A stretch of DNA of 64,000 nucleotides from Rhododendron vialii. Taxonomy: Eukaryota > Streptophyta > Magnoliopsida > Ericales > Ericaceae. Location: the NCBI RefSeq assembly GCF_030253575.1, contig NC_080560.1, forward strand, positions 10,722,501 to 10,786,500. Reading direction: 5' to 3'. The notes beneath the pieces were generated by a model that worked only from the letters and a program-made list of their open reading frames with translations, made no database searches and was not told where the DNA came from. Positions 1-64,000 of the stretch are shown here, one piece after another. Position numbers and translations under genes: made by a program. Positions within the stretch are counted from its first letter, which is position 1, and each line of letters starts with the position of its first letter.

Positions 1-87
1 CCTTACTAGGCTACCAGCTACACCTAACACTGTTGACTTTCACCGAGAAAAAAAACCAAAACTTCATGAGCTTTTGTTACTTCTTGT

Positions 88-2560
88 GAACTCTATTTGA
101 TTCCTCTATTGGCCAATCTACATTAGATAGACGTTTTAAGTACTAAAAGTCCCCAAGTGACTCTCAATACTTGGGTAAGGTCACAAGAGACGTGTCCAAC
201 ATGAATTATTGTCCATCGATCAGCAAGCCTATTTTGTACTTTTGAGTTTTGATTTAACAATGACTATGCATAAGACTCTTGTCTTGTACTAGTGCTCCTT
301 TTCAACTTGTAAATATCAGTTTTTTAACTAGAACATGAAAATATACCTTGAGAAATATAATGTCTAGTTGTCTAGTTGTGGGAACAGGTGATTGGAATAT
401 GGGTTGAAGGATGTTGACACATAGACACGTACAACTAGCATAACCTCCAGTTTGATTGCTTTTTGATTTTTTATTCCACTTTTCACTAGTACCATGTTGA
501 TGAAATCTTCAGACTTTCATCAGGAAATTGTCATAACGCTTTGTCTATGTAATATTGGTTGTGATTTTGGAATGTTATTTACCAAATTTCAAGTAAATCC
601 TCGATGTCCAATAAAGTGCTTTATTTGCAGGGGTGGTTGTTGGTCTTAAGAATTGGCTACGTATAACATTCGCCATTGACCCTGCATCTCTTGAAGATGG
701 CCTAGGGAGGGTAAAAGCTTTCTGTGAAAGGCATGCTAAGAAGCAACAAGTTGAAAAGACAAGTTCTTCCATTTAGCTCAGATGTGGTCAACCCCCTTCT
801 CTGGTAACTTACTGATTCTGCTACATGCCTTTGGCTTATTGTAGAGGATTTCATAGGTTCTGCCATGGGGAGGTAAGTGCTGATCAACTTCTGGATTGAT
901 CGCACGTTTCTTTTAAGTTGGCATAATAATGCGCTTGTTCCTAAAACAAGCTGATCAACTACTGCATGTTGATCGCACATTTAATTTAAAGATGGCATAA
1001 TAATCGCGTGTTCCTTAAGAACTCTGTGTTATTGTACTTTGGGCCGTATGGGGGTCTTGTATTACCCTGTAAAGACATTTGTTGGCTACTTTAGGACCTC
1101 AAATGTTCTCTGCGGGGTGATCTGATCAACAGGGCGTTGATCTCATGCGCCGTTTGAAGTCAGCATCATAGTGTGCTTGTTCCTCAAAAACTATGTTTTA
1201 GTTATTCGATCAATACGATTCTTGTAGTACCCTGTAAAAGTTGGCACACAAGTGGTGATAAAGAAGTCTCAGCGTTGGTTCTCATGCTTCCTCATTTTTT
1301 TGCTTCAATGTTTCCTCAGGGGCGAACCGTTGTGGCTAAATTTTGTTTTCTATTATTGTGTGTTTATTTTAAAAGCAGGAGAATTCTGAATCTTATTGAT
1401 TGTGCTTCGATGGTATCTCTCTTGAATGATGTAGCAATTGTAATTTGAGGATAAAACACAGCATCTTATTCTTGTTTTCGTATCACTTTCCTTTTTCTTT
1501 TCATTTCCCCCTGCGAATTGAAGATCCAAATCATTGAAGTACAGTAAGGAGTGTAGCAAATGTATACATGCCAACTCATTTCCGTCTTATTTTTCCTGTT
1601 CTATAACGTGGAACTGAATACCATAGCCGAAATTTTTTGCTAAGCAATGAGTCATAGATTAGGGGAAAATCCAAAGAAAATTTCACCAACTTTGCTATCG
1701 TGGTAAAATTCTTGTTTCCAAAGTTTGATTCCTCATTTTGGAGGGAAAAATCCAGGGGGAAAACGGAGCATAAAATAAATAAGATTATAATAAAATGGGC
1801 ACATAAGAGAAGATGCATAGCAATAGATGTTCAACACGGCCACTTTGTAAGACTTATACGCAAATTTTAATAGTTTGGGATGTTTTTCAAATACCCTTGA
1901 AATGTACATTGCGATAGAACTCCACTAACTACGTAATAGATTAGATTTATAACACAATGTACTTTTTTTTACCACAAGCGACAGAAGAATACAACTACAA
2001 GTATGAGAACTATATCAAACTGAAAAGAAGTCCAACATCACTTATTGGGCTTGTTTTTAGGTGTTAGCAAATTTTTGGGGTCAATTCATACGAAGTTTTG
2101 CTCCGACTGTAATGAGTTCTCAGCAAGTGGAAGGTGGGATTGGATCCAAGGAATTAGCGGTTAGCACGTAAATTGGTTCGGAGACGTGGACTATCAAAAA
2201 ATTTATAAACCAGACCCAACTAATACCCTCGTTAAGGGAATAAATAATCCTAACAATCGTACAAGAGGAATAGTGTTCACCTGCAGGTGAATACACAAAT
2301 TTATTTCCCAGGCCGCACAAACCGAGCAATTAAATTGAACAGATACCAATGCTATGTCCACTACCATTTCCTGCACATGGACTCACAAGATGCTTATCAG
2401 ATCCGCACATCGTATGGCTTTGAACTAATTTGAAAAGAATTAATCCATTGGTCTATATTTGAACTTGTGCAAAAATGGCTCCGAATTGGTGAAACATCAT
2501 TTTTTAACTTTGATGATAATGCTATTTTGAAACCTAAGGATGTACCTTTAACCAAGTGTT
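88..2560. repeat. Segmental duplication, copy 1 (TAT-A last intron, last exon and 3' flank)
   Basis: This stretch matches about 42598-45570 nearly base for base: intron sequence, the last TAT exon and about 1.8 kb of 3' flank. Small differences include a 12-bp repeat of tgtctagttg near 361. Copy 2 carries a 392-bp insertion (44823-45214) that is missing here; the empty site is near 2237. It also carries a short extra tandem repeat near 44478-44530. Apart from the exon, no gene is visible between 777 and 2560. Confidence 0.85.
631..776 (+). CDS. TAT-A, terminal exon of a tyrosine aminotransferase-like gene (5' part outside the window)
   Basis: This is the last exon of a PLP-dependent tyrosine/nicotianamine-type aminotransferase, which moves the amino group of tyrosine to a 2-oxo acid. 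It follows a TTGCAG acceptor, is 146 nt long and ends at TAG 774-776. It encodes the C-terminal signature GLKNWLR, whose Arg binds the substrate carboxylate in this family, then a helix ending in a Lys/Ser-rich tail. It differs from the last exon of TAT-B (43133-43278) by about one base, so the two copies split recently. Homology to TAT-B begins only near base 88, inside the preceding intron, and bases 1-87 do not match. Whether the upstream exons exist or were lost cannot be judged here. Confidence 0.85.
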
Positions 2561-3723
2561 ATAGTGCACATGTGTAACTTGTATTTATCTATCTATCCAT
2601 ACTAAACGTAAATGTAGTGTACTTGACAAGTCTCCAAACAATCATACTTGTTTTTCTAAAATTTTATGGTTGGAGGTTGAATTTATAGAGATGAGACCCA
2701 CTTATTATTTGTTAGCATCTTTGTTAAACTTGGCACATGTTAGCAAACTAAATTTTTTTTTTATCAACAGTGAATTTCATTCCAAGAAACCTAACGGCAC
2801 TTACATGAAATAATCATAATAGCCAATAAGAACTAAATCTACTGAAAACTAGGAAACGAGTAAAATCCCAAATGGGTATACAAGCTCAAAGACGCATTAC
2901 TGTCAAACTAGACCGGCGTGATGCAGTGTAGGGTCCATTCGAGAATCAGTAGATAAGCAACCCAGAGCTCAAATCATTAGATCAGTCATTTAAATGGCAA
3001 AAGTTGGCATTCACGGCGTAAGGGACAGATCCCTCGCAGCCTCAAAGGGATGCAGGATGCTCCAGTGCAAATTTCTGCTTGCACTTCGAAAATCCGGACA
3101 CGATAGTTGACCAGACAATCCACAACAAGCCAGACCTCCTTTGCTAGCAAACTACAGATCTAGCACGCAAGTATTGTAGCACAAAAAATACGTTCTTGTT
3201 TGTTGAGTCTATACACACAATTAACACACTAATTAACAAAATCACTACGGATGCTATTTTAGCTATTGCCGGAGTGAAAGTCCTTTTTGCCGAAGTGGAA
3301 GTTCTTAAGCCCTTGTTTGGATTGTGTTTGAAAAAAATTTCTTAACTCAAAAAACACTCATTATCCATACTTTCAATCATTACTCATCTCCATCTCTAAT
3401 TATTATTATTATTTCTCTCTCTATCTCTCTCCAATCATTACCTCTACTTTTAATCATTACTCTCATTTCTCTCTCAATTCATAATCCTATAAAATTTCTC
3501 AAAAACTCATTCAAACATAGCATAAATTTTCTCTAAAGAATCTCCGTGCTTTTGTTTTGTTCTGCCCAATTAATAAGAATCTCTTCAGCACCAATTAAAA
3601 AACCTCCCTATGGTTTACGAGTAATCCATCACTCACGCATTGGTGCGTGAGTCACGTACGCACGATGCAAATGGGTGACAATACAGAGGTAGCCTTTCTA
3701 TACTCTCTCTACATTTGTGAGGG
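2561..3723. other. Intergenic; MITE-like AT-rich segment at about 3311-3540
   Basis: No supported gene. The segment from about 3311 begins CCCTTGTTTGGATTG and runs through TCTCTC- and ATCATT-rich sequence to CATTCAAACATAGC. That resembles the ends of Harbinger-like MITEs. A related TCTCTC-rich stretch occurs at about 54380-54500. No clean target duplication was found. Confidence 0.35.
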
Positions 3724-4439
3724 TTAAAATTCCACCGGTCCCACCCTATTTTCCAAGATTATTTGTAATATATATGTTTTGCCTCATCCAAAAAAATAAA
3801 ACACACATTTGATGGCGGAACTCACAAAATGTGTGGTGAAAAAGCCTGTGGTGGGTGAAGTTATAATTTCTTGTGCTCTACACAACAGCCACATAATTTT
3901 TTTTTTGAAAGGATCACATAGGAAACATTAATGCTAGGTACTAAAAAAATTGAGTGGTGCTAGGGACACAACCACTTACACACCCAAACACACACCCACC
4001 ACTCACATGAGTGGTGGGTCCCACACACACTACACACTTTAGTGTGTATATGGGACCCACCACTCATGTGAGTGTGGGTGTGTATTTGGGTGTGTGAGTG
4101 GGTGTGTCCCTAGAATTATTGAAAAAAATTTATCCAGAAAATAACTCGAAAATGAAAATCAAGGGTTCAGATTATCTTTTCAGAGAATTTGGACCCTTGA
4201 TTTCCTTTTTGGATACATCAGGGTTTAAATCCCACCAGCCTCACCCCATTTTCCAAGATTATTTTTAACATGTATTTTTGCCTCGTCCAAAAAAATAAAA
4301 CGCACATTTGACGGAGGAACTCATAACAATGTGCGGTGAAGAAGCCCGCTGTGGTGGATGAAGTTATAATATATTGTGCTCCACACAACAGCCACATACG
4401 ATTTTTTTTTCCTGAGAGGACCACATAGTAAACATTAGG
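3724..4439. repeat. Direct duplication of about 225 bp flanking a foldback element
   Basis: Two diverged direct copies lie at about 3724-3945 and 4214-4439. Shared landmarks are TTTTCCAAGATTATTT, a CCAAAAAAATAAAAC block and ACACAACAGCCACATA. Between them, about 3957-4112 is a near-perfect inverted repeat (arms starting CTAGGGACACA, centre ACACTTTAGTGTG), which looks like a foldback MITE. No gene seen. Confidence 0.6.
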
Positions 4440-4531
4440 AAATTCGCGTGCGTTAGTACTAGTACTGTGAAATTTAATGAAAACGCAGGTGCACCCGAAA
4501 AATTATTCAATGTTTCTGGGCACTGCCATGC

Positions 4532-5262
4532 AAAGTTCTGAATATCGTTTCGAACAGGGTACCGGTTTTTTTATTGGTATGGTACGTACCGGTATCGGTC
4601 AAGTACCAGGTACCGTTTCGGATTTACCGCAATTACAATATATATAATAATTATATATAATTATAACTCAAAAAAATTTCTCATACCATGTTATTCATCA
4701 TAAAATACATACTAATATTAAGACAAAAAAAGAAAAGAAAAAGACTAGAAAAAGGACTAGAAGTAGGGGATAATGGTGGGTGCACACTGCACAATAATAG
4801 TATCTCAAAAAAGCTAATGCGTGCATCAAAAAGTAACTGTGCCTCTCTGCTCATATTTCCGAAATCAACAGAGAAGAAAAGGAAGTCTGAAAACTCTTCC
4901 ACTGTAGCTCTTTTTGCGTTTTTCCCGATCTGGTTCACTGGCCATGGTTATCTCCTCAAGAAAAGAGGTTATTTTAGCTCCGTTCACAGATTGAAGAGGC
5001 GTGAACAGCAGATCACGTACAAACGCAAATCTTCTTTTTTATAGCTCTGATCTTCTTCTTCTTCTTTCTATTTTTTTTTTTTTCCCCCCATTGGTCGATC
5101 CATACCGCCGGGAATCACCGAACCGGCCGGAACTTTCCGTTACTGCCCGGTACCGCCGGTATTGGCCGGAAAGTTCTCCGGAACGGAATCACACCTATCT
5201 TATACCGGTTTTTCTCTAAAACGGTACGTACCGGCCGATACGGAACGGTATCTATAACTCTG
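4532..5262. mobile_element. 731-bp MULE-type non-autonomous element in the TAT-A' promoter
   Basis: Imperfect terminal inverted repeats (AAAGTTCTGAATATCGTTTC at the left; the right end reads similarly in reverse complement, CAGAGTTATAGATACCGTTC) are flanked by a 9-bp target duplication, CTGCCATGC at 4523-4531 and CTGCCATGT at 5263-5271. The body is rich in GGTACCGGTA-type motifs, like the element at 40292-40932 and the sequence near 59960. The matching promoter of TAT-C has the unoccupied site CTGCTATGT at about 46323, which confirms insertion after the duplication. It lies about 370 bp upstream of the TAT-A' start codon. No transposase is encoded. Confidence 0.75.
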
Positions 5263-5271
5263 CTGCCATGT

Positions 5272-5629
5272 GGTATTCAAAACTCATCATCCATCATACA
5301 TTTGTGTGGTTTTCACCACAAAGTGTGTGAAGTTCATACTAATATGTAATAGAGAAGAGCTATGGGCATTGTCACGTTGTGCCCCATGAATATGAAATAA
5401 TTACTCAAACTATTTTACAACCACATGTTCATGTGGAGGCCATACACTTAGTGATAGACCCCACATAAATGTGTAATTGTAAAATGGTCCGCAATTCTTC
5501 CCCGGACGATTTTATAATTTCACTCTCCTAGTCCCATGCCGAGCAATCCGGAATATCTCACTCTCTCCTCAAAAAACCAAGAAAGTGAAGAAACTACTGT
5601 AACCCCCGCTCACGAAAACTTCCCAAGCA
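5272..5629 (+). promoter_or_regulatory. TAT-A' 5' flank, homologous to the TAT-C promoter
   Basis: This stretch aligns with 46330-46659 upstream of TAT-C. It shares TCATCATCCATC, GTGTAATT, ATTTTATAATTTCACT (a possible TATA element) and a CT-rich leader before ATG. No cis-element assignment beyond that is safe. Confidence 0.5.
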
Positions 5630-5904
5630 ATGGCGACCGGACCGTCACTGAAATGGGATATCAGCCATGCAAACGGAGAAGGGAAAACAGCGTCGGTAAT
5701 CACCGTCAAAAGCGCTCTTGGAAAGATAATGAAGAACCTCAACGAATCCGATACAAGGCCAGTCATCCCTCTCGGCCTCAGTGACCCGTCAGTGTTTCCG
5801 TGCTTTCGGACCACCCGTTCGGCCGAGGACGCCATTGTTGACGCCGTTCGATCTGCTAAGTTCAACTGCTACGCTCCCGCCGTTGGCATTGAGCCAGCCA
5901 GGAG
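5630..5904 (+). pseudogene. TAT-A', orphan exon 1 of a tyrosine aminotransferase
   Basis: The 275-nt exon 1 is the same length as exon 1 of TAT-C and starts [18 protein letters not shown]. It contains the conserved substrate-side segment ending CFRTT and stops at CCAGGAG. In TAT-C this point is the splice donor (AG before GTAG at 46935). Here the donor and everything after it are gone, and PEP carboxylase coding sequence begins at once. The TAT frame runs out of frame into it and stops at 5942-5944, so no aminotransferase can be made. The PLP lysine and all later exons are absent. Confidence 0.85.
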
Positions 5905-6299
5905 ATTCTATTGTAGTTGCCAAATCTTTCACCCACATGCTTAACTTAGCCAATTTGGTTGAGGAGGTCCAGATAGCTTACTACCGCAGGATTAAGTTAA
6001 AAGAAAGGTGTTATTGCTGACGAGGCATCTGCAACAACTGACTCAGACATCAAAGAGACCCTCATGAGGCTTGTGGTGCAATTGAAGAAGTTTTTGATGC
6101 TTGAAGAACCAGACAGTAGATTTAGCTCTTACGGCACATCCTAATCAATCAGTCCGAAGATCTTTGCTTCAAAAACATGCACGGTATGGCCTACAATCTG
6201 CAATTGTGATAGTTTGCAGATCACTCGTTTGCTATTTGGTTCAATTTTTTGCTTTTGGATGCCCACTGGTCCCTTGGATTTCAGTTCTAACCTAGTCGC

Positions 6300-6696
6300 T
6301 GTTGACTTTTGTGGCTCCAACCCAAGCCTGCATTTGCTCAGCAGACAAGGAGCCTCCCAAATCTTTGACTGATATCCTCCAGTATCCTTCAGCCTCCTTT
6401 GTGGAAAATGAAGGGAGACTACCGTGGCAAATGAACAGGGTCTCATCTGGCTATAAATGGAGACCTTTGGTTCAGAGTGTTGTATCAGAAATCAGAGAGA
6501 AGAGAGTGATACACGAGTAGATTGTGAGGCAATACTGTGTGAGTCTGAGTGATTGTTGTAATCCTCCTCCAGTAAATATAGTGAATCCGCTGCCCCTCCG
6601 TGGATGTACCCGATTATTGGGGAACCACGTAAATCCTTGTGTTTCTCTGTGTTGTGTGTTTGTGTTTGCTTGGTTTGACTCTTATTTAGCACTACA
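6300..6696 (+). repeat. 5' LTR of the copia element
   Basis: TG...CA bounded, 397 bp. A GGCTATAAATGG stretch at about 6450 is a good TATA candidate for the element's own transcript. By eye it is identical to the 3' LTR. Confidence 0.95.
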
Positions 6697-7585
6697 ATTG
6701 GTATCAGAGCACGTAGTGTAGAACCAAGAACACAAAAACCACCATAGTTTCCGACTCTGCTTCTCAGTCCGTGTTCTGTCCGAGTCACAGAGCCACGTTT
6801 TTTTTTGATCCAAGAATCCGTTTGACCACTGAGTCTTGTGCGTCCTTGCGAGACGATTCCAACGCACCAAGACCCATTGGAAACGGAGTAACAACGAGGT
6901 CACACGCTCCGTTCGACGGTTGAGCGTGAAAGAAGCTGCTGCTCGCCGGATCTGTTTTTTTTTCAGAAAACAGAGTTTTTTTACTTTAATATCTGTAAGG
7001 AGGAAAACCAGGTGCTGGTTTTTTGACTAGTCAAAGCCAGGGGAAATTATCCAGTGCTACTGGCTCACCTAGAGACGCTGATGTCAGCTTGACATCATCG
7101 ATCCAGAAGCTTTAGAAGGCCAGAAGGTTACGCCAGGCAGCACGCCACGTGTCACCCAGTCAGCAGACACGTCATCTGCCACATCATCAGAGAGGCTGAG
7201 TCATCAGCCACGTATTCAGCCACGTGTCTTTCCACGTCAGCGCCAGGTGTGCGCCACATCAGCAAAAAGGCCCAGTCATTAGCGCCCAGTCAGCATTTAT
7301 TGCTGAGTCAGCAGGTCCAGTCAGTCCTAACCAGAGGGAATATTCTCTGATCCAAGGAATATTCCAGAAGGTGTTATTTTGCGATTTCGGAGCCATTTCA
7401 ACTCTGATTTGCGCAAGTGAGTAGTCGTTCCTGACTATTCTCGACGTTCCGGATCCAACGCCGCACTTCGTTTTCCGCAACTCAGCTCTGACATTGGTGT
7501 TTTGTCCGTTGGTTGGCTAAAAAGCGCCGTTTTTTGGTGTTTTTGTGCACCGGATATTCACGTGGGTGGAGTTTAAGGAGTTCTA
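6697..7585 (+). promoter_or_regulatory. Copia leader with primer-binding site and a cluster of ACGT-core motifs
   Basis: After the primer-binding site (6699-6710), the leader has a run of repeated CAGTCAGCA/GTCAGC words between about 7075 and 7330. Five ACGT cores fall within about 90 bp, including two perfect G-boxes CACGTG at 7146-7151 and 7221-7226. ACGT cores of this kind bind plant bZIP/bHLH factors in general. A regulatory role here is inference only. Confidence 0.55.
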
Positions 7586-10500
7586 ATGGCGGAAGAAGAG
7601 TTTAAGGAGACCTCGGAAGTTTCTTCATCTGCAGAGAAGAATACCGAGCATCCCAAGGTCACTTCGAGCAGTTATGGGCAAAGGAATACGGTTTCCAATG
7701 CTAAGTTCGAGGTGGAGAAATTTGACGGAACAAGTAACTTCGGCATGTGGCAATGCGAAGTTTTGGATGTTCTGTATCAACAGGAGTTGGATATTACGTT
7801 AGAGGAGAGGCCGAATGACATTTCAGACAAGGATTGGATAAAGCTTAATCGCCAAGCTTGTGGCACCATCAGACTTTGTCTTACGAAGGATCAGAAATAC
7901 TTCGTGATGAAGGAAACGTTAGCTAAAGAGCTATGGGAGAAATTGGAAAACAAGTACATGACGAAGAGTATTGAGAATCGGTTGTATCTCAAGAAGAAGC
8001 TCTACGGGTTCCAGTATGTGCAAGGTACGACTATGAACCAACACTTGAACAATTTCAATAAGATTTTGGCTGATTTGCAAAATCTAGACGTTTCCATAGA
8101 AGATGAGGATAAAGCTTTACTGTTGTTAAATTCATTGCCTGATACTTATGATCATTTGACTACTACTTTATTGTACGGTAAAGAAGAAATCAAGTTTAAT
8201 GACGTTTCAAATGCTTTGATGAATAACGAGGTACGGAAGAGGGATCAGCAAGCTCACCGTGACCCGTCCGCATCAGCTTTGACAACAAGAGGCAGAACCG
8301 ACACTAGGAGGACTGGTGGTGGAGGGCGAAGGAGGTCTCGCTCAAAATCAAGGGGGAAGTCTGTAGAGAGAAGATTGGGGAAAGACGAGTGTGCCCTTTG
8401 TCGTCAAAAGGGGCACTGGAAGAAAGATTGTCCGAACAAACAACCAGCTGCAAATGTTGCAGAGGAGACAGAGGATGATCTAGAGTCAGCACTATTAGTT
8501 TCATCATCACCTGACCATTCAGATGAGTGGATACTAGATTCGGGATGTTCCTACCACATGTGTCCCAACAGGGACTGGTTCTCGAGTTTTCAAGATCTCG
8601 ATGGAGGAGTTGTTTTGCTAGGCGATAACACCGCTTGCAAAGTCCAAGGGATAGGTTCAATCCGTTTGAAGTTGCATGATGGGACGTTTAGGGTGCTAAC
8701 AGACGTTCGGTATGTTCCGGACTTGAAGAAGAATCTCATTTCGCTTGGAGCCTTTGATGTGAAAGGATACAAGATTACGATGATGGGTGGAGTGCTAAAG
8801 ATAGTTCGAGGGGCGCTCATTGTCTTGAAAGGTAGCCGAAAAGGAAACTTGTATTTCCTAGACGGTTGCACAGTCACAGGGAGAGTGGCCGTTACTACTA
8901 GCTCAGACGAAGACGATGCATCCAAGCTATGGCACATGCGTTTAGGGCATGCTGGCGAGAAGGCCTTACAGGGTTTAGTAAGGCAAGGCTTGTTGAAAGG
9001 GGCCAAGACAGGGAAAGTTGGCTTCTGTGAGCATTGTATATTGGGCAAACAAACTCGAGTCAAGTTTGGCACTGGAGTTCACCGCACAGAGGGGATTCTT
9101 GACTATGTTCATTCAGATGTTTGGGGGCCGACCAAAAATGTAACTTTGGGAGGCAAACGATGGTTCGTGACATTTATTGATGATTTCTCCAGACGTGTCT
9201 GGGTTTATACCATGAGGCACAAGTATGAGGTCCTTCCAATCTTCCTTCAGTGGAAGAAAATGATGGAGACGCAGACAGGAAGGAAAATCAAGAAGCTGAG
9301 GTCAGATAACGGTGGCGAGTACAAGTCAGATCCTTTTCTCCAAGTCTGTCGGGAGGAGGGGATAGTCAGACACTTCACAGTTGCGGGGACGCCGCAGCAG
9401 AATGGAGTAGCAGAGCGCATGAATCGTATTTTGGTGGAGAAAGTTCGGTGCATGTTGTCAAATGCCGGGCTTAGCAAGGCGTTCTGGGGTGAGGCTCTCA
9501 AATATGCCTCCCATCTTGTCAACCGTTTACCGTCAGCAGCAATCGGAGGGAAAACTCCGATGGAGGTATGGTTTGAGAAACCAGTTACAGATTATGATTC
9601 ATTACATGTTTGGGGTTGTTCTGCTTACTATCATGTAACTGAGTCCAAGTTAGATCCACGAGCCAAGAAAGCTGTTTTCTTGGGTTTCACTTCAGGTGTT
9701 AAGGGATACAGGCTCTGGTGTCCCGAGTCCATGAAGGTGATTCTAAGTAGGGATGTTACTTTCGACGAATCTGCTATGTTACAGCAGGTTCCTTCCAAGG
9801 AGAATGTGGAGCCGAATGCCCAGCAGCAGGTGGAGCATTCAGAACAGGTGGAGGTTGAGACTCCCCTTGTTCCAGCCAAGACTGTTCAGACAGTCAGCCG
9901 TCCTGAGGATCAACCCGTTGATCAGGATGTCATTATTGAAGAGGAGGCTTCATTACAGGAAATACCACAGCAGCCAGAATCCATTGCAACCAGCAGACCG
10001 AGGCGGGAAATCCGGAAACCTGCTCGATATGCTGATACAGTAGCTTATGCACTTCCAGTGACAGACGATGATGTCCCCTCCACTTACCGGGAGGCAGTGC
10101 AGTGTACAGATAGTAACAAATGGAAAGAGGCAATGGATGAGGAGATGGGTTCACTCTCCAAGAATCAGACATGGGATTTGGTTCAACTTCCCAAGGGCAA
10201 GAAATCTATTGGCTGCAAGTGGGTTTATGCGAAGAAGGAAGGTACAGGATCTGAGAAAGTCAGGTTCAAAGCAAGATTGGTAGCCAAGGGTTACGCACAG
10301 ACAGAGGGGATCGACTACAACGAGGTGTTCTCCCCTGTCGTCAAACATTCGTCGATCAGGATCTTGCTTGCATTGGTAGCACAGTTTGACCTTGAGTTAG
10401 CCCAACTCGATGTCAAGACCGCTTTTCTACACGGAGATCTGGATGAGGAGATCTATATGGCTCAACCAGATGGTTACAGAATTGCAGGAAAGGAGAATTG

Positions 10501-11653
10501 GGCTTGTAAACTGAAGAAGTCGCTATACGGGTTGAAACAGTCGCCAAGACAGTGGTACAAGCGCTTCGATCGGTTTATGATGGAGCAGGGGTACACAAGA
10601 AGTCACTTTGACCATTGTGTTTACTTCTGCAAACTCCCGGATGGATCATTTGTCTATTTGCTCTTATATGTAGATGACATGCTGATTGCATGTAAGAGCA
10701 AGGTGGAGATTGACAGACTGAAGGCTCAACTCAGTAAGGAGTTTGACATGAAGGATCTCGGGGAGGCAAAGAAAATACTCGGCATGGAAATTCAGCGGGA
10801 CAAGGCGAAAGGCACAGTTTGTTTGACTCAGACGCAGTATCTGAAGCGAGTGTTGCAGAGATTTGGGATTGACAGGAAAGCCAAACCTGTCAGTACACCT
10901 TTGGCCGCTCATTTTAAACTTAGTGCATCGATGTCGCCGCAGAAGGAAGACGAACGGAAGCAAATGGCTCAGGTTCCTTATGCCAATGCTGTGGGAGCTT
11001 TGATGTATGCTATGGTTTGTACGAGGCCGGACATTTCACATGCAGTTAGCATGGTCAGTCGATACATGCACAATCCAGGGAAAGAGCACTGGCAGGCTGT
11101 GAAATGGATTCTACGGTATTTTCAGGGTACTGTGGATGTTGGATTGAAGTACGAGAGAAACAGAAAACTTGGTCAGCATTTGGTTGGTTACGTGGATTCC
11201 GATTATGCTGGTGACCTAGATAAGCGACGGTCGACTACAGGGTATGTGTTTACACTTGCTGGAGGGCCAATCAGTTGGAGGTCAACGTTACAGTCAACGG
11301 TGGCTTTGTCTACTACAGAGGCAGAGTATATGGCAGTGACAGAGGCTTTCAAGGAAGCTATTTGGGTACATGGTTTGATTGAGGACTTGGGAATTGTTCA
11401 AGAAAACGTGGAGGTTTTTTGTGACAGTCAGAGTGCCATCTGTTTGGCGAAAAACCAGGTTCACCATTCCCGCACCAAGCATATCGATGTTCGGTTTCAT
11501 TTCATCAGGGAGATTGTAGAGGAAGGGGATGTTCTTCTTCAGAAGATTCCGACTGCAGATAACCCTGCGGATATGCTCACCAAAGTGGTTGCAGGGATCA
11601 AGTTCCAACATTGCTTGGACTTGATCAACATCTCTCGAGCAGTGCGCGCCTAA
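7586..11653 (+). CDS. Copia gag-pol polyprotein, 1355 aa, intact
   Basis: A single open frame encodes all parts needed for copia transposition. The gag domain occupies about residues 40-240. A CCHC zinc knuckle follows (CALCRQKGHWKKDC, from residue 269). The aspartic protease has active site DSGCS from residue 318. The pre-integrase motif LWHMRLGH lies near 447. Integrase has D511, D574 and E610, with the usual 35-residue gap between the last two. Reverse transcriptase has YVDD at 1028-1031. RNase H begins near GYVDSDYAGD with Asp1204. The order protease-integrase-RT-RNase H identifies copia, not gypsy. The start at 7586 (MAEEEF) is the first ATG of the long frame. No stop or frameshift was seen. 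Length is typical (about 1300-1400 aa). Confidence 0.97.
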   Translation: MAEEEFKETSEVSSSAEKNTEHPKVTSSSYGQRNTVSNAKFEVEKFDGTSNFGMWQCEVLDVLYQQELDITLEERPNDISDKDWIKLNRQACGTIRLCLTKDQKYFVMKETLAKELWEKLENKYMTKSIENRLYLKKKLYGFQYVQGTTMNQHLNNFNKILADLQNLDVSIEDEDKALLLLNSLPDTYDHLTTTLLYGKEEIKFNDVSNALMNNEVRKRDQQAHRDPSASALTTRGRTDTRRTGGGGRRRSRSKSRGKSVERRLGKDECALCRQKGHWKKDCPNKQPAANVAEETEDDLESALLVSSSPDHSDEWILDSGCSYHMCPNRDWFSSFQDLDGGVVLLGDNTACKVQGIGSIRLKLHDGTFRVLTDVRYVPDLKKNLISLGAFDVKGYKITMMGGVLKIVRGALIVLKGSRKGNLYFLDGCTVTGRVAVTTSSDEDDASKLWHMRLGHAGEKALQGLVRQGLLKGAKTGKVGFCEHCILGKQTRVKFGTGVHRTEGILDYVHSDVWGPTKNVTLGGKRWFVTFIDDFSRRVWVYTMRHKYEVLPIFLQWKKMMETQTGRKIKKLRSDNGGEYKSDPFLQVCREEGIVRHFTVAGTPQQNGVAERMNRILVEKVRCMLSNAGLSKAFWGEALKYASHLVNRLPSAAIGGKTPMEVWFEKPVTDYDSLHVWGCSAYYHVTESKLDPRAKKAVFLGFTSGVKGYRLWCPESMKVILSRDVTFDESAMLQQVPSKENVEPNAQQQVEHSEQVEVETPLVPAKTVQTVSRPEDQPVDQDVIIEEEASLQEIPQQPESIATSRPRREIRKPARYADTVAYALPVTDDDVPSTYREAVQCTDSNKWKEAMDEEMGSLSKNQTWDLVQLPKGKKSIGCKWVYAKKEGTGSEKVRFKARLVAKGYAQTEGIDYNEVFSPVVKHSSIRILLALVAQFDLELAQLDVKTAFLHGDLDEEIYMAQPDGYRIAGKENWACKLKKSLYGLKQSPRQWYKRFDRFMMEQGYTRSHFDHCVYFCKLPDGSFVYLLLYVDDMLIACKSKVEIDRLKAQLSKEFDMKDLGEAKKILGMEIQRDKAKGTVCLTQTQYLKRVLQRFGIDRKAKPVSTPLAAHFKLSASMSPQKEDERKQMAQVPYANAVGALMYAMVCTRPDISHAVSMVSRYMHNPGKEHWQAVKWILRYFQGTVDVGLKYERNRKLGQHLVGYVDSDYAGDLDKRRSTTGYVFTLAGGPISWRSTLQSTVALSTTEAEYMAVTEAFKEAIWVHGLIEDLGIVQENVEVFCDSQSAICLAKNQVHHSRTKHIDVRFHFIREIVEEGDVLLQKIPTADNPADMLTKVVAGIKFQHCLDLINISRAVRA

Positions 11654-11701
11654 GGGCGCAGAGGGCAGTGTTGATTCAATGATTGTCGCCAAGGTGGAGA
11701 T

Positions 11702-12098
11702 TGTTGACTTTTGTGGCTCCAACCCAAGCCTGCATTTGCTCAGCAGACAAGGAGCCTCCCAAATCTTTGACTGATATCCTCCAGTATCCTTCAGCCTCCT
11801 TTGTGGAAAATGAAGGGAGACTACCGTGGCAAATGAACAGGGTCTCATCTGGCTATAAATGGAGACCTTTGGTTCAGAGTGTTGTATCAGAAATCAGAGA
11901 GAAGAGAGTGATACACGAGTAGATTGTGAGGCAATACTGTGTGAGTCTGAGTGATTGTTGTAATCCTCCTCCAGTAAATATAGTGAATCCGCTGCCCCTC
12001 CGTGGATGTACCCGATTATTGGGGAACCACGTAAATCCTTGTGTTTCTCTGTGTTGTGTGTTTGTGTTTGCTTGGTTTGACTCTTATTTAGCACTACA
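11702..12098 (+). repeat. 3' LTR of the copia element
   Basis: This LTR is 397 bp and apparently identical to 6300-6696. It is followed by the second GTCGC target duplication at 12099-12103, after which PEPC intron 1 resumes and ends at TTTCTAG before 12191. Confidence 0.95.
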
Positions 12099-15000
12099 GT
12101 CGCCACAATGCTATGTGACAAATGTGGTATTTGTTTTCCGTGGCTTAAGTTTCTATTGATGAAATCCTTCTTCCTCTTTTATCTTTCTAGGATTCGGAAT
12201 TGTTTGACCCAATTGTACGCCAAGGACATAACCCTTGATGATAAGCAAGAGCTTGACGAGGCTCTACAGAGGGAGGTATGATTGTTTTAGAATTTGTTTA
12301 TGTTCTGTCCTACTTCTACTATATATATTGGAATTACTTTTATTATGGAGAAATGCATGCGATGTTTGGCCATTTGTTATAAGTTTCGGATGTTTTGTAA
12401 TCTCTCTGTTAGTTTTTCTCTTTGCTTTGGAATTAACACACCTCCTCTATACCGTGCAGATACAACCTGCATTTCGTACTGATGAAATCCGGAGGACACC
12501 TCCTATTCCCCAAGATGAGATGAGGGCAGGAATGATCTACTTTCATGAGACAATCTAGAAAGGTGTCCCAAAATTCTTACGCCGTGTTGACTCTGCTTTA
12601 AAGAACATAGGCATAAATGAACGTGTCCCCTACAATGCCCCTCTAATTCAGTTCTCTTCTTGGATGGGTGGCGATTGTGATGGTATGATCCTTTTCCTCA
12701 AACCGGTTTTCATAGATGGTGAAATTTGAGTGCAAGGTAGAGCATGCACGCAGCCATGCCTACCAAATTATGTATTGTTAGCCTAAGAGCTATTTTGAAG
12801 TGGAATGCAGGAAACCCAAGGGTAACTCCAGAAGTTACAAGGGATGTATGTTTGTTGGCTAGGATGATGGCTGCTAATTTGTACTTCTCCCAGATAAAGG
12901 ATCTTATGTTCGAGGTATCGGGCAATTGCTTCCACTCTCATACTTTTTCCTCCCTGGATCTTTTGTTATTTTCTATAGCTTCAGGAATTTCTGATATGCT
13001 ATTCATTGCTTTTCTCTTTCCATACTTTCTTGGCAGCTGTCAATGTGGCGGTGTACTGATGAACTTCGTGCTCGCGCTGATGAACTTCATAGGTTGTCAA
13101 AGAGAGATGCAAAGCATTATTGGTGTGCTTCACGCAAAACAGCATTTCCAACTTTGACTTGACGCTGTTCACATATTTTAGAGTGGCTCTTTGCTTTAAT
13201 CTGTCATGTTTTCATACTACCTTTGACAATCTGTAAATAAAATGTCGACTTTAGAAGTTAATGTGTTAGGTATTTCCATCAACATTCAAGTCCTGTTTGC
13301 ACAGGAGACAGGATCATAGGTTTAACGGGGTGGCATTCTAATACTTGGCCAAGTAATGTTTGGATAGATTGGGGAAACTCTTTCTGTAGGTTGAGATTCA
13401 CGTTATGCATACTGCAAAAATAAAACATAAAAAATCCTCCGCTCACTGAATTTACTTAAGAGAAAGTTATGTATTTCCAATTTGGTTTTTACTTTTGCAC
13501 TCATGATTCCATCCATGCAGAGTTCTGGAAACAAATTCCTCCAAATGAGCCCTATCAAGTTATTCTAGGTGAGGTAAGGGACAAGCTGTATCATACTCGT
13601 GAACGTGCTCGCCAGTTATTAGCCAATGGCTTCTCTGATATTACTGAGGAGACAACTTTCACAAACGTTGATCAGGTCTATTCTCGTCAGTAACTTTCTT
13701 GAGTTTTTCGTACCAACAAAATGTGAACCATAAACGACCAACTCTATCCTCTCTTGCAGTCTGATTTTTTTTTTTAGGGCAGAATTGTTCATTATGGTGT
13801 GCATATCTCTAGTTGTCACGCTTTGACACTTATGTAAAGTCTGATATTCCCACCTTGAGTCTCACTTTATGCAGGAAAATGTGTGGATCTCTAAAAAACA
13901 CAGATATGTGGGAGGAAGACCTCTTTCTTTGTCCCTTGTTTTTTTTTTTTTGGTTTTGTTTCTGGACATTTCATCTGTCATTGATGTGAATAGGATTACC
14001 ATTCTAACTTTTTGAAGAAAATTTGGGTGAGGTGGTGTACCTGTTAAAATGTAAATACCAAAAAGGAATAGAGTGCAAGCGAAGGGTGGTCATTCTTGAA
14101 GTGTTGATTTTTGTGGAATGCAACAAATTGATCTTTTTTCTTACTCTTCTCTGTTTCCCTTTTACTTTCTTGGGTATTTTTTCCCTTGATACTTCTTTGG
14201 ATTTTCCATTAATCGCATGGTTCTACGTTACGTATTACATCAAGGGTCAAGGGTGGCATCATGTCACTAAATGACTGGCATTTCTCCCTTGCCTTCTGGC
14301 TCTTTAACTTATGGCAGATCTTTGTTACCCTAGACAGAAGAAGACCCCTTCTGCAAATTATATTATACCAATTTGCCACAGATAAATTACTGTACTATAA
14401 AGAGCAAGAATATGTGTTATACATTGATACACTCAGAAAACTGTGTTGCTTTTCTTATTGACTATTTGTCTTCATTTCTTATTGGTTGTTACTTGTTTCT
14501 GCAGTTCATGGAGCCTCTGGAACTATGCCATCGATCGCTCTGTGCTTGTGGTGATCGGCCAATTGCTGATGGAAGCCTTTCTGATTTTTTACGGCAAGTC
14601 TCCACCTTTGGACTGTCTCTTGTGAGGCTTGACATCTGGCAAGAATCAGACAGGCACACTGATGTTATAGACGCCATTACCCGGCACCTAGAAATTGGGT
14701 CCTACAGAGGGCCTGAACAAAAAAGGCAGGAGTGGCCCTTATCCGAACTCAGTGGCAAGTGTCCTCTTTTCGGTCCCGATCTTCCCAAAACTGAAGAAGT
14801 CGCCGATGTTTTGGACACTTTCCATGTCATTTCTCAACTCCCCTCAGATAACTTTGGAGCCTACATCATTTCAATGGCGACTGCATCGTCTGATGTGCTA
14901 GCCGTGGAGCTTTTACAGCGTGAGTGCCGAGTCAAGCAGTCGTTAAGGGTGGTACCACTTTTTGAAAAACTCGCGGATCTTGTATCCGCGCCAGCTTCTT

Positions 15001-17271
15001 TGGCTTGTTTCTTCTCAATTGATTGGTATAGGAACCGGATCAATGGAAAGCAAGAAGTCATGATTGGGTACTCGGATTTGAGTTAGGATGCCAGTCGTCT
15101 GTCTGCTACTTGGCATTTGTATAAGGCCCAAGAGGAACTCATAAAGGTGGCAAAGCAATACGGGGTGAGGCTTACTATGTTCCACGGTTGAGGAGGGATT
15201 GTTGGAAGAGGAGGCCAGGATGTCCCACACACCTTGCATATTGTCCCAGCCACCATACACGATTCATAGGTCGCTTTGTGTGACGGTTCAGGGTGAAGTC
15301 ATTGAGCAGTCTTTCGGGGAGGAGCACTTATGTTTTAGAGCGCTCCAACATTTCACAACAGCGACACTAGAACATGGAATGCATCCTCCAATCTCGCCAA
15401 AGCCGGAGTGGTGTGCACTATTGGATGGGATGGCAGTTGTTGCCACGAAGGAATATCGTTCTATAGTTTTCCAGGAAACTCGTTTCATCAAATACTTCCG
15501 CCTTGTAAGTATCATTGCAAGTCTTGATCTTTTTTGACCTTTCGGTAACATTCAGAACCATCCTAAGTTCGTAATATAATAACCTCATGATCATTTCGAC
15601 GCAATGAGAAAATATGCTTCTTTCGTCCCCATTTGTTTGTTTGTTTTCACTATTCTTCATATAGAGTATCGCTTTAGACAATATTGAAAATTTTGTTTAG
15701 AGATGATTTCAGAAACTTTGTTAAGCAAAAGTCAAAACTAATTGAGATCTTTCGATTGATGACAAAAGTCTGGATTTTTTTCTTCTAAAAATACATAATC
15801 TGTTGATCCCATTGAACGGCTGACCAATTAGTGGGGACAGAAGGATTATTTCTCTTGTGTCGCAACTCGCAACACAAACACTTTTGAAGGTACTACTTTT
15901 CTTGTTTAAGGTTGAAACGTTTTTTGCTTCATTGTTCTTTGATATTCTCTCGGATATTACTGGTTCTGTTTGTACTACATGGTATCTATGGAGATTGTTA
16001 CCTGATTAACCTATGAAGAAACTGAATTCATTTTTTCCCTTCAAATATTGAAGGCAACACTAGAGATGGAGTATGGTCGTATGAACATAGGAAGTCGTCC
16101 ATCAAAGAGGAAACATTGAATCTCTCCGGGCAATTCCCTGGATCTTTGCTTCGACCAAAACGAGGTTTCACTTCCCGGTCTGGCTCGGTTTGGGAGCTTC
16201 ATTCAAGCATGTCATTGAGAAGGATGTAAAAAATCTCCACATGCTGAAGAAAATGTACAACCAGTGGCCTTTCTTCAGAGTGACCATTGACTTGGTTGAG
16301 ATGGTGTTTGCCAAAGTAGATCCAAGGATTGCTGCTTTGTATGACAAGCTTCTAGTGTCAGAAGACTTGCGGCCATTTGGAGAGACTTTGAGAGCAAACT
16401 ACGAAGAAACCAAGAGCCTTCTCCTCCAGGTAATATAAAGGAAAATTGCTGGAATATTGCATCTAAAGAACTCTAAGTCTATGATCAAGAAACATGGAAA
16501 CAGCCGAAACTTTTCCCTTACCTGGGAAACCGCAACTAGATTTTAGAACTCGAAATTCCAATTTTTCTACCTACAGAAACCAAAAGTCACATAAACATGT
16601 CAAGATTATACAAAACATACTAAAGCATCGAGTTATTTCGACACCTGTTAGAGATATTGCCGTTTCCAGTATTTCCCTAGTCTTATTGTTTCAACGTACT
16701 ATATATGTTTTGGCTTATTTTCAAAGCTTTTCCGAAACACTTTTTTTCCCTAAACCGAAATGACATTTTTGGTCAATGAGTTCTTCACTACAAGTCTACA
16801 ACAGGACAGCTCAACTAAGTTTCGGCAATATTTGTCGTCTCCATAATGTAAGTACGGCCTCATATTTGGTGGAGTTGAGACAATGTGACCTTGTCTTAAC
16901 CTCAACTAGCATTTGCACAATTCCCTCTAAAAACCACAATCTTCATAACCCAATCGTAAAAAAAATCATCGCAATGTATCAAGATGATGGAAGAGAAAGG
17001 ATCTATGCAGCACAATGCATTTGCATCCGTGGACAGTGATATGAATTTTGATGTAAACCCGTAACGGTTCGGAGCATGGGATCTGATTAAAATTTTCACG
17101 AGGCATGCAATTCCGGCATTTGATTGCCAAATCACCAGTCCGACAAACCTACCTTAGCATATTGCATTCTAGCTAGGGGTGTTGAAATCTAGTTCGTGGG
17201 ACTACTCATTCCAGTACTAATCTCATGTGACTATGTAACAAGGCTTAAATTTATCCTTATTTTGTTGAGAA

Positions 17272-17405
17272 ATGCTAGGTACAAGGAAAATATACCCTGA
17301 AATCACTCGGAATACACTTGTAGAGGTATTTTATGACTGGTCATAAATACGTCTACAAGTGTATTCTGGGTAATTTCCGGGTACGCTTTCTTTGTACCTA
17401 GCACT
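17272..17405. mobile_element. Foldback MITE in the last PEPC intron
   Basis: This is a near-palindrome of about 134 bp: GCTAGGTACAA at the left, TTGTACCTAGC at the right, with arms containing GAATACACTTGTAGA and its complement. The centre is near TGACTGGTCA. It lies between PEPC exon blocks 8 and 9. Confidence 0.6.
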
Positions 17406-17860
17406 TTTGTATTTTGTTTCCCTATTTTTGGAGATCGCTAGCTGGTCACAAGGATTTACTTGAGGGAGACTTGTACTTGAAGCAAAGGCTCCGTCTTCGT
17501 GATGCAAAAGCTCCTTCTTCGTGATGCATACATCACGAAGTGGATTCGTGTGCCAGACCTACACGCTGAAGCGGATTCGTGACCCCAGCTATGATGTGAA
17601 GGTGAGGCCGCATGGCCCGCATCTATCCAAGGACTGAAGGACATAACCGAATCTAGCAAGCCCCAAACTGCAGAGCTAGTCAAGCTTAACCCCACTAGTG
17701 AATACGCTCCCGGGCTTCAAGACACGCTTATCTTGATCACGAAGGCTACGCTTATCTTGACCAGGAAGGGTACGCTTGACCATGAAGGGTATAGCGGCAG
17801 GAATGTAGAACACCGGTTAGGTGCCTGTTATTTTCTTGTACATTCTCCGTTCTTTTGACT

Positions 17861-17905
17861 TGATGTGCTAGCCGTGGAGCTTTTACAGCGTGAGTGCCGA
17901 GTCAA
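17861..17905 (+). repeat. Exact 45-bp copy of PEPC exon 7 sequence
   Basis: Bases 17861-17905 repeat bases 14891-14935 without a mismatch (start TGATGTGCTAGCC, end GCCGAGTCAA). The sequences differ immediately on both sides. It lies 41 bp beyond the PEPC stop position. Confidence 0.95.
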
Positions 17906-18570
17906 ATTGTCTATAATTTTTTAGGTCTCGTTCCGCTAATGTTTTTATTTTTTAAATACTTATTTATTGTTTTACGATACAAGTCATTCTCTCAACGGAA
18001 CGGAGCCTTAACTACAATAATAAGTACAAGAGAAGTAATTAAAAGTTCAATAACCCATTACTTGGGCGTAGCTCACTTCTTCGACCCCCCCTCTCTTATA
18101 TTTAGCCCTACCTCATAATGTGAGCGTTAAATTTTTTTTTTTTTTTTGATCCGCAATGTGAGCGTTGAATTAAAGTTCCTTTTATGGCAAGCAGTCATGT
18201 CCATTTATACATATTGCATTACCAATAAAGGACACAACAATTAATTACCTACTTGCCCTTATTAATTTCTGCACACAACCCACCAACCCTATACAGTCAA
18301 CTTTGTTGGCCTAATTACCAAAAAAAAAAAAAAACTTTGTTGGCCTGGTGACTTTAAACAAGATCTGGTCTGGTCCGACCCGAAGGGTTTGGCCAAGGGA
18401 TCTTGGCCTGGAACTTACGTGTTTGCTTCATCCTAAAGTCTCAGGTTCAATTCTACTAACAATTCTTGGGGCCACCTCACTCCCACGCGTAAGCGTGTGA
18501 AATGGCTGTGGGAGAGGTTGTAGGGATTAGTCCAAGGTACACGCAAACTGACCAGGGACACCCGGCATTT

Positions 18571-18619
<49 letters not shown>

Positions 18620-18686
18620 TTTGGTCCATGATATTTGAACAAGATAGCATTTTGTTTTAGTTCTTAATTACTCTATCAGTCCCGCT
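17906..18686. other. Intergenic, with a (TA)n tract and a diverged repeat
   Basis: No gene is visible. A (TA)n microsatellite lies at 18573-18617. The stretch of about 18062-18240 resembles about 28131-28315: GCGTAGCTCACTTCT, CCTACCTCATAATGTGAGC and a GCATTACC-GGACACAACCA block recur in order. Confidence 0.5.
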
Positions 18687-21600
18687 AATAGGTGCCTCTG
18701 GGGCATAAGTTTAGGGCACTAGTTTACGGTTCTTTTAAATGCTTTAGGTGCAATAAATATACTTAATCCATAAGTTGTGTTTATAGATACTCACAAAATA
18801 TTAATTTTCACCACTATTTTCTAAACTACCCATAAATATTTGTAATACTTTTTTTTAATGACAATACTACCCTCATTTCCATTTAAAAATTAGGTAGCCG
18901 AAAGGTTTTCAGTGCAAATGAAAAGATTACGTACAAATCTTGGCTGCTTCTTCTTCTTCTTCTTCTTTTTTTTTTTTCCTGTTGCAGAAAACAACGTAAC
19001 AAGGAGACGGAGATGCATTTGGATTTGGTGATATGACGAAGAAGCTTAGTTGGGTCAACCACATCAAAACAATAATCGAAAAAAATAAAATCTAATATTA
19101 GAATATCTTTATAATATGGGAAATTAATAATTGGATAATACTACCACAAACAACTAAATAAAAATTCAGGAGTTTCAATTTTTAATTTCTAAAAGAGAGG
19201 AAAAAAATTACAGTTGTATAACAACCGTACAAAATTCGGGAGAGATAACAAAAATAAAATTTGACCAAAACTCCAATTTCTAATACTTCACACAAAATAT
19301 AGGATTCAATCCAATGTCGCTCGGAGTGGCTTTCTTCTTCTTTTGTGAACCAGTGATGATGTTTTCCTTCTCTGGACTTGTAGTAAAATTGTGTCCGATA
19401 CTCTTACACAATCTACAAGTCTTGGTTTGTTTTCCTCCTTCCCTTCCACCTTTCACTCTTTTTCTTTTCGGACGACCTTTGGTTTTCGAAATCGGAGGAC
19501 AACCAACTTCGTTGAGCATATCAACATTTTCATCCGGCAATAATTTCTCTCCCGAAACTTGAATATCCTCTCCCGAAACTTGGAAACGATCCTCAACTTG
19601 CAATGCTTGACGGCACCAACGTGATGGCAGATAATGAGAAGGAATTTTATAACAATCCTTACGAAGAAACACACTTAAAATGTGCCGACAAAGGATTCCC
19701 CAAAATTGAAAATGCTTACAACTACATAATGCCGTTTCCCCATCCCAAAACACATTGTGCCATTTATTGTAACGTGTTTCCTCGTAATACTTCAACACGA
19801 ACGTATGGCCATCCTCATGGGTCAAAGAATATAAAGCAGCTCTCCCAAACTGCTCTTGGAACTTTTTGAAACAATACGGTGTAAGAATATTATGAGCTTG
19901 CTCTTCCAATGGTGACATTGTTCTCAACGTGGAACCTCTATACGTTTCCAACATTGTGTCATGCAATTGTACTTGGTCAATGTCTTCAATTGCAAGATCG
20001 ACCTAAAATTTTTATTACAACTTTTAGGTAAACAATGATATTTATATCGGAATGTAAAAGATAATATGAACATGTCTACAAACCTGTTTAACAAATTGTC
20101 CAAGATTGGTGTGAGAGCTGATAAACCGTCTCATAAATTCGTTTATACTCTCCGATCTTCCCGTTGTTGTCATGCCTCCGAAAAAATAGCCGCGAAGATA
20201 AGTTGACACCCAAAAATGCTTAATTTCGTACAATCCAATGACATGCTTGTTGGTGTGCAACTCATACTTTGCAACCACTTGAGGCCACTCTCTTTCAAAG
20301 TCTTCAGGTGCATCCAAATTATATAACTTATAAAAATCAGCACACCAATCTTGGTATCTATTTCGGAGAAGGGAGGTGAACCAACCACTGAATTTAGAAG
20401 TGATGTGCCATATGCAAAAACTATGTTTGGTGGATGCCAATTCTTCTGAAATTGCTTCCGTCATCCATGGATCTTGGTCTGTTATGATGGTTTTAGGTGG
20501 TTTCTTCATCACAGACAAAAAAGTCTACATGTCAAAGTTAAAAGAGATTAGTATCATAACCACAAGAAATTGACATATAATAACCATTAAAAAAATTAAA
20601 TAATAGGTTACCTTCATTAACCACCGGAAAGTGCTTGTTGTCTCATTTCGAAGTAAGGCACAGCCAAATAGAATAGTCTTCCCATGATTATTGACTCCCA
20701 CAAAAATTCCGAAAGGCATTTGATATGCATTGATCTTATAAGTAGTATTGAAAACAACGACATCACCATATTTTTGGTACCAATCAATACAATGCGCAGC
20801 AGACCAAAAAATGTGCTCTAACTTTCTTTCTTCATCCAGTGTAAACACATATTGAAACTTGCAATCTTCTTCTTTTGCTATTTTGCAATATTGCAAAAGT
20901 TCCATTGCATCATTGGCATCTTGCTTCTTCCTAACTTTAGCAAAAGGTTACGCACATCTTTTTCTAAAAATGGAAGATAACCATGGTTGACATGTTTTTC
21001 AAGCTCAATGACCCGCATAATTTGCCTAACTAAAAGTCCTCCTTCTTTGAGCATGAGGATACGCTTTTCATCCGTTTTCCGTTATTGTACGATTTGATGG
21101 AAGGAATCGGGTTACTGAAGGGGATAATAACTCGTGGTTGTGATAAAAAACAAATGTAGTGGCATGACATTCTTGTGGGAAAATATCAGAAGACTTCCGT
21201 AATTTGATACGCATATGAGCTTGACAACCACATTTCGATCAATGATAGTCTGTTACGTTGTTCTTTGGAAGGATCCACAATTTTCAAAGGAGTCTTTCCT
21301 TCACGATGGCAAAAAAATTCTCGCCTTTTAACTTCTCTATTTTTTGTGATGAAGCGGCCTTTTCGGATGGCAAAACCATTTCTATCGGCATAATTTTTGT
21401 AAAAAATGAGAGCCTCCTCTTCGCTGAGAAAACATTGTCCAAGAAAAGGTTGAAAGTCATTTTCTACTAAACCGTTCATCTCTTCGACACTTTCACCAGA
21501 TTCTATATTTTCATATTCTTGAGGAATTTCATTCAAGTCAAAAGTATTTCTTCTTTTCATTTGATTTAACTCACAGTCCAAACATTCATCATCCATAGTC

Positions 21601-22181
21601 CTACAAATTAAAATGTCAATATTTGGTGAAAATAGCAACAACAAAAAAAAGAACTAGATCTTTATCCAGTCAAATAATATAAAAATTCTTTCCAAATAAC
21701 TCAAAAATAAAATGAACCTAAGAAAAAGTTCATACCTTTGTAATGTCCTTAGGAAAATGAATGCAACAAGCTTGAGGACATGATTTGTAAGAACTTGAGC
21801 TTGAGATCGAACAAAGGAATGTAACAAGTTGAGAACACAGTATTTTTTTTTCATATAGTTGAAACATAACGTCAAAGATTGGAAGAACTAAAAAAATTGC
21901 TCCACTCTTATATGGAAAGAAACTAGCGGCAAGTGAAAAACTTCCATATGAAGAGTCAGACTCACATGCATGTTCAATGAAAATTTCCCTCTAAAACAAT
22001 ATTGTCCTTAGTGATCAGGAAGAGTTTTGTTATATTTTGTCATTCAAAATATTGTTTGACTTCTTTTAATGGAGTAGTTTGCATTCTCAATGTTATTATT
22101 AGTAGATGTTGGAATGAGTATAAAAAATTTAATTAAAACACTTTAAGTGCTTCTAACTTGTGCCCCAGGGCACCTTGTAGC
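18687..22181 (-). mobile_element. MULE with FAR1-type transposase, decayed
   Basis: The left end reads GCTAATAGGTGCCTCTGGGG. The right end, in reverse complement, reads GCTACAAGGTGCCCTGGGGC. Similarity continues for about 37 bp, giving terminal inverted repeats for a roughly 3.5-kb element. Inside, on the minus strand, are transposase exons of the FAR1/Mutator family (see 19280-21599). No clear 9-bp target duplication was found, which fits an old insertion. The alternative is a domesticated FAR1-related gene, but the inverted repeats and frame damage favour a transposon. Confidence 0.7.
19280..21599 (-). pseudogene. FAR1/MULE transposase-like gene, frameshifted
   Basis: Read on the minus strand, the N-terminus starts MDDECLDCELNQMKRRNTFD at 21599. 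It is followed by the FAR1 DNA-binding region (EEALIFYKNYADRNGF). The frame breaks near 21235, beside the conserved CGCQAHMR, and again near 21080 and 20945. The MULE transposase core (about 20525-20905) reads VVVFNTTYKINAYQMPFG. Family members usually have Asp in FDTTY, so the first catalytic acid is Asn here. The second acid is kept in ITDQDPW (20042-20518). The last block (19280-19966) holds a SWIM zinc finger (CSCKHFQFWGILCRH) and a C-terminal CxxC knuckle whose last Cys is Ser. A candidate intron lies at about 20519-20535, and a longer gap at about 19967-20041. Active transposition is unlikely. Confidence 0.75.
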
Positions 22182-22194
22182 ATTTGACTTGCTC

Positions 22195-22202
22195 TATAAA
22201 TA
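22195..22202 (+). promoter_or_regulatory. TATA box of the CYP716-like gene
   Basis: TATAAATA lies 81 bp before the start codon at 22283. It is only 13 bp beyond the end of the MULE inverted repeat at 22181. Confidence 0.55.
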
Positions 22203-22282
22203 ACATGGAAGCTTACTGGAGTAGTAGATTTCCAGTACTCGATTCCTAACTAATTTTACTATCTCCCAGAAACAGAAACTTC

Positions 22283-24804
22283 ATGGAAGCTTTCTCACTA
22301 GCCATTGCTTTTCTTCTTATCTTTTTCACTATCAGCTTCTTTGCTTTCAGAAATGCATCCAGTAGTGCTGATTCAAACCTGCCACCGGGCGGCTCCGGGT
22401 GGCCTATTGTGGGCGAAACCCTGGATTTCATGGTAAACCCCGAGAAGTTCGTTAGCGATAGGATGAAGAAACACTCTCCGGACATCTTCAGGACCAATTT
22501 TTTCGGAGAAAAGATTGTGATCATATGCGGCCCCAATGGCCACAAGTTCCTCTTCTCCAACGAGGACAAGCACTTCACCGCCTACGTGCCCAAGGCCATG
22601 CAAAAGCTCTTCTTGTCCACCCAATTACAGAACTCCGATAAGGTTCTGAGCAACGACGAGATGAAGTTGCCACGGTTCATGGCATTTTTTTTGAAGCCCG
22701 AGGCGTTGGTCAATTACGTGGCAGGTAATTCGATCTATATCTATTACTCCTATCTACAAGCAAAGTTGTCGGGAAAAAAAATCTTCATACAGCATGATCT
22801 GGCGTTTCACATTTCTCCGTTTTTAAAAAATCTAAAGTCATATTCTTATATAGATGACACTGCCAGACCTGACAGTGTCATTGTCGTGCATGAGATTTCT
22901 GAGCAGTAGTTTTTCTTGCTTGGCAGGTATGGACTCCATTATCCAAAAACAGTTGAAGACTCACTTGGAAGGCAAGGCCGAAGTGAAGATGCACACTTTC
23001 TGCAGGTCCATAACCTTGACCCTCGCGTGTCGCTTCTTCTTGGGCCTCGAAAACCCAGAAAGGATCGCGAAACTCGTCGGCCAGTTCGACAAAGTGACCC
23101 ACGGGATTCACAATCTTCCTCTGAACATCCCCGGGACCGCGTTTCACAACGCGGTCAGAGCCGCCTGGGTGATTCGCAAGGAGCTCGTGGACGTCATAGC
23201 GGAGAAGAGAGCGCGAGTGGCTTCCGGGGCGCCTACTCAGGATGTGTGCACTTCGATGGTTGTTGAAGGGATGTCGGATGAGGAAATCAGTGAGAAGATA
23301 ATGGCGTTTTTAGTGGCTGGATATAGTACAGTTGCTAACACCATTACTTTCTTCGTGAAATTTGTTGGAGAGAGACCTGATGTTTATCACAAGATCTTAT
23401 CAGGTAATTAAAATTTTTGTTTGATTGTTTTAATGGTTCTTCTATCGTTTAGAGAAATTTGAATAGACCAAAAAGAAAGAACTTAAGGTAGATAAACTAG
23501 AAGTAATAGGGAATCCTAGGAGTTGGCTTGACGATTAAGGTTTCAGTTAAGGACGGAACCAGAATTTTACCTTAGCAGTAACGAAATGTATACTAAAAAA
23601 ATCTAATAGTGACGAGACTATATAAGTTGGACATAATTTTTTTTTTTACATATAATAATTGTATTTTTTAAAATTCTTGTCGTGGCGATTGCCGCTACTA
23701 GACCCCCCCCCCCCCGGTCCTATCCTTGGTTTCAGTTTTACGAATTAGAGTGTTCATGAATCATCAAGCCGTCGTCGCGTGTAGCGAATAAGGCAATAAG
23801 GTTTCTGTTAGTGCTGTAATTTGTTGTTCATAGTAAGGTTTAAAAGATACTTAATTAGAATCGAATTTCTTTCTGCTAGATCTCATGATCAAAACCTCGT
23901 ACATACTACATATTATAAATTCTTATGGTTCAGTTCATTTGAAGCTTTGTCTCGACTGTAAATTTGTAACCTGCTAATGAACAGTGAGGTTGGTTCTCCA
24001 AAAAAAATATATACGTTTTTCTTGCATGCCTTACTTGTACACAGACTGATGTACCTAACTTTTTTTTTTCTTTCCCTTTTTGTGAAATTTAGAGCAATTG
24101 GAGATCTCAAAGTCAAAACAAGCAGAAGAACTCCTATGCTGGGGTGACATGCAAAAAATGAAGTACTCCTGGGCTGTTGTGTGTGAATCAATGAGGGTGA
24201 TTCCTCCGGTTCTAGGAACTTTCAGAGAGGCCATAACCGACTTTTCATATGCTGGTTTCACTGTTCCAAAGGGGTGGAAGGTGTGAATATAAACATGCAT
24301 AATTAAGAAATTAAAAAAGAACTTAGAATGTTTTGTTGGCTAGTCAGTATTAATCTCTCTTTCACACACACACACGTGTGTGTGGCTTCATCATATATAA
24401 GTAAGTCCACGTATTAATCACACACACACACACATATGTAGCTTCATCATATATAAGTAAGTCCAGATTAATTGCCGTCATGACTATATTTTTATTTTCA
24501 GGTGTTTTGGACCGTTAACACGACACAAAGAAACCCTGAGTACTTTCGGGAACCGTATAAATTCGACCCGTCAAGATTCATGGAAGGTGACGGAATGCCA
24601 TTGTACACTTTTGTGCCATTTGGAGGAGGACCTAGAATGTGCCCTGGGAAAGAATACGCTCGATTCGTGATCCTCGCTTTCATCCACAACTTGGTTAAAA
24701 AGTTTAAATGGGAAGTGGTTGTCCCTAATGAGAGAGTTTTAGGTGGCATGATGCCATACCCGGAGAACGGACTTCCGGTTCGACTGCATCCTCGCTACGT
24801 TTAA
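22283..24804 (+). CDS. CYP716-family-like cytochrome P450, four exons, about 469 aa
   Basis: Membrane-bound monooxygenase of the family that oxidises triterpene skeletons in many eudicots; the substrate here is unknown. Exons are 22283-22724, 22927-23403, 24093-24280 and 24502-24804, all with GT-AG borders and consistent phases. An N-terminal hydrophobic anchor (residues about 5-22) is followed by the hinge [13 protein letters not shown]. The K-helix ExxR is ESMR, the PERF-like motif is FDPSRF, and the heme loop is [13 protein letters not shown] with the Cys ligand. MKYSW and FREAITDF are family hallmarks. Oddities: the oxygen-binding I-helix reads AGYSTV, where family members usually have an acid (GGHDT). 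The loop before it is about ten residues shorter than in typical CYP716A. Intron 2 holds a hAT MITE (23548-23728) and intron 3 a duplicated CA-rich segment. Probably expressed; activity is uncertain because of the I-helix change. Confidence 0.85.
23548..23728. mobile_element. hAT-type MITE in P450 intron 2
   Basis: This is a 181-bp element starting TAAGGACGGAACCAG and ending CCTATCCTTG (imperfect inverted ends). It is bounded by an exact 8-bp duplication, GTTTCAGT, at 23540-23547 and 23729-23736. It contains a run of 14 C. It is related to 58426-58599. Confidence 0.8.
24366..24465. repeat. CA/GT microsatellite with a duplicated 30-bp flank in P450 intron 3
   Basis: Two CACACA tracts are each followed by a copy of GCTTCATCATATATAAGTAA with CTCC-free spacing. 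The unit is about 60 bp. It lies within the intron between 24280 and 24502. Confidence 0.7.
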
Positions 24805-25089
24805 TCGACTTATTGGAATGTAATTTACTTCTAGATTGGATACATAATAATTTGGACTTTTCTAGTTCATTAAGTGTAATTAGTTTGAACATCTTGTATT
24901 TGTAATGTTTCTTTAGCTCCATGAAAGGATATATCCACTTTCTGTCGTACTGTAGACCTAAAGTGCAACAATTTGAATGACATTGGAATGTGCTTGGAAG
25001 AACATCTTGTTTACTACTCAAGAGGCTTGAGTAAAATAGTTCTACCATCTGTTTCATTTATAATAGTGTTCGGCCTTCTGATACCACTC
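24805..25089. other. 3' flank of the P450 gene
   Basis: No gene is visible. AATAAT and TTTGTAATGTTT-like sequences at about 24845-24910 could serve as polyadenylation signals. Confidence 0.3.
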
Positions 25090-26865
25090 TTAAGCATCAA
25101 CAAAATCGATCATCGCAGAAAAACATTTTATTAAAACTCGAAAGGGTACATTGAGACAGGAATGAGGAAGTCTCACACTTAGACCATACAAGTTGGAAAC
25201 TAAGGAAGGCTAACCCGACTACCGAAGAAAAAACAAAAGCAGATGAAAACTCCCCAATATCCAATAAGGCATTGGATGGGCAGAACAGCTCAAAGAAGTG
25301 AAGACCTTTACATGCTAATCCTTCTAATCCATGCTAGGCACCTCTGGAAATTTTCAATGGAATAATCCTGCGGATCATATTTCCCTTTGATCCAAAAAGC
25401 CGCTCTAGTCTTTACTAGGTCTGCCGCCTCTAGCCATTTCGTTGTTGAAGGTAAGGTCATTTCGTGCTTTCCATATTGACCAAGCAACTGCATTCCAATG
25501 CTCCAATAGACAAAATCAAGGCAGAATCTTTGAAGCAGGACTGATAATTGAGGAAAGATTACACACGGCAACTGTTTAATTCCTACTGCAACATGCTTTC
25601 TCTAACCTCTTAAACCTATTAGCAAACCACCAGTTCGCAAATATAGAAATAGAAGGAGGGCATACCCTATACGTGTCGCACCATTTGAGAATAGCAGACC
25701 ATACAAACCAAGCAAAATTACAATGGAGCATGAGACGGACAAGGGTATCGAAGTCATTGAGACACAACGGGCATGGCGCATCACCAGGGCTTGTCTCCAT
25801 CAAAATCCTCTATGGAGAAGAACTGATCTTGTTGCAATTCTACCATGCAAAAGTTGCCAAGAAAAAACTTCCGATTTAGCCGGGCAAAGATTCCTCCACA
25901 CCTTTACTAAGCTCTGAATTGAAGTTCTGATTCTGTTTCTCTCATTGTGTGTATGCAGAACTTACAGTGAACCTTTTGCTAGAACTCCACATCCATTCAA
26001 TGAAGTTCCCATACAAAGAGGGATCTTCTAAATAGCAGATTCCACGTTTCATTTCCATGATCCACCGAACAAATCTTTAATCATTGCACTCTTCTGTTCT
26101 GATCATAAGAATAGTCTGAGGAATTCCTGATTGAGAGGAATAACACCAATCCACACCTGATGGCAGGACTTAGTTGAATCTCCTGCTTGAACTTTGATTC
26201 CGAAACTTGTTTGTATAATCTGATGAAGCATGGCTTTTTGATCTCCCACTGAGCAAATGTCAGTCCAAATGGCAGAAGTTTTACCATGAGCCCCTGGTTT
26301 TGGCAGAAAACAAGAATCCTTCAACTTGTAGAAATCTCCACCACCGTTTGGCAAGCAAGTCTTCATTGTGGACCGAAAGCCTTTTGATTCCCAAACCATC
26401 TGACTTCCTGCTTCTAGTAACAGAATCTCATTTCACCATATGCACTTTCTCTTTCTATTGAGTCACCACAAAGAAAGTCCCTTTGAAGCTTCTCGAACCT
26501 TTTAGCAACTGAGGATGGCATTTTGCAAAGTGAGGTATAGCAAACTGGGAGGTTACTAAGAGGAGATTTGATTTGATATGATTCAATCTGTCCCCCTAAT
26601 GACAAAAATCAGCCTTTCCACACTTGAAGTCGCTTAGAAGTCCTATCGACAATGGACCCCAAGTTTTGGCCCTCCTTGGGTTGGCCCTAGTGTCGAAGGC
26701 CTAGGTACTTCATTGGCAGGTTTCCTTTCATGCATTGTATAATTTCAGGCATCTCATTCAATTCTTGATCCGAGACTCCAACACCACACAGCATACTTTT
26801 TTGAGAAATTCACTTTCAATCCAGACAGCATCGGAAAACACCTTAGTATGTGTTTTGATATTCAT
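25090..26865 (-). pseudogene. LINE-type non-LTR retrotransposon fragment
   Basis: On the minus strand, from about 26865 downward, there are broken reading frames of a plant LINE reverse transcriptase. Recognisable parts are the LKVNFSKS-like block, MKYLGL and an RRAKTWGPIV-type block. Then come SPLSNLPVCYTSLCKMP and FEKLQRDFLCGD (26414-26605), and the C-terminal zinc-binding domain with CPLCLNDFDTLVRLMLHC (25576-25803). Several stops and frameshifts separate the blocks. The N-terminal endonuclease and RT active site (YxDD) are absent, so this is a 5'-truncated, dead copy. The 3' end lies near 25090 on the P450 side, where an AAAAC/TTTTATT-rich stretch may mark the old tail. Confidence 0.8.
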
Positions 26866-27371
26866 GATCTCCTCTTTGTTGGTAGATAACTAATCAAATA
26901 AGAGCAATATACGCAACGAAAGGAGTATATTTTTGGATCTCTCTCCTTTATAGATCTTCTGGACAAGATCTGCGTATTGCAAACATTGGCTTTTTCTGTC
27001 CATTCTATGTCATTCGATCCGTTGGTCCACAATCTTGTTTCCAAAGCAAACGCTAAGGTTTTGGTGTGTGTTGTAAGGAAGATATTTTCTCGGATTCTCA
27101 CATTTCTCTTTTATGTTGTTTTACGTATCTCCAAAAAAGCTGACTCAAAAAGTTTAGTTGTACAGAAAATAAATTATCAAATTAAACCGTTCTTCACAAA
27201 TTATTGCCAAATTTAGCTTCGATGGATTTCGAGTATTCTGTATAACATTGTACAGTTGCACATGCTCGATATTTGTCAAATTATAAGCGTCCTTTGCCAA
27301 AATTGCTTAAGATCAGAACAACTGTGTGTGTGTCAGCCGGCTGAAAAGTAAATGGTGAGGACCATTTTACT
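26866..27371. other. Intergenic, nothing recognised
   Basis: A few short chance frames occur without recognisable motifs. Confidence 0.5.
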
Positions 27372-27590
27372 TTCAAAAATACTAGAGGCATATCGGGTGT
27401 GGCACACCTCAGCCACACCCATTTCATATACAGGTGGAGCCCGCTGAAACGGATCCGAGCCCGTTGAAATGGGTCCTACCTGTATGTGAGAGGGGTGTGG
27501 CTGAGATGTGCTACACCCGATGTGTCCCTAGCACCACTATAGGGGTGTGGCTGAGATGTGCTACACCCGATGTGTCCCTAGCACCACTAT
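27372..27590. mobile_element. Foldback element with a perfect 50-bp tandem duplication at one end
   Basis: The left arm contains CGGGTGTGGCACACCTCAGC, and the right arm has the complementary GCTGAGATGTGCTACACCCG. The right end, AGGGGTGTGGCTGAG to CACCACTAT, occurs twice head to tail without mismatch (27491-27540 and 27541-27590). Confidence 0.65.
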
Positions 27591-28782
27591 TTTACTGTTA
27601 CACTAAGGCTCTCCCGAAAGAGAAATAAGTATTTATTTTTAAAGAAGGTAATTTCGAGTTAAAAAATAATGTTCTTACATAAATAATTTTTCTATCAATA
27701 TAGATCTTGTTTGATAGATTTTATTGAAATCTTTAATACAGTGCAAAAAAAATTTGAAAATTATTTTCATTTACATTATTTTTGAGTTTGAAACTGTAAA
27801 ATAAGTACTTATTTTTTAAGAACGTATTCTGGAATGGGGCCAATATACCCTAATTCTACCACTACAACACTCATCTTCTCTCAAAATTAATACATTTCTA
27901 ACACACAAAATTGAGACCCATTTTTTATGCTTTACGTCATATAGCAAACACTAAAACACCCACAGGGCCACACCACTAGAGATGCTCTAAATATTAGATT
28001 TCTTTCCGCGCTATATCCAGCTGTACATTTTCTAATGTGATCAATTTTTGAAATCTATTTAACTACAATGAACCATAGATGCAGGAGAGCCAAAGCCTAA
28101 ATACTCCATTAACTTCAATTAATACTATGGCGTAGCTCACTTCTCTGATTCCCCATCTCTCTTATCTAGCCCTACCTCATAATGTGAGCATTAAAGTTCC
28201 ATAAGCTTTTTTTGACAAGTGAATGCCGGGCTAGCTTATGCGTAGCTCAACTATTTTTTATTTTTACAAGCACGCATGTACCGTGTACGTAGGGCATTAC
28301 CACTATGGACACAACCATTAGTGCTATCAATTTTTTTGTGGCAACTAAAGGTTTGTCTGATCAATAAATAGAATGTTCTGGAAATTGATTTCTACACCCA
28401 TAATTGATGCAAAGACTCTATTTTTTTTGTCTTTCAGCAAGTAAATTACAAAACAGTCCCTCCACACACTTTTTTACAAATTTTAGGGACTGTTCTATAA
28501 ATTCACCGACTTAAAACTAAAAAAATACAGTAAATGTTTACATCAATTAAGAAAGTGTAGAAATGAATTTTATTTCTTGCCATTTTCTCAATGAACTCAA
28601 CAACACAGACAACCCTCCTTTTTTCCACCATGGTTTTTTGAGCAATCAAACGTATAGCACCAAACTAATTAAATCAATCAATGATATATCACTATCAGTA
28701 ATTCACAACAACTACATATATAGTCACCACCAAAACAACGACAAAAAAAATTAAATGAAATAGCAGAAAGAAGAGGTAAAAA
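27591..28782. other. AT-rich intergenic sequence
   Basis: No gene. About 28131-28315 is the partner of the diverged repeat at about 18062-18240. Weak inverted similarity is seen between about 27631 and 27830. Confidence 0.4.
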
Positions 28783-29892
28783 TCAACCTAAATTGCTTGA
28801 ATTCTTAGTCACAACACTCTTGTTCCTCCCAAGCCTTTTCTTCCCACACTGATGCTTTGAACACTTACACCCACTCTTCTTCCGCCCATAAACCACCACC
28901 CCCTCCTCCTCCTCCACCACCTTCCCCTCTCTCCTCGAATCTCCGGCCGACGCCAACTCCTCTGTCTCTCCTCCACCACTCCCACTCCCACTCCCACTCC
29001 CAATCTCAACCTTCTCCCCCTCCCTCCTAATCCACCACTCCCTCATCCTCCCCCGAACCTCGCACTCCAATTCCTCGTGCCCCCCGTCGCAAAACCCGCA
29101 CTTCGCGTCCTCTTCTCCATCCCTGCTCCTTATGATTCTCACTTGCTCCCAAGTAAAAGCAAGCCTCGATGCATCGCCCAACGAACCGGGTTTCTGCGGT
29201 TCGATCCAGTCCTTGAAATCCCTTCTCAACCCGTCAACGAAAATCCCCATAACCAAAGGGTCGAGGATTCCATGTCCGGACCACTGGTTCAAGCTCCACT
29301 AAAGCCTCAAAAAGTAGGACCGGACCGACTCCCCCCTCGCCTGGTTCAAATTCACGAGTTCAAACCGGAGTCGTTTGTCGTAGTCCGGCACTCTGTACGC
29401 GTCGGAGAACAAGGACTTAATTTCTTCCCAGGTGAGAGAAGGGTAGGGCTCAAAGTTGAGGTCGTACCACAGGGCGGCCTCTTCCTCGAGGGTCACGGGG
29501 AAGATCTTCATCATTGCTTCGACGGAGGAAACATTGTTCGCCCGGCAGACCTTCGAGAATAGGGTTAAATGGGCGGCCGGACACTCGCTGGGGTTTCCTC
29601 TGAAGACGGGAAAAGGGGCTATGTTTGCGCAGGAATCGGTTTGGGTAATGGATTTTGGTGAATTGGGCGAGTTTGGTGCTAGTGATGGGGTAAATTGGTC
29701 ATTGGAGCTAGCGACGCTAGTGAGTTCTTCATCTTCTTCTTCGTTTTCTTCGTCGGAGGGGTCAGGTTCGTACGGAGGAGAGCGGGGGAGTTTGTGGATT
29801 TTGCGTTGGTGGTTGTGCTTGGGGGTTTCGGAAGCCGATGATGTGGGGGAGAGATCGGGCGACCGGAAACGGTGTTTCGTCGGACGGGTCAT
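28783..29892 (-). pseudogene. Stand-alone retrotransposon gag-like gene with one in-frame amber codon
   Basis: From ATG at 29890-29892 (MTRPTKHRFRSPDL) the frame runs about 369 codons to 28783, open except for TAG at 29299-29301. The N-terminal third is Ser/Pro-rich with an acidic run (DEENEEEDEE). The middle is a gag-type domain: FPVFRGNP, then ALWYDLNFEPYPSLTWEEI, and after the stop GHGILDPLVMGIFVDGLRRD in the same frame. A CCHC-like knuckle, CGFCDGGHEELEC, follows, then a Gly/Ser repeat, acidic and basic tails. No protease, RT or LTR is next to it. The region is GC-richer than its neighbours and otherwise undamaged. That suggests either a domesticated gag gene inactivated recently or a lone fragment. 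A frame extending upstream to 30066 exists, but its start looks non-coding. Confidence 0.6.
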
Positions 29893-30806
29893 TTTGGGTT
29901 TTTGTAGAGAGGGAAGGAGAGGGTAAAACTGAATAGGGAGAGATTTCACAATTTCAGATTCTATTTGGAAGGTCTTGGTTACAGAGAGGGCGCGACAGAG
30001 TGTGACGGTTGAGCCCTCACGGATACGGTCACTCGAAAGGCGCGAACAAAGAGAAACGGTTTGCAAACTGACTTCCCTCCACCAGTCCGGACGAAAATTT
30101 CAAGTGGCGCCTTTTCTTACCAAATTTTAATGGAACATCTTTTGTTCAGAAATAATTTTATTTATTTATTATGAAAATTAATAAATGGTAGTAAGATTTT
30201 ACGTTTGATTGTGTAACAGATAATTTTTCTTTTTACGATATTGGAGAGAGAGAGAGCGCGCGCATGAGTTAAGTCACAAATCTCCGAACACGTTGATTTT
30301 AGTGTTTTGATTTAATTATCAATGGGGAGAACTTATTTGCTACTTACATCTTTTTATAATTAGAATATAAAAAGAACTTTACAAATGAAATTGGCCTATT
30401 ACTCAAAACAACAAAGCTATGTTTGGTTTGATAGAGTGGGAAGGGATAGAATGGTTATTTCTATGGAATGTCTATTTTGATATTTGGTTCACTAAAAATT
30501 AAAGGAATGGTCATTCCACATGAAATTATTATTCATCCAAATAAAAGAATAGCTATTCTATTTGAAAAGTAAAGAATTACAATTTCATTCCAGCATCCCT
30601 ATTTGAATTATTAATGTCACTCACATAATTACTAATGGCACTCCAAATTTTACTATTGGCACTTTAAATTCCATTCCATTGAGATGTGATTCTAGCATGC
30701 CAAACACAGGAATCGGAGTCTGAATTTCATTCTTGCTATTGATTCCTAGCAACTACTAAACAAGCGAATGGGAACGATTATTCCAGTCTCGATTTCTCCA
30801 ATTCTA
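29893..30806. other. Upstream flank and AT-rich intergenic sequence
   Basis: No gene. A short GAGAGA/GCGC tract lies at about 30242-30263. From about 30417 to 30770 the sequence has GTTTGGTTTG and CCAAACACAGG words near its ends, as in Harbinger-like MITEs, but no secure borders. Confidence 0.35.
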
Positions 30807-31299
30807 CTCCCTCCGTTTTCATTCTTTTGTCCCTCATCCTATCCCAATCGAATAAAAAACTAATTATAACTTTTAATTGGTAATACTATTTATATGCAAT
30901 ATGAATTTTGTTTAATAGATCTTAACAAGCTCTTTTAAACGATATTTTCAAAATCACCTACTCCCTCCGTCCCCCTTTTAAAGTTCAGTATTTCATTTTG
31001 GACTGTCCCTTAAAAAGTGTTCATTTTGTAAAGTTAGTGGATAAAAATTGAAATATTTTTTATTTTGCCTCTAAAAGTAGATTCCATTTTGAAAAGTTAG
31101 TGAGTTAAAGTGTAATGATGATGTCTCCATAGAAAGTAAGTAAGGAAAGTGAAGGTAAAAGTTGATGTGAAATGTGTAATGATGATATTTTCTTAATAAG
31201 TTGAAGTTATGAAGCAGGACATTTAAAAGGGGACGGAATGAGTAAAAAAATTATAAATTGCAAAATATAATCAATTGAAAAGAATGGAGACGGATAGAG
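30807..31299. mobile_element. Stowaway MITE (outer) disrupted by a second Stowaway MITE (30961-31242)
   Basis: The outer element starts CTCCCTCCGTTTTCATTC and ends GAATGGAGACGGATAGAG, with TA on both sides (30805-30806, 31300-31301). The inner element starts CTCCCTCCGTCCCCC and ends GGGGACGGAATGAG, with TA at 30959-30960 and 31243-31244. Both have the Tc1/mariner-type ends and TA targets of Stowaway. Confidence 0.8.
30961..31242. mobile_element. Inner Stowaway MITE, 282 bp
   Basis: Nested in 30807-31299. It belongs to the same family as 58024-58295, sharing AGTATTTCATTTTGG, TTGTAAAGTTAG and GAAGCAGGACA blocks in the same order. Confidence 0.85.
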
Positions 31300-31789
31300 T
31301 ATTTCATTCTTAATTTTATTTCATCCAACCAAATGCAATGGGGCCAGGTGAGCATGAGAAAAAGGATGAATGTTTATATTCTATTAAATTGTATGTTCGA
31401 ATCCCACAAAGTCTAAATATTTTAAACCATATGATCACTAGATGGTTTGTCTAATTTAAGGACTTCAAAATTAGTCGAATTGACGCAATTTGATCCAAAC
31501 ATTCAGTTATTGAAAAAAGAAACTGTTCGAGACAATGTGGAGTTTCATTTAAAAGTGATTTGCAAATCATTTTTCACAAGCAAAAGGCAGCCAATAGATT
31601 TTCAGAACACAAACAAAGCAATTACCTTATCTCAGAAACAGTTGATAAAAGTCCAACAAAACATTTATTATTGGGGAAGACAGAAATACCCTTGTCTTCC
31701 TCAGAAACCACACTTCTGCCATTAAACCCTGTAACCAGCAGTAAAGCCACCGAGATTACCTCTCTATGAACGACCGTCGCTCGTCACTT
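31300..31789. other. Intergenic, nothing recognised
   Basis: Short frames only, no motifs. Confidence 0.4.
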
Positions 31790-32076
31790 TGGAAACTTTA
31801 TATCCATTTCAAAGCAAATTGACAATGAGTGGAGAGATTTCAAATGTTATTAAGTGATCATCCATTCTACTCCCAAGCAATGTGGAATTCTATTTCCTTA
31901 ACATCCCCTCACGTGCAGCCGCATTTGAGGTCTGTCACGTGTGGTTACTTTTGGATCTTATCATCGTGCAACCTTTTTGCTGGTCTGTCATCGTGGAGTG
32001 TGGATTGTTAATTTTTAAAATGTGGGATGGAACGGGCCCCGCTCTGATACTATGTGGAAACTTTATGTCCACCTTG
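31790..32076 (-). mobile_element. TRIM-like element remnant at the 3' end of the unknown gene
   Basis: On the minus strand there is a 114-bp LTR-like block, 31790-31903, starting TGTTAAGG and ending CATAAAG-like TTTCCA. Upstream lies TAGTATCAGAGC (32041-32052), a near match to the Met-tRNA primer site. This is preceded by the end of a second LTR, GGACATAAAGTTTCCACA. Most of the 5' LTR is missing. Size and layout fit a terminal-repeat retrotransposon in miniature. Confidence 0.45.
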
Positions 32077-32960
32077 GCGCAAACTCCGTCGACCGGCCGC
32101 CCTGACCCTGTCGAAGAACTCACCGATCGCGATCCTCCAGAGCTGCCGCCGCCGAGACTCCTAACAGCGGCATCTCCCCGTACCGCCTGCCGCGGCCGCT
32201 TCCTCGACAACTTCAGCTCCGATCCTGCCAACGGAGCACCGGTGGTGTCGAGGATTAAGTCGTGGTTCACCGAGTTTACGGTTTGGATCGAGGTGACGCA
32301 GCATTCTTGCCAATTGAGCTGCTTCAGGTCGCTGATCGCCTCCTCCAGAGTCATGAAAGCGTTAGAAGAGACGTTCTCCTCGTTCCGTGTGGAACGCGAG
32401 GGTTCCATTAGGTCGATTGCCTTGACGGCCTCGATTGTAACATTCTGTAAATTTATTAAACATGAAACAGAGGAAAAAAGATCATAGCGAAAGTTAAAAT
32501 TGTGTGGCTAATTTTGGAGTGTAAGAAACGGAGACTATATCACGGTATGATTATGACCTTCGTACGCTGGAATCTTACGAATCCGTGCATGCCGATGATC
32601 TGCGAAGACATAACATTAACCACCGTTAAATTTTTTTGGAAAAAAAAAATCATGTACTATGCAAAAACGTGATCGTGATGAAGTTCATTGAATCAATATG
32701 GAATTCAACACAGATGAATAAGTATATACAGTATTTGAAATAAAATTGTTCCGTACAGTTAATCACGGAACGCAACGGAAACAGACCTGAGTGAGTTTTT
32801 TTAGGGCGAGGTGGATCTGCTTGTTGCTGTCAATGAAGGAGTGGTAATCGTCGAGGGAGAGAAGCTTGTTGTCCTTTGGTCTAATCGGACTGGTTTCGAG
32901 CTCTGACTCTGCATTTCCATGGCTATGGGGTTTTGGCGGTAACCGACGAAGTGCTCCCAC
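31935..32960 (-). CDS. Unrecognised plant protein, three exons, about 241 aa as read
   Basis: Exon 1 is 32787-32960 (MGALRRLPPKPHSHG), exon 2 is 32558-32599 (IIGMHGFVRFQRTK) and exon 3 runs from 32444 to TAG-side 31935. Borders are GT-AG and all phases are 0. The conserved-looking part is an Asp/His-rich helix segment (LLSLDDYHSFIDSNKQIHLA) plus DLKQLNWQECCVTSIQTVNS in exon 3. Next comes a basic KLSRKRPRQ patch that could be a nuclear signal, then a Gly/Ser tail. A TATATATA box lies about 45 bp upstream of the ATG (about 33004-33011). From about 32076 the frame reads into TRIM-like sequence, so the last 45 or so residues are probably not original, or an AAG/gt donor at about 32077 is used. 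I cannot name the family. Confidence 0.55.
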
Positions 32961-33730
32961 TCTCTCTGTGTTTGTTGGCTTTTGAATTTTCAGTTCGCGA
33001 TGGGATATATATAGCGTGACATCGAGGCACGTGTAAGTTAGTTACGGCACGTGTTATTTTTAAGCTGTAAATGTTAGAATAGCTTCCAAAGAAATTCTGA
33101 TGTGCCTAAAAAACAAAAATTACGTATTTGCCACTAAAACTAGTACTCCCTCTGTCCCAATTTGTTTGTCCTCCTTTTGACTTAAGTATGTTCTAAATTT
33201 ATTGTCCAATCTCAAAATCAATGTACTAGATCATGTAAATTTTCAAATCAATGAATAAAATTTGGTTTCATTAATAAGTTATAAATCCAAAATTGGACAA
33301 ACAATTGGGACGGGGGAGTAGTAAATTTTTTGACCATGGTAGTATGGTTTGAAAGGTAACCAATGTCGACTCCGATATTTGGGTTGCCCAATCCCAATCG
33401 TAAATTTGGTTGCCACCAATTATTAAGTCATAAAAAATAAAAATAAAAACATCCAAGTAAAAAAAGAAGTTAAAGTTACATTTGTGCTTTTAACTTGAAC
33501 CGTATAAAAAAAAAAAAATCAAATTTAGCTCCATTTGTAGTGTTTTGTGATTAGCATGATTCGTTTCGAAGAGAACAACTTCTTACATTTTTTGTTGTCT
33601 CATGGAGGGGTTGCCCAAGCTCAAGATCTTGTGGGGCTTTACCCTAGGGCCGGCTCTGAAAAGATTTGCTGAGAGAATGATAAAAAAAAGAATAAAAATC
33701 CACAATTATCTCCTTTTTTTTTGCTAGGAA
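32961..33730. other. Upstream region of the unknown gene and a Stowaway MITE
   Basis: A Stowaway-like MITE lies at 33146-33318: start CTCCCTCTGTCCCAATTTG, end CAATTGGGACGGGGGAG, TA at 33144-33145 and 33319-33320. The rest is AT-rich with no gene. Confidence 0.6.
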
Positions 33731-33862
33731 TTAGGGAATGCAGGGGGCGGCCAGATGTAGTGATCTGTCATTGGGCATGACCAAGGGCCTCCAAACATGC
33801 AACGGGTCCCTAGGAGGGGATCGAAACCCCAAGGTGCGCACTACCTCACTTAGGGCTAGAGA

Positions 33863-33984
33863 GATCCGTAGGGAGAGTCAGAGGGTTTCAAATACCCAAA
33901 GTCATGAGGCCACCGCTCTAGGGGATCCGCAGGGGGAGTCAAAGGGTTTCAGATACGCAAAGTCATGAGGCCACCGTCCTAGGG
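33863..33984. repeat. Tandem duplication of a 61-bp unit
   Basis: Two imperfect head-to-tail copies (33863-33923 and 33924-33984) of GATCCG...AGTCATGAGGCCACCG...AGGG lie inside a GC-rich 280-bp island (33736-34015) of unknown origin. Confidence 0.75.
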
Positions 33985-34015
33985 TTGAAGGGGGCGTCGA
34001 TAGCACGCTTTACAC

Positions 34016-34985
34016 CCCCGATTAATTGTGATCCCACCAAATAACCTGTGGTAAAAGCTATTGTACCTATTCATTTCGTGGAGCAAATACATGTTATACA
34101 ACCCTTCTTCAAGAACTGCCTATCTTTTTGTTCCTTATAATGTAGTCCAATCCAATTAGCCAGAGGAAAGGATTTTGGTTCTCTTTCCTTTCTATTTGTA
34201 GGTGTGGAAAAATTTGGATTCTCTCCCTTTTCTTTACAAAAAACACCATTGCTACGTCCTCGTTAAACCTGCAACTGCCTTTCCACCAATGCAGTCGTGT
34301 TGCCACCTCCAACATCATCCCCTACCCCACCATCTTCTGCCACCATCCCGCACCCTACTGTCACAGTTCCAATCACAACCCCACCATTAGACAACAACAT
34401 AGTCACCGCCACCATAACGAATCCACTCTAGCCGATCGAACAAGTTACTAGCGAGCGCTGGACAACCAAACTACACTTTCTTCCTGAATAAAGGCTTGGG
34501 AGTTGAGGCACCAAATTAAGAGAAAAATAACATGAAGCAACTCCACTGTAAAAGCAAGTAGCCCAGCCTGCGAAACTTGTATACAAGATTACAAGTTCAA
34601 AGAGCAACGGATAACATTGTGGAGAAAAAACAATGTTTTAACACAATCAACAGTTTCACCTACGGGAAATATTGGAGGACTACCACCAGACAACCAACCT
34701 GTGCTTTCTTCCTAACCATGGCATAGTACATACATCCATATACTGAATGAGGCCGTTAAATATCAATGGGTTCGAAAATAAATGTCAAACGAATCTGCAG
34801 ACAGTAAAGTAATTAACCACGAATGAGGAATTACACCTACAAATTAGATATGAACGGAAATCTATTTCTCTTTGCTGTTTCTTTGTCTTGAAGACTAAGA
34901 CATTGTGATCCACCTCATGCAAGTTCAAGCAAGAAATTGATGTCGGAATTTGAGCCGCATGAATAAACAGGCCTTGGGCTTTGTT
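34016..34985. other. Intergenic, nothing recognised
   Basis: No supported gene on either strand. Confidence 0.4.
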
Positions 34986-37747
34986 CTACAAACTCTGCTG
35001 CCTCAAAAAGGACTCCAAACCCTGATCGCTAGGGCTGATCATCTTTCTCACCTTGACGCCACTTTTGTAAACGTTGACTGTTGGAAAATGGAACGGTTCT
35101 TATGCCTTCGGCTTTTGCTAGTTCTGGGCTGTCCTCCACACCCACCTTCAATAGGAAATAGAACTACACATCGGTTATGTTGCTAAGTTTACTGAAGTCT
35201 ATATTACATTTGAATCCTACCAAATCCAGCTCGTGTATTGCCGTTTTCTATATGCAGTAAGAGAGAGTACCAATTCTTGCATATCTAATAGGTTCACCTT
35301 AAGTATTTGTGGAGCTATTTGGAACGAAATGAAAACATGAAGAAAATGATACAAGATATCCAAGCAGAGAATCTAAATTTCCCTACAATTTTCCTTTCCC
35401 AAGGTAAATCTCTGCAAAAATCAGTGATCCAAGCACGAACCGAATGCTACAAGGTAAAGCACATTTCAATATGGATGTTAAGACATGCTATAGAATAAAT
35501 TCATTGGTATAACGCAGGAAATACTGAAAATTTTAGTAGTAAAGACATGGATGGTTGAATGCTGAAAAGTAGAGGTGTCAAGAATCACCGGGAGAAGATA
35601 TTGCAGCTTTAGAACGATGAAGACTAGAAACTTCCTCCAGTTCACCAGTGGAATTCGCATTGTGAAATTCCTCCAGCCGCAATCTCTTCAATGCAACTTG
35701 CGCTCGGAGTAGAGATTCAGCAACCTCATTATCCCCCGGAAGTTTCCTCCCCAAGATCTCATAATCTCTAACAGCTTCTGCCCAATGTTCAAGCTAAAAA
35801 TCACAAAATCAGACGCAAGGGAAGGAAAATTTGTAAAGCTTTTCAGTTGTTTTCACGATAACTTTTGTACAACCCTCCTCAGCAACACTCATTGTTTTCC
35901 TATCTAACTCCATTCTTTTAGTCGAAGTTGGTTTTCGAGAATTGGAAAACAAGTATTTTGGTTTTGTTACCAAGCAAGTTTTATGTGTTTTCTGAGAAAT
36001 GAGATAAGAAACTCATTCAATTCTAGACCAAACAGACCTGAAAAAAATGACCAGCAAATGACTCTTGACTCAAGAAAATCCGGATTTATTCAAATATAGT
36101 TAAGGATTCATATATGGATGCAGGAATTCACCTTTGCATTTGAGACAGCCCTCCTAAGAAGGGCCTTGGTGTAGTTTGGTTGGATCTTGAGGGCTCGGTT
36201 ACAGTCTTCTACAGATTCATCCCATAGTTCAAGCTTAGACCAACAAACTGCTCTATTGCAATATAGCACAGAGTTGGACAAGACATATTTGAGGCCTTCC
36301 CCATAAGTTGTGCAGGCATCAGAAAATCTCCCTGAATTGAAAAGATCTTTACCCTGGGATCGAGCTCTTATTACCAATTTTACATTGTATAGCAGCATAG
36401 CAATTTCAATGTTGCTAAAATCAATCAGACAAGCCTTTTATGCTGCTGCAACTGCATTCTCAAACCTGCAATATACCCACCATCTGTTCTCACTCACTCA
36501 CCATAAGAGCAACATTTATTTACCTTCCAGAAGATTGATAGTTTGGAAGTTGTATCGGATTTCCCAAATTAAGGCTCGGTTTGGATAGACGTGGACTTCA
36601 TAACAAAAATGCATGAGGTTTAGCTATAGAACAGATGTTTAGAATCCTAGTACAATGTTTAACAGGAAAGATTTGCAATCCCTCCTATTATGGCCTTATT
36701 TGAAATTCATTATGCTAAAGCTCCCAAACTCAATGTTAAAATCCATATGCTAGTTATGAAATATAATTTTGAGCTGCTCTGCACTGGTTAAGGATGTCAA
36801 ATCCATTCATCTGAAATCCACATCTATCAAAAAGGAGCCGACTATTATAACTTTAGCAGTGAAATCGGAGAAATCCAAGTCTTCTGCCCTAAAATCAAAC
36901 GCTTAGATTGCTCAAACTTGAAAAAGAACTACCAACTCTCCTATAACAACCCACTCTCTCCATTTGTTTTTCTTGTGAGAAAGACTACACCATCATCTCT
37001 TAAATGAACTTCTCAGTTTCTCCCTAACTTTCATATACGCCTTCTATTTTTAGAGGACGGAAGAGATTTCTTCAACTTCACCGCTAAAGTTGGAACTCAA
37101 AGATAATCCAGATTCTTGGAGATTCACCTTCCAAATGCCATGTCAACCTGAGCTTGGACATAGAGCACATAAGCTTCAGAAAGCATGCCGAAGAACTTTG
37201 TTTGGGAGCAGGATGTGGGATAAGGTTCTACCTTTGTAATGCTTGATAGGCTAGAATCTGCATTTTCAAGTTTGTGAAGCTTCAGAAAGGCTTCTGCTTT
37301 ACATGTTGTGAACTGAAGATTCAACAGGTTTAGGCAGTCTTAAACTTCTTTAATACGAATGACGGCTGCGTCTGGCTCTTGGAGTTTTGGAGGCTGAAAA
37401 GAAAATCAAGGGAACATAAAGGGAAAAACTTGACTGTGTTAAAAATACCAGTTTGTTTACTTTTTCTTTGCCCTCCACAAATCACTTCAGAACCCCAAGA
37501 TTCAAATGCAGCCTAAGGAAAATAGCAATTATGAAGTTTGGGATGTTTTACCTGAGGAGAAGAATCTGCTCCAGCCACCATGGCTTCATCACATTCTCTC
37601 AGTGCACTCTTCCAATCGCCATTTTTTCGAGCACCTGCACATCGGTTAAGATGCTTTTCGAGTAAAATAAGTTTCTGTAACTCGGCTTTGTCGGGCTGTT
37701 GCTTGTGAGAAAAAAGATGATGACGGGCATTTTCAACATGTCCTAAC
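34986..37747 (-). pseudogene. TTL-type TPR/thioredoxin-like protein pseudogene, 5'-truncated
   Basis: TTL proteins are plant scaffold proteins with six TPR repeats and a thioredoxin-like C-terminus. Minus-strand blocks are: 37552-37747 (KSALRECDEAMVAGADSSPQ); about 37128-37330 (CKAEAFLKLHKLENADSSL, QTKFFGMLSEAYVLYVQAQV); 36132-36465 (RFENAV, LFNSGRFSDACTTYGEGL, LYCNRAVCW); 35578-35793 (DYEILGRKLPGDNEVAESLL); and about 34986-35150 (VEDSPELAKAEGIRTVP, then ESFLRQQSL in a shifted frame). Disabling changes are a Glu-to-TAA change at 36438-36440, a TGA ending the 35578 block early, a frameshift in the thioredoxin-like part and loss of the N-terminal exons beyond 37747. The middle of the thioredoxin-like domain was not found between 35200 and 35570. 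Confidence 0.85.
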
Positions 37748-38265
37748 CTGTATACAGTTCACAGTTAACAGAACATCTGAAGACTGTTACAATACCAATT
37801 GTTTATTATTAGCATTAAACAAACCAAGGGATTCATAGCCAGATAGAGGACGTTCCCCTATCCAAAACATACTCTTCTTTGATACGGGCCTTTTCCACGT
37901 AAAAAGGATTTATTTGCATGCGACCATCAAGGAGAAGTAATAGTGATTATTGAAGGATCGAAGCCCATGTGTTGCATTAAAAGAAGACGTCAATGAGCTT
38001 TAACAAAGCGGTATCATGAGATTCGACCATTTGACATCCAATTGACTTGATCATGGAAATCGTTTCACAATGGCAAATTCTCGCAATATCAACATATCCA
38101 TAGACCTAAATATAATAGGAGCTGAGCATATTCATTGAACTGTAAGGCGAACCAAAAGATTTCATGTGTGTAAAGATAATCCTTGAATCTGATATATCAT
38201 TTAACTATTTCAGGGGGGCACGAGAAGAGAAAGCAGTGTATAATTGTCTTTCACTCACCCCTCCC
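37748..38265. other. Intergenic 5' flank of TAT-B
   Basis: No gene seen. Confidence 0.4.
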
Positions 38266-38400
<135 letters not shown>

Positions 38401-38450
38401 GTCGGCCTATACCTGTTGATTATCCGGAGTGAACTAGAGAGAGAAGAGAG

Positions 38451-41400
38451 ATGGAGAACGGGACATCGACGGCGCTGCAGAAATGGTCATTCAAAGGGAA
38501 CGAAGCGCTGACAAAGGCGTCGGCGACCAGCATCAGAACTGTACTGAAATATTATATCATGAGTAAAATCGATCCGCAAGACCCAAGGCCCACCATTCCT
38601 CTCGGCCACGGCGACCCCTCCGCGTTTCCCTGCTTCCGGACCACTCCCGTGGCCAAAGATGCCATCGCCGACGCCGTGCGGTCCAGCAAGTTCAACGGCT
38701 ATGCCTTACAGGTTGGCATTCCGCCGGCGAGAAGGTATCTATCTTCTCTCTCTATATATACATACGTTAATGCTTTTTTATTTTTTCTGATCGTGTACTT
38801 AATACTCCATCAGTTCCAAATTGTTATCCCGAAATGAATGTCCATTTTGAAAATTCTGAGAAGTATGGACAAAAAGATTGTCCAACCTTACACTTTTGTC
38901 CTTTGTTTTCTATATTCAAATACCATGTCATTAACCAACTAACTAGGGTTAGGACTAGCTCGGTTGGCAGCCAGGAATCTTATATCTTATTAGGAGGTCA
39001 TGAATTCGAATTTCTCAACCAATATATGGGTAGGTTATTTCGTTAAAAGGAGTTTTCCTTTATTTCATTAGTTGCCTCATCAAATCATCAAACCTGAAAT
39101 CCTATTGTAGTCAAGGACAAAGCCAGAGGGGTGCCAAATGTTGCCATGGTCTCCGCTCAAGTTTACTGCATAAAATGGTTCCTCACAGTTTCTTGAATTC
39201 CTTACGCATTGTTGCCTCTCTCTTTCGTGAGTGTTTCTTTAAAAACATGACATGACTTCACTTGTTTTCATGTTACACAACACCTTCAATTTTTAACACC
39301 TTAATATAATTTTCATAATGTTTTTGTACGAAATATCAATTTTTTAGAAGTAACTTCTCTTTTTTCTTGGTTTATGATCAATAGAAGATCCCTAGATGGT
39401 GTAGATGTTTTCTTCCATGAGGAAACTAGTTATTCGGGTAGATTACTTGAGAAAGAGTGAAGAGACAGAACGCTATGGCCCTTTCGCTGTGGGAATAGGA
39501 ACCGTACTTACTTTCATCACCCAACATCTAATTCCTAGCTTCGTCCCTGATTGTAGCCCAAAATTTTCCTAAAGAGAAAAGTAAAATCCTCCATGCCACA
39601 AAAGAGGAACACAAATATGAGAAATGTTTCAACTCATGGGAAAGATATGATTCACCCATACGGTTTCATTCTTACACATTTGTGTTTATACAGGGCCATA
39701 GCAGATTACCTTTCAAAAGATCTTCCATACAAGTTATCATAAGGGTCAAGCCATTGAAGTCATATTAACAGTTCTTGCTCGTCCAAATGCAAACATTCTG
39801 CTCCCAAGACCAGGCTTTTTCCTTTACGAAATCCGTGCTGCTTATTGCCAACTTGAAGTTCGCCACTTTGATGTTCTTCCAGAGAAAGATTGGGAGGTAG
39901 ATCTTGATGCTGTTGAAGCTCTAGCAGATGAGAATACAGCTTCTATTGTCATCATTAACCCTGAAAATCCTTGTGGAAATGTTTTTACGCGCCAACATTT
40001 GAAGAAGGTGCGGGTTTTTCCATTGTGCTGAGTTATAAATGTGTTGTCTGGCAAATTTAACCGGTCATGGTTATTGCGTTGATTGATGATCATATGATGT
40101 GTTAGGTTGCTGAGACCGCAAGAAAGCTTGGAATACTAGTGATTTCTGATGAAGTTTATGATCATCTCACTTTTGGGAGTAACCCATTTGTTCCTATGGG
40201 CGTCTTTGGATCAATTGCACCTGTTATTACAGTTGGGTATATATCTAAGAGGTGGATCGTTCCTGGTTGGCGACTTGGTGGGCTAGTCACCATAGTTTTA
40301 AATCGCAGTATAGGTCGCCGTCGTGGTATCGGTCGCGGTATATCAGTATCGGGACATATCGGTGATACGTTGCGGAAATCGGGTGTCGCGGTCGTGAATT
40401 TTTAAAAATCATCAGCAACATGTATAAAACTTGAAAAATATACTTTTGCGGCTTTTGCCTCCAACATAGGCTTAAATTATCACATTTTAATTAATTTTAG
40501 ACATGTAATAGCCCATTCTCTTCGTGTGAAATATTCGATAATTTATTAAAACCCGCAAGTCAATAAAATTTTACAAATATGAGAATAATGTTGCAACATG
40601 TGTATTTGTAAAACATAGTGTTTTTCTCTAGTCTCACATTGGTAAGTTACAAAACTTCTATCTACTTTAAATGAATTTGCACTTTAGTGGGTTTGTGAAT
40701 GAGGACTCAAGAAGAGGTTTTGCGCGCTTAGGAAATTAGGCGGCAAATTTGAAAACTGATTTAGAAACCAATTATCCGGGTGCGCGTCACGAGTTATTTA
40801 CGCAGGGGGGTGCAAATCCGGGATTTCAGCCTCTCGCGCACACATTGCGGTTAAGCCCAAGTTTTGCTAAAATTCTCTTTTTTCCCTTTGCCGGTTCTCC
40901 TGCGACCCTCAAATTCCGGTTTTTAAAACTATGCTAGTCACCAATGATCCCAATGGCATCCTTGAAGAATACGGGGTTCTCCTCTCTCTCTCCCCCCGTG
41001 TGTTTGTGTGTATGATATCTCATGCCACAATAGCCTCCCACCTCCCTATTTTGAATTCAATTCAATGGCCAGTGACTTTTAGGCGTCAGCTAATATCATC
41101 AGTTGCATTTTTCCATGTGAAAATTTTCTCGTCACTGTTATGGTCATATGGTACTTCTTACCGTATGCAGTTTTGCATGAAATGAAATCAATGCTTTTGA
41201 ACTGGTACTGTTGCTCTTTTCATTAGATCTCATAGCTGTTTGGGAATTTACTATGGTATGGTTGATGTTTGACATGAAACTTGTGTATTCATTTCTTTTA
41301 CCAGATAGTTGATTGCATCAAGGGATGTGTCGATATTAGTGCTGATCCTCCAACCTTCATTCAGGTTTGTAAATCAAGAATCTTTTCCTAAATACCATAT

Positions 41401-43278
41401 CAGAAGAAAAAAAACCCCAAATTTTCAGGAGAGTTAGTTTGAATTCTTATTTTTCTCTCTTTCAAATGCCAGTAGAATGCATGAGATACACAAAAGAAGT
41501 TGTTTCGTACTGAATTACTGCTGAAGCATTCACAGAATTGTCGTAAAACCAATTTGAAGTTCCCATTGGATAGTCCTCTAGTTGGCAATGAGGATGTGAT
41601 AAAGGTTTCAAGTAGGAACATATACTATAGAACACGAAGGCCTTTTTTACTGAGAGATGTTATACGTAATTTGGTTGAAAATCTGTAGTCCGTGTGGATT
41701 TTGCTATCTCATATCAAATTATCAACACAACGAAGATATACTCGGGATTCATTTTTTTGTCGAACTATCCAATATTGAGATCTTTCTGGTTCACGTATTA
41801 CTTACAGTTATTGACCTCCGTTAGCAAAAACAAAAAACAAAAACAAAAAAAGAAGCAAAAATACAAAGGTTTATTTTATTGTGTACCGTTTATTTATTTT
41901 CTTTTGATAATCTATGGTTGGTCATGTTACACAATTCATTTTATCTGACCTATTTGGTGAACTACACTATTTCCATAGCTTGGATGACTAAAGAATGTAA
42001 TTCTTTTTGGTTGTGTTTGTATCTATATAATACAATTCTTTGAAGATGTCTATTGTGCTTTATTTGCTTTGCTCATTCATTAATCCCATTGGCAGTTTGA
42101 AATCTTCATTTTTTTTACAAGCTTAGATTGTACATTGAGATTGAGCACTCTATTTAGTTATGTTTCTCCAATTGCTTTTCTCTAGAGAGATGATTTTTAA
42201 GGTTTATGGGTCATCAGGGAGCAGTTCCTCATATCCTTGAGAAGACGAAAGATGATCACTTCTCAAAAATTGTCAATAGACTGAGAGAAACTGCAGACAT
42301 TTGCTATTCTAAAATCGAAGAGATCCCTTGCATTACTTGCCCAAGCAAACCTGAAGGATCTATGTTTGTAATGGTAAGGCATTAAATTTTTTGATATTGG
42401 CTTGTGATGGTAAGTGATTGAGTGGCTCAAAGACCTCTGTTATTAATGGTGCCTTTTGTTGTAGGTTAAACTAAATCTGTCTCTACTGGAAAATATTGAA
42501 GATGATATTGACTTCTCTCTCCAGCTGGCTAAGGAGGAATCCGTGGTTGTTCTACCAGGTTAGAAGCAAACTCTATTTGATATCGACTTCTCTCTATTGA
42601 ACTCTATTTGATTCCTCTATTGGCCAATCTACGTTAGATAGACGTTTAAGTATTAAAAGTCCCCAAGTGACTCTCGATCTTGGGTAAGGGCACAAGAGAC
42701 GTGTCCAACATGAATTATTGGCCATCGATCAGCAAGCCTATTTTGTACTTTTTGAGTTTTGATTTAACAATAACTATGCATAAGACTCTTGTCTCGTACC
42801 AGTGCTCCTTTTCAACTTGTAAATATCAGTTTTTTAACTAGAACATGAAAAAATACCTTGAGAAATATAATGTCTAGTTGTGGGAACGGGTGATTGGAAT
42901 ATGGGTTGAAGGATGTTGACACAGAGACACGTACAACTAGCACAACCGCCAGTTTGATTGCTTTTTGATTTTTTATTCCATTTTTCACTAGTACCTTGTT
43001 GATGAAATCTTCAGACTTTCATCAGGAAATTGTCATAACGCTTTGTCTATGTAATATTGGTTGTGATTTTGGAATGTTATTTACCAAATTTCAAGTAAAT
43101 CCTCGATGTCCGATAAAGTGCTTTATTTGCAGGGGTGGTTGTTGGTCTTAAGAATTGGCTGCGTATAACATTCGCCATTGACCCTGCATCTCTTGAAGAT
43201 GGCCTAGGGAGGGTAAAAGCTTTCTGTGAAAGGCATGCTAAGAAGCAACAAGTTGAAAAGACAAGTTCTTCCATTTAG
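38451..43278 (+). pseudogene. TAT-B, tyrosine aminotransferase pseudogene, seven exons
   Basis: Exons are 38451-38734, 39694-40007, 40106-40975 (interrupted), 41305-41364, 42218-42373, 42465-42558 and 43133-43278. Borders match TAT-C exon for exon; exons 4, 5 and 6 have identical lengths (60, 156, 94 nt). The protein keeps [15 protein letters not shown] SDEVYDH and the PLP-lysine segment [12 protein letters not shown]. Two lesions kill it. Exon 2 is 26 nt shorter than in TAT-C, giving TAA right after PYKLS near 39739. Exon 3 contains a 641-bp transposon (40292-40932) directly after GLVT. The final exon is nearly identical to that of TAT-A, so A and B are sister copies; whether A shares the lesions is not visible. 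Confidence 0.9.
40292..40932. mobile_element. 641-bp MULE-type element inside TAT-B exon 3
   Basis: An exact 10-bp target duplication, GCTAGTCACC (40282-40291 and 40933-40942), borders an element with 11-bp perfect inverted ends, ATAGTTTTAAA and TTTAAAACTAT. Removing the element and one duplicate restores the exon reading GLVTNDPNGIL. The body is rich in GGTATCGGTCGCGGTA-type words near the left end. No coding capacity. Confidence 0.85.
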
Positions 43279-45570
43279 CTCAGATGTGGTCAACCCCCTT
43301 CTCTGGTAACTTACTGATTCTGCTGCACGCCTTTGGCTTATTGTAGAGGATTTCATAGGTTCCGCCATGGGGTGGTCAGTGCTGATCAACTTCTGGATTG
43401 ATCGCACGTTTCTTTAAGTTGGCATAATAATGCGCTTGTTCCTAAAACAAGCTGATCAACTACTGCATGTTGATCGCACATTTAATTTGAAGTTGGCATA
43501 ATAATCGCATGTTCCTTAAGAACTCTATGTTATTGTACTTTGAGCCGTATGGGGGTCTTGTATTACCCTGTAAAGACATTTGTTGGCCACTTTAGCACCT
43601 CAAATGTTCTCTACGGGGTGATCACTGCTGATCAACAGGGCGTTGATCTCATGCGCCGTTTGAAGTCGGTATCATAGTGTGCTTGTTCCTCAAAACCTAT
43701 GTTTTAGTTATTCGATCAATACGATTCTTGTAGTACCCTGTTAAAGTTGGCACACAAGTGGTGATAAAAAAGTCTCAGCGTTGGTTCTCATGCTTCCTCA
43801 TTTTTTTGCTTCAATGTTTCCTCAGGGGCGAACCATTGTGGCTAAATGTTGTTTTCTATTATTGTGTGTTTATTTTAAAAGCAGGAGAATTCTGAATCTT
43901 ATTGATTGCGCTTCGACGGTATCTTTCTTGAATGATGTAGCAATTGTAATTTGAGGATAAAACAAATTAAAGCATCTTATTCTTGTTGTCGTATCACTTT
44001 CCTTTTTCTTTTCATTTCCCCCTGCGAATCGAAGATCCAAATCATTGAAGTACAGTAAGGAGTGTAGCAATGTATACATGCCAACTCTTTTCCGTCTTAT
44101 TTTTCCTGTTCTATAAGGTGGAACCGAATACCATAGCCGAATTTTTTTGCTAAGCAATGAGTCATAGATCAGGGGAAAATCCAAAGAAAATTTCACCAAC
44201 TTTGCTATCGTGGTAAAATTCTTGTTTCCAAAGTTTGATTCCTCATTTTGGATGGAAAAATCCAGGGGGAAAACGGCGTGTAAAATAAATAACATTATAA
44301 TAAAATGGGCACAGAAGAGAAGATGCATAGCCATCGACGTTGGACACAGCCGCTTTGTAAGACTTATACGCAAATTTTAATAGTTTGGGACGTTTTTCAA
44401 ATACCCAGAAAATGTACATTGCGATAGAACACCACTAACTACGTAGTAGATCAGATTTATAACACAATGTACTTTTTTTTACCACAACACCACTAACTAC
44501 GTAATAGATCAGATTTATAACACAATGTACTTTTTTTACCACAAGCGACAGAAGAATACAACTACAAGTATGAGAACTATATCACACTGAAAAGAAGTCC
44601 AACATCACTAATTGGGCTTGTTTTTAAGTGTTAGCAAATTTTTGGGGTCAATTCATACGAAGTTTTGCTCTGACTGTAATGAGTTCTCAGCAAGTGGAAG
44701 GTGAGATTGGATCCAAGGGATTAGCAATTAGCACGTAAGTTGGTCTGGAGACGTGAATTATCAAAGAAGTCCAATATCATTATAAACCCGACCCAACTAA
44801 TACCCCTCGTTAAGGGAAGAAACAGTAATGATTCTCACACATATGTTTTTGCACATATCTTGCACATATATTTTTGTGGGGCACATATCGAGGTTCCACA
44901 AAATGATCCAAACCGCTTATTTTTTTTAAAATATTTTTTGGAGGGTTCCTGTAAAAAATCAGCTCTAACAGATATCGGTAAGGGCATTCTCAGAAATCGC
45001 AGGACGAATCATTCTGTTTTGCTCTACGAATTCTAAAAAAGCCCTTACCGATATCTGTTGGAGCTGATTTTTTAAAGGAACCGTCCAAAAAAAATATTTT
45101 AAAAAAGATGAGCGGTTCGGATCATTTTGTGGAATCCCGATACGAGCCCTACAAAAATGTGTGTGCAAGATATGTGCAAAAAGCCAAAAAACATATGTGC
45201 AAGTAGCATGGTTGGGGAAGAAATAATCCTAACAAATAGTACAAGAGGAATGGTGCTCACATGCAGGTGAATACACAAATTTACTTCCCAGGCCACACAA
45301 AGCGAACAATTAAATTGAACAGATACCAATGCTATGTCCGCTACCATTTCATGCACATGGGCTCACAAGATGCTTGTCAGATCAGCACACATCGTAGGGC
45401 TTCGAACTAGTAATTTGATAAGAATTTATCCATTGGTCTATATTTGAACTCGTGCAAAAATGGCTCCGAATTGGTGAAACATCATTTTTTGACTTGTTGA
45501 TACTGTCGCAAGTCAAAAATAATAATTTTGACAATGCTAGTTTTTTTAAACCAAAGGATATCAATAAGTC
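42598..45570. repeat. Segmental duplication, copy 2 (TAT-B last intron to 3' flank)
   Basis: Partner of about 88-2560. Beyond the exon ending at 43278 there is no other gene. A 40-bp segment is repeated near 44426-44475 and 44485-44535 (CACTAACTACGTA, TTATAACACAATGTAC). Confidence 0.85.
44823..45214. mobile_element. 392-bp foldback MULE-type MITE
   Basis: This is a long imperfect inverted repeat with arms containing TTGCACATATCTTGCACA, CACAAAATGATCC and AAAAATCAGCTC. It is bounded by an exact 9-bp duplication, GGGAAGAAA, at 44814-44822 and 45215-45223. The sister flank at about 2233-2247 has the site once, without the element. Confidence 0.85.
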
Positions 45571-46329
45571 TACTTTCTTGAGATATTTGACTTGAACTAT
45601 AGAATCAAATGCATTATCCACTATGACCATCCAACATCACAAATTAATAAAATTATACCAGGTCTGTTCTGAGTATTCGAAAATTCTAATCATTATCTGG
45701 AGCAGTTGAATAAATGTAGCACTTCAGGAAGTACAAATGACTAGACGCCACATAAGCAAAAAGAAACATAAACAACAACAATAACAACAACTACAACAAC
45801 AAAAAAAGAATCAAATTTTGATGATTTTATATCATTTAAGTGACGAGCAAGGAGAACAAAGCATTTTCCTTCCCATATGTTGGTTCTCGGTATCCAACCT
45901 TAGCTGTTTTGTTAAAGGAAAAATAATTCCACACCATAACTGTTTCTAAATAAAATACTACTTGTGAACTGAACCGGTAATATAATCATGCTAATAGAAT
46001 AATACTAATTCATTTGCATTTCCATCTCCAAACTTCAGTGCGTAGTAGATAGGCTATGTAAGCATTCAATCTAACACTTTGGCCACATCTTTTAAAACAA
46101 TAAGCATTCATCAAACAGAAAATCTGCTTGCACAGCAGCCGTGCACAGATCCGTTTTGCGTCCGTCTCGAGTCTCGCAAAGATGATCGGAGCCGCTCATT
46201 TTGTTCAAAATACTTCGATTGTGGTCTCTGTAAAAAATCACCTCAATTCGATATCGGGAAGGGTGTTTACGAATCATCTAATTTTGCTTTAAAATTTAGC
46301 CGAAATTATTCTTCCTGGACACTGCTATG
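45571..46329. other. Intergenic; half of a foldback element at about 46119-46300
   Basis: An AACAAC microsatellite lies at about 45769-45805. From 46119, CACAGCAGCCGTGCACAGAT, GATGATCGGAGCCGCTCATT and TCGATATCGGGAAGGG match one arm of the foldback family seen at 44823, 57469 and 62396. No second arm is present. Confidence 0.5.
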
Positions 46330-46659
46330 TGGTACCCGAAATTCATCATCCATCGTACATTTATGCGATTTTCACAAAAATGTTTTCTTTGTGAGTAATT
46401 ATTCAATAGTCTGAAAATACTGTCACGTGATACTTCGAACTCCTTTACAATCACACGTTCCTATGGGGTCCATATACTTAGTTATAGATCCCAGATGGAT
46501 GTGTAATTATAAAATGGTATGGAATATTACTCCCTGACTATTTTATAATTTCACTTTCCTAGTCCCGTGCCGAGAAATCCGAGATCTCTATCTCTCTCTC
46601 TCTCCCCTCAAAAAACCAAGAAACTCCGGTAACCCCCACTCACGAAAACTTCCCAAGAA
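46330..46659 (+). promoter_or_regulatory. TAT-C promoter and leader
   Basis: Aligned with the TAT-A' promoter. ATTTTATAATTTCAC at about 46540-46554 may act as the TATA element, followed by a CT-rich leader (TCTCTCTCTCTCTCCCC) before ATG. The MULE found at the same place in TAT-A' is absent. Confidence 0.5.
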
Positions 46660-49158
46660 ATGGCGACCGGACCGTCGCCGAAATGGGATATCAGCCATGC
46701 AAACGGAGAGGGGAAAACAGCGTCGGTAATCACCGTTAGAAGCGTTCTTGAAAAGATAATGAAGAACCTCAACGAATCCGATACAAGGCCAGTCGTCCCT
46801 CTCGGCCACGGCGACCCGTCGGCGTTTCCGTGCTTTCGGACCACCCTTGCGGCCGAGGACGCCATTGTTGACGCCGTTCGATCTGCTAAGTTCAACTGCT
46901 ACGCTCCCGCCGTTGGCATTGAGCCAGCCAGGAGGTAGAATTTTTTATTATTTTTGATCTTGTGACAAATGTTTTGGACGCTGTTAAATACAACTACGAA
47001 TTTGCTACATGTAGCCAATTTATATAAAAGGAAATTTTTGGATTCCTTCTTATGAAATGGCTACATATAACAAATTCGCAGTTGCAAATAGCCTGGCCAA
47101 TGTTTTTATGGAATGGGATTTTTATTCAGTGATTTCGTGTTTTTACCATGTTCTGTTAGCATGTCGCATCCCATGTTCATTTGACAATAGTGGGTATCAA
47201 ATTGGAGGGTTGTGTAAGTTTCTTGTTTGGTTATCCACTCCAAAATTTTGTTCTGTCATTCGAGTTTTTTCGTCATAGGTCAATTTTTTACTTTTTAGAT
47301 GTAAAAAATTGAGTAACGACGAAAAAAATACGCAAACTTATAGAACTTTTTTTTTTTATCTAAATTTTTTAACTAAAAACTGTTGGAATTTGTCCCACAT
47401 TGGATACTCATAACCTCCAAAATTAGTATATGAGCTCGGGCGGCCTTTCCACTCATAACCAATTGATTTTGAGGTGGATACTTTTAACATGGTATCAGAG
47501 CTAGGTTTTTGAAGGTTTTTTCCCCTTTGTTTGTGCCGTTGCACCTTATTTCTTCTAGATCCTTTATTGACCTCTCCACGTGCGAGTCGGGGGTCGCACG
47601 TGCGGGAGAGTGTTGGAATTTGTCCCACATTGATTATTCAACCTCCAAAACTAGTATATGAGCCTGAGCGGCCTCTCCACTCTTGACCAATTGGTTTTGA
47701 GGTGGATGCTTAAACCTAATAAGGAATGTGTGTTTTGGATTTCTATGTTTAGTTGCATGGATGGATATTCTTCATCGGAATTTTGGTTTGTGGGCAACAA
47801 GTGGCTAACAAAGTCTATGAATTTTGGGCATCATTGTCACTTTTTATCTGGACAGAATTAGGCTTTACGGAATTGAGAATATTTTCCGTGTAGCCGAATT
47901 CAATTGATTGGGATTTATACAAGCAATCGGAAGTTGGTTTTTTTAACTGAATCTATAATCCAACGACGAATAAGCCTATGTTGAGAAATGATGGATACAA
48001 ATAAGAAATAAAGGGTGATCATTGAGGAAGAAGAGTGAAAAAGTTGGTAATTGGTATTTAGCCCTGCCTCATCGAGAAAAGGTAATGCAACTTCTAATCC
48101 AGATTCCATTGGCATAATGGAACTATCATAATTTTGCCGGATCATGCACTACCCCCTTGTGAAGAGATTTGGATAAAAAATTTGTGTTATATCACTACAA
48201 TACATAGTGAGCTCACTTGGGCTGATTTATTTGATTAGCCCCCTCTATTGAATTCTTACATTTATGCTTTTATAAAAGGTCTATTGCAGAACATCTCTCT
48301 CGCGATCTTCCGTATAAGTTATCACCGGATGATGTTTACCTCACTGCTGGTGCCAATCATGCAATTGAAGTCCTTGTAACAGCCCTGGCTCGCCCCGGTG
48401 CCAATATATTACTTCCAAGACCTGGATATCCACTATACGAAGCTCATGCTTCTTTTAGTCAACTTGAAGTTCGGCACTTTGACCTTCTACCAGAAAAGGG
48501 TTGGGAGGTTGATCTAGATTCCGTTGAAGCCCTTGCAAATGATAGAACTGTTGCCATGGTCGTCATTAACCCTGGAAATCCTTGTGGGAATGTTCTCACG
48601 CTCGAACATATGAAGAAGGTTGGTGAAATTCATTTCCAGGAAATCTAGATATTCCCTCGATCTGGTCCTTTTTGAGAATTCCAATATTTTAAGGAGACGT
48701 GAAATAGTAGCATTTGAAGTTCAAATTTTTCGGAGTTAGTTTTTTTGGTTATTACCCCTCAATACTCAAGGTACAGAATTTAACGGGGATAGCATACCTC
48801 GACTTTTTCAAGTGGACTAATAATTTGGGAATCTCAAAATGACCAGCAATTAAGGACGGAGGAAGTATGTATGTTTCTGCTAATATCGCTCTAAATTCTG
48901 AAGTTGGTCACTGTTCTTTCATCGAGTCCTTCTCAGATAGCAGAGACTGCAAGAAAGCTTGGGATATTACTGATTGCGGACGAAGTTTATGACCATCTAG
49001 CTTTTGGGAGTAACCCTTTTGTGCCTGTGGGAGTATGTGGACCAATCACACCAGTTCTTACAATTGGTTCTATGTCAAAGAGATGGATTGTTCCAGGATG
49101 GAGACTTGGTTGGATAGTGACAAATGATCCCACCGGCATCCTTCAAAGATCTGGGGTT

Positions 49159-49221
<63 letters not shown>

Positions 49222-51856
49222 TCTTGTGTCAAAATTCATCCTTTTCTAAACAAACTTTGGGCAGTGGGTAAGGCTTATCAAGTGCTTTCAGCAAAGGTTT
49301 TCAGTTTTTTGCATTATTTGGGCATACAAGACAATATTGAAACTGAGCATTCTCATCCAGCATTTTCCAACTATATACAATCAACTTGCTTTAGGATGTG
49401 TTACCTCATTTTTTTTTTTGGCAAAATCGTTAGAAATGTTTCTCCTTGTGAGTTTGGGTTTGTAATTAGTGTGTGAAATACGAAAGGCGCACAACATGGT
49501 TTTAGATAGTGTTTGAAATAGCATGCTTTCTGAGTGGCCTACTCGATTTGTCTTTATTTTGAATGACACCCAGGTACATCTTTTTAAAGCAGAAATACCT
49601 GCGTTTCGTGCACTCAAATAGTATTGCCTTAAATCTCTAATCAGACATATGCAGTGGTACAACAAAGTATTGCCTTGTTTCATACCATAGCCTTCGCCCT
49701 TCGGTAAACTCCACCGTAGTTGTTTCTCACAAGTAGAACATGTACTGAAATTAAGTGACCTTCATCAAATTACTATATCCCATGAAACATGTGAATACCA
49801 CAGAGCTGCAAATTTGCACATGCATGGATATGTACTAATCACCAAACCAGACTTGATAGAAGTGAATAGAACCCTCAAGACCTATTTCAGAGGTCCAGAG
49901 GAAGTAAACACATACAAGTATTCACGAGGCACATGTATATGTTCAGCACCTAAGACAATTGACAAAGATACCGTTGCATCCCTTCCAAAAAGGTTTTTGT
50001 TTCTCATTTCAGATTGTCCAGGCCTTGAAGAGCTATCTCAACATCACTGCGGACCCTACAACCTTTGTTCAGGTATGTGACCGATGGTGCTTCTTTCCGG
50101 TACACAATTTGATTATAAATGGTGATATGTTTGTGAGTTGTTCACACAGTATTTTAACATGCAAAGCATGCTTGGCTTCTTATTACTGATTAGAGCTGAA
50201 TGCTTATACGCAAAATGAGTATATGAAGCACTCATGCACAGAGCTGACCCTCCTAAATGGTGAAATTTAATCGATTAGATCATATCAAGGAAATTTGAGT
50301 TATTGGCCAATCCCCTCAAGGGATTGGACTAATGTTACGGTGCTTGCTTTCAGGGACACATAGTATCATCTGTCCTTTTGAGGTGAAACAGATTATGATT
50401 GTAATAATGGGAGTTAGAATATATGTGAATTGAACTTCATGATTTTTGCATCAGGGAGCAGTAACTCAGATTCTCAACAACACAACAGAGGATTTTTTCT
50501 TGAAGATTATAAATACACTCTGTGAATCTGCAAATATCTGTTATGATAGACTCAAGGAGATCCCTTGTATTACTTGCCCTCACAAAGCGGAAGGATCTAT
50601 GTCTACCATGGTCAGTTAAAACTTTGATATTTTAATTGTCATGTTTTAAAATAAATGAGTTGAGAAATTTAGAAGTGTTATGACTACTTCGTTCCAGGTG
50701 AAGCTAAATCTTCCGTTATTGGAAGACATCAGCGATGATATGGATTTTTGTGTCAAGCTTGCTAAAGAGGAATCTGTCGTGGTTCTGCCAGGTAATCAAG
50801 AATTATGGAAGGTGATCAGAACCATTGTTATTTTCTTAAAATGCAAAGCTTTCATTACATTTCCCTCGTGTGGTTTCTCGTGTCACCCCTTTATCCGTCC
50901 ACTTGGTTTCTTGGAGAAAAATTAGTTGTCTCATTTTCAAAGCCAGTCAAATACTGACGGATTTTTGTGCCATTAACCTTTTTAGTTGAAACTTTCAAAT
51001 GCATCACTCCACCCTATTGCTTGATGTAAATGATGAGCTGGTTATGCTTGATGCATGCATAGTACTTTTGCTTATGAAGTTAGAATTTAGAAAACCCTTC
51101 CACGATTTCGAGTTAAACCACAATTAAGCTGTCATAGCATGACAACCTTCGGTCAAATGAGGGTTATTCTGTACCACGATTGAGCCACAATTGAAACTTA
51201 GAGAAGATCTCAATACCAACTTATGACACTGGAAGCGAGGATGTCTTGATGGCACCTCCAAAAACCGTTCGATTATGTAACATAGCATATATAGCGAAAT
51301 GGATACACGCAAACAAATTATGTACATACGTGTCAAAGATGTTACTTCTTTTTATGTCATCAATCAATCGGAATCAATCACAAAAGATCCTAATTGCAAC
51401 ACAAATCAATTAAAAAAAATTGGCCATTGTCTTTCTTTTTGTTACGTAATAATCTAGTTGATTTGTGAACAATATGATCCGGATAGTAAACCCGTATCCT
51501 TTCTATCAACATATGCTGCCACTGTGGGATTGTTGGATTTTCTAGGGTTGGAAACATATGCCGTCATGGCAACTGTGATATCATCTTACTGTCCTGATTG
51601 TTAGGGGACAAAGAAGGAACCACAGATACCTGTTGTAATAAGCAACACTACAATCATTCTGGAGAGGGCCAAAAATATTTTCGATGTTTGAAGGTGTTGG
51701 GTAGAAAAAAAATACTTATAGCATGTCTATCTTGTAGGGTTTGTCGTGGGACTAAAGAATTGGCTCCGCGTAACGTTCTCTGTTGAGCCATCATTGCTTG
51801 AAGATGGGCTTGGGAGGATAAAGGCTTTCTCCTTGAGGCATGCCAAGAAGAAATGA
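46660..51856 (+). CDS. TAT-C, tyrosine aminotransferase, seven exons, about 420 aa, apparently intact
   Basis: PLP-dependent class I aminotransferase of the plant tyrosine/nicotianamine type, converting tyrosine to 4-hydroxyphenylpyruvate (route to tocopherol, plastoquinone and some phenolics). Exons are 46660-46934, 48279-48618, 48937-49155, 50013-50072, 50455-50610, 50698-50791 and 51738-51856. All have GT-AG borders and the total is 1263 nt with no stop before TGA 51854-51856. Visible residues are N189PGNPCG, D220 and Y223 in [11 protein letters not shown] lysine K253 in [15 protein letters not shown], and R392 in GLKNWLR. Length matches the family (about 410-425). Intron 1 carries a TRIM element. 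Intron 3 starts with a long (CT)n. It is the only complete TAT copy in the window. Substrate choice cannot be told from sequence; no plastid signal is obvious. Confidence 0.93.
47381..47715 (+). mobile_element. TRIM element in TAT-C intron 1
   Basis: Two direct repeats of about 105-109 bp (47381-47489 and 47611-47715) start TGTTGGAATTTGTCCCACAT. The first ends TTTTAACA and is followed by the primer-binding site TGGTATCAGAGC (47490-47501). The internal part is only about 120 bp and non-coding, ending in GCGGGAGAG before the second repeat. Same orientation as the gene. No clear target duplication; the second repeat has a ragged end. Confidence 0.8.
49161..49217. repeat. (CT)n microsatellite next to the exon 3 donor of TAT-C
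   Basis: About 28 CT units begin five bases after the GT of intron 3. Confidence 0.95.
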
Positions 51857-52062
51857 GGGTCCCTTTGCCCTTGGGTCACGGTGTTCAGTCACGGTTGATC
51901 CACAAAATGCAAGTGCACATTCGATTTTGCACTAGGTTTAATGGTGCTATTCATGTGGAACCTTTCCCCAACACTTCCTTTTAACTCTATCTCTGAAACA
52001 GTTATTGGTGCGTGTTTCATTTGACAATGGTTTAGCCGGTTACATTTTCTTCTTTCATGTTA

Positions 52063-52109
<47 letters not shown>

Positions 52110-52774
52110 ATAAAATGTTCTGGCCATCTTACCTTACGTGAACATCAACTAAACCCTTGGTTATTCCTACCTTTATCGTGGTCCAAGAATGTGGACAGCA
52201 TGAGCATCATTTCCAGGCAGATTTACAGCATTAGGAAAAAAACGTGAAATCCCTTGCTTTGTAGTTTAGTAATGAGTTTGGATTCTCTTCGGTCCAAGTA
52301 TTGGACTAAATGAGATAGTTCAAGTCATGGTTCAATGGGTGGAATGGTAATGAGATGTGCGTAATCTCATCCTACGAGTGGTGCCGAAATTGCTACCTAA
52401 ACAAGTAGGCAAGTTAGTCATCCTCTTTGGAGCATCTCCTATGGGTTCAATAGCCACAAGTTATTTTTTTCTTGGTAAAATGTCTAAGTGGTGTTAGTTC
52501 AAAAAATAGTCCTCCGATGGTTAAAAGAGAAAATAGTGAGATAAAATTGACTAGAACCCATTCTTGGCTTGGGCTAAATTCAGTGCCAAATTTGGTACAG
52601 GAATTTACAAAGCAATAATCTGCTTTAACCAGAGTAACAAGGACAAGAGGCCTTAGGCTTAACGGCATTAGGAATGCATTAAGGTGCTAAAAGAAAAAGA
52701 GGTTAGGAGTTCAACTCCTCTTTTAAAGGTATTAATCGAACAATACTGAGTTTGCCGATCAAAAAGGTAACAAG
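51857..52774. other. TAT-C 3' flank with a (CT)n tract
   Basis: No gene seen. (CT)n at about 52066-52107. Confidence 0.5.
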
Positions 52775-53725
52775 AGAAGTATTACGGACACATGTTTGGA
52801 CACAAGTCCCACACATAATGCAAAGGATATGCAAAAAGTCTATACTTACTGCACACATTGACCGCTTAGCTTATCTCACGCTTACATGGCGGTGGGCCCC
52901 ACGTAAAAAAAGAAGAAGAGACAAACTGGATCAAGACCATCACCACAGCACTGAATGCAAATCACCACCACCACAACCACCCTCCTCCTCCTCCCCCGTA
53001 CACGAATTCTCCTTCACAATCTCCCTCCACCACCACCACCCTCCACCGCCGCCAAACCGTCGCTGCCTTCGATCGCCGTCAACTTATCCCCCATCGACGA
53101 AATCTTCTTCCATGGCCACCTCCACCCCCTACCCCTCCTCCCCTCGCTCCTCCACCAACTCTCTTGACAGTTTTACCCTCCCTATCAATGAAAATCTCCA
53201 TATTCCCACCTCCACCACCACCAACCCGGCCCGACCCAATCAACGGAAAAAAACGACCCAAACAGAAACCTAAACCCAAATCCAAGTCATTCTCCCTCTT
53301 CGAAAGCGGATTTTACCGAAGAGAGAGAAACAGAGGAGACCGATAAATAAATTAAAAAAAAAAAAAAACAAACAGAGGAGGGGGAGAGGGAAAAACAAAA
53401 GCAGAGGAAGTAGTTGAAGTTTGACTTGAGTCTTGTACTCAAGAGGTAAATGAGAATGGTGGTAGGAGGTGGTGATGATGCTCGGCGGTGGTGGTGGTTG
53501 TCGGCGGTGGCCGTCCTTGGTGCTTTTCGTTTACTGCTGCTGTTTTGTGTGTGAGTGTTTTTTTAAAATGTGGGGCCCACCACCACGTAGGCGTGCGGTA
53601 GGCTAAGCGGTAAATGTGTGCGATAAGTGTAGACTATTTGAAGGATATAGGCTGAGCAGTCAATGTGTGCGATAAGTGTAAACTTTTTGAAAGATATATA
53701 TATCCGTATTGGACAGTTCGGAACA
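52775..53725. mobile_element. Pack-MULE-like element enclosing a gene-like, GC-rich fragment (borders approximate)
   Basis: Inverted arms at about 52800-52910 and 53570-53700 share AAAAGTCTATACTTACTGCA / AAAAAGTTTACACTTATCGC, GCACACATTGACC and GTGGGCCCCAC in mirror order. Between them is a CCACCACC-rich stretch with a start codon at 53112 (MATSTPYPSSPRSS, continuing through LPINENLHIP to a stop near 53271). It looks like the 5' exon of a host gene carried by the element. The right arm repeats a 48-bp unit (about 53603-53697). End bases and target duplication are unresolved, and the source gene is unknown. Confidence 0.5.
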
Positions 53726-53983
53726 CATTCATACTCGGATATCGATTTCAAAATTACTAGAGATGCTATGTAATCCAATGAAAGATAAGTACTACAAACG
53801 GACAATGGAAGAAGTAGGAACCCTACATCAAATCAGAGAAGAAACTCTCATCAACCACAATAATAATTCAAAATTAAATACACGTGAAATCAAATAACAT
53901 AACACTGTTTTATCGAAATTTTATTTAAAAAAGAAAAAGAAAAAGAGGACAGATCCATCATGGCACAATCAATCCATCCATCC

Positions 53984-54083
53984 TTAGAAGCAAGCATCCA
54001 AGACACAGCAACAACACAAGGCAGCGCAACTGCAAAACAGGGCATAATCATAAATAACCACGTTTGGAGTACTTACTTAAGGA

Positions 54084-54138
<55 letters not shown>

Positions 54139-55258
54139 CACCATCCCTTCCAGAAGCCATCTTCCCTGGCTCGGGTTGCGGCGGGAACTGGATTCTGGGG
54201 CTCGGGTTGACCATCTCTCCTCGGGTAACCCGCTGGCGGTGGAGCAGTAAACTGAACCGATGCTGCAGCGTATCCAGGTGCTGGATAAGCTACTGCACAT
54301 AATTTAAGTAAGAAATTCCATAAAACCAAAAACGCATGCTCCCTCCTTCCAATTTTTTTTCTTTCCTTGTTCTCCTTGATTTTCAAAAAATACCTCCTAA
54401 ATTCTCTTTACTTTCAACATTTCTCTCTCTATCTCTCTTCACTTATTACCCCTATTATTTTTCAAAAAAACATCAAGTCCAAATCTAAACACAGCATTAA
54501 AAATTCTAAAAATTTTCACAACTTAAATTGTTCGTCTAAAAAAGTCATTGTAGATTATTTTTTATCCTTATTTAATTTTTTTTTTTTGCATTTGTTAATT
54601 TTGTCATTTTTTTATGAATTATTGTTTCGTCGTGACGAGAGAAATCTTAAAAACAAAAATTATGACCGAAACTCAATTTTTTTGAATAAAGACAAAAAGA
54701 AGTCAATAAATCAATTTTTTTCTCTTTATTCAAAAAAAAATTTGAATTTTGATTGTAATTTTTTTTACGACTTTTTAGATTTCTTTCGTCATGACAAAGT
54801 AATAATCCTTAAAAAAATTGACGAAGAACTAACAAATGCAAATTTTTTTTTGAATAAAGATAAAAAAAAATCCATAATGAATTATTTAGCCGAATAAGAC
54901 ACTCCTTGATATCTATCGATTTGTGAAAAAACACGACTTCTCCTTGAGAGTCTAGCTCTGAAAAAAAGAAGAAGGTTCTAATGAATCCTATAAACCTATA
55001 AGAGATATTCTTTCTCCTACTACACGCTTGGGGGATCCGATCAACCAAGGAAAAAGTCGTAATGTCAGGTTGATGCCATCAGTTCTATTTTGTTTTTTCT
55101 TAACGGAAAAATGAATCTTTTTATAGGCCTAGGTTTGCGGGTCGGAAATTATTTAGGAACGGAAGGAGCAGTGAATTAGAAGGATCAAAACTACGAGAAT
55201 TCATCCAAAAGGAAAAGAACATACCTTGGGGCTGGTTTTGATTCAACTGAGAACTCAT
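53984..55258 (-). CDS. CYSTM-family small membrane-associated protein, three exons, 76 aa
   Basis: Exon 1 is 55225-55258 (MSSQLNQNQPQ), exon 2 is 54142-54292 (AYPAPGYAAASVQFTAPPPA, ending FWKG) and exon 3 is 53984-54029 (CCAALCCCCVLDACF then TAA). Borders are GT-AG and the phases join cleanly. The Pro/Gly/Tyr-rich N-terminal half and the Cys-rich hydrophobic C-terminus define the cysteine-rich transmembrane module, small plant proteins often linked to stress responses. Intron 1 (54293-55224) contains a foldback MITE. Intron 2 begins GTGAGCTCTCTCT and runs into a long (CT)n. Length is normal for the family. Good chance of being functional. Confidence 0.88.
54087..54136. repeat. (AG)n microsatellite in CYSTM intron 2
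   Basis: About 25 AG units on the plus strand; on the coding strand they are (CT)n starting just after the exon 2 donor. Confidence 0.95.
54528..54897. mobile_element. Foldback MITE in CYSTM intron 1
   Basis: Arms with TGCATTTGTTAATTTTGTC and its complement, TTTGAATAAAGA and TTTATTCAAAA, fold on a centre near 54715. The same family recurs at 61541-61858 (GTTAATTTTTCGTC, CATGACGAGAGAAAT). The chance 176-codon frame across it is not a gene. Confidence 0.65.
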
Positions 55259-56250
55259 ATTTGAAACAAACAGATGGATATAAACAGTGCGAGGAAAAGG
55301 GATATTTGTGTATGTATACGAGAGAGAGAGAGAGAGCAAAGGTAGAAGATGATGGTTTAGTAGAAAATATGTCTCCTAAGTATTTGTAAGAATTTTATAT
55401 GCGTAAGGATTGAGGAGAGAGAGTATGTTAGGTGGAGAGAGGGAGTGGGACGGATGGAGTTGTTGACCAAGCCGGGGCGTGGGTCCGGGCCGGAAGTGGG
55501 GAAGATGCTAACCGGGGGAAGGATAAGTTTTTGGGTGCCGGACGTATGTGTATTCCGTCTGCGATCCCAACCGTTTCAACGTATTTTGAACGGTCTAGAT
55601 TTTAGAGAGAGAAAAAGAGAAGAGAGAGTGGTTGGGCGGGGGAATAGAGAGAATAAATTTGGCCCGTCCAAAAATTTCTCAAGAGTAGAAGTGAGCAAAA
55701 GCTTTTGGATGTCAGGCGGGCACCAACACACGTGGTATTCCGTCGGTGATCCTTGCTATCCAAACGTGTTTTGAACGACTGGGATCGCCGACGGATACCG
55801 CCACATGATATCCCGCCTGGCACCCAAAAACATTTTTGGGCGATGGAGGGCAAAAAAGAAAGTTAAGAAAGCGCGTCCGGGGGGGGGGGGGGTGAGAGAA
55901 AGCAGATTCCCAAACGGCTACGGCAAAGTTGCATCAAAATTGCAGTATCTAACGGAGGAAGGATTCATATTTGATTTGATGATTATTCTCTAAAGGAAAG
56001 TAGAGGTTTTTTAAAACGGAATCAGGTTCCCAATCCCCAAAAAGAGCCTTGTTGAAATTGGGAAGGTTCTTGACTTCTTTCACACTGGGATTGGTGGGAT
56101 AACCCAGAGAAGATCAACTTTTAGGTCAGATGAGACCTTCATTCGATGATCTTTGTAAGTCATGTGGCATTGCGAAAATTTTAGTTAAATCGGTAATCAG
56201 AGCTGGTCCTGAATTAAAGGTTGAGTTGCGAACGCTTTAGGTCTTAAAAA
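55259..56250. other. CYSTM upstream region, foldback repeat at about 55710-55835
   Basis: GA-rich leader tracts occur near 55321-55336 and 55425-55443. About 55710-55835 is an inverted repeat (GGCGGGCACC / GGTGCCAGGCGGG; ATTCCGTCGGTGATCC / GGATCGCCGACGGAT). A second, partial copy of one arm lies at about 55528-55600. A run of 14 G is at 55879-55892. No gene. Confidence 0.5.
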
Positions 56251-57170
56251 CTTAGATTGTTCGGTCATACTTAGTACTTTTGCTGGAAGAACTGCGAGAG
56301 GAGTGATATCCAAAAGATGATTTTGAAACCTTGAAATGTTTGGTTACTATTTTAGGATTTTTTTTCTTCTTCTTCTTGGAAAAGTGATTATATATTTATA
56401 TTTTGTTCATTAAGATTCGTGAAAGTGGCTCAATCTCAAATCGTCTTTTTTAAGTTTTCGAAAAATCAAGGCCAATAAGAATAATGGATCAATATGTCCG
56501 GACTTTGACCATTTCGTTTTGGATAAATAAAATTCGATTAAACCCTTATCGATTTCCGATTTATCTGACTTTAACTATTCAATACTAGTAGTATTATTTT
56601 TCATCTGCATCATATGAGAATTCGAATCGCCACGAGGGAGAATCTTGGATTAGTGGTCATTGTTCGGAACCTTCTTTGGTCGGTCCATCATGGTTTTTTT
56701 TTTTTTCGTGTTAGAAAAAAGTTTGTTTTATAGGAAGAGAGAATAAACTATTTTACCGTCGGTGTAAAACCCCACTTTTCTACTATCATCTATGACGGGC
56801 TCCACCAAGTGTCTATTTGTTGTGATCTAAACCATTCATATTTTAAGACACGCAATACAGTATTGTCATGCAAAAAATTAACTTGATTGGAAGTCGATAG
56901 ATATATCAAAATTTGGATTTTGCTTTATAAAATGGACGATCTGATTTTTGTCAATAATAATAAAGATTAACTATCCATTTTATAAAGTAAAATTTAATTT
57001 TTGAAATTTTTATCGATATCCGATCAAGTTTATTTTTTGCATGGATATGCTACTATATGAAATCTACAAGATGAACGGTTCAAATCAACAATAAATATAC
57101 GGTAGAATCGAAAAAAGTGGTAGTACCGCCGGTGAAAAGAATTTTCTCTCCTTTTAGGAACGTGATTTTT
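56251..57170. repeat. Diverged segmental duplicate of 63511-64000
   Basis: Shared landmarks in order are TTGTTCGGTCATACTT, GAGGAGTGATAT, TTGAAATGTTTGGTTA, CAAGGCCAATAAGAATAATG, GACTTTGACC and TTCGGAACCTTCTTTGGTCG. This copy holds the extra foldback element at about 56737-57152. Confidence 0.75.
56737..57152. mobile_element. Foldback MULE-type MITE of about 415 bp
   Basis: Arms begin GAGAGAATAAAC / GTTTATTCTC-like TTTTCTCTC and share TTTACCG(T/G)CGGT, CATGCAAAAAATTAACTTGA and GGATTTTGCTTTATAAAATG in mirror order. The flanks TTATAGGAA and TTTTAGGAA look like a 9-bp target duplication with one change. The duplicate at 63970-63990 has the empty site TTTTATAGGAACGTGAT. Confidence 0.7.
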
Positions 57171-57305
57171 TCCATTTAAATATGACAAGTGGGGGCGTTG
57201 GTGCATTAAATTAACATGATTTGAGGGATTGGACTGTGATCTGAATCGACGGAGACATATAGTCTACCATGTGATAATCTGAATTTTATATTGGCAAAAT
57301 AAAAA

Positions 57306-57941
57306 ATGAACTTATTCTTGGTCTTTGAAAAAGCCGACTTCCAAGAAGAAAGAATGGCTTTAAAAAGGATAAAAGTCTACATCCAAGAATTAGAAGAAAA
57401 AATGGATTTGAAAGAATGCTTAGGCGTAAAAGAAGGATTTGAAACAGACGATTCCGACTTAGAGGAAGGGATGCCGGGAGCGTGCTGCACAGCTACGTGC
57501 TGTGCAGCGTGCTGCGCGCGCCTTGCCGGCATCGGCCCGATGATCGGAGACGTCCACTGCGTAGAGCTCGTCGAGTACTATAAGTGTACCAAAAATCAAC
57601 TCGATCAAATATCGTTAAATACCTCATCGGAACACATATAATTCGGAAAGAATGGATTCAGTGGTTTTGATCCAGTGTTTCATATCCATTAGGATTCATT
57701 TTTTTCCAAGTTATATGTATTCCGATGAAGTATTTAACGATATTTGATCGGGGTGATTTTTGGTATACTTGTAATACTCGACGAGCTCTACGCAGTGGAC
57801 GTCTCCGATCGTCGGGCCGATGTCGGCAAGGCGGCACCAGCTGCCGCACAGCATGTAGCTGTGCAGCACGCTCCCAGCATCCTAGAAGAAGAAGAAGACT
57901 TTGAAGAAAAAGGAATCGACTACAAAATTTTAATTTCGTAG
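57306..57941 (+). pseudogene. Unknown acidic, charged reading frame split by a foldback element
   Basis: A Lys/Glu-rich frame starts near 57306 (later MALKRIKVYIQELEEK, suggestive of a coiled coil). It reaches an acidic DDSDLEE run at 57469 and is broken there by the 57469-57882 element. Acidic codons resume after it (EEEEDFEEKG) and end at TAG 57939-57941. I do not recognise the family; it could be a fragment of a transposon protein. Confidence 0.35.
57469..57882. mobile_element. 414-bp foldback MULE-type MITE, GC-rich arms
   Basis: Arms of about 200 bp are over 85 percent alike by eye (GGGAGCGTGCTGCACAGCTA, CGTAGAGCTCGTCGAGTA, TACCAAAAATCA, CAAATATCGTTAAATAC). A 9-bp target duplication with one mismatch, TAGAGGAAG / TAGAAGAAG, lies at 57460-57468 and 57883-57891. 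Confidence 0.8.
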
Positions 57942-58023
57942 TCGATTGAGATTTTAATGGAATGAAAAAAAATAGAAAAAAGAAAAAAACTCAATAAAAA
58001 AAGAAGACAAGTAAAAAAACTTA

Positions 58024-58295
58024 CTCCCTCCGTCCCTTTTTTTGTGTCCAGTATTTCATTTTGGGCTGTCCCTTAATAAGTGTCCATTTTGTAAAGTTAG
58101 GGGGGTAAAAGTTGGTGTATTGTCTATTTTGTCCCTAAAAGTAGATTTTATTTTGAAAAGTTAGTGAGTAAAAGTGTAATGATGATGGCTAAGTAGGAAA
58201 AGTGGAGGAAAAAATTGATGTGAAAGGTGTAATGATGATGTCTTTTTAATAAGTTGGAGTTACGAAGCAGGACACTTAAAAAGGGACGGAGGGAG
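58024..58295. mobile_element. Stowaway MITE, 272 bp
   Basis: Ends CTCCCTCCGTCCC and GGGACGGAGGGAG are perfect inverted repeats with TA on both sides (58022-58023, 58296-58297). Same family as 30961-31242. Confidence 0.9.
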
Positions 58296-58425
58296 TATTA
58301 GGAATCGTGATCCATTACATAATTACAACTAGAACCGATTCAGATGGAGCATACTGGAGTAATAAATTTGTATCTTTTGAAAAATAATGATGGGAAATCG
58401 CAGGGGGTTAGCTTTAGTAGTAGTC

Positions 58426-58599
58426 AAGGACGGAACCAGAATTTTATTCTAGCAGTGGCGAAATGTATAATAAAAAAATTTAGTGGTGGCGAAACTATAT
58501 AAGTTGGGCATTAATTTTTTTTTTACATGTAATAATTGCATTTTCTAAAATTCTTGTCGTGGCGGTCGCCGTTGCTAGACCCCCCCGATCCCATCCTTG
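58426..58599. mobile_element. hAT-type MITE, 174 bp
   Basis: Starts CAAGGACGGAACC and ends GATCCCATCCTTG, with an exact 8-bp duplication, GTAGTAGT, at 58418-58425 and 58600-58607. Sister of 23548-23728. Confidence 0.85.
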
Positions 58600-58824
58600 G
58601 TAGTAGTTAATGTCTGAGATTTAGGAATTTGCTCTCTTTTAAAATTTTAGGTTCGAAACCTTGAGGTCAGTTCATAACAGAGTTTTGTTCTACTTTTATT
58701 TAGGACCTCTGTAAGGAATGGTAAAATTGATCCTGTAAAATTAGTTGTCATACACGTCAAGATGGCCCAAACATTTGAATTATCAAAAAATAGTCTAGGA
58801 GGGAGAGAATACGTAATCCTATTA

Positions 58825-59775
58825 GAATGGGAATCGGTTATTCCCATTTATTAGTCCCGCATATCAAGGGGTGCAAAAGAGTCGAGCTAAACTTTGTAAT
58901 GTTCGAGCTCGGCTTGTTTACTGAACGAGTCTAAAACTCGAGCTCAAACTCGACTCGTTTGTAAACAAGCTGAGCTTTTTAAGTGTTGAGCTCGGCTTAT
59001 TTAGTATATGAGCCTTAAACTCAAGCTTGAGCTCGGCTCGATTACTAAACGAGCCGAGCCAAGCCTTAGGGAGCCGAGCCACAAGCTGCTTGCGAGCAGC
59101 TCGATTTGTTTGCAGCCTCTACGCATGTGTTATGTGTACGATATGTCACTTTTTTTTTTTTTAGAAAACTGAGGATAATGGTCACTTGCTCCACATTAAT
59201 TTTGCTATCAAAGTTTTAATTGTTTCTGTTGTATTTGTGTATTTGCGGCGCAGTGCTCTACTCCTTAGTCCTTTGTTGGCTTTTGCTTGTCGCCAGCGCT
59301 TTTTCTTGTATTATCTATCTTTATATCAATGAAGTTCTTTTTTATGTAAAAAAAAAGAATAGGATTCGTGAGAGGTCCAATTAGAGTCCAGAATTCTTTG
59401 GAAATTGATTTTTTTCAAAATTAAAGGGAATGGGAATCAGATATTCCCTTTTAGCCCCGCATATCAAGGGTGCAAATGAGCCGAGTTGAGCTTTGCAATA
59501 TTCGAACTCGGCTTGTTTACTAAACGAGCTTAAAATTCGAGTTCGAGCTCGATTCATATGTAAAAGCGCGAGCTCAACACTCAAAAGTTGAGCTCGTTTT
59601 GACTTGTAAAGGCTCGGCTCGATTACCAAACGAGTCGAGCCCAGCCCTGTGAGATGAGGATATGTCACTAGCTCCACCTTATTTTGCTATCAATGTATTC
59701 GCACGGCCCGACTCCAGGAATTGGGACTCGAGAGAGGTGGTCCAATTAGAGTACAGAATTCTTTGGAAATTGATA
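58825..59775. repeat. Tandem duplication containing AGCTCG-rich elements
   Basis: Unit 1 (about 58825-59410) and unit 2 (about 59420-59775) share GAATGGGAATC, CCCGCATATCAAGGG, an AGCTCG/GAGCCG-rich core and GGTCCAATTAGAGT plus AGAATTCTTTGGAAATTGAT at their ends. The core, GTGCAAA...TTTGCAGCC, resembles the GAGCCGAGC elements common in plants (another copy at about 62935-63150). No gene. Confidence 0.65.
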
Positions 59776-60169
59776 TTTGAAAGTTACAGTATAAGATAAC
59801 AATATTCTAGTTTTTGTCGCACGCTCTTAAGAAAAATTAAAAAAAGGAATTTCGAGATATTATTGATACCATATGTTAATGAACGTAGTAACTTCATAAT
59901 AAAATATCATGTACTACCTTATGAAATTTGGTGTGTTGAAAGTAAGTTTAGTTCATTTCAAGGTTTTGAATACCGCATCGGTTTGAGTACTGGTTTTTTT
60001 AATGGTACGGTATAGTATTGACCTGTACTAATCGGTATTATCCGGTACTTGAAGGGAAAAAAATATAAAAATAGTCTGGTACCAACCAATATCTACAGTA
60101 CCATCCGGTATTTGAGACAACACGAAATTAGAGGCGTAAGGTACTGTCGGATACGGCATGTGATTCATA
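59776..60169. other. Intergenic; GGTACCGGTA-type MULE remnant at about 59960-60150
   Basis: TTTTGAATACCGCATCGGTT and CGGTATTATCCGGTAC resemble the left part of the element at 4532-5262. Confidence 0.4.
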
Positions 60170-61384
60170 GGGGGTGTTTGGATGGGCCATTTTTACATTT
60201 TTCAATTCTAATTTTTGGGTTTTGGGTGTTTGGCAGGAAGAGGGAAAATGGGTTTTGAGGAAAATGGGTTTTGGGTTTTCAGGTTTCTAAAATAAAACGG
60301 AGAATGAGGTGAGAGGAGCTTTTTCAATTGTCATTTTCCCATTTTGGAATCCTGGCTTGCCAAAAAGTCTACCCTCCCCTCCCCTTTTGGAATAATCTCC
60401 AATTTGCCCTCGTTTAGGTCTGGAAGCACTTGCATGGTTTGGGGAAACTGAGCTCTCACAGAAAACTTGAAACTAACAATGCATATTTTATAGTTGGAAC
60501 TGACAAATTTTTTTTTTTCCGGAGTAACTATTTTCCTTCTAATGATAACAAAAGTAGGTGCTCCAAAACCATATGTGTTTTAGTGTTTCCACCATTCAAC
60601 TTGTGTTTACATTATGCCTGTATAGGTTTGAAATCTAGTGGATCTATCTTTTTAGGTATAAGCCCTTTCAAAAACATGGAAACGTGTTTGTTGACGATGA
60701 TCAAGACATAGAAAATGTAAGGGCTTCAATTCAAAATTGGACTGTCGCTAATCGTATCCGTTAGATGAGTTCTTCGCTATTATAGTATGTTTGTTCAATT
60801 GGAGTAATTTTTTTAATCCGATTTTCTGTAATATTTGTTGTTGTAATGTATTTTCTAGTATGCCTGTATAATTTCTGTAATTTGGTTTAATCCGGATTTA
60901 AGTAATATTTTGTGTTGTAATTTTTTAATGTTTAGATTATAAATTTCATCGCTTCTTGTATTGTTTGGTTTTCTCATTACTTTGGTTTAAACTTCATTAT
61001 TAATTTAATTTATCATTCAAAAACATTTTTATGGAAAAGTAACAACAAACAATAATTGAAATAATAAAAATATAAGTAAAATAAAGGGGGGACACTTTTC
61101 AATTCATGTACATAACCAATTTCGGAAGTACATTTTAAAAAAATTGATTAAAACATTATTTATATACATTATACACTATTATTAATAACCGGGGGCAATA
61201 TAGTAAAAAATCAATCCATAATTCATTTTTATTCCATATCTTCCAAATAGTACTCCTATTGCAAAATACATTCTGCACATATCATCCAAACACTCTATCA
61301 AATACAAAATACATTTTGATCATAATACTAAAAGTCAAAAAGGCAAAAAATGAAAAATCAAAAAGTTGGCTTCCAAACACTCCC
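60170..61384. mobile_element. Harbinger-like DNA transposon remnant, 1.2 kb
   Basis: The left end is GGGGGTGTTTGGATGG; the right end, CTTCCAAACACTCCC, is its imperfect inverse. A 3-bp ATA flanks both ends (60167-60169, 61385-61387). The interior is AT-rich. A short stretch near 60690-60760 reads IENVRASIQNWT, reminiscent of the end of a Harbinger transposase, but the enzyme is not preserved. Confidence 0.5.
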
Positions 61385-61540
61385 ATAATAACCTTGGTTC
61401 ATTTTTCAAACTTGGCGTACAACAAAAAACTACTACGAGCCGGCGGCGGCCGGCCCCAAAATACAATCTGGCTTGTGCATCCACGTAATCCTAATATTTG
61501 GATCAACGTCTCTAAAAGCCCAAGTTCCTCGCATTGGCCA

Positions 61541-61858
61541 ATTTTTTTTTTTTTGCATTTGTTAATTTTTCGTCAATTTTTTGAGAATTATTGTCTTGTC
61601 ATGACGAGAGAAATTTAAAAAATAAAAAATTATGATCGAAATCCAATTTTTTTTAATAAAGACAAAAAAACTGGATTATTGGCTTATTTTCGTCTTTATT
61701 CAAAAAAATTAGATTTTGATCGTAATTTTTTACTTTTTAGATTCCTCTCATAATGACAAAGCAATGATCCTCAAAAAAATCGACAAAAAACTAACAAATG
61801 CAAAAAAAATTGAATAAAGACAAAAAAATAAGCCAAACAGCTTATTTAACCGAATGAG
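61541..61858. mobile_element. Foldback MITE, same family as 54528-54897
   Basis: Arms with TGCATTTGTTAATTTTTCGT and its complement, CATGACGAGAGAAAT, TTATGATCGAAATCCAATTT; the centre is near 61690. Confidence 0.6.
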
Positions 61859-61969
61859 TGGAACTCACCCAAAAACAAATCCACGAGCGTCTAGGGGTGC
61901 ATTTGGTCAGTGCATTCACAAACAAGCTGAGTTATTCGGCAGCACATCGTAGGGAAAGAAGAGAGATGC

Positions 61970-62340
61970 TACATACACTACCATTCATCCATTACACCAT
62001 CTACTACATTTTTTATGAGGCTCACTCCGGCCCCGAAAAAAATACAGAAAAATATCCATAAATTTTAGAATAATATTTTATGGGACCCTGAAAAAAATCA
62101 GCTCCAAAGAATATCGGTAAGTATTATTTTTTGATTTGTAGGGACAAAACTGTTTAACTGCATAGTTTCGCTCCTACGAATCAAGAAATAATACTTACTG
62201 ATATTTGTTGGAGCTGATTTTTTACAGAGCCCCATAATATATTATTTTAAAATTTATGAATAATTTTCTGTATTTTTTTGGGATCCAATGTGAGCCCTAC
62301 AAAATATGTAGTGAATGATGTAGTGGTTGGATGTAGTGTA
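61970..62340. mobile_element. Foldback MITE of about 370 bp
   Basis: Left arm TACACTACCATTCATCC, AAAAAAATACAG, AAAAAATCAGCTCC and GGTAAGTATTA have mirrored partners on the right (GGAGCTGATTTTTTACAG, CTGTATTTTTTTG, GGATGTAGTGTA). Target duplication unclear. Confidence 0.6.
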
Positions 62341-62395
62341 CCTAGACTTATTGGGGAAAGAATGATGCTCCCAAGGAATTTTGTACGCAATTTTT

Positions 62396-62773
62396 GGAGG
62401 CGGGGTCTGCTGTGCCCAGGTACAGCAGCCAAGAGCAGCACCCCAAACGGGGCCCGCTTCGATGATCGGAAACATTCAATTCGTAGAGCTCGTCGAGTAG
62501 AACACTTATACCAAAAATCAGCTCGATTCGATATCACTAAGTGCCTCATCTGAACATTATTATCTTGAAAAGAATGAATCTAAAACACTAGATAAAATCC
62601 ACAATTTTTGGTACATCAAGATAATAATATTTGAATGAGGCATTTAATGAGCTGATTTTTGAAACACTTGTTCTACTTGATAAGCTTTATGAAGTGAACG
62701 TTTTTGATCATAAGAGTGGGCCTCATTTGGGGCGCTGCTCTAGGCTGCTGGGCACAGCAGCCCCCCGCCTCCA
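62396..62773. mobile_element. 378-bp foldback MULE-type MITE
   Basis: Arms GGAGGCGGGG...CTGCTGTGCCCAG, GATGATCGGAAAC, CGTAGAGCTCGTCGAGTA and AAAAATCAGCTC have mirrored copies. An 8-bp duplication, CAATTTTT, lies at 62388-62395 and 62774-62781. Related to 57469-57882. Confidence 0.75.
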
Positions 62774-62934
62774 CAATTTTTGTACTAAGCAGGATGATAG
62801 CTGAAGACCGTCTCACTTTCTTTATTACATGAATACTTTATTACATGAATGACGAACACATCAAGGTCAAAAAAAGTGCACCATAAATATTGTTTGTTGA
62901 CTTGGAACTCATGGTAGACAACAAGCAGGGTTGC

Positions 62935-63150
62935 AAATGAACCAAACAGCTCGCGAACTCGGCTTGTTCGAAAAAAGCTCAGCTCGATTAAATAGACTCA
63001 TTTAGTAAATGATTTAGTTCGGCTCGTTAAGGGCTCAACTTGTTAAGGCTTGAGCAGAGCTCAAGGTCAAGTTTTTGGCTCGCTTAGTAAACGGGCCAAG
63101 CTCAAGCTCGACAAAGCTCGATTCTGCTCGTTTGCAAGCCCCTCAGGTTT
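62935..63150. repeat. AGCTCG-rich dispersed repeat
   Basis: Begins AGGGTTGCAAATGAACC and ends CTCGTTTGCAAGCCCCT, with a core of GCTCGATT / CTCAAGCTCG. Same family as the cores in 58825-59775. Confidence 0.6.
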
Positions 63151-63510
63151 TTCCAAGTTCATTTCAAGGACTAAGTCAACCCTAACTTGAATCAACTATG
63201 AAGCAGTTGGTGCTATCTGAGACCCCATACATAACATATTCACGTTACAATTGTTTCTGGAGAAAGAAAGTTTTCCAAATGAGCAATGCTACGATAACCA
63301 CATTTGAATATCGCATTTTGAGTATCATAAGATGCGTCAATACATTAGTAGAACGTGCACTACATGACAATTGACAAATGATGTACATTTCGCCAATACA
63401 TTGGTGATACGTCATATGGTACTCAAAATGTAGTCACCAAAATACGCTCATTATCTTTGCCCAAGTATGTCGTAAGAAAGTGGAAGGGGCTCTCTGTCCT
63501 ACCTATTGAA
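63151..63510. other. Intergenic; short foldback at about 63290-63450
   Basis: CACATTTGAATATCGCATTTTGAGTATC and, further on, GGTACTCAAAATG are loosely mirrored around ATTGACAAATG. No gene. Confidence 0.35.
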
Positions 63511-64000
63511 ACTTACATTGTTCGGTCATACTTTGCTGGTAAAACTGCAAGAGGAGTGATATTTAACAGATGATTTCGAAATCTTGAAATGTTTGGTTAT
63601 TATTTTAGGATTTCTTCTTCTTGATGAAATACTTTGATTTGTTCTTGGAAAACTAATTATATACTTTTATTTTGTTCACAAAGATTCGTGAAAGTGGCTC
63701 TATATCTCTAATTGTCTTTTTAAACTCTCGAAAAATAAAGGCCAATAAGAATAATGGACGTCCGGACTTTGACTGTTTCGTTTTGGATAAATAAAATTCG
63801 ATAAACACCCATCAATGTCTGATTAATATGAATTTAACTATTCATTATTTTTCCATTTGCATCACACGACAAATGAGAATCTTGGATTAGCGGTTAGTGT
63901 TCGGAACCTTCTTTGGTCGGTCCAACTTGTTACTACTCCAGCTTTTTATTTTTTTCTTGTCAGACAAAAGTTTCTTTTATAGGAACGTGATACTCATTTA
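63511..64000. repeat. Diverged segmental duplicate of 56251-57170 (continues past the window)
   Basis: Lacks the foldback element present in the other copy and so shows its empty target site near 63975-63990. Confidence 0.75.

Follow-up and report, generated by a model that had tools for sequence, protein, structure and literature searches.

The window (the whole stretch of 64,000 nucleotides analysed here, C4:10,722,501-10,786,500 of Rhododendron vialii) contains a cluster of tyrosine aminotransferase (TAT) genes; our searches of its own genome covered the 532.6-Mb assembly in 13 contigs. TAT-A, with seven recognisable TAT exons, straddles the left edge of the window and starts about 3.6 kb outside it, and its 3′ end together with downstream intergenic DNA (1-2521, plus strand) is paralogous to the 3′ end and flank of TAT-B (42598-45505). 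TAT-B (38415-43278, plus strand) carries a deletion and a frameshift, both in exon 2. TAT-C (46660-51856, plus strand) is the apparently intact relative of TAT-A′, a gene represented, also on the plus strand, by a 5′ flank (5405-5629) and exon 1 (5630-5904). The first exons of TAT-A′ and TAT-C (46660-46934) differ at 15 of 275 nt and in 14 of 91 codons (dN 0.050, dS 0.079), and TAT-A′ has the motif GLSDP where TAT-A, TAT-B and TAT-C have GHGDP. The remainder of TAT-A′ is missing: within 5905-38000 tblastn gave no match to TAT exons 2, 3, 5, 6 and 7 at E ≤ 0.1 and none to exon 4 with an E below 0.8, and blastn gave none to the TAT-C introns at E ≤ 1e-3.

Directly after TAT-A′ exon 1 the window reads into a 5′-truncated PEPC pseudogene (exons 2-10; 5899-17820, plus strand). 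We found nine PEPC exons past the join, and the printed borders of the downstream introns read GT...AG in 8 of 8 cases, which bears out the sequence-only reading in its claim that the introns were kept and that a genomic segment was joined. That reading had also called the joined PEPC part exon 1. Plant-type PEPC genes are given ten exons in passages of three papers (PMC3355170, PMC7177731 and PMC8435749), and a part of a fourth (PMC4085955) counts the sequenced region of exons 8-10 as 511 of 973 residues and puts the glucose-6-phosphate-site residues in exons 2-4. The nine exons found, taken with the ten-exon structure and the published placement, identify the joined exon as exon 2. Alignment to the parental PEPC bore this out: in the sister locus, which we call P2 and which contains C4:11,164,021-11,192,163, and in a PEPC gene at C4:4.01 Mb that appears intact (L008, L020; no internal stop in its ten exons), VQ(E/D)CYE comes immediately after intron 1, and this position puts the PEPC side of the join 94 nt into exon 2. 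The first 91 PEPC residues of the reference L002, a 970-residue plant-type PEPC protein from a bacterial-record contig that was used for tblastn only, are absent from the window at E ≤ 0.01.

A whole-genome search with exon 2 returned three places: the window, P2 (C4:11,191,866-11,192,161, minus strand, 89%) and the apparently intact PEPC (C4:4,015,686-4,015,975, minus strand, 74%). The PEPC of P2 is a pseudogene too, with its own stops in exons 5, 7 and 8. The window copy and P2 have both lost the same 11 bp of exon 9, a deletion that the apparently intact gene does not show; PEPC was therefore dead before it was copied. Further lesions belong to the window copy alone, namely a 1-nt insertion and deletions of 13 nt and 1 nt in its exon 2 (5899-6183, plus strand, without the first 94 nt). 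With exons 2-10 of a ten-exon gene recognisable and disabling lesions present, the window copy is a plant-type PEPC pseudogene. A 45-bp exact copy of part of PEPC exon 8 (14891-14935) lies at 17861-17905, 40 bp past the PEPC stop.

We analysed the junction between TAT-A′ and PEPC (J1) base by base. The join is gapless, with PEPC codons starting right after TAT-A′ exon 1, and the BLAST match between TAT-A′ and TAT-C (5405-5904 / 46435-46934) ends exactly at 5904 / 46934. Past 46934 TAT-C continues with its donor GTAGAA; past 5904 the window continues with the PEPC codons ATTCTATTGTAGTT. The junction is real, and TAT exon 1 reads directly into PEPC. The sequences at J1 are GTTTGGATGCAGGAGATTCTATTG in P2, GAGCCAGCCAGGAGGTAG in TAT-C and GAGCCAGCCAGGAGATTC in the window. 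When the sister PEPC of P2 (‘GGATGCAGGAGATTC’) was used as a proxy for the donor, the overlap between TAT and PEPC proved to be CAGGAG, 6 nt at 5899-5904 (plus strand), a sequence with which TAT-C exon 1 ends and which also occurs within exon 2 of the sister PEPC. The overlap had earlier been put at four bases, GGAG, read off the chimera alone; comparison with both parents lengthens it to six. The claim that TAT-A′ keeps all of exon 1 holds in so far as the exon is 275 nt long, but its last 6 nt may derive from either parent. An overlap of at least 6 nt is expected by chance in 0.13% of joins by formula and in 0.16% in a simulation with these sequences.

The break in TAT-A′ coincides with a splice donor. 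A break interval of 4-7 nt would touch any of the 12 TAT-C exon edges, some of them approximate, in 1.2-1.9% of cases. We agree with the sequence-only reading that the match to the exon edge is probably chance, a mild coincidence picked after the fact. Its description of a dead chimera in which the two frames disagree also stands, as the reading frame that opens at 5630 runs for 104 codons before a stop.

The homology to P2 does not stop at PEPC. Positions 5899-38194 of the window (plus strand) are collinear, in 22 pieces, with C4:11,192,163-11,164,021 on the minus strand, a source of 28.1 kb on the same chromosome, 403 kb away, inverted and about 94% identical. The feature had been delimited as 5630-6183 and is far larger, since the homology to P2 covers 5899-38194. 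By the same token, the earlier view of a genomic join with microhomology was right about a join at the DNA level, but not about a PEPC piece joined by itself. The copied content comprises PEPC exons 2-10, the 45-bp filler, a partial cytochrome P450-like gene with interrupted frames (22189-23418, plus strand) and further DNA. In P2, PEPC exon 1 is still present, as are the 94 nt with which exon 2 begins, and this makes P2 the source-like locus and the window copy the truncated one; since P2 is still in place, the DNA was copied. Insert and P2 were compared in those 18 of the 22 plus-strand matches whose aligned length exceeds 250 nt; of the 19073 sites aligned there, 1097 are mismatched (5.8%; range 1.7-11%). 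This collinearity identifies J1 as the left end of a segmental copy in inverted orientation: an old one of about 28 kb inside the TAT cluster, and an ordinary rearrangement scar.

The copy received transposons after it was made. A Copia LTR retrotransposon in PEPC intron 2 (6300-12098, plus strand) is absent from P2, which serves as the empty site and marks the insertion as recent; its 397-bp LTRs are 100% identical, it is flanked by a 5-bp target duplication (GTCGC), and it retains an unbroken frame of 1358 aa. A FAR1/MULE-type element at 18677-22188 encodes SWIM, MULE and FAR1 domains, each in a frame of its own. It is flanked by an exact repeat of CTCTAT with 8 of 9 bases matching, which fits a 9-bp target duplication. 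This element is not in P2 either and is most likely, for that reason, a later arrival.

At the right edge (J2) homology to P2 ends at 38194 and homology to TAT-A begins at 38415, leaving a zone of 220 bp (38195-38414) that is mostly (CT)n(TA)n and that matches neither the source locus P2 nor the TAT-A 5′ flank. The homology of TAT-B to TAT-A starts 36 bp before the ATG (38451). Unless its promoter includes the 220-bp stretch, TAT-B has lost everything beyond this point.

From the arrangement of these sequences, we consider it likely, at a probability of about 0.8, that J1 is the left breakpoint of an inverted segmental duplication into a pre-existing TAT cluster. The starting state would have been a tandem cluster of TAT-A, TAT-A′, TAT-B and TAT-C, into which a 28-kb stretch with the dead PEPC and the P450-like gene, lying 0.4 Mb further along the chromosome, would have been copied in inverted orientation. 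On the left, TAT-A′ through the end of exon 1 would have been joined to the interior of PEPC exon 2 at the common CAGGAG; on the right, the copy would have ended about 220 bp short of the TAT-A/TAT-B homology, which starts 36 bp ahead of the TAT-B ATG. The TAT-B promoter, as far as 36 bp from the ATG, and exons 2-7 of TAT-A′ would have been lost on the way, their place apparently taken by the insert. We infer that J1 and J2 were made in a single event, which could have disabled two TAT genes, one by truncation (TAT-A′) and the other by loss of its promoter (TAT-B).

The route may have been template switching primed by microhomology (of the MMBIR/FoSTeS type), or the copying of a broken fragment followed by microhomology end joining; the DNA fits both. 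Microhomology-mediated end joining, which is carried out by an enzyme of the polymerase theta type, resembles our case in the 6-nt overlap at J1 and in the loss of target DNA (TAT-A′ exons 2-7). It differs in that the piece here is 28 kb long and its source was retained, so that a prior copy would be needed. Passages of published work describe MMBIR/FoSTeS for human copy-number variants (PMC2621351) and list it among the mechanisms given for plant CNV (PMC12073271). The likeness to it lies in a distant segment copied inverted and joined at a few shared bases: CAGGAG provides these bases at J1, and P2 is retained with 28 kb of collinear DNA. In contrast to MMBIR/FoSTeS, clean microhomology is seen here at one junction of two, because at J2, the second switch point, the unmatched, microsatellite-rich 220 bp mask any that was there. 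Non-allelic homologous recombination was rejected, as it needs long homology at the breakpoint and the parents of J1 share only 6 nt. In its inverted orientation, its identity of about 94% and its distance of 403 kb, the insert is like any ordinary interspersed intrachromosomal segmental duplication, and nothing essential sets it apart; it is only that TAT-A′ happens here to be cut at a splice donor. The rearrangement thus belongs to a known kind, microhomology end joining or template switching.

The inferred order, in which the TAT duplications precede the insertion, was assessed by comparing divergences. The 5′ flanks of TAT-A′ and TAT-C differ at 50 of 224 sites by MAFFT (0.22±0.03), or at 34 of 216 (15.7%) when taken from the BLAST match less the exon. 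Over the whole TAT unit 282 of 6422 sites differ in 6 matches (4.4%), with 4.5% at the left end, 2.6% in the middle and 10% at 5405-5904. TAT-A and TAT-B (-3677 to 2521 versus 38415 to 45505) are least diverged mid-gene, and divergence increases outward, a pattern that looks like gene conversion. As flanks that are 16-22% diverged stand against 5.8% between insert and source, the insertion seems to be younger than the TAT array. Most simply, TAT-A′ would be a long-standing paralog of TAT-C, TAT-A and TAT-B would owe their likeness to gene conversion, and the insert would have been added afterwards. There is, however, a contrary signal, in that the divergence of most of the TAT unit (2.6-7.7%) exceeds that of the insert only slightly, if at all, and the exon 1 dS is likewise close to the insert divergence. 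Because most of the TAT unit, at 2.6-4.5%, is less diverged than the insert, the order rests on about 290 nt of the TAT-A′ 5′ flank together with an assumed gene conversion.

The same contrary signal lends some weight to the alternative that a single template-switching event wrote the whole locus. Replication would then have left TAT-C where its exon 1 ends, run through the inverted segment and come back 36 bp before the TAT ATG, so that TAT-A/TAT-A′ and TAT-B/TAT-C would be giant direct repeats around the insert. The block of homology between -3677 to 5904 and 38415 to 46934 begins and ends beside both edges of the insert, as this scenario predicts, but an insert that interrupted an older tandem array gives identical edges. 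The divergence of the TAT-A′/TAT-C 5′ flank, by either estimate, is well above that of the insert. We regard such an origin as unlikely, while keeping it in mind. If it were true, direct repeats of 8.5-9.6 kb would flank the insert like a giant target-site duplication, and gene conversion and uneven rates would account for the differing divergences.

Much less probable is an inversion with staggered breaks that left inverted duplicates at both ends of a segment. The two copies do lie in opposite orientation on a single chromosome, with 403 kb between them, but such an inversion predicts a TAT copy beside P2. The 90 kb surrounding P2 gave no TAT match (E ≤ 0.01; the exon 4 query was out of frame), and both TAT units in the window are direct; on these two grounds the inversion was rejected. 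We give similarly little credence, and if anything slightly less, to an assembly misjoin between the TAT cluster and the PEPC locus. The TAT copies are alike enough to mislead assemblers, but the window is free of any N, and the insert, about 6% different from its source and with separate transposon insertions, is not a misplaced copy of P2.

That a double-strand break in TAT-A′ captured just a short genomic piece of PEPC would agree with the microhomology at J1 and with the retained introns. It is very improbable, however, since homology to the source continues past the PEPC stop and through the P450-like gene to 38194, and it was ruled out by the collinearity with P2. The 45-bp filler past the PEPC stop could have been taken for a repair scar at the right end of a captured fragment, but this too was ruled out, because P2 has it; it is an older templated insertion and not a scar of the J1 join. 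Just as hard to sustain is the delivery of the PEPC fragment by a transposon of the Pack-MULE or Helitron type. The FAR1/MULE-type element inside the copy would suit it, but the absence of that element from P2 and the lack of any element sequence separating TAT from PEPC at J1 led us to reject it; moreover, none of the 9 inverted-repeat pairs of at least 60 nt in the window flanks the segment. Finally, an mRNA-like exon-exon join by reverse transcription or chimeric intron loss, placing the first base of a PEPC exon directly after TAT exon 1, accords with a TAT side that stops at a splice donor but is next to impossible with the later PEPC introns kept (8 of 8) and the PEPC break 94 nt inside exon 2 instead of at its first base, and a processed (retro)gene fusion was ruled out by the position of intron 1 in P2 and the apparently intact PEPC. 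For a plant gene family, precise intron loss has been proposed to arise through microhomology between splice sites (PMC5716013); the present join did not come about in this way, as its PEPC break sits within an exon.

With the inverted segmental duplication as the preferred reading, two genes that seem fused at a splice site can turn out to mark one end of a large segmental copy, whose source and base-level junction could be recovered from the plant's own genome. We propose no function for the locus, which is otherwise an ordinary genome scar. A transcript running from the TAT-A′ promoter into the PEPC pseudogene is possible and would be sense, not antisense. It had been suggested that such a transcript could give rise to small RNAs against the functional PEPC. 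This suggestion now looks weak: the pseudogene shares a single exact stretch of at least 21 nt (24 nt) with the apparently intact PEPC, which makes small-RNA action on that gene unlikely, and the near-identical P2, with which it shares one hundred such stretches, is itself a pseudogene.

Two long imperfect hairpins, at 57519-57833 (141-nt arms, 89% complementary) and at 61982-62333 (170-nt arms, 82%), are possibly foldback elements. In a collection of viral contigs, plant PEPC gave one match of 17 residues, and in one of genome contigs a single plant-type PEPC coding sequence, that of the bacterial record L002. The reference L002 (74-2986) comes from a 3.2-kb contig filed under Agarivorans sp. 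Toyoura001 and encodes an intronless plant-type PEPC of 970 aa, which we take to be probable contamination by maize C4 PEPC cDNA.
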